A DNA stretch of 32,730 nt, from NCBI GenBank assembly GCA_026710325.1, contig JAPORH010000157.1, forward strand, positions 1-32,730, written 5' to 3'. A program made the translations under genes and the position numbers. This document shows positions 1-32,730 of this stretch, piece by piece (position 1 is the first letter of the stretch; every line of letters starts with the position of its first letter). The notes under the pieces were generated by a model that did no database searches, was not told the origin of the DNA, and was given only the letters and a program-made list of their open reading frames with translations. This DNA is from Litoreibacter sp. (GTDB taxonomy: Bacteria; Pseudomonadota; Alphaproteobacteria; Rhodobacterales; Rhodobacteraceae).

Positions 1-253
1 GTGGCCAAGGTGAGGATTGAGGCACCGGTAAAGGGCGAAAGCCACCGGAAAACAGAAACTCCCCGCACCTACAGCAGGGCGCGCCTCTCCCTGACTCTAC
101 TAGATACGGTGCTTGGAACGATCGAGCCACAGGCGCAACATGCCAAAAGCAGAAGAATGGCCGCGTGTTTTGTGTATGTCATGTGGGGGTTCTCACTTGT
201 TTCGACTCAAAAATTAATGTAAAACAATAAAAAATTATCAAAATGAGAAAGAT

Positions 254-793
254 ATGCCAACCCTTAACCGATTTCGAACGATATCCAGACTTTTGTCTTG
301 GCTGACATCCGCCGCCATGATCGCGCTTGTCCTATTGGCGCTTGGCATCTTCGCGAACCCGGAGTTTGCACGCAGCTTGATGTTAGAAACTGCGCCTGCA
401 GGCGTGCAGATCGCGGTACCGCCAGAAACCGGGATTGTCTACGCGGTTCTCTTGCTGGGCTGCCTTGCCCTCGCCGCGCAGCTCTATTTGTTGTGGCACA
501 TGCGCGCGCTGTTCGTGCTCTACGCCCGGGGCGAGATTTTGACCAATATCTGCGCCTATCGCATCTCCCGTATCGGGGCAGGGTTGCTCCTTCTGCCACT
601 GGCCGGGCTGATCTATCAGGCAGGGTCTACCGTGCTTTTAACCCTAGGCAATCCGGTCGGTGAACGCGCGCTCGCGATCAGCTTTTCTGCGACCGGGTTT
701 GCCGTGTGCCTGGGCGGGGCGCTTTTGCTGTTCATAGGCATTGTGATGCAGGAAGCCTCCCGCCAAGCTGAGGAAAACCGAGCGTTCATCTGA
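254..793 (+). CDS. DUF2975-type integral membrane protein
   Basis: This 179-residue protein is almost entirely hydrophobic, with four likely membrane segments at about residues 14-34, 62-84, 108-130 and 142-165. The size, the four-helix layout and the immediate partner, a small XRE-type regulator, match the DUF2975 family, whose members are usually paired with a YozG-like helix-turn-helix protein. Its biochemical role is not known. The stop codon TGA shares its last base with the ATG of the regulator gene (TGATG), so the two are translationally coupled. Upstream lies an AT-rich stretch (about 205-250) that probably holds the promoter. The ribosome binding site (GAGAAAG) is weak. The family call comes from architecture and neighbour, not from a search. 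Confidence 0.7.
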   Translation: MPTLNRFRTISRLLSWLTSAAMIALVLLALGIFANPEFARSLMLETAPAGVQIAVPPETGIVYAVLLLGCLALAAQLYLLWHMRALFVLYARGEILTNICAYRISRIGAGLLLLPLAGLIYQAGSTVLLTLGNPVGERALAISFSATGFAVCLGGALLLFIGIVMQEASRQAEENRAFI

Positions 794-999
794 TGGAGAT
801 CGTTGTTCGGCTGGATGTGATGCTTGCGACCCGCAAGATGAAATCGCGCGAACTGGCGGATCGGATCGGCATTTCGGAGCCAAACCTGTCGCTTTTGAAA
901 TCGGGCAAAGTGAAAGGCGTCCGCTTCGAAACGCTGGCCAAAATCTGCGACGTGCTGGAATGCCAGCCGGGCGACCTGCTGGAAGCGGTGCCGTCCTAA
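793..999 (+). CDS. Small XRE-family helix-turn-helix regulator (YozG-like)
   Basis: This 68-residue protein is a single helix-turn-helix domain. The recognition region SRELADRIGISEPNLSLLKS lies at about residues 16-35 and is followed by the family-typical segment ending LAKICDVLECQPGDLLE. It overlaps the upstream membrane protein by one base, which indicates co-translation. It probably controls its own two-gene unit, possibly in response to the membrane partner; that is inference from how such pairs are arranged. The TAA stop overlaps the stop codon of the convergent MscS gene by four bases (CTAA at 996-999), and no terminator hairpin separates them. Confidence 0.85.
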   Translation: MEIVVRLDVMLATRKMKSRELADRIGISEPNLSLLKSGKVKGVRFETLAKICDVLECQPGDLLEAVPS

Positions 1000-2372
1000 T
1001 CGGCCAGCACCGGCTCCGCCGTTTCTTTGCCCAGCACCCTCACCTCCCGCTGCGGGAATGGGATGGAGATCTCGTGTTCCTTAAAGATGTCCCAAAGGGC
1101 CAAGAAAACGTTGCCGCGAATATTGGTGAGCCCGCCGGTCGGGTCGCTGATCCAGAAGCGTAGGATGTAGTCGACTGAGCTGTCTCCGAAGCCCACGATA
1201 TGGCAGACCGGCGGCTTGCTCGTGAGCACCCGGTCCACGCCCTTCGCCGCCTCAATCGCCAGCTTGCGCACCAGATGCGGGTCATCCGTGTAGGCCGTGC
1301 CGAAATAGATATCGAGCCGCACGAAATCGTTGGAATGCGACCAGTTCACCACCTGATTGGTGATCAGGTCCTCGTTGGGGATCAGGTATTCCTTGCCGTT
1401 TCGCGTGACCACCGAGGCGTAACGCGCGCCAAGCGTGTTGATCCACCCGAACGTGTCCCCCAATGAGATCACGTCGCCCGGTTTGATCGACTTGTCCAAA
1501 AGGATGATCACACCCGACACCAGGTTCGACACCACTTTTTGCAGGCCAAACCCAAGGCCCACACCGATGGCACCCGACAATACCGCCAAGCCGGTCAGGT
1601 CCAGGCCAATCGCCTTCACCCCGAAATAGGCCGCAAGCGCGTAGAACAGGATCTGGATGACCTTGACGATCAGCACCCGCATCGAGGGTGAGATGTTCTC
1701 GTTCGCTTGCACACGCGACGTCGTCGTTTGCGTCACAAACCGCGCCAGTGCAAACAGCACGCCGATGATGACAACGCCCTGCAGGATCAAAAGCAGCGAT
1801 ATCCGCACCTCCCCGACTTCAATGGCGGCAGTATCGAGAACCCGCTCGGTTTCCTCCAAGATCCCCAGCACATAGAGCGTGACATAGGCCCAGGCCCCAT
1901 ATCGCACCATTTGGCGTAGAAACGGCGCGCGGATCAGGCGGGTGGTCAAAGCCACAACCAACCAGGCGGTGGCAAGCGTCGCGATTATGCCCAATAGATG
2001 GCTGCGGGAGGGCCATGTGACCTCCTGCATCACGGTAACCACGACCCACATTAAAACGACGAAGAAGATGGCCCGCAGGCGTTGGTGTATCACAGCCAAG
2101 ATGCGCATGCGCCACTTGGGCCAACCCTCCCGCGTGCCCATCCAAGCGCGGATACGGGGTCCGAGGATCAGATGTAGTACGAAGGCTGTGGCGAAGACCG
2201 CCACAGCGATCCCAAGTTGATAGGCGCTCCAAGGGCGCATCAGCGATGTCAGCAAAGCCTCCGCCTGTGCAAAAAGCGACTGCCCCACGTCGAGAAGCTC
2301 TTCCACCTGCTCGGTGGTGTTGATGCTTTCCGGCTGTTCGACGCTGTCCGACTGCTCGGTATGGCTCGCCAT
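996..2372 (-). CDS. MscS-family mechanosensitive ion channel
   Basis: This 458-residue inner-membrane protein has several transmembrane helices followed by the pore-lining helix and cytoplasmic beta domain of MscS. The pore helix and start of the beta domain are recognisable in the stretch reading LSGAIGVGLGFGLQKVVSNL and then IILLDKSIKPGDVI, with the family-typical NEDLITNQVVNWS further on. Such channels open under membrane tension and release solutes during osmotic down-shock. The N-terminal roughly 40 residues are polar and Gln/Glu-rich. A GTG at 2408 would add 12 residues, but the ATG at 2372 is preceded by AGGGGG at a good distance and is preferred. It is convergent with the XRE gene. 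Confidence 0.9.
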   Translation of the reverse strand: MASHTEQSDSVEQPESINTTEQVEELLDVGQSLFAQAEALLTSLMRPWSAYQLGIAVAVFATAFVLHLILGPRIRAWMGTREGWPKWRMRILAVIHQRLRAIFFVVLMWVVVTVMQEVTWPSRSHLLGIIATLATAWLVVALTTRLIRAPFLRQMVRYGAWAYVTLYVLGILEETERVLDTAAIEVGEVRISLLLILQGVVIIGVLFALARFVTQTTTSRVQANENISPSMRVLIVKVIQILFYALAAYFGVKAIGLDLTGLAVLSGAIGVGLGFGLQKVVSNLVSGVIILLDKSIKPGDVISLGDTFGWINTLGARYASVVTRNGKEYLIPNEDLITNQVVNWSHSNDFVRLDIYFGTAYTDDPHLVRKLAIEAAKGVDRVLTSKPPVCHIVGFGDSSVDYILRFWISDPTGGLTNIRGNVFLALWDIFKEHEISIPFPQREVRVLGKETAEPVLAD

Positions 2373-2639
2373 CTGGGAACGCCCCCTGTTTTTTGAGAAG
2401 ACTGCCACGCGTGGTTCAATCCGACAAGGCGCGCGCTCTTGCGGGACTCACAGGGAGCGTGTATCTGCGTCTACATGACACCCGTTTTCGACATGGATGA
2501 CCGCGCACGTCTGAATGAACGCTTTTTCGGCGCGACCCATGCCGTTCTGGCACGACTATCCTGATCAAAACCCCATTCGGGGTTCGATACGTCTTAGCCA
2601 AACGCCACTGACATTATTCAATACATCAGGAGAGAACCA

Positions 2640-4046
2640 ATGAGTTCCCCAAAAACGCTCTATGACAAGATCTGGGACGCCCACGTTGCCCATGAAGCAG
2701 AAGACGGCACCTGCCTTCTCTATATAGACCGCCATTTGGTCCATGAGGTGACCAGCCCGCAGGCGTTCGAAGGCCTCCGCATGGCGGGCCGCCCAGTCCG
2801 CGCGCCAGAGAAGACCATCGCTGTGCCGGATCACAACGTTCCGACGACCGCTGGTCGGAACGATCCTAAAAATATGACCGAGGACAGCGCTATTCAGGTT
2901 GCGGCCCTCGACAAGAACGCCAAGGATTTCGGCATTAACTACTATCCAGTCTCCGATGTCCGCCAGGGCATCGTGCATATCGTGGGCCCGGAGCAAGGCT
3001 GGACTCTGCCAGGCATGACCGTCGTTTGCGGCGACAGCCACACAGCGACCCACGGTGCTTTTGGTGCTTTGGCCCACGGTATCGGCACGTCCGAGGTGGA
3101 GCACGTCCTTGCCACGCAGACCCTGATCCAGAAGAAGTCCAAAAACATGAAGGTGGAGATCACAGGCAAGCTGCGCCCCGGTGTCACCGCCAAGGACATC
3201 ACGCTTTCGGTGATTGGGGAGACCGGCACCGCTGGCGGTACTGGCTATGTCATTGAGTATTGCGGGGAGGCCATTCGCGATTTGTCCATGGAAGGCCGCA
3301 TGACGGTCTGTAACATGGCCATCGAAGGCGGCGCGCGTGCGGGCCTGATCGCGCCGGACGAAAAGACGTTCGAATACTGCATGGGCCGCCCGCATGCGCC
3401 GAAGGGCGCGGCTTGGGAGGCGGCAGTTGCTTACTGGAAAACGCTCTTCACCGATGAGGGTGCGCATTTCGACAAAGTCATCACGATCAAGGGCGAAGAT
3501 ATCGCGCCGGTCGTGACCTGGGGCACCTCGCCTGAAGACGTGCTGCCGATCACAGCAACCGTTCCTGCCGCGTCCGACTTTGAAGGCGGCAAAGTAGAGG
3601 CCGCACAGCGCTCCCTCGACTATATGGGGCTGGAGCCCGGCACGCCGCTGAGCGAGATCGAAATCGACACGGTCTTCATCGGCTCCTGCACCAATGGCCG
3701 GATCGAGGATCTGCGCGCCGCGGCTGAAGTGGTCAAAGGCAAGAAGATTTCGGTGAAACGCGCGATGGTCGTACCCGGCTCCGGCCTCGTCCGCGCACAA
3801 GCGGAAGAAGAAGGCTTGGCCGACATCTTCCGCGATGCGGGGTTCGAGTGGCGCCTCGCAGGCTGCTCCATGTGCCTTGCCATGAACCCGGACCAGCTTT
3901 CCGAAGGGGAGCGCTGCGCCTCCACGTCAAACCGTAACTTCGAAGGTCGTCAGGGCTATAAAGGCCGCACGCACCTCGTCTCGCCCGGCATGGCGGCTGC
4001 GGCCGCTGTGACTGGCAAGCTCACGGATGTGCGGGAATTGATGTAG
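2640..4046 (+). CDS. leuC: 3-isopropylmalate dehydratase large subunit
   Basis: This is a full-length 468-residue aconitase-family protein. With LeuD it isomerises 2-isopropylmalate to 3-isopropylmalate in leucine synthesis. The three cysteines that should bind the 4Fe-4S cluster are present: Cys350 in GSCTNGR, and Cys409 and Cys412 in [12 protein letters not shown]. The substrate-site segment [20 protein letters not shown] is at about residues 130-149. AGGAGA lies about seven bases before the ATG. The TAG stop at 4044-4046 is followed directly by the ATG of an unrelated AT-rich gene that separates leuC from leuD. The 267 bases upstream, back to the MscS start, hold no gene I can support. Confidence 0.98.
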
Positions 4047-4769
4047 ATGCCAACGGTCGCCGAAATCACAGAGATACTAAGGGTGAGTCTTTGGCCACTC
4101 ACCTTTTTAATAGTATTTCTCACGATGAGGCGACCGTTGCTTACTCTGCTCGAAAGGTTGAAGCGTTTCGAGATGACGGGTGTAAAGGTTGATTTGTCAG
4201 GCGAGCTCGACCAGCTACGAAGCGATGCGGAACGCGCAAACATACCAATAGAGTTTAGTGCGCGCGGTCGTTTGCGTTCATCAAAACCAAATAGAACTGA
4301 GAAAACAGTGTGGATTTTTGACGACGAAGATTTCTCGAAACAGTCCGGTATCAACGAAAAAACGTTAGTTCCAGAGATAGCTGAGAAAGCTCGTGCGTTT
4401 TCCGAGAATACGGCTTGGAACTTCGATGATGACGATCAAAACGGTTTGAATGCAGTAAAAGATCCAAGCTTGTTTCTTGGAAGCATATTTGAGCACACTC
4501 AAGAAGTGATCGAAGTTACCGCTGGTGCAATCGCGGGCAAACCACTTTCTCGTGATCAGGCTGTCGAGTTTCTTCTTGAAATCGGTGTGATGAATCCAGA
4601 AATGGTCAGATTGAACGATAAGTTTCGGGCGATTAGAAATAAAGCAATCCACTCAGACAATATTAGACTTACTTCTGCAGAGGCGGCAGAGTGGTTTGCT
4701 GTCGCGAAAGGCTTGCAGGTCAGTGTGAAGCAGCGCGCAAAAGAAAGCCGTAATTCTCGAAGAGGTTAA
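4047..4769 (+). CDS. Membrane-anchored HEPN/DUF4145-like protein inserted between leuC and leuD
   Basis: This is a 240-residue protein of unknown function. A single hydrophobic helix (about residues 12-29) is followed by a basic stretch and a charged cytoplasmic region, so an N-terminal anchor is likely. The C-terminal part reads [12 protein letters not shown] at residues 193-204. R197-N-x3-H202 fits the R-x4-6-H motif, with a polar residue after Arg, seen in HEPN ribonucleases and in DUF4145-like domains. The middle contains a degenerate repeat: [11 protein letters not shown] at 85-95 and [11 protein letters not shown] at 120-130. The gene is visibly richer in A+T than leuC and leuD and starts on the base after the leuC stop, so it is probably translated by coupling. 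This suggests a horizontally gained cargo gene using the leu operon for expression. The HEPN assignment is a motif-level inference. Confidence 0.7.
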
Positions 4770-4784
4770 TGCCTTAGTGGCATT
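4768..4784 (+). other. Small perfect hairpin at the end of the inserted gene
   Basis: AATGCC-TTAGT-GGCATT forms a six-base-pair perfect stem with a five-base loop. It overlaps the stop codon of the gene between leuC and leuD. No T-tract follows, so it is not an intrinsic terminator. It could protect the 3' end of a processed transcript or mark the edge of the inserted segment; both are guesses. Confidence 0.4.
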
Positions 4785-4839
4785 GAGGACGTCTGTAGAA
4801 AAGAGATATGGGGCAATGCGCCCTTTAGGAGACCGACAA

Positions 4840-5445
4840 ATGGAAAAATTCGAAACCCTCACCGGGATCGCGGCGCCGATGCCACTTGTGAATATCGACA
4901 CCGATATGATCATCCCCAAGCAGTTCCTAAAAACGATCAAACGCTCCGGGCTTGGGGTGAACCTGTTCGATGAAATGCGCTTTGATCGTCAGGGCAACGA
5001 GATCCCTGATTTCGTGCTGAACAAGCCGCAATACCGGGAGACTGAGATCCTGGTCGCGGGTGATAACTTTGGCTGTGGCTCCTCGCGGGAGCATGCGCCT
5101 TGGGCCATCAAGGATTTTGGTATCCGCTGCGTGATCTCCACCAGCTTTGCCGACATCTTCTATAACAACTGCTTCAAGAACGGCATCCTGCCGATCGTTC
5201 TGCCGAAAGAAGCGGTGGATGTGCTTATGAAGGACGCGGAGAAGGGTTCCAATGCGCGTATGACCGTTGATCTGGAAGCGCAGACCGTGACGTCCTCTGA
5301 TGGGGAGGTGTTCAGTTTTGAGGTTGATAGCTTCAAGAAGCGGTGTCTGATTGAAGGGCTCGACGATATCGGCCTTACAATGGAGAAAGCGTCTTCCATC
5401 GACAGTTTCGAGGCAAAAGCCAGCGCTGAGCGCCCCTGGGTCTAA
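4840..5445 (+). CDS. leuD: 3-isopropylmalate dehydratase small subunit
   Basis: This 201-residue swivelling-domain subunit completes the isopropylmalate isomerase with LeuC. The N-terminal [14 protein letters not shown], then [21 protein letters not shown], and later [17 protein letters not shown] are hallmark LeuD segments. The open frame extends upstream to 4777, but the extra residues do not look like LeuD. The ATG at 4840 is preceded by AGGAG eight bases away and gives the normal N-terminus MEKFETLTG. The gene is 70 bases from the end of the inserted HEPN-like gene and is closed by a strong terminator, so leuC, the inserted gene and leuD probably form one transcript. Confidence 0.97.
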
Positions 5446-5467
5446 ACCCTGATCTCAGTTTTTGAAG

Positions 5468-5495
5468 GCCGGCGCCAAATGGGGCCGGCTTTTTT
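5468..5495 (+). terminator. Rho-independent terminator after leuD
   Basis: GCCGGCGCC-AAAT-GGGGCCGGC forms a nine-step stem with one G-G mismatch and a four-base loop, followed by six T residues. It begins 23 bases after the leuD stop and should end the leucine transcript. It is the clearest intrinsic terminator in the window. Confidence 0.9.
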
Positions 5496-5692
5496 CGTTA
5501 AGAAATGTATTAACGTTAATAAATGCGGCTGGATCCTGAGTTTGCCATCTCCGCGCCATGTTTCATCGCAGATATTGAGGGAATCTGGGTTTTCCTGCCC
5601 ATATCTGGAGTCACAAAGATTCCGGTGACACAAGAATACCACTAATTCTCCCAATAAAATCCCTCAGTCTTATCAGACAGTTGAAGGAGTTT

Positions 5693-6660
5693 ATGAATCT
5701 GGGCAAAACTGAGGCGAAAATGAGGCACCTTTCGGCACTCGCCAAAGGCACAAAGTGGGACAGGGGGCGGCTAAGTATCGCTTTCGGCCAGTTTGAGGGG
5801 TTAATTGACGTGTTTTCGCGCTTAGCAGGGGCGGGTGTACGGGCGTTTTTCGTCTTACTCTTGATGTCTTACTCTTGATCATGACGCCCGCGCTTTTGCT
5901 GCCAGGCGTGACCGAAGACTCCCGTCAGGTAATTTGCCTGCTCGCAATGGTTGGCGCGACGATTACCATGATCGAATACGGCTCTCGCTACCCCAGCCTG
6001 ATCGAATTCCGCAATGCACCGCCTTTCAACCGCATCCGTTTCATCTCCCTCTTTCTGACACTGTTTTTGCTGTCTGTGCTGTTCCGGGGCCTATACGAGC
6101 CCACGACCCTGACGCGCGTTGTCGGTGCGATTGGCCTTCTGATTGGCCACGTGATCGACTTCCCCTACAGTCCTTTACGCCTGCTCATTCTGCTGCTTCC
6201 TGACCCCTCCAACACGCAGCATGTCAACCTGATCCGCGCCTCTGCCGGGTTGAGCTACCTCATCGCGCTGATCACGCTTGCGGTCTTCCTGATCGCCCTG
6301 CGTCTTGGCGGCTGGCCCAACAAGACGGAAGCCTTCAACTTCTGGACCAACCTCCCCACCTTCGACCCCACAATGGGCGGCGACATTGTGGCGCGGCTGA
6401 ACCGGGATGCACGGATTAACATCATGTTAGGCTTCTTTCTGCCATTCTGCATGCCAACCGCGGCGCGCGCTGCTTCGGGGTTGTTTGACGCCTCGATGAT
6501 CGCGACCCCGCAAACCCTGGTTTGGACAATCTCGATATGGGCCTTCTTGCCGGCAAGCTTGTTCATGCGCGGCATAGCAATGAACCGCATCGCAGGCATG
6601 ATCGACGACAAACGGCAGCTTGGCGCGCGAGCAGTGCAAGCAGGATTGCTGTCGGCCTAA
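5693..6660 (+). pseudogene. Polytopic membrane protein gene, frameshifted by a 14-bp tandem duplication
   Basis: The first reading frame (ATG 5693, or ATG 5720 with GAGG five bases upstream) runs into TGA at 5876-5878, ending in VLLLMSYS. A second frame starts right there (ATG 5881) and continues to 6660 with several membrane helices. The switch falls on a perfect duplication of gtcttactcttgat. Deleting one copy fuses the two frames into one continuous protein of about 317 residues, with helices near residues 50-70, 75-95, 115-150, 175-195 and 240-285. The joined sequence reads smoothly through the junction (VRAFFVLLLIMTPALLLPGV). As given, a short N-terminal peptide and a restarted product from ATG 5881 (three bases after the TGA) are the only possible products. 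I do not recognise a function. The gene may be broken, phase-variable, or affected by a sequence error. Confidence 0.72.
5852..5879 (+). repeat. Perfect 14-bp tandem duplication
   Basis: gtcttactcttgat occurs twice with no gap (5852-5865 and 5866-5879). Because 14 is not a multiple of three, the second copy shifts the reading frame of the membrane protein gene and creates the TGA at 5876-5878. Both copies start in the same codon phase of the respective frames, which is what a recent duplication inside a coding sequence should look like. Confidence 0.95.
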
Positions 6661-7655
6661 TCCTCTGGGCACTGCTTTGCGCAAACGCTCTGGCCGAACC
6701 TTATCGGTTTATGACCTACAATGCAGAGCTGAGCCGCAAAGGGCCGGGTCTGCTTGTGCGCGACCTCATGCGGTTCGAGGATGAACTACTTGTCGCAACA
6801 GTCACCAGGATCGCCCGGTTGAGACCGGACGTGATTGCGCTGCAAAGCGTGGACTACGACCGTCAGGGTGTCGCACTTTCATTGCTTCAGACGCGACTTG
6901 ATGAGCTTGGCCATGCGATGCCGCATGCGTTCGCCTTGGCTCCCAATACGGGTCTTTCGACCGGGTTTGATCTGGACCGAGACGGCAAACTCGATACTGC
7001 GCGTGACCGGCAGGGTTACGGGCTGTTCCGTGGGCAGGGCGGCATGGCGCTGCTGTCGCGATTTCCGATACGAGGTGAGTTTGCGCAGGACTTCTCCGCC
7101 ACGATTTGGGCGGATGTGGAGAACCCCAATCTGCCGGAGGATTACTTCACGGAAGATGAGCTTCGTATTCTGAAGCTACATGATATCGGGGCTTGGCAGG
7201 TCTCTGTCGCGCTGCCATCGGGCGATGTTGAGGTGCTGATGGTTCAAACGGGCCCGCCCGTTTTTGATGGTCCAGAGGACAGAAACGGGCGTCGCAATAG
7301 CGATCAAATCGCGTTCTGGCACCAAGCCATCGCAAGGCAGAAAGGCCGTTTCGTCTTGTTAGGGGGCCTGAACAATGACCCCGTCGATGGGCAGGGGTTA
7401 AAACCTGCACTCCACGCACTGTTGCGCGATGCCAGAGTGCAGGACCCGCAACCAAAAGCGCCCGGTCTTGAGGGCGCCGATGCTGTGGATACGGTCGACT
7501 GGGGCCGCGACATCGGCAGCCTCAGGGTCGATTACATTCTGCCTTCAGCTGGGTTGCGAGTGCACGCAGCGGCAGTTGAACGCGGACAACAAACCGGGGA
7601 CCTTGGGCCTTGGACGGCGCACAAGCCCGTGTGGGTTGATCTGTTCTGGGAGTGA
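6537..7655 (+). CDS. Exported endonuclease/exonuclease/phosphatase-fold protein, probably catalytically altered
   Basis: The fold is recognisable from ordered segments: FMTYNAELSRKGPG, then RPDVIALQSVDYD, GQGGMALLSRFPI, PPVFDGPEDRNGRRNSDQIA, VLLGGLNNDPVDG, SLRVDYILPSAGL and a C-terminal HKPVWVDLFWE. A hydrophobic stretch ending ANALA before EPYRF looks like a signal peptide, so the protein is probably periplasmic. The usual catalytic residues are changed: the metal-binding Glu of LQE is Ser (LQS), GDFN is GGLN, and the Asp before the final His is Ala (AHKP). Start assignment is poor. The signal sequence lies where the upstream gene ends, no ATG, GTG or TTG sits close to it in frame, and the first in-frame ATG (6537) overlaps the upstream gene by 124 bases. 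An ATT near 6645 is an alternative. Confidence 0.75.
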   Translation: MGLLAGKLVHARHSNEPHRRHDRRQTAAWRASSASRIAVGLILWALLCANALAEPYRFMTYNAELSRKGPGLLVRDLMRFEDELLVATVTRIARLRPDVIALQSVDYDRQGVALSLLQTRLDELGHAMPHAFALAPNTGLSTGFDLDRDGKLDTARDRQGYGLFRGQGGMALLSRFPIRGEFAQDFSATIWADVENPNLPEDYFTEDELRILKLHDIGAWQVSVALPSGDVEVLMVQTGPPVFDGPEDRNGRRNSDQIAFWHQAIARQKGRFVLLGGLNNDPVDGQGLKPALHALLRDARVQDPQPKAPGLEGADAVDTVDWGRDIGSLRVDYILPSAGLRVHAAAVERGQQTGDLGPWTAHKPVWVDLFWE

Positions 7656-8501
7656 AGCAGCCAGAGTATCCTCAAGAGAGGTCGGAATGAAGTCCGGCAC
7701 CAAGGTTTGTGCCCGGACTGAGCAAACCTCATGCGGCTTGTCCCAGAGAAACCGCATCTCTAGAAGAGAGCGTCCCAATGGCCAGACGAGGCTGGCAACC
7801 TGGATGGGGAACCAAGCCATCGGTTTAAGGGTCTGCGAGCGCCCTGATACTTCCGAAATAGCGTGCGCGAGTTCCTGGCCCGTCAACGTCAAGCTCGGCG
7901 CGAAAACATCTGTCCACGTGTCCAGCTCATCAAGGTTGTCGGCCAAAACCGCGGCCATATCAGTCACGTCAGGCAAGAAAGCCCAGGCATGCGGAATATC
8001 CGGAGCGCCCGGATAGCTGGTGACGCCGCGCTCAGCCTTTGCCGTGATTATCTTGTCAAACCAATTGCCGCTGGCCTCGGTGTCAATGTAGTCGCCTGCC
8101 CGCAGGATGATGGTTTTGACGCCAGATTCCTTGTAGGCCTGCTCCATCTCCACGCGGATTTTTCCAAGCGGGTTGGTTGCCAGATGCGGTGTGTTTTCTG
8201 ACAGCTCTTGGGGCATAGCCTCCCCGTAGACATAAATATTGCCCGGGATCAGTACGGCGGCGCCTGTGTCTTTGGCGACGTTGATTACTTGCTGTGTGTA
8301 TCTGGGGATGTCTGTGGCCCAGTCGGTGTAAGCTGGGTTCCAAGCGTTGACTATCAGGTCCACGCCCCAAGCAGCATCTTCCAAATTGTCGGTTGCGCGG
8401 TCGAAACACCGAACGTCCCACCCGGCCCATGAGAATGAGATTTGCGCGTTGCGGCCAAACCGGCCGGTGGCGCCAAGGATCAAAACGGTCTTTTTCATCA
8501 T
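7545..8501 (-). CDS. NAD(P)-binding SDR/epimerase-like protein
   Basis: This 318-residue protein opens with MMKKTVLILGATGRFGRNA, containing the GxxGxxG nucleotide-binding loop of an extended Rossmann fold, and later has VYGEAMPQ in the position of the YxxxK region. Substrate and reaction are unknown. ATG at 8501 or 8498 is preferred over the longer frame because AAGGGA lies just upstream and the fold starts there. The gene is divergent from a LysR regulator, the usual arrangement for a regulated gene. The last 37 codons overlap the end of the convergent phosphatase-fold gene by 111 bases, and the C-terminal residues after INPHGL look like read-through into antisense sequence. Confidence 0.8.
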   Translation of the reverse strand: MMKKTVLILGATGRFGRNAQISFSWAGWDVRCFDRATDNLEDAAWGVDLIVNAWNPAYTDWATDIPRYTQQVINVAKDTGAAVLIPGNIYVYGEAMPQELSENTPHLATNPLGKIRVEMEQAYKESGVKTIILRAGDYIDTEASGNWFDKIITAKAERGVTSYPGAPDIPHAWAFLPDVTDMAAVLADNLDELDTWTDVFAPSLTLTGQELAHAISEVSGRSQTLKPMAWFPIQVASLVWPLGRSLLEMRFLWDKPHEVCSVRAQTLVPDFIPTSLEDTLAASLPEQINPHGLVRRPRPKVPGLLSAFNCRCVHSQPS

Positions 8502-8549
8502 AAATCCCTTTTGCTGATAGGAGGAAAATACCAGATCAAATATGAAATG

Positions 8550-8563
8550 AAATTGCGTAATTT
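8550..8563. promoter_or_regulatory. Candidate LysR operator between divergent genes
   Basis: AAATT-GCGT-AATTT is an inverted repeat in the 86-base gap between the SDR gene and the LysR gene. LysR-type regulators commonly bind short interrupted palindromes of this kind in the shared promoter of a divergent pair. The assignment is by position and symmetry only. Confidence 0.4.
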
Positions 8564-8587
8564 CGATCATGTGCTATTCATTTTTGT

Positions 8588-9523
8588 ATGACGGAGAGCT
8601 TGCAAGGATTAGACTGGTCACTGGTACAGGCCTTCATCGCCGTGGCTGAGAGCGGTTCCTTGTCAGGTGCCGCACGCCAAACGGGGGTCAGCCAACCAAC
8701 GCTGGGCCGACAGATCAAGGCGATGGAAGCGCAGGTGGGTGTTAGTCTTTTCCATCGGCAGGCCAAAGGGTTTGAGCTGACAGAGACAGGACAGGCTGTG
8801 TTGCCCGCCGCACTTGCTATGGCGGATGCCGCATCAAAATTTGCAACAGTGGCTGCGGGGCGTGACATGTCGGTTTCCGGCACTGTGCGGCTAACAGCGA
8901 GTGAGTTTGTGGCGCAATACATCTTGCCGGATGTCATCGCAGAGATCCGCGCCAGCCAACCCGACATCCAGATTGAACTAAACGCCACGGACCAGACGGA
9001 TAACCTTCTGTTTCGCGAGGCCGATATCGCACTTCGCATGTTCCGCCCCACGCAACTGGAGGTTGTGACCAAGAGGCTTGGTGTCCTGAAGCTGGGGTTT
9101 TACGCCTCAGAGAGTTATGTCGCGCGGCGTGGTTTGCCGCAGGCGGTTGAAGACTTAACCAACCACGACCTGCTCGGATACGACCGATCGGAGCGTATTA
9201 TTCGGGGTGCCGCCGCACTTGGCTGGACATTGACCCGCAGCGATTTTGCGGTGCGTTGCGATCAGCAGGCCATCCATGGCGAGATGATCCGTGCAGGATG
9301 TGGGGTTGGTATTCTGCAATGCGATGTTGCGCGGAAAATGGGGCTCGTTCCTGTGCTGGATGATTTTCCGATGCCCGGGCTCGAGCTTTGGCTCACGACC
9401 CATGAAGCGCTGCGTTACACGCCAAGGGTCAGTGCTGTATGGAAGCATCTAGAGACGGGGTTGGAGCCTTGGCTCAGCCATGAGAGGGACATCACGATTC
9501 TCAACCGCGGCGGCTTGGCTTGA
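8588..9523 (+). CDS. LysR-family transcriptional regulator
   Basis: This 311-residue protein has an N-terminal winged helix-turn-helix (SLSGAARQTGVSQPTLGRQI, about residues 23-42, then FHRQAKGFELTETG) and a C-terminal periplasmic-binding-like effector domain (from about residue 95). It most likely controls the divergent SDR gene. The effector cannot be read from the sequence. The domain order and length are normal for the family. Confidence 0.92.
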   Translation: MTESLQGLDWSLVQAFIAVAESGSLSGAARQTGVSQPTLGRQIKAMEAQVGVSLFHRQAKGFELTETGQAVLPAALAMADAASKFATVAAGRDMSVSGTVRLTASEFVAQYILPDVIAEIRASQPDIQIELNATDQTDNLLFREADIALRMFRPTQLEVVTKRLGVLKLGFYASESYVARRGLPQAVEDLTNHDLLGYDRSERIIRGAAALGWTLTRSDFAVRCDQQAIHGEMIRAGCGVGILQCDVARKMGLVPVLDDFPMPGLELWLTTHEALRYTPRVSAVWKHLETGLEPWLSHERDITILNRGGLA

Positions 9524-9586
9524 CGCTACAGGCACCCCGCGTTACCCCGCTGCCAAGATAAACAATGCGCAGCGGAGTCGTGTTCC

Positions 9587-10696
9587 ATGTCTAATCCTTC
9601 CCTCCTAATTTTGCCTGGTGACGGCATCGGTCCTGAGGTCATGGATCAGGTTACTCGCATCATCGACTGGTTCGGTGAAAAACGCGGGCTGAAGTTCGAC
9701 GTTGAAACAGACTTGGTTGGTGGCGCGGCGTATGACAAGCATGGTGTTCCGCTTGCAGATGAGACCATGGCGCGCGCGTTGGAAGTCGATGCGGTTCTGC
9801 TTGGCGCTGTGGGTGGCCCGAAATACGACGATCTGGACTTCAGCGTGAAGCCCGAGCGCGGACTGCTGCGCCTGCGCAAAGAGATGGATCTCTATTCCAA
9901 CTTGCGCCCCGCACAGTGCTTTGACGCGCTAGCAGATTTCTCTTCGCTCAAGAAGGATATCGTGGCTGGGCTGGACATCATGATCGTTCGGGAACTGACG
10001 TCTGGGGTCTATTTCGGTGAACCTCGTGGTATTCAGGATGACAATGAAGGCGGCCGCGTCGGGGTCAATACACAGCGCTACACCACGAACGAAATTCGCC
10101 GCGTTGCGCGCTCTGCGTTTGAGCTGGCGAAACGCCGCAACAACAAGGTCTGCTCGATGGAGAAGGCCAATGTTATGGAGTCCGGGATCCTGTGGCGGGA
10201 AGAGGTCATTTGGGTCCACGAAAACGAATACCCGGAAGTCGAGCTGAGCCATATGTATGCCGATAATGGCGCGATGCAGCTGGTGCGTGCGCCCAAGCAG
10301 TTTGATGTTATCGTGACCGACAACCTGTTTGGTGACATTCTGTCCGACTGCGCTGCTATGCTGACAGGGTCTTTGGGGATGTTGCCATCTGCTTCCCTCG
10401 GCGCGCCTGCCGCCAATGGCCGCCCGAAAGCGCTCTACGAGCCCGTCCATGGCTCCGCGCCTGATATCACGGGCCAGGGTAAAGCCAATCCATCTGCGTG
10501 CATTCTCAGCTTTGCTATGGCGCTACGCTATTCCTTTGATCAGGGCGAGGAAGCGACCCGTCTTGAAAACGCGGTTCAAAGCGTTCTGGCAAGTGGCGTC
10601 CGCACGGCGGATTTGATGCAGGCTGGGGACAAAGACCCGGTCTCCACGACCGAGATGGGTGACGCGGTCTTGGCTGCGCTCGACGCGAGCCTTTAA
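9587..10696 (+). CDS. leuB: 3-isopropylmalate dehydrogenase
   Basis: This 369-residue enzyme oxidatively decarboxylates 3-isopropylmalate using NAD, the third step of leucine synthesis. The hallmarks are [14 protein letters not shown] at the N-terminus, [18 protein letters not shown], the substrate-site arginine region [26 protein letters not shown] and [18 protein letters not shown]. It is transcribed separately from leuCD, which lies 4 kb upstream, and no strong promoter is obvious in the 63 bases before it. Length and motifs are normal. Confidence 0.98.
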
Positions 10697-10714
10697 ACCT
10701 GTATAGCTCTAGCG

Positions 10715-11692
10715 ATGAGCGAGAGTTCCAAATCAAACACGCGAGGCGCTTTATTCGCGCTAGCCGCCTTTGGGATATTCTCGACGCATGACGTCTTTAT
10801 CAAGGTGCTGGGGGGCAGCTACTCCCCAGTGCAGATCTTGTTTTTCAGCGTCATGTTCAGCTTCCCGCTCGCCATGTTGTACCTCATGCGGGACGCGACC
10901 AGCGGGACCTTGATCCCCAAACACCCGTATTGGATGGCAGCGCGAACAGTTGCGGCGGTGATAACCGGCTTTTCGGCCTTTTACGCCTTCTCGGTTCTGC
11001 CGTTGGCGCAGGTCTACGCGATCATCTTTGCCTCTCCTTTGCTGATTACTATTCTGGCGATCCCGATCTTAGGCGAACAGGTGCGTATCCGGCGCTGGAT
11101 CGCTGTCCTGGTTGGGCTGGCGGGCGTCTTGATCGTGTTGCGACCAGGTCAGACCGAGCTTGAACTTGGTCACCTTGCGGCGCTCGCAGCGGCTGTTGGG
11201 GGTGCGTTTGCCTCTATCGTCGTACGCAAAATCGGGCGGGAAGAACGCAGCGTGGTTCTGTTGCTTTATCCGATGATGGCCAATTTCGCGGTCATGGCTG
11301 CCATGCTGCCTTTGGTCTACGTACCGATGCCGATCGAGCATTTGGGTATGGTTGGGGTGGTGGCCGTTTTTGCCTGGGTCGCCGGGCGCTGCCTAATTTC
11401 TGCGTATAACTCTGGTGAGGCGGTGATCGTGGCGCCCATGCAGTATTCCCAGATCATCTGGGCGACATTATTTGGCTTCCTTTTCTTCGACGAGTTGCCG
11501 GACGGGGCGACGATCGCAGGCTCAGCGGTGATCATCGCCAGCGGGCTTTACATCGTGCTTCGCGAAAGCCGAAGCTCTGACTCGGAGACGCCGGTATTGC
11601 GCACGCGGTCGCGTCCGGAAACGGGGACAACCCCGCGGATCAGTCCGATGCTGCCCGATCACTTGCGCCATCAAGGGAAGAAAGAAGACTAG
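10715..11692 (+). CDS. EamA/DMT-family transporter
   Basis: This 325-residue membrane protein has about ten hydrophobic helices in two EamA halves. The second half carries the typical SAYNSGEAVIVAPMQYSQIIWA and GFLFFDELPDGATIAGSAVIIASGLYIV. EamA proteins are drug/metabolite transporters, many of them amino acid or metabolite exporters; the substrate here is unknown. It follows leuB by 18 bases and may be co-transcribed. The C-terminal 45 residues are hydrophilic, basic and probably cytoplasmic. Confidence 0.88.
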   Translation: MSESSKSNTRGALFALAAFGIFSTHDVFIKVLGGSYSPVQILFFSVMFSFPLAMLYLMRDATSGTLIPKHPYWMAARTVAAVITGFSAFYAFSVLPLAQVYAIIFASPLLITILAIPILGEQVRIRRWIAVLVGLAGVLIVLRPGQTELELGHLAALAAAVGGAFASIVVRKIGREERSVVLLLYPMMANFAVMAAMLPLVYVPMPIEHLGMVGVVAVFAWVAGRCLISAYNSGEAVIVAPMQYSQIIWATLFGFLFFDELPDGATIAGSAVIIASGLYIVLRESRSSDSETPVLRTRSRPETGTTPRISPMLPDHLRHQGKKED

Positions 11693-11715
11693 GTCCTTGC
11701 ATCGATCTGGTTTTG

Positions 11716-11753
11716 TATCAAGGATGATATCGAAAGCTGATACAGGCATATCA
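11716..11753. promoter_or_regulatory. Candidate operators of the first LacI-type regulator (TGATA/TATCA)
   Basis: Two inverted repeats built from the same five bases precede the lacI-type gene at 11768: TATCA-N4-TGATA at 11716-11729 and TGATA-N6-TATCA at 11738-11753. The second has the same N6 spacing as a site at 12800-12815 just downstream of the gene, in front of the transport operon. LacI-type repressors often control both themselves and the adjacent operon through such paired sites. No binding data are implied. Confidence 0.6.
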
Positions 11754-11767
11754 TCGGTGACCCCTCG

Positions 11768-12802
11768 ATGGCACGTAGACCAACAATCAAAGACATAGCT
11801 CGCGAGGCTGGTGTAAGTGTCGCGACGGTCAATCGTGTTCTGGCTGGAAATGTCCCTGTCCGAGAAGAGACAGGACGACGCGTCTCCGAAGCCGCGCATC
11901 GGATCGGGTACCATGGTACCAACCTGATCGAACAACGGCTCCGCCCCGACTTGCCAAGGGTTCGTTTTGGCTTCGTGATACAAAAGGAACGACAGGGGTT
12001 CTACGAAATGCTTGCTGACGCGTTAGAGGTAGCGGTCAAGCAATTGCAACATGTAAATGGCGATATTGAAGTCGTCTTTTCCCCCTCGCAGTCTCCGAAA
12101 GAGGCTTCCAACGCCCTTCTTGAGATGGCCGAGAATTGCGACGTCATCGGCTCAACGGCTGTGAATCACCACCAAATTAACGATACGGTGCGCGCCCTTT
12201 CCGAACGCGGGATTCCAACCGTGGCCATGCTGTCAGACTTCGCGCAAGGAGAGCGTATAAACTACATTGGTCTCAATAACTTGAAGGTAGGCCGGGGGGC
12301 GGCGTGGCTGCTCTCTTCGACAACGCGCAAACCTGGAAAACTGGCGATTTTTGTTGGGGGGCATCGGTGGCATGGGCATGATTTGCGCGAAGCTGGTTTC
12401 CGGTCGTTCTTCCGGGAGCATCTGCCGCGATTTGATGTGCTCGACACTTTGGTCAATTTAGAAACGCGGGAACTGACACATGAAGCAACGCTCGATCTGT
12501 TGTCACGTCATCCTGATGTCGTCGGTATTTACGTCGCGGGTGGCGGCATGGAGGGTGCAATCAGTGCCTTGCGAGAAGAACGCAATCCCCGGGAGGTTGC
12601 GCTTGTTGTGAATGACCTCACTCTGGAAGCGCGGGCTGGCCTCGCAGATGGCTACGTCACGGCCGTGATTGGAACCCCGCTTCAGTCCTTCTGTCGTGAG
12701 CTCTGTGATCTCATGGTTCAAGCCGTGCTCGGGGAAACGCGGCATGTCGCGGGGCAGCATTTTCTAGACCCGATATTACATATCCCTGAACTGTCTCAAT
12801 GA
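11768..12802 (+). CDS. LacI-family regulator of the inositol transport operon (first of two)
   Basis: This 344-residue protein begins with a canonical LacI DNA-binding domain (PTIKDIAREAGVSVATVNRVL, then the hinge region ending HRIGYHGTN). A sugar-binding periplasmic-protein-like domain follows from about residue 66. It lies immediately upstream of, and in the same direction as, the isomerase/ABC transporter operon, which it probably regulates. Its own stop codon TGA (12800-12802) is the left end of a TGATA-N6-TATCA palindrome that matches one in its own promoter. The ligand is presumably an inositol or a related polyol or sugar; this is inferred from context. Confidence 0.93.
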   Translation: MARRPTIKDIAREAGVSVATVNRVLAGNVPVREETGRRVSEAAHRIGYHGTNLIEQRLRPDLPRVRFGFVIQKERQGFYEMLADALEVAVKQLQHVNGDIEVVFSPSQSPKEASNALLEMAENCDVIGSTAVNHHQINDTVRALSERGIPTVAMLSDFAQGERINYIGLNNLKVGRGAAWLLSSTTRKPGKLAIFVGGHRWHGHDLREAGFRSFFREHLPRFDVLDTLVNLETRELTHEATLDLLSRHPDVVGIYVAGGGMEGAISALREERNPREVALVVNDLTLEARAGLADGYVTAVIGTPLQSFCRELCDLMVQAVLGETRHVAGQHFLDPILHIPELSQ

Positions 12803-12861
12803 TATAAAAGTATCATGCAACCTGTTGCAAAAATATCATTATTGAGACGGAATGACTCAAT
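12799..12861. promoter_or_regulatory. Composite operator region of the inositol transport operon
   Basis: Three different palindromes lie side by side in front of the operon starting at 12939. (1) ATGATA-TAAAAG-TATCAT at 12799-12816 matches the site before the first lacI gene. (2) TGCAAC-CT-GTTGCA at 12816-12829 matches the sites before iolD/iolG-like and before the second lacI gene. (3) ATTGAG-N9-CTCAAT at 12841-12861 has an unknown binder. A degenerate TATCA-N4-TGAGA also lies at 12834-12847. The layout points to control by both LacI-type proteins. I could not place a confident -35/-10 pair. Confidence 0.65.
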
Positions 12862-12938
12862 TTATTGACGTCGAGCCCTATCCTATCCCAGCATAGCCAT
12901 CAACAGGGTGCCCATGAATTGGGCAGGGAGGACCCGCT

Positions 12939-13760
12939 TTGAAGCTTACGCGCGCGCTTAATCATGCGACGACGCCTATGTTGCGTTTTGACCAATTGCT
13001 GGACCTGGCCAAGAGTCTCGGCTGCGCTGGTGTCGAGCTGCGCAATGATCTTGGCGGCGCGTTATTTGACGGTGCAGCGGCACAAGATGCCAAAGCGCAC
13101 GCCAAATCCGCAGGCCTAGACATTCTGACAATTGCGGAAGTCAAAGCATTCAATGATTGGTCAGACGAGAAAGCACGCGAAGCGGAGGCACTGCTGACAA
13201 TTGCTGCGCAGAGCGGTGCAAAAGCCATAAGCCTTATCCCACGAAATGACGGGTACGGTCTCGGCAATGGCGAACGGCAAGCCAAGCTGCGCATCGCACT
13301 TAGGGAGCTCAAGCCGATGTTGGAGGCGCATGACCTGATTGGCTTGGTTGAACCTTTGGGGTTCGAACACTGTTCGATGCAATACAAATCGGAGGCGGTC
13401 GAGATAATCGAAGCCTTGCGCGCGGAAGATCGGATCAAACTGGTGCATGATACGTTCCACCACCATCTCGCAGGTGGCGGCCCTGTTTTTCCGGATCATA
13501 CGGCCATTGTGCATGTCTCCGGCGTCATCGACACCTCGCTTTCTATCCTTGAAATGGCAGACGTTCACCGCGGGCTTGTTGATGGGGCCGACCGCCTCGG
13601 CAACCTGCCGCAGATTAAGGACCTCATGTCGCAAGGATATTCTGGCCCAGTCTCGATCGAGGCCTTTGCCCCTGACGTTCACGCTTTAACAGACCCGAAG
13701 CCAAAGCTTTCGCGGTCTTTCGCTTTCATCGAAGCCAGCTTGTCGGAGCAAGCCGCATGA
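12939..13760 (+). CDS. TIM-barrel sugar isomerase/epimerase, IolI (inosose isomerase)-like
   Basis: This 273-residue protein has the AP-endonuclease-2-type TIM barrel used by IolI, which interconverts 2-keto-myo-inositol isomers. Four likely metal ligands appear in the expected order: Glu138 (GLVEPLGFEH), Asp171 (KLVHDTFHHH), His192 (AIVHVSGVID) and Glu241 (VSIEAF). The start is TTG. No ATG is available nearby, and AGGGAGG lies seven bases upstream, which settles it. It is the first gene of the operon leading into an ABC transporter and IolG, consistent with a role in inositol stereoisomer use. Other sugar-phosphate isomerases of this fold cannot be excluded. Confidence 0.72.
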   Translation: MKLTRALNHATTPMLRFDQLLDLAKSLGCAGVELRNDLGGALFDGAAAQDAKAHAKSAGLDILTIAEVKAFNDWSDEKAREAEALLTIAAQSGAKAISLIPRNDGYGLGNGERQAKLRIALRELKPMLEAHDLIGLVEPLGFEHCSMQYKSEAVEIIEALRAEDRIKLVHDTFHHHLAGGGPVFPDHTAIVHVSGVIDTSLSILEMADVHRGLVDGADRLGNLPQIKDLMSQGYSGPVSIEAFAPDVHALTDPKPKLSRSFAFIEASLSEQAA

Positions 13761-13845
13761 AACTGGCCCAGATGGATCAACGCCCCGACGCGGGCTCCGG
13801 CAAAACAATCCATGCTGCGCCGGACAGCAAATTGGGAGGAAGACT

Positions 13846-14784
13846 ATGAAGAAACTTCTTATCAGCGGGGCAGTTGTCGCGCTTATGACCACTGCCGCCA
13901 TGGCGCAAACGATCGGCGTTTCGGTTGCGCGCTTCGACGACAATGGCCTGACGATCATGCGCAACGGCATGACAGAGCACGCCGCCACCATCGACGGCCT
14001 CGACCTGCAGATGGAAGACGCACAGGACGACGTGGCGCGTCAGCTCGACCAGATCAACAACTTCATCGCCTCCGGCGTGGATGCGATCATCGTCAACGCG
14101 GTGGACACAAACGCGACCGAAGCTATGTCGAACGCCGCCGCCTCTGCGGGTGTGCCGCTGGTCTATGTGAACCGCCAGCCGATCAACATGGAAACGCTGC
14201 CAGAAGGTCAGGCCTTCGTGGCCTCTAACGAGATCGAGTCCGGTACGCTGAAAGCTTTTGAGATCTGCAAAAACCTGCGCGCTGAGGGCAAATCCGGTGG
14301 TGCCAAGGCCTACATGCTGATGGGTCAGCTGTCCAACCAGGCGGCTGTGCAGCGTTCGAAGGACGTGGAAGACGTGATTGGCATGGATATGTGCAACTTC
14401 ATCAAGCTGATCGACAGCCAAACGGCCAACTGGTCGCGTGACGAGGCGCAGAACATGATGACCAACTGGCTCTCCTCCGGGGAGGAGTTTGACGCGGTCT
14501 TCGCCAACAATGACGAAATGGCCATCGGTGCCATCCAGGCGATGAAAGCAGCTGGCATGTCCATGGACGAAGTCCAGGTCGGCGGCGTGGACGCGACCCC
14601 GGATGCGCTGGTTGCGATGCAAGCCGGTGACATGGACGTAACCGTGTTCCAAGACCTTGCTGGCCAGGGCGCGGGCTCCATCGACACGGCGATTGCGCTG
14701 GCGAATGGAGAAGAGGTCGACAAGACCGTCTTCATCCCGTTCAAGCTGGTGACCCCAGACAATGTCAGCGAGTTCGCCAACTAA
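13846..14784 (+). CDS. Periplasmic sugar/inositol-binding protein of an ABC transporter
   Basis: This 312-residue protein has a clean signal peptide (MKK, hydrophobic core, cleavage after AMA at residue 20) and a ribose-binding-type type-1 periplasmic fold. That fold is visible in NNFIASGVDAIIVNAVDTNA, VPLVYVNRQP, FDAVFANNDEMAIGAIQAMK and VGGVDATPDALVAM. It captures the substrate in the periplasm and delivers it to the permease at 14883. Linkage to IolG and the IolI-like gene points to inositol. GGGAGGA lies just upstream of the ATG. A terminator-like hairpin follows the gene, as is common where the binding protein is made in excess over the membrane parts. Confidence 0.9.
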   Translation: MKKLLISGAVVALMTTAAMAQTIGVSVARFDDNGLTIMRNGMTEHAATIDGLDLQMEDAQDDVARQLDQINNFIASGVDAIIVNAVDTNATEAMSNAAASAGVPLVYVNRQPINMETLPEGQAFVASNEIESGTLKAFEICKNLRAEGKSGGAKAYMLMGQLSNQAAVQRSKDVEDVIGMDMCNFIKLIDSQTANWSRDEAQNMMTNWLSSGEEFDAVFANNDEMAIGAIQAMKAAGMSMDEVQVGGVDATPDALVAMQAGDMDVTVFQDLAGQGAGSIDTAIALANGEEVDKTVFIPFKLVTPDNVSEFAN

Positions 14785-14809
14785 GCTTGAGGGCGAATAC
14801 ACACTGAAA

Positions 14810-14835
14810 GGCGGCGTTTTCCGCGCCGCCTTTTT
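14810..14835 (+). terminator. Intrinsic terminator/attenuator between binding protein and permease
   Basis: GGCGGCG-TTTTCCG-CGCCGCC forms a seven-base-pair G+C-only stem followed by five T residues, 25 bases after the binding protein stop. Its position inside the operon suggests partial termination, giving more binding protein than permease. Confidence 0.82.
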
Positions 14836-14882
14836 CCACGAATGACAGGGTTTGGCCGAACGAGGTCTAAGGGGAACGCGGA

Positions 14883-15965
14883 ATGTCGGACACATCACAC
14901 GGAATCGGCGGGTTGAAATTCGACGCCAAGAAGCGGTCATGGCCAAATGAAATAAACATCTTCTTCGCCCTGATCATCATCGTGGTGATCTTTGAAATTC
15001 TGGGGCAAACCCTTCCTTACATGAACGGGCAAAGCTTTTTGTTCGACACGCGGGACCGGTTTGACTCGATTTTCAACGAGGCGCGGCTGAGGATCATCAT
15101 CCTACAGGTCGCCATCATCGGGATCATCGCCCTTGGCGTGACGCAGGTGATTATCTCGGGCGGGATCGATCTGTCATCGGGACCCTTGGTGGGGGCCACG
15201 GCGATGATCGTCATGAGCTTCGCGCAGACCGAGCTGGTGAACGGCAACCCCAACCCGAAGGCCGTGTTTGGAGACTGGGCGTTTGATTTGCCCATGATCC
15301 TACCAGTGATCGTCGGCCTATGTTTCGGGGCCTTTATAGGGGCGATAAACGGTGCACTGATCGCCTACACGCGCATCCCGCCCTTCATTGCCACGCTTGG
15401 CATGTTCTTGATCTGCCGCGGCATCGCGCAGGCGTGGACCCGCGGCAAGCCTGTTTCTTTCCCGACCGAAAGCTATGCCGCGCTCGGCAAAGGCATGATG
15501 CCTGTCTTCTGGTTCCTGCTGCTCGCCGTGATCTTCCACATCGTGCTGAAATACACGCTCTATGGGAAGCACACCTACGCTATCGGCTCGAACGAGGATG
15601 CGGCGCGGATGTCCGGGATCAATGTGAAGCGCCACAAGGTCAGGGTCTATATGATCGCCTCAATGTTGGCGGCCTTTGCGGCGATTATTCTGAGCTCCAA
15701 GAACCTGACGGCGCAGTCGGGCATGGGTATTTTCTATGAGCTTTACGCGATTGCGATGGCTGTTATCGGGGGCGTCAGCCTGACGGGCGGGCGCGGTTCG
15801 ATCATTGGTACGGTGCTTGGTGCGATGGTATTTGGGGTCATCCAATCGGGCTTCACTTACATCAAGCTTGATGCGTTCTTCCAGCTGATGGCCATGGGCG
15901 GCATTATCATCTCGGCGGTTGTGCTGGACAAAATGCGCCAAGAACGCGCTGCAAGTAGATCGTGA
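14883..15965 (+). CDS. ABC transporter permease, RbsC/FrcC type
   Basis: This 360-residue inner-membrane protein has about eight to ten hydrophobic helices. It carries the hallmark segments of the branched-chain/ribose permease family: GVTQVIISGGIDLSSGPLVG, then GALIAYTRIPPFIATLGMF, GKHTYAIGSNEDAARMSGIN (ATPase-coupling loop) and AMAVIGGVSLTGGRGSIIGT. It forms the channel of the inositol-linked transporter. Its TGA (15963-15965) lies just before the ATPase gene, with the ATPase ribosome binding site overlapping the permease end. Confidence 0.93.
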   Translation: MSDTSHGIGGLKFDAKKRSWPNEINIFFALIIIVVIFEILGQTLPYMNGQSFLFDTRDRFDSIFNEARLRIIILQVAIIGIIALGVTQVIISGGIDLSSGPLVGATAMIVMSFAQTELVNGNPNPKAVFGDWAFDLPMILPVIVGLCFGAFIGAINGALIAYTRIPPFIATLGMFLICRGIAQAWTRGKPVSFPTESYAALGKGMMPVFWFLLLAVIFHIVLKYTLYGKHTYAIGSNEDAARMSGINVKRHKVRVYMIASMLAAFAAIILSSKNLTAQSGMGIFYELYAIAMAVIGGVSLTGGRGSIIGTVLGAMVFGVIQSGFTYIKLDAFFQLMAMGGIIISAVVLDKMRQERAASRS

Positions 15966-15976
15966 GGGAGGCCGAT

Positions 15977-16750
15977 ATGAGCGATATCATTCTAGAGACC
16001 AAGGACCTCACTAAGCATTACGGCGGCGTGCATGCACTTGAAGGCGCAAATTTCACGCTGCGCAAAGGCGAGCATGTCGCCATCATGGGGGATAACGGGG
16101 CTGGCAAGTCGACCTTCGTGCGCCAGATTACCGGCGTGGAGCAGCGCACGCGCGGCGACATCATCTTTGATGGCGAACCGGTGCATTTCCAAGGACCGAT
16201 CGAGGCGCGGCGCGCGGGGATCGAGACTGTATTCCAGACCCTCGCTTTGGCTGACGCTTTGGACGTGCCGGACAACCTGTTTTTGGGGCGGGAGATGACC
16301 AAGTGGAACTGGCTCGGGCCGTTCCGTCTTTTGGACTATAAAGGCATGCGGCAGGCCACGATGGACGGGCTGGAGAAAACGGGGGTCAAAATTCCGAACA
16401 TCCGCAACTCGATCCAGAATATGTCTGGCGGGCAGCGGCAATGCGTGGCCATCGCGCGGACCGCGACTTTTGCGTCCAAGCTAACGATCATGGATGAGCC
16501 GACCGCTGCCTTGGGCGTGCAGGAAACCGCACAGGTGGAGAACATTATCCGCGGGTTGAAAGAGGCCGGGGAACCGCTGATCCTCGTCTCCCACAATATG
16601 CGTCAGGTGTTTGATCTGGTGGACCGGATCGTCGTTTTCCGCCGCGGTCGTATCTGCGCTGATCTGAAAAAAGAGGAGACTGACGGACAGGACGTCGTCG
16701 CCTACATCACCGGCGCCAAAACCGGCGCAGGCTTTGAGGAGGCGCTTTAG
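15977..16750 (+). CDS. ABC transporter ATP-binding protein, single nucleotide-binding domain (FrcA-like)
   Basis: This 257-residue ATPase energises the transporter. Walker A GDNGAGKST is at about residues 38-46, the signature MSGGQRQ at 149-155, Walker B KLTIMDEPTAAL from 168, and the switch His206 in LVSHN. It has only one nucleotide-binding domain, unlike the double-domain RbsA type, so it should work as a homodimer in the manner of FrcA. A GTG at 15962 gives a longer frame, but the ATG at 15977 has GGGAGG six bases upstream and is preferred. The stop is immediately followed by the GTG of iolG. Confidence 0.93.
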   Translation: MSDIILETKDLTKHYGGVHALEGANFTLRKGEHVAIMGDNGAGKSTFVRQITGVEQRTRGDIIFDGEPVHFQGPIEARRAGIETVFQTLALADALDVPDNLFLGREMTKWNWLGPFRLLDYKGMRQATMDGLEKTGVKIPNIRNSIQNMSGGQRQCVAIARTATFASKLTIMDEPTAALGVQETAQVENIIRGLKEAGEPLILVSHNMRQVFDLVDRIVVFRRGRICADLKKEETDGQDVVAYITGAKTGAGFEEAL

Positions 16751-17749
16751 GTGGTCAGATTTGGTGTTCTTGGAGCGGGCCGTATTGGGCAGGTGCATGC
16801 GCAGGCGATTGCGTCAGTAAAGGGGGCGTCTTTCGTGGCTTTGGCGGAGCCAGTCGAGGCGGTCGCGAAACAAGTTGCCGATGAGTATGGTTGCGATCTG
16901 CGCAGCATTGATGAAATCGCCGGGTCGGATGACATTGATGCCGTGGTAATCTGCACCCCGACCGACACGCATGCCGATCTGATCGAACAGTTTTGCAAGG
17001 CGGGCAAAGCGGTCTTCTGCGAGAAACCGATCGATCTGGATATCGGCCGCGTTCGGGCCTGTTTGAAGGTCGTCGAGGAAACTGACGGCACCCTGATGTT
17101 AGGTTTCCAAAGACGGTTTGATCCGGACTTCAACGCGCTGCGCAAGGCGATTGATGAAGGTCGCATTGGGGAGGTGGAAATGGTCACGCTCACTTCGCGG
17201 GACCCAGGCGCGCCCCCACTGGACTATATCGACCGTTCCGGTGGAATTTTTCGCGACATGACCATTCACGACTTTGATGTCGCCCGTTGGATGCTGGGGG
17301 AGGAGGTCGAAACCGTTTACGCTTCTGCCTCCGTCCTGACCGATCCGGCTATCGGCGACCATGGCGACTATGACAGTGCCAATGTCACGATGCGCACCGC
17401 GACGGGGAAACACTGCACGATCACAAATAGCCGCCGCGCGACCTACGGCTATGACCAGCGGATTGAGGTGCACGGCTCGACAGGCTCTGTTTCAGCGGAA
17501 AACACGCTTGAAGCCAACATCACCGTGGCCGACGCCAATGGCTATCAGCGCCCGCCGACGCTGGATTTTTTCATGACGCGATACACGGCCGCTTATGCGA
17601 ACGAGATTGCGGCATTTGTCCGCTCCGTGGCAGATGGCGCTGCGCCGCCCACGACGGGGGAGGACGGCTTGCGCGCGCTCGCGATGGCGGAAGCCGCACT
17701 TTTGTCGATCAAGGAGAAGCGCGAGGTGCGCCTTGATGAAATCCTGTGA
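16751..17749 (+). CDS. iolG: Inositol 2-dehydrogenase
   Basis: This 332-residue Gfo/Idh/MocA-family enzyme oxidises myo-inositol to 2-keto-myo-inositol with NAD. The Rossmann loop GVLGAGRIGQVHA is at the N-terminus. The catalytic Lys is in CEKPIDLD (Lys92), and the Asp and His of the active site are in GGIFRDMTIHDFD (Asp169, His173). GFQRRFDPDF and TNSRRATYGYDQR are characteristic of IolG within this large family. The GTG start follows directly on the ATPase stop. The TGA overlaps the next gene by four bases (GTGA), so the operon is tightly coupled. Confidence 0.9.
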   Translation: MVRFGVLGAGRIGQVHAQAIASVKGASFVALAEPVEAVAKQVADEYGCDLRSIDEIAGSDDIDAVVICTPTDTHADLIEQFCKAGKAVFCEKPIDLDIGRVRACLKVVEETDGTLMLGFQRRFDPDFNALRKAIDEGRIGEVEMVTLTSRDPGAPPLDYIDRSGGIFRDMTIHDFDVARWMLGEEVETVYASASVLTDPAIGDHGDYDSANVTMRTATGKHCTITNSRRATYGYDQRIEVHGSTGSVSAENTLEANITVADANGYQRPPTLDFFMTRYTAAYANEIAAFVRSVADGAAPPTTGEDGLRALAMAEAALLSIKEKREVRLDEIL

Positions 17750-17949
17750 AGGGTTTCGACTTCGATCACCCGTTTTTTGATCCGCTTTGGCGGCGGGTGG
17801 TCACATTTGGGGTGTGTTTCGGGTGGGGCCTGTTTGAGTTCGCAACCGGTCACCCGTTTTGGGGTGCAGTGTTCTGGGGCTTAGGCGGTTGGGCTGGGTA
17901 CCATTTCTTCGTCAAGAACCTGGACCGGGAAGGCTCTGACGAAGGCTAG
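17746..17949 (+). CDS. Small inner-membrane protein at the end of the inositol transport operon
   Basis: This 67-residue protein has two hydrophobic aromatic-rich segments (about residues 16-33 and 36-56) flanked by charged ends, including a C-terminal NLDREGSDEG. The GTG start overlaps the iolG stop (GTGA), so translation is coupled. I know of no assigned function. The position suggests a helper of the transporter or dehydrogenase. It ends in a four-base CTAG overlap with the convergent aldolase gene. Confidence 0.8.
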   Translation: MKGFDFDHPFFDPLWRRVVTFGVCFGWGLFEFATGHPFWGAVFWGLGGWAGYHFFVKNLDREGSDEG

Positions 17950-18770
17950 CGTAATCCGTCAAGCACCTTTCGGGCTGCCGCGACCATCGGGGCATGCGTG
18001 TCTTTCAGGATTTGAACCCGGTCAAAGCGCGTCTCGTCTTTCGAGATGCTGTCGCGCAATGCGGCGCCAAAGGCCATGCGCAACTCGGTGCCGATATTGA
18101 ATTTGCAAATGGTCGACCCATTTGCCAGCGCCTTCCGCTGTGCCAGTGGCACACCGGAGCCGCCATGGATCACCAGCGGCACATTGGTGACGGCTTCAAT
18201 GGCGCGAATGCGCTCTTCATACAAACCATCGCCGGCGTCTTCTTGAAGGTGGACGTTGCCGACTGAGATCGCCATGGCGTCAACGCCGGTCTCCTTCGCG
18301 AAGATCGCGGCCTCGTCAGGGTCTGTTCCTGCCGAATTCTCGCCATTGGCGTAGCCGACAAAGCCAATTTCCCCTTCGCAGGAGATGCCCGCCTTATGCG
18401 CCATTTCGGCAATCGCTGCGGTTTGGTCGATATTTTGTTGAAGCGGCAGGCGCGAGCCGTCGAACATGAGCGACGTAAAGCCACTCTCTAGCGCTTCTTG
18501 GCACTCCTGAAACGTATAGCCGTGATCAAGGTGAGCCACGACGGGTACGCTGACTTCGTCGGCCAAATACCGGAACATCTTGCCGAGGATCGGTAGTGGC
18601 GTGTGCTCCCGGCATCCAGGTCCTGCTTGCAAGATCACCGGGCAGCCCTCTTCTTCAGCGGCAAAGGCGTAGGCCCGCATATCTTCCCAACCGAGGCACA
18701 CCAACCCGCCGACCGCATAGCCGTCCCTTAAGGCAGGTTGGAGGACCTCCGCGAGTGTCGCCAGTGTCAC
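17946..18770 (-). CDS. iolJ: Class II aldolase, 6-phospho-5-dehydro-2-deoxy-D-gluconate aldolase
   Basis: This 274-residue class II fructose-bisphosphate-aldolase-family protein carries the zinc site and active-site pieces in order: VAHLDHG (Asp82, His83), GEIGFVG (Glu134), VGNVHL (His174) and VIHGGSGVP (His202). In inositol breakdown this enzyme cleaves phosphorylated 5-dehydro-2-deoxygluconate into malonate semialdehyde and dihydroxyacetone phosphate. Placement directly after iolB (four-base overlap) supports that role over fructose- or tagatose-bisphosphate cleavage. It is the last gene of the iolD-C-B-J operon. Confidence 0.86.
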   Translation of the reverse strand: MTLATLAEVLQPALRDGYAVGGLVCLGWEDMRAYAFAAEEEGCPVILQAGPGCREHTPLPILGKMFRYLADEVSVPVVAHLDHGYTFQECQEALESGFTSLMFDGSRLPLQQNIDQTAAIAEMAHKAGISCEGEIGFVGYANGENSAGTDPDEAAIFAKETGVDAMAISVGNVHLQEDAGDGLYEERIRAIEAVTNVPLVIHGGSGVPLAQRKALANGSTICKFNIGTELRMAFGAALRDSISKDETRFDRVQILKDTHAPMVAAARKVLDGLR

Positions 18771-19609
18771 TTGAACTTCGCGATCATGTCTTTGATGCCG
18801 GGGATCGTTTCCAGCTGATCGGCATGAGAGGGCTGGAAATACTGAACGAGGCTGCGTTGTGACAAACCGCCGAGGATCGTGAAGTAATACATCTCATAGC
18901 CCGGCAGCACCGCGCAGGGGTGATAGCCGCTGTCGAGGCAGATCGTGGAGCCGTCAACAATATGATAGGCGTCACCCGGTTTGCCATCCTGACGCTGCAG
19001 CATCTGCACGCCCGAGCCGTGGTCCGGCTTGAAGCGGAAATTATAGGTCTCATCATGCCGCGTTTCGATCGGCAGGCGGTCCGTGTCATGCTTGTGGCTT
19101 GGGAAACCAGACCAGCCACCGGCGCCGACTGTGAACAGCTCGCTGACGAGCAAACGGCCCACCTTGTCATGGTATTTCGTACCGAGGATATGCTTGATTT
19201 TGCGATGCGTTTTGGTGTCGTCGGAGCCGTATTGCACGAGGTCGAGCTCGTCAGCGCGAACGGCAAAAGGCTCCAGCGTCTCGTCATATTTGGCGCCCGC
19301 GATGAACACTTCTGTGTCGTCGGAGGTGCAAACAAATGTCGTCTTGGCTGCGGTCGGTACGTAAACACCCTCCGGCTCCCCGCCCCAGACATCACCGACG
19401 CGACCGCCGATATCTTCTGCCTTGAACCCTTCAACCTCGACATCAACGCTACCAGTCGCAGGCACGATGCACGTTTCAAAGCCCGGCACGTGGTATTCAA
19501 ACGCGTCGCCTTTTTTCAGCTTTACGATGTTGAAGTAGTTTAGTGGGACCGTCGGGTCGTCCACATCCACGATAGGTTTGTTCTGATTGTCGTAAGGGGC
19601 GATATGCAT
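18767..19609 (-). CDS. iolB: 5-deoxy-glucuronate isomerase
   Basis: This 280-residue bicupin-type protein converts 5-deoxy-D-glucuronate, the product of IolD, into 5-dehydro-2-deoxygluconate. The metal-binding signature is in GWSGFPSHKHD (His172, His174), HDETYNFRF (Glu187) and SGYHPC (His230), the pattern seen in IolB. It lies 10 bases after iolC and overlaps iolJ by four bases. Length and motifs are normal. Confidence 0.95.
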   Translation of the reverse strand: MHIAPYDNQNKPIVDVDDPTVPLNYFNIVKLKKGDAFEYHVPGFETCIVPATGSVDVEVEGFKAEDIGGRVGDVWGGEPEGVYVPTAAKTTFVCTSDDTEVFIAGAKYDETLEPFAVRADELDLVQYGSDDTKTHRKIKHILGTKYHDKVGRLLVSELFTVGAGGWSGFPSHKHDTDRLPIETRHDETYNFRFKPDHGSGVQMLQRQDGKPGDAYHIVDGSTICLDSGYHPCAVLPGYEMYYFTILGGLSQRSLVQYFQPSHADQLETIPGIKDMIAKFK

Positions 19610-19619
19610 GGTGATCCTC

Positions 19620-20609
19620 TCAGGTGGCGGTTGGGCCGGGATGGGTTGTCAAAAACGTCTCTAGTTCGGCCAAATCGGGCAAAGCAGGCGCGCACCCCGG
19701 TTTGCCGACAACAATGGCCGCGCAGGCAGAGCCGCGATGGATGGCGTCTTTCAGATCAAAACCAGCGGCGATGGCGGCCATTAAACCGGCCATGAAACTG
19801 TCGCCCGCGCCTGTGGGTTTCAAAGCATCGACTTTGTAAATGCCTGTTGTGATCACATCACCGCCCGCATAAGTGACCGCGCCTTTTTCGCCCATCTTGT
19901 AGATGACGATGGACGCGGAGCTTTCAGCAAGCGCTTGCGCCTTGGCTTGGCCCTTCGCGATGTCGCCCGCCATGAATCCAAATTCTTCATCATTGCCGAC
20001 GATCATGTTTGCCATCTCGCCCGCGCGGCTCAGAACATCTTCCGCCACTTGTGGAGAAGGCCAAGAATAGGGTCTGTAATCGATGTCAAAAATGATTGGA
20101 AGGCCCGCCTCCCGCGCCAGTTTAAACGCGCGAAAGGCGGCGCTGCGGGATGGCTCCGCCGCAAAAACGGTGCCCGCTGTGATCAACGCGCCATAGCTCG
20201 CGTAATCCAAAGCCTCAACGTCATCGGTGCTCATCTGAAAATCGGCTGCGCCATTACGATAGATCACCGTCTGGTGGTCTTCGACGCGTGTTTCATAAAC
20301 GGCGAGGGAATTGCGGTACTCGCCGCCCACAGGGCGCACGTGCTGATGGCCAACGCCATAGTGTTCCAGCTGGTTCACGCAATAGCGTCCAACGCTATCG
20401 TCAGAAACGCAGGTCACCAGATCGGCTTTGCCGCCGAACCTACAAATCCCAGCCGCCGTATTAGCGGCAGAACCGCCGAGCCCGGAACGAAACTCGGTCG
20501 CCTCCTCGGTCTTTGTACCTGCCGGGTGGGGGAAGAAATCCATGCCCGCGCGCCCGATCACGAGGAAGTTGTTTTGCCTTATGCCGTTGAGTAACACGGA
20601 CATGCTCAC
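19620..20609 (-). CDS. iolC: 5-dehydro-2-deoxygluconokinase
   Basis: This 329-residue PfkB-family kinase phosphorylates 5-dehydro-2-deoxygluconate. The family signatures are SGLGGSAANTAAGICRFGG near residues 42-60 and KPTGAGDSFMAGLM at 264-277, with Asp270 as catalytic base. The GTG start overlaps the iolD stop (GTGA). An ATG two codons further in (20603) is equally possible. It is single-domain, without the C-terminal extension found in some rhizobial IolC proteins, which fits with a separate IolJ aldolase in the same operon. Confidence 0.93.
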   Translation of the reverse strand: MSMSVLLNGIRQNNFLVIGRAGMDFFPHPAGTKTEEATEFRSGLGGSAANTAAGICRFGGKADLVTCVSDDSVGRYCVNQLEHYGVGHQHVRPVGGEYRNSLAVYETRVEDHQTVIYRNGAADFQMSTDDVEALDYASYGALITAGTVFAAEPSRSAAFRAFKLAREAGLPIIFDIDYRPYSWPSPQVAEDVLSRAGEMANMIVGNDEEFGFMAGDIAKGQAKAQALAESSASIVIYKMGEKGAVTYAGGDVITTGIYKVDALKPTGAGDSFMAGLMAAIAAGFDLKDAIHRGSACAAIVVGKPGCAPALPDLAELETFLTTHPGPTAT

Positions 20610-22477
20610 ACGCCTTTCCGCTGTTTCGACCGGCTGCTTTCCCAGTCTTCATGCGCGGCTTTGACCTTCGGGTTATCGGTGACGTGAGGCGTGCCGACCT
20701 CCCACCACGTATGCCCTTCATTGGTCCAGCCTTCATATGCATCGACTTTCATGACGATGACTGATGTTTTGTCGGCTGCCTTGGCACGCTTAAACGCCTC
20801 ACCCAATTCCGCTGGGTTAGACACGGTTTCTGCTTCTGCCCCCATCGACCGCGCATGCGCCTCGAAGTCCACCGCGAAGGCTTCGGGCACCGTTGGCGTA
20901 TCAGCGAAAAGATTGTTGAAGCTCTCGTTGCCGGTGTTGTTTTGAAGTTTGTTGATCACTGCGAACCCGCCATTGTCGAGCACCAGAATGATCAGCTTCT
21001 TGCGGGTTAGGACCGAGCTGTAGATGTCGGAATTCATCAGCAGGTAGGAGCCATCGCCGCAAAAGACGATTGTGTCTTGATCCGGCTCGACTTCAGATTG
21101 CGCAATGCGCGCGCCCCAGCCCCCGGCAATTTCATAGCCCATGCAGGAGAAGCCGAATTCGACGTCGACCGTGCCGATATCGAGAGTCCGCCAATTCGCG
21201 GTGACCTCCGCCGGAAGTCCGCCAGCAGCAGCCACAACGCGGTCACGCGGCGCGCAAAGAGCGTTCACAACGCCAATCGCCTGCGCGTAAGAATTTGGTC
21301 TGTTTCCGGGGGCTACGTTCTTTGCGACATAAGCGTCCCATGTTTGCCGTTCCGCCTGCGCATGTGTCGTCCAGCTTTCGGGCGCTTTGTAATCGCCTAT
21401 CTTTTTTTCCAGAGCCAACAGACCGAGTTTCGCGTCACCCACAATCGGGAGGGAGCGATGTTTGCCCGCGTCATGCCTCCCTGCGTTGAGGGAGATGATC
21501 TGCGCATCCTTGGCAAAGGCGGTCCAAGATCCGGTTGTGAAATCCTGCAAGCGGCAGCCGACGGAGAGGATCACGTCTGCCTCTTCGGCAATTGTGTTTG
21601 CGGAATTCGAACCTGTCACGCCGACAGGGCCGATATTGAGGTCGTGTTCGTTAGTCAGATTGGCACGACCTGCAATAGTTTCGATGACTGGAATCTGGTG
21701 GGCCTCAGCGAAGGCAGTCAGTTCCGCCACCGCCTTTGAATACTGAACGCCGCCACCCGCGATGATAACCGGGCGCTTGGCGGTTTTCAAAAGCGCAGAT
21801 GCCTCTTTCACTTCGCGCGTGTCGGGTGCTTGTCTGCGGATGCGGTGCAGTTTCTCCTCGAACATCTCAACCGGGTAATCATAGGCCCAGCCCTGTACGT
21901 CTTGTGGGAGGCCGATAAAGGCCGGGCCGCAGTCTGCCGGGTCCAGCATCGTAGCGATTGCGGCGGGTAAAGACTGGATGATCTGCGCCGGATGGGTGAT
22001 CCGGTCCCAATAACGGCTGACGGCTTTAAACGCGTCATTCACGCCAAAGGTCGGATTGTTGAAATGTTCCAACTGTTGCAGCACCGGGTCGGGGAGGCGC
22101 GTCAGAAACGTGTCACCGCAAAGCATCAGCATGGGCAAACGATTCGCATGTGCGAGCGCCGCAGAGGTCAAAAGGTTGGCCGTGCCCGGCCCGGCAGAGG
22201 CGGTACAGAACATGAAGCGCTGGCGTAGATGGTATTTCGCGTAAGCCGCGGCGGCAAAGCCCATGCTTTGCTCATTTTGACCGCGATAAAGCGGCAGAGC
22301 ATCCTTGTGATCGAAAAGCGCCTCGCCCAGGCAAGTCACGTTGCCATGGCCAAAAATGCCGAAACCGCCACCGCAAAGACGGGTCTTCTCGCCATCGATT
22401 TCGATGTACTGCGCCGCGAGGTAACGAGTGATGGCCTGTGCGACTGTTAGGCGAACTGTGTCTGCACTATGGTTCAT
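20606..22477 (-). CDS. iolD: 3D-(3,5/4)-trihydroxycyclohexane-1,2-dione acylhydrolase (ring-opening)
   Basis: This 623-residue thiamine-diphosphate enzyme opens the ring of diketo-inositol to 5-deoxy-D-glucuronate. The cofactor-activating Glu69 lies in RGQNEQ, and the ThDP/Mg motif runs from GDGS (474-477) to the Asn of DNGG (502). ASAGPGTANLLTSAALAH is the usual domain signature. It is the first gene of the iolD-C-B-J operon, with GGGAG about eight bases before the ATG. The 120-base gap to the divergent operon holds the palindromic operator at 22557 and a weaker copy at 22503. Confidence 0.96.
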   Translation of the reverse strand: MNHSADTVRLTVAQAITRYLAAQYIEIDGEKTRLCGGGFGIFGHGNVTCLGEALFDHKDALPLYRGQNEQSMGFAAAAYAKYHLRQRFMFCTASAGPGTANLLTSAALAHANRLPMLMLCGDTFLTRLPDPVLQQLEHFNNPTFGVNDAFKAVSRYWDRITHPAQIIQSLPAAIATMLDPADCGPAFIGLPQDVQGWAYDYPVEMFEEKLHRIRRQAPDTREVKEASALLKTAKRPVIIAGGGVQYSKAVAELTAFAEAHQIPVIETIAGRANLTNEHDLNIGPVGVTGSNSANTIAEEADVILSVGCRLQDFTTGSWTAFAKDAQIISLNAGRHDAGKHRSLPIVGDAKLGLLALEKKIGDYKAPESWTTHAQAERQTWDAYVAKNVAPGNRPNSYAQAIGVVNALCAPRDRVVAAAGGLPAEVTANWRTLDIGTVDVEFGFSCMGYEIAGGWGARIAQSEVEPDQDTIVFCGDGSYLLMNSDIYSSVLTRKKLIILVLDNGGFAVINKLQNNTGNESFNNLFADTPTVPEAFAVDFEAHARSMGAEAETVSNPAELGEAFKRAKAADKTSVIVMKVDAYEGWTNEGHTWWEVGTPHVTDNPKVKAAHEDWESSRSKQRKGV

Positions 22478-22502
22478 ACAAGAGCTCCCTTCGGCATTAC
22501 TT

Positions 22503-22574
22503 TTTGCAATCGGCTGCGTGCCCTATTGACCTTTATGTTGTCGACAGGATAGCTGTTTTGCAACCGGTTGCAAA
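22503..22574. promoter_or_regulatory. Divergent iol promoter with strong and weak LacI-type operators
   Basis: TTTGCAACCGGTTGCAAA at 22557-22574 is a perfect 18-base palindrome with a central CG, typical of LacI-family operators. A degenerate copy at 22503-22520 (TTTGCAATCGGCTGCGTG) matches it at 13 of 18 positions, centre to centre 54 bases away, near five helical turns. Between them TTGACC (22526) could be a -35 element for the plus-strand operon, with a weak -10 near 22549-22555 abutting the operator. The same palindrome recurs at 12816 and 26848. The second LacI-type protein (25805-26800) is the likely binder. Confidence 0.75.
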
Positions 22575-22597
22575 CCGAAATTCAGGGAGGGCTCAAA

Positions 22598-23692
22598 ATG
22601 CCTGAAATTGGCATTGGGATCGTTGGAGGCGGCTATATGGGCAAGGCTCATTCCGTCGCGATGGCCTCTGTCGCGTCCGTCTTTGATACAAAGTTGCGCC
22701 CGCGATTGGAGGTCGTGGCTGCCTCGTCCCCTTCTTCGGCGGAGAAGTATCGCGACAAGTTTGGCTTCCGCCGTGCGGCTGCTGACTGGCGTGATCTCGT
22801 CGCCGACCCGAAGGTTGAGGCCATCGTTATCGCGTCACCGCAATGGACGCATCGCGAGATCGCGGAAGCTGCCTTCGCACGCGGATTGCATGTTCTGTGC
22901 GAAAAGCCCCTTGGTGGTTCGATTGAGGATGGCGAAGCGATGGTTGCAGCGGCCAAAGCCAGCGGTTGTCGAAACATGGTTGGTTTCAACTACATCCGGA
23001 CGCCAGCGACGCAATTTGCACGCAAACTGATTGAAGACGGGCGGATAGGCGAACTTGTATACTTCCGGGGGGAGCATACCGAAGATTTCGACGCTGACCC
23101 CGATGGTCCAGCCACGTGGCGCAGTACCGGGGTTTCCAACGGAAATTTGGGAGACCTCGCGCCGCATATCATCAATGCGGCGCACACCCTGATCGGCCCC
23201 ATCCGATCGCTCATAGCTGAAGCTGAAACAGTCCACAAAACCCGCGGCGAGGTCGAGGTCACAAATGATGATCAGGCGCAAATCATGTGCCGTTTCGACA
23301 ATGGTGTAATGGGTCATTTGTTCTCCAGCCGCGTCGCGACGGGCCGCAAGATGGGCTATGCCTATGAGGTGCATGGCACTAAAGGCGCAATACGGTTCGA
23401 CCAGGAGGATCAAAACGCGATCTGGCTTTATCTGGCCGAAGGGCCGGAAGCGGAACGCGGCTTTCGCAAGGTTCTGACAGGCCCCGCGCATCCTGACTAT
23501 CTGGGCTTTTGCCAAGGGCCCGGGCACGGGACTGGGTACCAAGATCAAATCATAATTGAAGCGAAACACTTCCTTGATTCCATCGCAACTGGAGAGGATG
23601 TCTGGCCGAGTTTTGAGCAAGGTCAATATGTTAACAAAGTGGTCCATGCGGCGCTTGCCTCGAACGAGGCAAAGGCCTGGGTGACCCTATAA
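22598..23692 (+). CDS. Gfo/Idh/MocA-family dehydrogenase of the inositol cluster (second paralogue)
   Basis: This 364-residue protein has the N-terminal Rossmann loop GIVGGGYMGKAHS, the catalytic-lysine motif CEKPLGGS and a C-terminal sugar-binding domain. It is clearly diverged from the IolG at 16751. The longer frame from TTG at 22568 would start inside the operator; ATG 22598, with AGGGAGG upstream, is the real start. It is first in an operon with iolE. Likely substrates are other inositol isomers or inososes; the exact one cannot be read from sequence. Confidence 0.85.
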   Translation: MPEIGIGIVGGGYMGKAHSVAMASVASVFDTKLRPRLEVVAASSPSSAEKYRDKFGFRRAAADWRDLVADPKVEAIVIASPQWTHREIAEAAFARGLHVLCEKPLGGSIEDGEAMVAAAKASGCRNMVGFNYIRTPATQFARKLIEDGRIGELVYFRGEHTEDFDADPDGPATWRSTGVSNGNLGDLAPHIINAAHTLIGPIRSLIAEAETVHKTRGEVEVTNDDQAQIMCRFDNGVMGHLFSSRVATGRKMGYAYEVHGTKGAIRFDQEDQNAIWLYLAEGPEAERGFRKVLTGPAHPDYLGFCQGPGHGTGYQDQIIIEAKHFLDSIATGEDVWPSFEQGQYVNKVVHAALASNEAKAWVTL

Positions 23693-23706
23693 TCGGGAAG
23701 ACAAAG

Positions 23707-24594
23707 ATGATCAGAATTGGCAATGCGCCTTGTTCCTGGGGCGTGGAATTTGCGGATGATGCGCGCAATCCAACTTGGCAGACCGTGCTGAAAGAAAATG
23801 CGGAAGCGGGTTACAAAGGCATCGAGCTTGGCCCGGTAGGATTCATGCCCGAGGACGCGTCAGTCCTTTCTGATGCGTTAGCGGAGCACGACCAAACCCT
23901 GATCGGTGGCGTCGTCTTTCGGGCGTTTCACGATCCGGATCAGTGGGATGACGTGATGGACGGCGCGGTGCGCACTTGCAAGGCGCTGAAATCCCATGGT
24001 GCGGAGCATCTTGTGCTGATCGATTCCATTGCAGCGCAGCGTGCGCCGACCGCTGGTCGGGTCGATGAGGCCGAGCAAATGGGTAAAGAGGAATGGGCCA
24101 CATTCCGCGACAAGATCGCCACCATCGCCAAAATGGGCGCTGAGGAATATGGGCTGACCGTCGGCATCCACGCACATGCTGGTGGCTTCATGGATTTTGA
24201 GCCCGAACTGGAACGGCTTTTGAACGAGGTAGACGAAAGCATCCTAAAAATTTGCTTCGACACAGGGCACCATTCCTATGCGGGCTTCGATCCGGTCGCC
24301 TTCATGCAACGTCATATCGGGCGGATCAGCTATATGCATTTCAAAGATATCGATCCGGTCGTGAAGGCTGAGGTCGTCGCCAACCGAACCGACTTCTACA
24401 AAGCCTGCGGGCAAGGTATTTTTTGCAACTTGGGCGACGGCGATGTCGACTTCCCCGCGGTGCGTCAGGTGCTGCTCGACGCAGGGTTTGAGGGGTGGTG
24501 CACGGTGGAGCAAGACTGTGACCCGCTGCTTGATCCTGACCCTTTAGGTGACGCGAAAAAGAACCGCGCCTACCTGCAATCCATCGGCTTTTGA
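23707..24594 (+). CDS. iolE: Myo-inosose-2 dehydratase
   Basis: This 295-residue TIM-barrel enzyme removes water from 2-keto-myo-inositol to give the diketone used by IolD. The family hallmarks are IGNAPCSWGVEF at the N-terminus, GYKGIELGPVGFMP, VGIHAHAGGFMDFEPELE, CFDTGHHSYAGFDPVAFM and SYMHFKDIDP. These carry the metal-binding Glu, Asp and His residues. It sits between two dehydrogenase paralogues, 14 bases after the first and 9 before the second. Length is normal. Confidence 0.95.
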   Translation: MIRIGNAPCSWGVEFADDARNPTWQTVLKENAEAGYKGIELGPVGFMPEDASVLSDALAEHDQTLIGGVVFRAFHDPDQWDDVMDGAVRTCKALKSHGAEHLVLIDSIAAQRAPTAGRVDEAEQMGKEEWATFRDKIATIAKMGAEEYGLTVGIHAHAGGFMDFEPELERLLNEVDESILKICFDTGHHSYAGFDPVAFMQRHIGRISYMHFKDIDPVVKAEVVANRTDFYKACGQGIFCNLGDGDVDFPAVRQVLLDAGFEGWCTVEQDCDPLLDPDPLGDAKKNRAYLQSIGF

Positions 24595-24603
24595 GGTGCT
24601 GAC

Positions 24604-25761
24604 ATGACGCGACTGAATTGGGGTATGATTGGTGGGGGTGAGGGTTCTCAGATTGGGCCGGCGCATAGATTAGGCGCGGGGCTCGATGGGGATTTCTCAA
24701 TGGTTGCAGGGGCTTTGGATCATAATCCAGAAGCTGGCCGCGACTTTGCTCAGCGTCTTGGGATAGCCCAAGACCGTGCCTACGGCGACTGGAGGGAGAT
24801 GCTGGAAGGCGAAAGCGCGCGTGAAGATCGGATTGATCTGGTGACAGTTGCCACTCCGAATGCGACTCATTTTGAGATCACCAAAGCGTTCCTGGAAAAC
24901 GGGTTCAATGTGCTGTGCGAAAAGCCCATGACAATGACCGTCGAGGAGGGCGAGGTGATCACCAAACTCGCTGCTGATACGGGAAAGATCTGCGCGGTGA
25001 ATTACGGTTATTCTGGCTACTCGCTGGTGCGCCATATGCGGGCGATGGTGGCGCGAGGCGATCTTGGTGCGGTGCGCGTTGTTGTCGCCGAGTTTTCGCA
25101 CGGGCATCACGCAGATGCTGCGCAAGCCGACAATCCTCGCATTCGCTGGCGTTATGATCCGGCACAAATGGGGGCCTCAGCCCAGTTTGCTGATTGCGGT
25201 ATTCACGCCTTGCACATGGCTTCCTTCGTGACTGGGCAGGAGGTCGAAACGCTCTCAGCAGATTTCGCCTCAACCATTTCCAGTCGGGAGCTGGAAGATG
25301 ATGCGATGGTTAATTTCAGGATGAATGGTGGCGCCGTCGGCAGGCTCTGGACCTCGGCTGTTGCTGTTGGTCGCATGCATGGTTTGACGATACAGGTGTT
25401 TGGTGAAAAGGGCGGGCTTCGTTGGGCGCAAGAGCAGCCGAACCAGCTCTTCTGGACGCCAACAAATGGCCGTGTTCAGGTGATCGAACGCGGGGAGGCC
25501 GATTTGTCGCCCGAGGCCGATCGCGCTACGCGTGTGACGATCGGTCATGCAGAAGGGATGCCGCTGGCCTTTGCCAATATCTACTCCGACCTGGCTGAGG
25601 TGATCCGTGCGCAAAAAGGCGGGCGTGCGCCCGATCCGGCGGCCATGCATTATCCGAAAGCCGTGGACGGTTTGCGCTCGATGGCGGCGGTGCATGCGTG
25701 CGTGGACTCGGCTAAGAAAAATGGAGAGTGGGTAAACGCGGTTCCGCAATCGTTAACTTAG
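24604..25761 (+). CDS. Gfo/Idh/MocA-family dehydrogenase, third paralogue (inositol-isomer type)
   Basis: This 385-residue protein has the nucleotide-binding loop in WGMIGGGEGSQIGPAHR, catalytic Lys in CEKPMTMTVEEGE, and active-site Asp and His in FADCGIHALHM. The GGGEGSQIG form and longer length resemble dehydrogenases acting on scyllo-inositol and related polyols rather than classical IolG. That is family-level recall, not a search result. It ends the plus-strand operon and lies tail to tail with the second lacI gene, 43 bases away. Confidence 0.84.
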   Translation: MTRLNWGMIGGGEGSQIGPAHRLGAGLDGDFSMVAGALDHNPEAGRDFAQRLGIAQDRAYGDWREMLEGESAREDRIDLVTVATPNATHFEITKAFLENGFNVLCEKPMTMTVEEGEVITKLAADTGKICAVNYGYSGYSLVRHMRAMVARGDLGAVRVVVAEFSHGHHADAAQADNPRIRWRYDPAQMGASAQFADCGIHALHMASFVTGQEVETLSADFASTISSRELEDDAMVNFRMNGGAVGRLWTSAVAVGRMHGLTIQVFGEKGGLRWAQEQPNQLFWTPTNGRVQVIERGEADLSPEADRATRVTIGHAEGMPLAFANIYSDLAEVIRAQKGGRAPDPAAMHYPKAVDGLRSMAAVHACVDSAKKNGEWVNAVPQSLT

Positions 25762-25804
25762 CCGGCAGGCAGAGGCGCGTTACTGGTCGTGAGGCGGCAC
25801 CTTT

Positions 25805-26800
25805 TCAAGTGCCTCGCAGCGTTCCGCGCTCCACGATGTGGCAAGGAAACAAGCGCGCTTCCGGGTAGCGTTCCGGATCGTCCAGCATCGCGGTTACGAG
25901 CTCGATGGAGGACGCGATAATCTGCTGAATTGGTTGGTGAATTGTTGTCAGCGCGATGTTGTCCCAGCCTGCCATTTCCATATCGTTCAGCCCGATTAAT
26001 CCGATGTCTGTTGGGGTTGTTAGTCCAGCTGACTGGATCGCACTCAAAGCGCCGATGGACAGAACATCGTCGCCGCAGAAATAGGCCTCAGCCGGGCCAT
26101 CTGAGATGAGGCACGCCATCTCTTCGCGCCCAGCTTTGAAGCTGTAGGCATCGGCAAAACTGTGGGTTTGGCTTACGCCCGGGGTGCCACGAACGACCTC
26201 TAGAAAGCCGCTTAATCGGTCTTGCGTCGAAGTGGCTTTTTCTGGCCCGCCCATGAAGGCTATTTTGCGGTAGCCGCGTTTGATCAGAGCATGGGCCGCC
26301 ATCCGCCCGCATTCCACATTGTCGATCCCCACGACATGGACATCCGGGCTTGTGGTATGACGACCAAAGGAATTGACCACCGGCATTCCCGCTTCCCGAA
26401 AGGACTTCGCAAAGCTGGGCGGCAGCGTCGAGGAAGCCACAATCACGCCATCAACGGAATACTGCCGCAACAGGTTGAGTGCTTGTTCGCGGTCTTTTTG
26501 CTGTGACAGGTTTACAAGGAGCGGCCGCAAACCGCGCTCTTGCAGGCCTTGCGTAAAAAGGTCGAACACTTCCAGAAAGATTGGATTGTGAAAGTTGTCG
26601 GAAACCAGCCCGATCAGTTTGGTTCGCCCCGTCGTCAAAGAAGAAGCGAGCGCATTTGGGCGATACCCCAGTTCATTCGCAGCTTTCGTGACCTTGGCGC
26701 GCGTCTTGTCTGAAACAGACGCGCCTTCCGTGAACGTGCGCGAGACAGCAGACCGGGAAACACCTGCCCGCAAAGCCACATCTTTCAAGGTCACGGCCAT
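25805..26800 (-). CDS. LacI-family repressor, probable master regulator of the iol regulon
   Basis: This 331-residue LacI-type protein has an N-terminal helix-turn-helix (VTLKDVALRAGVSRSAVSRTF, with hinge ELGYRPNALASSL) and a sugar-binding regulatory domain beginning TKLIGLVSDNFHNP. The frame extends to 26866, but the ATG at 26800 has AAAGGA seven bases upstream and starts the DNA-binding domain normally. The longer version would also code across its own operator. The upstream region holds four TTGCAA-type units matching the palindromes before the inositol operons, so it very likely represses those operons and itself. Confidence 0.93.
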   Translation of the reverse strand: MAVTLKDVALRAGVSRSAVSRTFTEGASVSDKTRAKVTKAANELGYRPNALASSLTTGRTKLIGLVSDNFHNPIFLEVFDLFTQGLQERGLRPLLVNLSQQKDREQALNLLRQYSVDGVIVASSTLPPSFAKSFREAGMPVVNSFGRHTTSPDVHVVGIDNVECGRMAAHALIKRGYRKIAFMGGPEKATSTQDRLSGFLEVVRGTPGVSQTHSFADAYSFKAGREEMACLISDGPAEAYFCGDDVLSIGALSAIQSAGLTTPTDIGLIGLNDMEMAGWDNIALTTIHQPIQQIIASSIELVTAMLDDPERYPEARLFPCHIVERGTLRGT

Positions 26801-26827
26801 TCTGTTTCCTTTCGTCCAAACCAACTG

Positions 26828-26863
26828 TTGCAAGGAATTGCAAAAATTTGCAACTGGTTGCAT
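26828..26863. promoter_or_regulatory. Four TTGCAA units at exact 10-bp spacing before the second lacI gene
   Basis: TTGCAA occurs at 26828, 26838 and 26848 and TTGCAT at 26858, each 10 bases from the last. The outermost pair (26848-26863, TTGCAA-CTGG-TTGCAT) matches the operators at 22558 and 12815. The inner pairs have AT-rich centres and may be weaker. The array lies 28-63 bases upstream of the lacI start and probably mediates autoregulation. Confidence 0.72.
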
Positions 26864-26886
26864 CATACGTTTCAGCTGGAATTGAA

Positions 26887-27267
26887 ATGTACGCAGAAGA
26901 CAGTTTTTTCACCCTGAGCCTCGCAGGCCGCTTTGGGTTAATCGTTTTGAGCGTCGTTTTGGCGGCCCTTTGCCTTTGGATCGTTTGGAGGGTGCGCCAT
27001 CTGAAGCGAGCATATCGCTTTTTGATAGCGCTCGGGCTCTTTTGGTCCTTTGTTTGGGTCTCCCCGCAGATTTATTACCTATATTACATCCAGATTTTTG
27101 AAGGTCTGCCTTGGCAGATCGTTGTGAAACAAATTCCGACCCCTGTCTTTCTTGGACGGGTCTTGTTTTTTTCCGAGCAACAAAACCTCTCGTTTCACGG
27201 GCAGGCGCTTTTGGGGTGGGCGCTCTTGCTTTGTGCGCTCTTGCCGCGACGGCGGCGTCCGGGCTAG
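26887..27267 (+). CDS. Small polytopic membrane protein next to an LPS glycosyltransferase
   Basis: This 126-residue protein has three likely hydrophobic segments at about residues 10-34, 44-66 and 96-118, with an aromatic-rich middle (SPQIYYLYYIQIFEGLPWQIV). The frame can be extended to 26848, but that enters the operator array and ATG 26887 begins a sensible N-terminus. I do not recognise a function. It ends nine bases before the glycosyltransferase gene and is probably co-transcribed with it, so a role in envelope polysaccharide or LPS assembly is a guess. Confidence 0.72.
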   Translation: MYAEDSFFTLSLAGRFGLIVLSVVLAALCLWIVWRVRHLKRAYRFLIALGLFWSFVWVSPQIYYLYYIQIFEGLPWQIVVKQIPTPVFLGRVLFFSEQQNLSFHGQALLGWALLLCALLPRRRRPG

Positions 27268-27275
27268 GTGGACGC

Positions 27276-28316
27276 ATGAAGACCGCGCCCGAGCTCTACG
27301 TCACCAATTTTAACCGTAATTTCACCGGGGTGTCGGCGACGATTGCCGGGGTTATTCAAGCGCAAAGTTATGATCTGCGTCTGGTGGGTGAGGCATTACC
27401 TGGAACTCCCGCGCCGATCACCAAAAGCGAGGCGTTGCTCATGTCAGCGACGCGACCAGCGGATCGCGATTTCTCCATTTGGCATGTCCGCCGAAATACG
27501 GAGATGCGGGCGGGGATCTGGGCGCGTGACGTGCTTCGACGACCCGTGAAACTGGTTTTTACCAGCGCCGCGCAAAGGCGGCATTCGGCTTTTCCACGCT
27601 GGCTTATTTCGCGCATGGATGCGGTTATTGCTACAACGCCAGAGGCGGCGGGCTTTGTTCCGCATGTCAAGGCCGTTGTCCCGCATGGCGTTGATACAAA
27701 AAGATTTTGTCCAAGTATCGACCGGAGCGCGGATTGGATGAAGCTCGGGTTCGGTGGCGCGCGCGGCGTGGCATGCGTGGGGCGCATCCGGGTTGAAAAG
27801 GGGACAGATCGTTTCGTCGAAACGATGCTGCGCGTCTTGCCAGAGCATCCTGACGTGACTGCTTTGGTCATTGGTCGCGCAGGGGCGCGCGATCACAGTT
27901 TTTTGGAGAATTTGAAGCAGAAAGTGGCTGCGGCGGGTTTGTCCGAACGGCTTCTTTTTGTCGGCGAGATTGAAGGGCAAAGGATGCCGGGTATTATGCG
28001 CGCCTTGTCCCTGTTGGTGCCTCTACCGCGATATGAAGGTTATGGGATGACCCCGCTCGAAGGGATGGCTTCAGCTGTGCCCTTTGTGGCAAGCGACACA
28101 GGGTATTTCAGCGCGTTTTCGGCACAGGGTCGCGGCGGGTTGGTCATTGACGCTGATGAGGCCCATGCCCATGTGAGCGCTCTTTTAGCGGAACCCGCGA
28201 GGTTAGACGCGCTCGGCCAATCCGCGCGAAAGCTGGCTTGTGAGAGCTACAGCATCCAAACTGAAGCCGATGGAATCGCCAAGGTTTATGAGGAGCTTTG
28301 GGCGGGCGACGCCTAG
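27276..28316 (+). CDS. Glycosyltransferase family 4/1, LpcC-like LPS core mannosyltransferase
   Basis: This 346-residue cytoplasmic GT-B glycosyltransferase begins APELYVTNFNRNFTGVSATI, a start I associate with rhizobial LpcC. It contains IWHVRRNTEMRAGIWARD, VVPHGVDTKRF, VGRIRVEKGTDRFVE and the C-terminal nucleotide-sugar site LPRYEGYGMTPLEGMASAVPFV, with the E-x7-E pattern of retaining transferases. It should transfer a sugar, probably mannose, to the LPS inner core; donor and acceptor are inferred. The frame extends upstream to 27111 but overlaps the preceding gene, so ATG 27276 is chosen. Its TAG overlaps the convergent MsbA-like gene by four bases. Confidence 0.82.
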   Translation: MKTAPELYVTNFNRNFTGVSATIAGVIQAQSYDLRLVGEALPGTPAPITKSEALLMSATRPADRDFSIWHVRRNTEMRAGIWARDVLRRPVKLVFTSAAQRRHSAFPRWLISRMDAVIATTPEAAGFVPHVKAVVPHGVDTKRFCPSIDRSADWMKLGFGGARGVACVGRIRVEKGTDRFVETMLRVLPEHPDVTALVIGRAGARDHSFLENLKQKVAAAGLSERLLFVGEIEGQRMPGIMRALSLLVPLPRYEGYGMTPLEGMASAVPFVASDTGYFSAFSAQGRGGLVIDADEAHAHVSALLAEPARLDALGQSARKLACESYSIQTEADGIAKVYEELWAGDA

Positions 28317-30490
28317 CCTTGCTGCAAAGCCTCGGCCGCTGAGCTACCAGGCGCGATAAGCCGCGCATTTGGAAGTGTACGGGTTAGGTCTTCGTCGTCG
28401 GTCAGTACCCGGTGAAATTTTGTAGCATGCTTTGGCGCTTTGCTGCGGGGACCTTTTGCAAGGAGCGAAAGGTTCACCCGGAGGAAAGGGTGCCTCCAAT
28501 AAGCTCCTGATCGCTCCGGGAGGATGAGGTGGTCGGTTCCCTCCATGTCTGCGACGGTCCCATGGGCAAGTCGGTTGGGGCGCCCGAGTGGCCAGACCAG
28601 CGCGTCGAGAGAGATCGAACCGAGGCGTATGCCTGCGCTGCGCTCAACTGGCAAAACAGCGATGGCTGCGGCGTTGTCAGGTGTGTTATCAGGCGCAGGA
28701 TAGGTCTGGCGTGGTTCCGGTGTTCTAAATTGGAGACTGTGCAAGTTGGAATAGAGCCCACCATGCTTGATCAGCTCTTCATGGGTCCCGGCCTCGGCCA
28801 ACTCGCCCTGTTCAAGCACAAGGATTTGGTCTGCATTTCTAACCGTCGACAGCCTATGGGCGATGACCAATGTCGTCCGACCCTTTGCCAATCGGTCGAG
28901 CGCGTCCTGCACAACTTTCTCCGATTCCGCGTCGAGAGCGGATGTTGCCTCATCGAGAAGCAAAATGGGCGTATCCCGTAGCAAGGCACGGGCGATTGCC
29001 ACCCGTTGCCGTTGGCCGCCAGACAAATTGGTACCTCGTGGTCCCACTTGAGTGTCGAGGCCGTTTGGCAAGTTGCCCAAAAACTGGCTGACGTTCGCGG
29101 CATCGAGTACGTCTTTCAGGTCCTCGTCGCTCACATCGGTGCGGCCCAGGATGATGTTTTCGCGCAGTGTTTCGTCGAAAAGAAGCGCCTCCTGGCTTAC
29201 AACCGAGAAAAGACCGCGCAGCTGTGCCAGTTTCAAATCCGTCGTCTTGGTCTCGCCGATCTGAACGTGACCCTCTTGTGCATCGATCAAACGTGTCAGC
29301 ACATTGAACACGGTACTTTTGCCCGCGCCAGATTGCCCAACCAGCGCTGTAGTTGTGCCCTCCGGCACCTCAAAACTCAGCTCTTTCAGAACGGGCAGGT
29401 CGCCGTAGGCAAGCGAGACTTTATCGAAACGAACGGAGTTGGTCTTTGGTAGTGGCGTGCCTTCGGGTGCGTTGTCTTTGACCTCAGCCTGCGTGTCCAT
29501 CAAACCAAAAATACGGGCGAGACTGGCGCTCATAATTTGCCAATAACCGGCGACATCCGCGAGACGCCGCAGCGGCTGAAAGGCAAGCGACATCGCGGCA
29601 AAAAACGACATGAACTGCCCTACCGTTTTTTCGCCGCTTGCGATTTGCGGACCCCCGTAAATCAGCACGCAGAAAAATCCAAAGCCCACGGCAATATCCA
29701 CAAGGCTTGGCACAGTCGCCTGGCCTGCAGCTGCCTTGACCGAAGCCCTGACCCAATCGTTGGAGATGTTGGAGAAATGGCCGCGTTGATAGCGCTCCAT
29801 CCGGTTCAGCTTGATTGGCGTCACACCATGAAATATTTCGTCCAGCCGCGTCGTTCGCCGGCCGGCAACCTCGCGCAAATATTGGCTTTTCCGGCGTATA
29901 TATCGCTGCACAATGATTGACGGGAGTAGCAAAAGCGGGGCCCCGATAACCGCAATTGCCGCCCATTTCCAATCAATCGAGATCGCGACTATCATAAGGG
30001 ACAGGAGGGAAATCACGTCGCGGCCCGTCCCGGTGACGATGATATTCCAAAGCCCCTGTATGGAGACCACGTCGCCCATAACCCGCTCGATCAAAGCGCC
30101 GGGAGAAGACTTTGAATGGAACCCGTTATCGAGGTCCAATGTGTGTCCCAACAAGTCGACCTGAAGCTCTGTTGATGCCTTGAGCGCCGTACGGGTCATC
30201 AAGACGCGCTGCGCCAGGCCGCTGATGCCACGCACGGCAAAGAGCGCGAAGATCGCCAGCGCAATGAGATAGGCCTGATCAGAATTGCCATCGACAAAGA
30301 CAACATCAAACATGGGCTGCAGCATGTAGCTCAACAGCCCGAGCGTGCTGCCTTCGATGATCATCAAAAGCATGGCCAGCAGGATCCAGCCCAGATGCTT
30401 TCTAAGGTATCCGCGCCAGAGCCGCCCGAAAAGCTGCCCAGAGCTTTGCTGTGAAATCGCAATGCCTTGGCTGGCTGAGGGTTTTTGCAC
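28313..30490 (-). CDS. MsbA-like lipid/LPS ABC exporter with an unusual C-terminal tail
   Basis: This 725-residue half-transporter has an N-terminal six-helix domain (to about residue 330) and an ATPase domain: Walker A GQSGAGKST at 385-393, signature LSGGQRQR at 489-496, Walker B ILLLDEATSALD from 509 and switch His545. It resembles exporters that flip lipid A or other lipids. The ATPase domain ends at about residue 590, where the family normally stops. The last 134 residues are hydrophilic, basic and not recognised. The start is GTG with GAAGAAGG upstream. Facing an LPS core glycosyltransferase fits a role in LPS export. Confidence 0.88.
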   Translation of the reverse strand: MQKPSASQGIAISQQSSGQLFGRLWRGYLRKHLGWILLAMLLMIIEGSTLGLLSYMLQPMFDVVFVDGNSDQAYLIALAIFALFAVRGISGLAQRVLMTRTALKASTELQVDLLGHTLDLDNGFHSKSSPGALIERVMGDVVSIQGLWNIIVTGTGRDVISLLSLMIVAISIDWKWAAIAVIGAPLLLLPSIIVQRYIRRKSQYLREVAGRRTTRLDEIFHGVTPIKLNRMERYQRGHFSNISNDWVRASVKAAAGQATVPSLVDIAVGFGFFCVLIYGGPQIASGEKTVGQFMSFFAAMSLAFQPLRRLADVAGYWQIMSASLARIFGLMDTQAEVKDNAPEGTPLPKTNSVRFDKVSLAYGDLPVLKELSFEVPEGTTTALVGQSGAGKSTVFNVLTRLIDAQEGHVQIGETKTTDLKLAQLRGLFSVVSQEALLFDETLRENIILGRTDVSDEDLKDVLDAANVSQFLGNLPNGLDTQVGPRGTNLSGGQRQRVAIARALLRDTPILLLDEATSALDAESEKVVQDALDRLAKGRTTLVIAHRLSTVRNADQILVLEQGELAEAGTHEELIKHGGLYSNLHSLQFRTPEPRQTYPAPDNTPDNAAAIAVLPVERSAGIRLGSISLDALVWPLGRPNRLAHGTVADMEGTDHLILPERSGAYWRHPFLRVNLSLLAKGPRSKAPKHATKFHRVLTDDEDLTRTLPNARLIAPGSSAAEALQQG

Positions 30491-30659
30491 GTTTTGCTGC
30501 CTTCTTCCGTCTCAGCGCCGGTTTGCCGGGCACATTTAGCCTGTATCGACCTTTTCCGGCAAGCTTTGCCGCGCAATAGGCCTTTTAACCCAGCTCACAT
30601 GGGGGTATTGAGCCGCGTCCGCAAGGACATTTTTGCAACTCCAAAGGACCCGAAGGATC

Positions 30660-31682
30660 ATGGGCTATAAAGTCGTCGTCGTGGGCGCCACCGGAAATGT
30701 GGGCCGCGAAATGCTGAATATCCTGGCCGAGCGCCAGTTCCCTGTAGACGAGATTGCCGTGCTTGCATCACGTCGCTCTCTTGGTACGGAGGTCAGCTTT
30801 GGCGACACAACCCTGACGACCAAGGACTTGGAGACCTTCGACTTCACTGGTTGGGACATGTCACTTTGGGCGGTCGGATCAGAGGCCACGAAGAAATACG
30901 CGCCGAAAGCGGCAGCCGCCGGCTGCGTGGTGATCGATAACTCGTCGCTCTATCGCTACGATCCGGATATCCCGCTGATCGTGCCGGAGGTGAACCCAGA
31001 TGCGATCATGGGCTATTCCAAGAAGAACATCATCGCGAACCCGAACTGCTCTACCGCGCAGATGGTCGTGGCATTGAAGCCTTTGCATGACCGCGCCAAA
31101 ATCAAACGCGTTGTGGTTTCGACCTATCAGTCTGTGTCGGGTGCGGGCAAAGAAGGCATCGACGAGCTGTGGGATCAGACCAAGTCGATCTACAACCCGA
31201 CCGATGACAAGCCGCCAAAGAAGTTCACAAAGCAAATCGCCTTCAACGTGATCCCGCATATCGACGTGTTCATGGAAGACGGTTCCACCAAGGAAGAGTG
31301 GAAAATGGTCGCCGAGACCAAGAAGATCGTCGACACGGAGATCAAAGTCACGGCCACCTGTGTCCGCGTTCCAGTGTTCGTAGGCCACTCAGAAGCTGTC
31401 AACATAGAGTTCGAAGACTTCCTCGATGAGGACGAGGCGCGTGACATCTTGCGCGAAGCCCCCGGCATCATGGTCATCGATAAGCGCGAAGATGGCGGCT
31501 ATGTTAGCCCCGTCGAATGCGTAGGCGACTTTGCCACATTCATTTCGCGTATCCGTCAGGACTCGACCGTCGAAAACGGTCTCAACCTGTGGTGCGTTTC
31601 CGACAATTTGCGCAAGGGCGCCGCATTGAACGCGGTGCAGATTGCCGAACTTCTGGGCAACCGTGTGCTACAGAAAGGCTGA
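30660..31682 (+). CDS. asd: Aspartate-semialdehyde dehydrogenase
   Basis: This 340-residue enzyme reduces aspartyl phosphate to aspartate semialdehyde for lysine, threonine, methionine and diaminopimelate synthesis. The NADP-binding loop VVGATGNVGREML is at the N-terminus. The catalytic Cys130 is in IIANPNCSTAQMV, and the substrate-binding and acid/base region includes VRVPVFVGHSE. The open frame extends nine codons further upstream, but ATG 30660 gives the normal MGYKVVVVGATG start. The 169-base gap to the divergent MsbA-like gene should contain both promoters; none is clear by eye. Confidence 0.97.
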   Translation: MGYKVVVVGATGNVGREMLNILAERQFPVDEIAVLASRRSLGTEVSFGDTTLTTKDLETFDFTGWDMSLWAVGSEATKKYAPKAAAAGCVVIDNSSLYRYDPDIPLIVPEVNPDAIMGYSKKNIIANPNCSTAQMVVALKPLHDRAKIKRVVVSTYQSVSGAGKEGIDELWDQTKSIYNPTDDKPPKKFTKQIAFNVIPHIDVFMEDGSTKEEWKMVAETKKIVDTEIKVTATCVRVPVFVGHSEAVNIEFEDFLDEDEARDILREAPGIMVIDKREDGGYVSPVECVGDFATFISRIRQDSTVENGLNLWCVSDNLRKGAALNAVQIAELLGNRVLQKG

Positions 31683-31712
31683 CTTGCCAGCCGCGCCAAG
31701 ACAATAAAGACT

Positions 31713-31745
31713 GGGCTTCAGATCGCATTGATTTGAGGCCCTTTT
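31713..31745 (+). terminator. Terminator-like hairpin after asd, covering the next gene's ribosome binding site
   Basis: GGGCTTCA pairs with TGAGGCCC (one G-T wobble) across a 13-base loop, followed by TTTT. It begins 31 bases after the asd stop and ends one base before the ATG of the following gene. GAGG in the right arm (31735-31738) is the only good ribosome binding site for that ATG, eight bases away. The hairpin could therefore both end the asd transcript and limit translation of the next gene. Confidence 0.68.
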
Positions 31746-31746
31746 C

Positions 31747-32721
31747 ATGTTCCGTCGCGCGCTTTTCTTCACCAGCTTTCTTGCCTCCCCACTTTGGGCA
31801 GCTGACTTCATCGTGCAAGCGCCGGTTTTGGCGGCAAAGGTTTACCCGCAGGGGGCCACGCTGAGGCGTGCTTTTTCTGTCGGGCTACCGGAGGGAGCAC
31901 ACCGGGTCTTGCTGCCTGTGCCACCAGCCTTGGATCCCAGCCAGCCTTTCCAGATCAGAGGCTTGGTTGATCTATCACTTGGCTCCGTTGAGCTGTTGCC
32001 CGACTACCTGCTCGACAGCGAACTTGTTTATATGGGGGCTCAGAAACGCGCATTTGACGCGATGGAGGACGCGCGCGAACGACTCGAGATCGCAGAAGGC
32101 ACGCTTGCACGCATGCAGTCCGCCATCGTCGCTGCCGAAGTTCAATTAGAGTTTCTGCGCGCGCGTGCGGGTAGCGAAGATGGAGGGCTCAATGCGGTCG
32201 AGCTCCGAGAAATCAATGCCATGCTGGGCGAAGAAGTCGCATCGCTCAGTTTGACCTTGCAACAAGCGAGGGAGAACGCACGCCCAAGCGAAGTAGCTGT
32301 GCGCGATGCCCAGATGGCATTTGAACAAGCGCAGTTTGATTTCAAGCGTTTGCAACCCCCGCAAGGCCCTGTGGACTTGATTGCGATTTCGCTCAATGCG
32401 CCTGAGGCTGTGACCGCAAATCTCACACTCTCGCACCTCATTTTTTCCGCAAACTGGCGTCCAAGCTACGACATGAACCTGAATCGCGCCGAGGGGGTCG
32501 TCGAAGTCGAACGAAAGGTCATCATTGAGCAGCAGACTGGCGAGATCTGGTCGGATATAGCGCTCAGCCTGTCGACGAGCGACCCCTTTTCTCAGATTAA
32601 CCCAGCAACCGTTGACCCAAACCTCGCTTTGATTTCCAACACAAACCGGCGTGGGGCGGTGACGTCAACTCTTCCCACGGTACACGACTCACGGCGAAAT
32701 AGCCTTCGATTTTGGGCTTGA
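31747..32721 (+). CDS. MuiA/DUF4139-type exported protein, apparently truncated
   Basis: A signal peptide (hydrophobic, cleavage after LWA at about residue 18) is followed by an N-terminal beta domain, a charged coiled-coil region (about residues 95-205, with repeated E, R, Q and A), and the start of the DUF4139 domain (LTLSHLIFSANWRPSYDMNL, then IEQQTGEIWSDIALSLSTSDP). Members of this family that I know of are around 500 residues or more. This frame stops at 324 residues, nine bases before the window edge, and the last 20 residues do not look like the family. A frameshift near 32650-32680 or a true truncation are both possible. Function is unknown; MuiA was named as a mucoidy inhibitor. Confidence 0.72.
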   Translation: MFRRALFFTSFLASPLWAADFIVQAPVLAAKVYPQGATLRRAFSVGLPEGAHRVLLPVPPALDPSQPFQIRGLVDLSLGSVELLPDYLLDSELVYMGAQKRAFDAMEDARERLEIAEGTLARMQSAIVAAEVQLEFLRARAGSEDGGLNAVELREINAMLGEEVASLSLTLQQARENARPSEVAVRDAQMAFEQAQFDFKRLQPPQGPVDLIAISLNAPEAVTANLTLSHLIFSANWRPSYDMNLNRAEGVVEVERKVIIEQQTGEIWSDIALSLSTSDPFSQINPATVDPNLALISNTNRRGAVTSTLPTVHDSRRNSLRFWA

Positions 32722-32730
32722 AAGCGCCCG

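Follow-up and report, generated by a model that had tools for sequence, protein, structure and literature searches.

Which regulator controls inositol use at this locus, and through which DNA sites? The window (the whole stretch of 32,730 nt analysed here) carries an inositol gene cluster and two genes for LacI-type proteins, lacI-1 and lacI-2. From the sequence, the inositol genes of this marine bacterium appear to be switched by a LacI-type repressor reading one palindrome, in a pairing kept across many relatives, and control of the uptake genes seems to be shared with a further LacI-type protein whose DNA code differs. We consider it highly probable that LacI-2 is the specific regulator of the cluster and reads TTGCAACCGGTTGCAA; it would repress its own gene through an array of half-sites in 10-bp steps, add control at the transport-iolG operon and be released by an inositol-derived inducer, with LacI-1 binding its own elements on either side of the LacI-2 site at the transport promoter.

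Gene content of the inositol cluster

The transport operon lies on the forward strand and begins with a xylose isomerase-like TIM-barrel protein (12939..13760; PF01261), followed by a sugar-type ABC substrate-binding protein (13846..14784; PF13407), an ABC permease (14883..15965; PF02653), an ABC ATPase (15962..16750; PF00005) and the inositol 2-dehydrogenase IolG (16751..17749; TIGR04380, 418.5 bits, cut-off 355). Encoded on the reverse strand are a class II aldolase that is IolJ-like by context (17946..18770; TIGR01859, 210.8 bits, below the cut-off of 343), an IolB-like 5-deoxy-glucuronate isomerase (18767..19609; TIGR04378, 145.4 bits, below the cut-off of 205), the IolC kinase (19620..20609; TIGR04382, 319.2 bits, cut-off 300) and IolD (20606..22477; TIGR04377, 799 bits, cut-off 715). 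The divergent forward operon encodes an IolE-like inosose dehydratase (23707..24594; TIGR04379, 182 bits, below the cut-off of 290) between two Gfo/Idh/MocA-type dehydrogenases, DH1 (22598..23692; best NCBIfam match levoglucosan dehydrogenase, 300 bits, below the cut-off of 650) and DH2 (24604..25761; weak NCBIfam dehydrogenase matches, all below cut-off).

Forward-strand lacI-1 (11768..12802) encodes a LacI helix-turn-helix (HTH) and a Peripla_BP_4 sensor domain (PF00356 and PF13407, both over cut-off). The predicted inositol repressor gene lacI-2, on the reverse strand (25805..26800), encodes a LacI/PurR-type regulator that fits the LacI/GalR family, with both the LacI HTH (PF00356, 58.4 bits, cut-off 27) and a periplasmic-binding-protein-like sensor domain (PF13377, 89.5 bits, cut-off 26.5) over cut-off. 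Its best solved relative is PurR, whose hinge leucine corresponds to Leu55 in LacI-2 and is replaced by Met in two of eight aligned orthologs.

A palindrome shared by three promoter regions

The preliminary description of this DNA placed three copies of TGCAAC-N2-GTTGCA in the window, and this was borne out exactly: TGCAACNNGTTGCA occurs at 12816-12829, 22559-22572 and 26849-26862, against 0.01 copies expected, and none of 100 shuffles reached three. The longer form TTGCAA-N4-TTGCAA, under which that description had united the sites, is complete among these three only at 22558-22573, within a perfect 18-bp palindrome (22557-22574); at each of the other two, 12815 and 26848, one flanking base is mismatched. 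The central CG is likewise confined to the 22558 site within the window, the others having CT (12815) and TG. No further full copies had been noticed, but TTGCAA-N4-TTGCAA also occurs at 26828 and at 26838, in overlapping units that had been overlooked.

LacI-2 and the palindrome occur together across the family

We surveyed 149 genomes of the family, one per genus and including the genome under study, and counted proteins of at least 55% identity as LacI-2 orthologs (the next paralogs reach at most 43%). Orthologs are present in 45 genomes, and all 40 genomes with exact TTGCAACCGGTTGCAA are among them; the Fisher p-value of about 4e-31 treats genomes as independent and overstates the evidence because they are related. 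When one mismatch to TGCAACCGGTTGCA is allowed, all 45 LacI-2 genomes have the motif. This near-perfect co-occurrence supports the earlier proposal that the second LacI-type protein is the probable reader of the palindrome, and we infer that LacI-2 binds it, represses, and responds to inositol or an intermediate. The form of the operator, an even palindrome of 16 bp, is as expected of the LacI/GalR family. A central CG is found in 194 of 200 sites collected from relatives, a share biased upward because the consensus used to select these sites by similarity was itself CG-centred. Beyond the family, Rhizobium sp. Root274 (L337), in a collection of the top 80 loci out of 532 confirmed ones, has LacI-2 at 75% together with exact operators. 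One family genome (G126) has iolJBC|DH1-iolE-DH2 yet lacks both LacI-2 and any site there at up to two mismatches.

The same survey bears on whether LacI-1 could be the reader instead. The lacI-1 stop codon is 12 bp upstream of the 12815 site, and 13 of the 27 genomes with LacI-1 (at least 50% identity; the weaker G014, G059 and G121, at 35-39%, were left out) contain the exact motif. However, all 13 also carry LacI-2, the motif is present in none of the 12 LacI-1 genomes that lack LacI-2, and it is present in 27 of the 30 with LacI-2 but not LacI-1. The palindrome thus co-occurs with LacI-2 and not with LacI-1, whose loci have a distinct common element of their own, TGAYR-N6-YRTCA. We rejected LacI-1 as the reader on the motif's absence from those 12 genomes and regard this reading as extremely improbable. 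Some other LacI-type paralog might instead read the palindrome, since the genome encodes 14 LacI-type HTH regions. PurR half-sites are similar to those of the palindrome, and CytR provides another family member with similar half-sites (PMC3454398). Against this, lacI-2 is linked to the cluster and co-occurs with the motif across genera, which leaves such a paralog a very unlikely reader.

Operator position at the iolD/DH1 divergon

The exact LacI-2 operator TTGCAACCGGTTGCAA lies at 22558..22573 between iolD and DH1. In relatives with this divergon, an operator with at most one mismatch was found at 36 of 37 and 66 of 66 loci in two locus sets that overlap in the genomes they draw on (L304, for instance, is G140); at one locus (L119, in G068) the best site has three mismatches. 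A promoter for DH1-iolE-DH2 is predicted on the forward strand at 22526..22552, where TTGACC is followed by GATAG 5 bp upstream of the operator. The box is conserved, with the consensus GATAC at the same distance before the operator; among 79 distinct divergon sequences, each of its bases is kept in 80% or more. The iolD promoter has only a putative position. An operator directly downstream of a -10-like box occupies the place of a blocking repressor. LacI-type activators do exist, as IpsA activates ino1 (PMC3899939), but this blocking position makes it very improbable that LacI-2 is an activator.

An array of half-sites precedes lacI-2

Upstream of lacI-2, four half-sites, TTGCAA-N4-TTGCAA-N4-TTGCAA-N4-TTGCAT, are spaced in 10-bp steps over 26828..26863, so that the overlapping units at 26828 and 26838 join the 26848 site. 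The seven closest genomes of the genus (L212-L218) also have the three-unit array at up to one mismatch, in a comparison made without L227. More widely, only 26 of 45 lacI-2 cases in one locus set and 71 of 81 in a second, overlapping set have a site of up to two mismatches no more than 250 bp away. Some of the lacI-2 loci without a nearby site fit co-transcription and others are unexplained; at five loci where lacI-2 follows the transport genes (L088, L102, L112, L117 and L118), the operator precedes the transport genes instead. Operators precede both the inositol genes and the regulator's own gene, as for LacI-type IolR, although the own-gene site is absent in some relatives. The 10-bp steps differ from the peaks of 13, 22 and 32 bp described for site spacing in the LacI family (PMC4052901), and the array offers a test case for the choice that LacI dimers make between registers that overlap.

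A transport promoter with nested putative elements for two LacI-type proteins

The preliminary description assigned one palindrome to each transcription unit. A local regulon is supported, but the transport operon also has LacI-1-type elements, lacI-1 itself has only an element of that type, and the LacI-2 site is missing from many relatives' transport promoters. A LacI-1-type element A (TGATACAGGCATATCA, an exact TGAYR-N6-YRTCA) lies 14 bp upstream of the lacI-1 start (11738..11753) and is its probable autoregulatory operator. At the transport promoter, a second exact element A (TGATATAAAAGTATCA, 12800..12815) and an element B (TATCATTATTGAGA, 12834..12847, one mismatch to YRTCA-N4-TGAYR), 33 bp from it, enclose the LacI-2 operator ATGCAACCTGTTGCAA (12815..12830). 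Their centres are at about -93.5 (A), -78.5 (LacI-2 operator) and -60.5 (B), values that depend on a predicted transcription start. The forward promoter predicted at 12865..12894, TTGACG-N18-CAGCAT, does not match the sigma-70 consensus, and its boxes and spacing recur without mismatch in L197, L201, L202, L205 and L206 among 32 loci scanned (the rows of the window, L182 and L191 being disregarded).

Because the A and B patterns were derived from the very loci in which they were counted, the shuffle comparison across those loci is not out-of-sample. In the window alone, two exact TGAYR-N6-YRTCA matches, against 0.41 expected, are not rare, as 10 of 100 shuffles reached two; it is their positions that carry the weight. 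Of 24 loci (window included), 12 have an exact element A within the 120 bp upstream of lacI-1, and 11 of these 12 place it between -25 and -35. LacI-1 would pair with these elements.

The transport promoter might then work as a CytR-like switch of two LacI-type proteins, with LacI-1 at A and B activating transcription and LacI-2 between them blocking or remodelling it, which we put forward tentatively. If so, uptake would open only under active LacI-1 and once the inducer has released LacI-2, and two proteins of the LacI family would make up an anti-activation promoter that does not involve CRP. The CRP pattern is TGTGA-N6-TCACA. No match to it at up to two mismatches flanks the operator within 12800-12850, and the nearest such match, at 12607, is inside lacI-1.

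Alternatively, the site at 12815 may have arisen by chance or bind only weakly, leaving the transport operon to LacI-1 alone. Its centre is CT instead of CG, and a LacI-2 site is absent (at least four mismatches) from four of seven close same-genus transport promoters (L203-L206) and from two more distant ones in the genus (L208 and L209; L207, L210 and L211 were not counted). Outside the genus, it is missing from eight of ten LacI-2-bearing loci with lacI-1 beside transport genes (L123, L125, L183, L184, L185, L187, L193 and L195), and only L173 and L320 have a site with at most one mismatch after lacI-1. The 12815 site is nevertheless a perfect palindrome over 14 bp, the same nested arrangement recurs in G160 (L201) with a consensus-centred operator, and at least nine other loci have a LacI-2 site ahead of their transport genes (L088, L102, L112, L117, L118, L163, L173, L174 and L176). 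We therefore regard sole control by LacI-1 as rather unlikely.

Comparison with known inositol regulators

Inositol regulators of the LacI type are already known, and the nested transport promoter is the unusual part. Table 1 of Ravcheev et al. 2014 (PMC4052901) has seven LacI groups for inositol, named IolR, and the central CG is usual in LacI operators (PMC4052901). LacI-2 resembles these by their general description, with an even, CG-centred palindrome, common autoregulation and the inositol pathway as target. Rhizobium etli RHE_CH02362 is a LacI-type IolR (PMC8877191) and possibly falls in the LacI-2 ortholog group, because Rhizobium sp. Root274 has both protein and operators. In the alphaproteobacteria Caulobacter and Sinorhizobium, inositol transport and catabolism are instead regulated by an RpiR-type IolR, a SIS-domain protein with GGAA-N6-TTCC sites (PMC2597717, PMC8877191). 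The LacI-2 system is separate from it: LacI-2 has LacI-family domains only, and GGAA-N6-TTCC has no exact match in the window. IpsA of Corynebacterium shares the LacI type and the link to inositol, with myo-inositol as its effector, but is described as an activator of ino1 in the synthesis of inositol-derived lipids (PMC3899939).

In Escherichia coli, CytR acts by anti-activation from a site between CRP sites (PMC3454398). One published CytR form, an inverted repeat around AAC-GC-GTTGCATT, resembles TGCAAC-N2-GTTGCA, and by motif the transport promoter is similar in having a LacI-family operator flanked by two sites of another regulator. Unlike in the CytR promoters described, the flanks here are of LacI-1 type, and activation by LacI-1 is a conjecture. 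Searches of open full texts found neither the TTGCAACCGGTTGCAA string nor a Rhodobacteraceae LacI-type inositol repressor or Roseobacter "inositol catabolism" regulator; this is weak evidence of absence, most subscription papers being outside the scope of these searches. The locus provides an operator and a regulator of inositol use that are well conserved and open to testing in many Rhodobacteraceae, some Rhizobiales and other proteobacterial records, and a natural test case for two LacI-family proteins sharing one promoter.

Copies of the motif elsewhere in the genome

We scanned the genome (4.19 Mb in 240 contigs) with TTGCAACNNGTTGCAA and traced sites with up to two mismatches to neighbouring reading frames and, for some of these, their Pfam domains. 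There are 25 such places, compared with 7 for the reversed-reading pattern. Nine have at most one mismatch: the three sites of the window, a group of four on contig C196, one within a DUF815 gene (C6:5910) and one within polA (C194:11643). Random scatter, which the preliminary description had named as evidence against a regulon, is mostly not seen genome-wide, apart from the four good copies on C196, remote from inositol genes. For the 904-bp segment holding three of these, the 20 other same-genus genomes gave no match at the DNA level at E 0.001. A search for extra copies before iolA had also been suggested, and none was found at the mmsA/iolA-type gene (C20, L048), where the best site in the 4.4 kb examined has four mismatches. 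An AT-centred copy, TGCAACATGTTGCA, is common in same-genus genomes and was not counted as regulatory because it is inside a long reading frame at all five loci examined (L018 and L264-L267); in L018, the one locus in which that frame was scanned, it is polA.

Palindrome copies and their likely regulator

Three full copies of the palindrome and no others had been reported in the preliminary description, and this count held: the 14-bp core, TGCAACNNGTTGCA, occurs exactly in the window only at 12816, 22559, and 26849, compared with 0.01 copies expected, and none of 100 shuffles reached three. At up to three mismatches, the window contains 27 matches versus 18 expected (reached by 1/100 shuffles), and therefore it is mainly the exact sites that stand out.

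The two LacI-type proteins of the window, LacI-1 (11768-12802, forward strand) and LacI-2 (25805-26800, reverse strand), share 22% identity over 319 aligned positions. In a family set of 149 Rhodobacteraceae genomes, one per genus, 45 (our own included) encode LacI-2 orthologs, with 55 to 75% identity outside our genome and next paralogs at no more than 43%. The predicted LacI-2 operator, the 16-mer TTGCAACCGGTTGCAA, is found exactly in 40 of the 149 genomes, all among those 45. LacI-1 orthologs (at least 50% identity) occur in 27 family genomes. The exact motif is present in 13/15 genomes with both regulators, in 27/30 with LacI-2 and no LacI-1, and in 0/12 with LacI-1 and no LacI-2. Because these genomes, though one per genus, are related, the co-occurrence p-value of 4e-31 is indicative only. 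Within the genus, 20 of 21 genomes encode LacI-2, and the best 80 of 532 LacI-2 loci belong to Litoreibacter, many other Rhodobacteraceae, Hoeflea, Roseibium, Rhizobium sp. Root274, and Aurantimonas, along with a few records under the title Granulosicoccaceae or Chromatiales, some of them MAGs.

Inositol regulators of the LacI type are already known; Table 1 of PMC4052901 has seven LacI groups for inositol. What makes this system a variant is its half-site array together with a promoter nesting predicted sites for two LacI-type proteins. The mechanism of the whole system is inferred.

Operator position and the half-site array

The operator lies, at up to one mismatch, in 36 of 37 divergons between iolD(C) and DH1(iolE, DH2) from 45 family loci and in 66/66 from the best 80 named loci of 532 confirmed, two overlapping sets. 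When 79 distinct iolD|DH1 divergons are aligned on the operator, a GATAC box (each base at least 80%) stands 5 bp before it, with GATAG in its place in the window. By sequence, the operator beside this box is in a predicted blocking position for the DH1 operon. No such operator was found in the iolJBC|DH1-iolE-DH2 divergon of G126, a genome with LacI-1 and no LacI-2.

A predicted operator (up to two mismatches) also lies within 250 bp upstream of lacI-2 in 26/45 family and 71/81 named cases. Where lacI-2 lacks its own site, the gene in several loci stands behind transport genes and the site ahead of those genes (L088, L102, L112, L117, L118, L302, and L322), an arrangement that does not account for others, such as L106, L107, L116, and L124.

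In the window, a run of four half-sites spaced at 10-bp steps (26828-26863) ends in the 26849 site. Before lacI-2, runs of at least three such half-sites (up to one mismatch in all) are present in the window and at L212-L218, from the seven nearest genomes of the genus; among the loci scanned outside the genus, L313 has one such run, in a divergon, and L287 has another, ahead of lacI-2. Since the site-spacing peaks in section 9 of Ravcheev et al. (PMC4052901) are 13, 22, and 32 bp, a 10-bp register-sharing run is unusual by that account. Two LacI-2 dimers could occupy one DNA face of the array, 20 bp apart.

A predicted nested transport promoter

Regions after lacI-1 have in common element A (TGAYR-N6-YRTCA) and element B (YRTCA-N4-TGAYR). 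At up to one mismatch, A is present in 26, B in 22, and both in 19 of 32 loci, compared with 5.8%, 5.8%, and 0.7% of 1,600 shuffles, which are a guide rather than a test, as the patterns were derived from the same loci. The A-to-B centre distance is 32 to 34 bp in 25/32 loci. In the window, the predicted LacI-2 operator (12815-12830) sits between A and B, and relative to the predicted promoter TTGACG-N18-CAGCAT the centres of A, LacI-2 site, and B fall near -93.5, -78.5, and -60.5, figures that depend on the predicted start site. Many activators sit near -61, and the position of B thus suggests a CytR-like reading of the transport promoter. Alternatively, LacI-1 may repress the transport operon, perhaps via looping. 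The only two exact A matches in the window (11738 and 12800) flank lacI-1, although as a bare count two are not rare (0.41 expected; 10/100 shuffles); the 120 bp upstream of lacI-1 contain an exact A at 12/24 loci, the window included, and at 3/8 same-genus loci.

The same nesting recurs in G160 (L201), with a CG-centred operator and one mismatch each in A and B. The LacI-2 site lies downstream of the promoter boxes in G164 (L202) and touches the -35 box in G118 (L173). At the transport promoters of L203-L206, from genomes with LacI-2, we found no LacI-2 site; A is retained at up to one mismatch and B at one or two. Outside the genus, among ten LacI-2-bearing loci with lacI-1 adjoining transport genes, the LacI-2 site follows lacI-1 in two (L173 and L320) and is absent there from L123, L125, L183, L184, L185, L187, L193, and L195. 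LacI-1-type control therefore looks like the steadier layer at the transport operon, with LacI-2 control apparently patchy where LacI-1 is present.

Cluster genes and sites elsewhere

Against curated profile cut-offs, IolC and IolD score above and IolB, IolE, and the class II aldolase below; IolG, the last gene of the transport operon, scores 418.5 against 355. PGA1_c07220 of Phaeobacter inhibens is described as an IolJ-like aldolase identified through myo-inositol fitness data (PMC9007349). The top mmsA/iolA match of our genome lies outside the window, on contig C20, and no palindrome site was found at that gene.

An exact operator lies upstream of a CoA-transferase gene in same-genus G160, G162, G164, G165, and G167 and in G123 (L254, L256, L257, L258, L259, and L172); the loci retrieved around sites in our own genome contain no CoA-transferase gene. 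Contig C196 of our genome carries near-perfect palindromes centred on CTAG or CCAG at 18712, 18783, 18901, and 25837 (12213, 12284, 12402, and 19338 in locus L016), three of them within 205 bp and about 1 kb from pckA. The ten adjoining ORFs scanned include no inositol-type gene, the contig has no LacI gene, and none of 20 other same-genus genomes yielded a match to the segment with three palindromes. In genomes without LacI-2, the divergons of other iolD clusters (L354, L360, L361, and L362) contain a palindrome of related form, TTGCAATGATCATTGCAA or close to it, whose gap is 6 bp instead of 4.

At L333 (10001 and 12437), a LacI-2 gene (76%) stands beside a short second LacI-2-like stretch (61%), perhaps a duplication remnant. 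In many relatives (L083, L085-L087, and many named loci), a different ABC transporter is divergent from lacI-2; it is distantly related to that of the window, with a permease identity of about 28% and an ATPase identity of about 36%.
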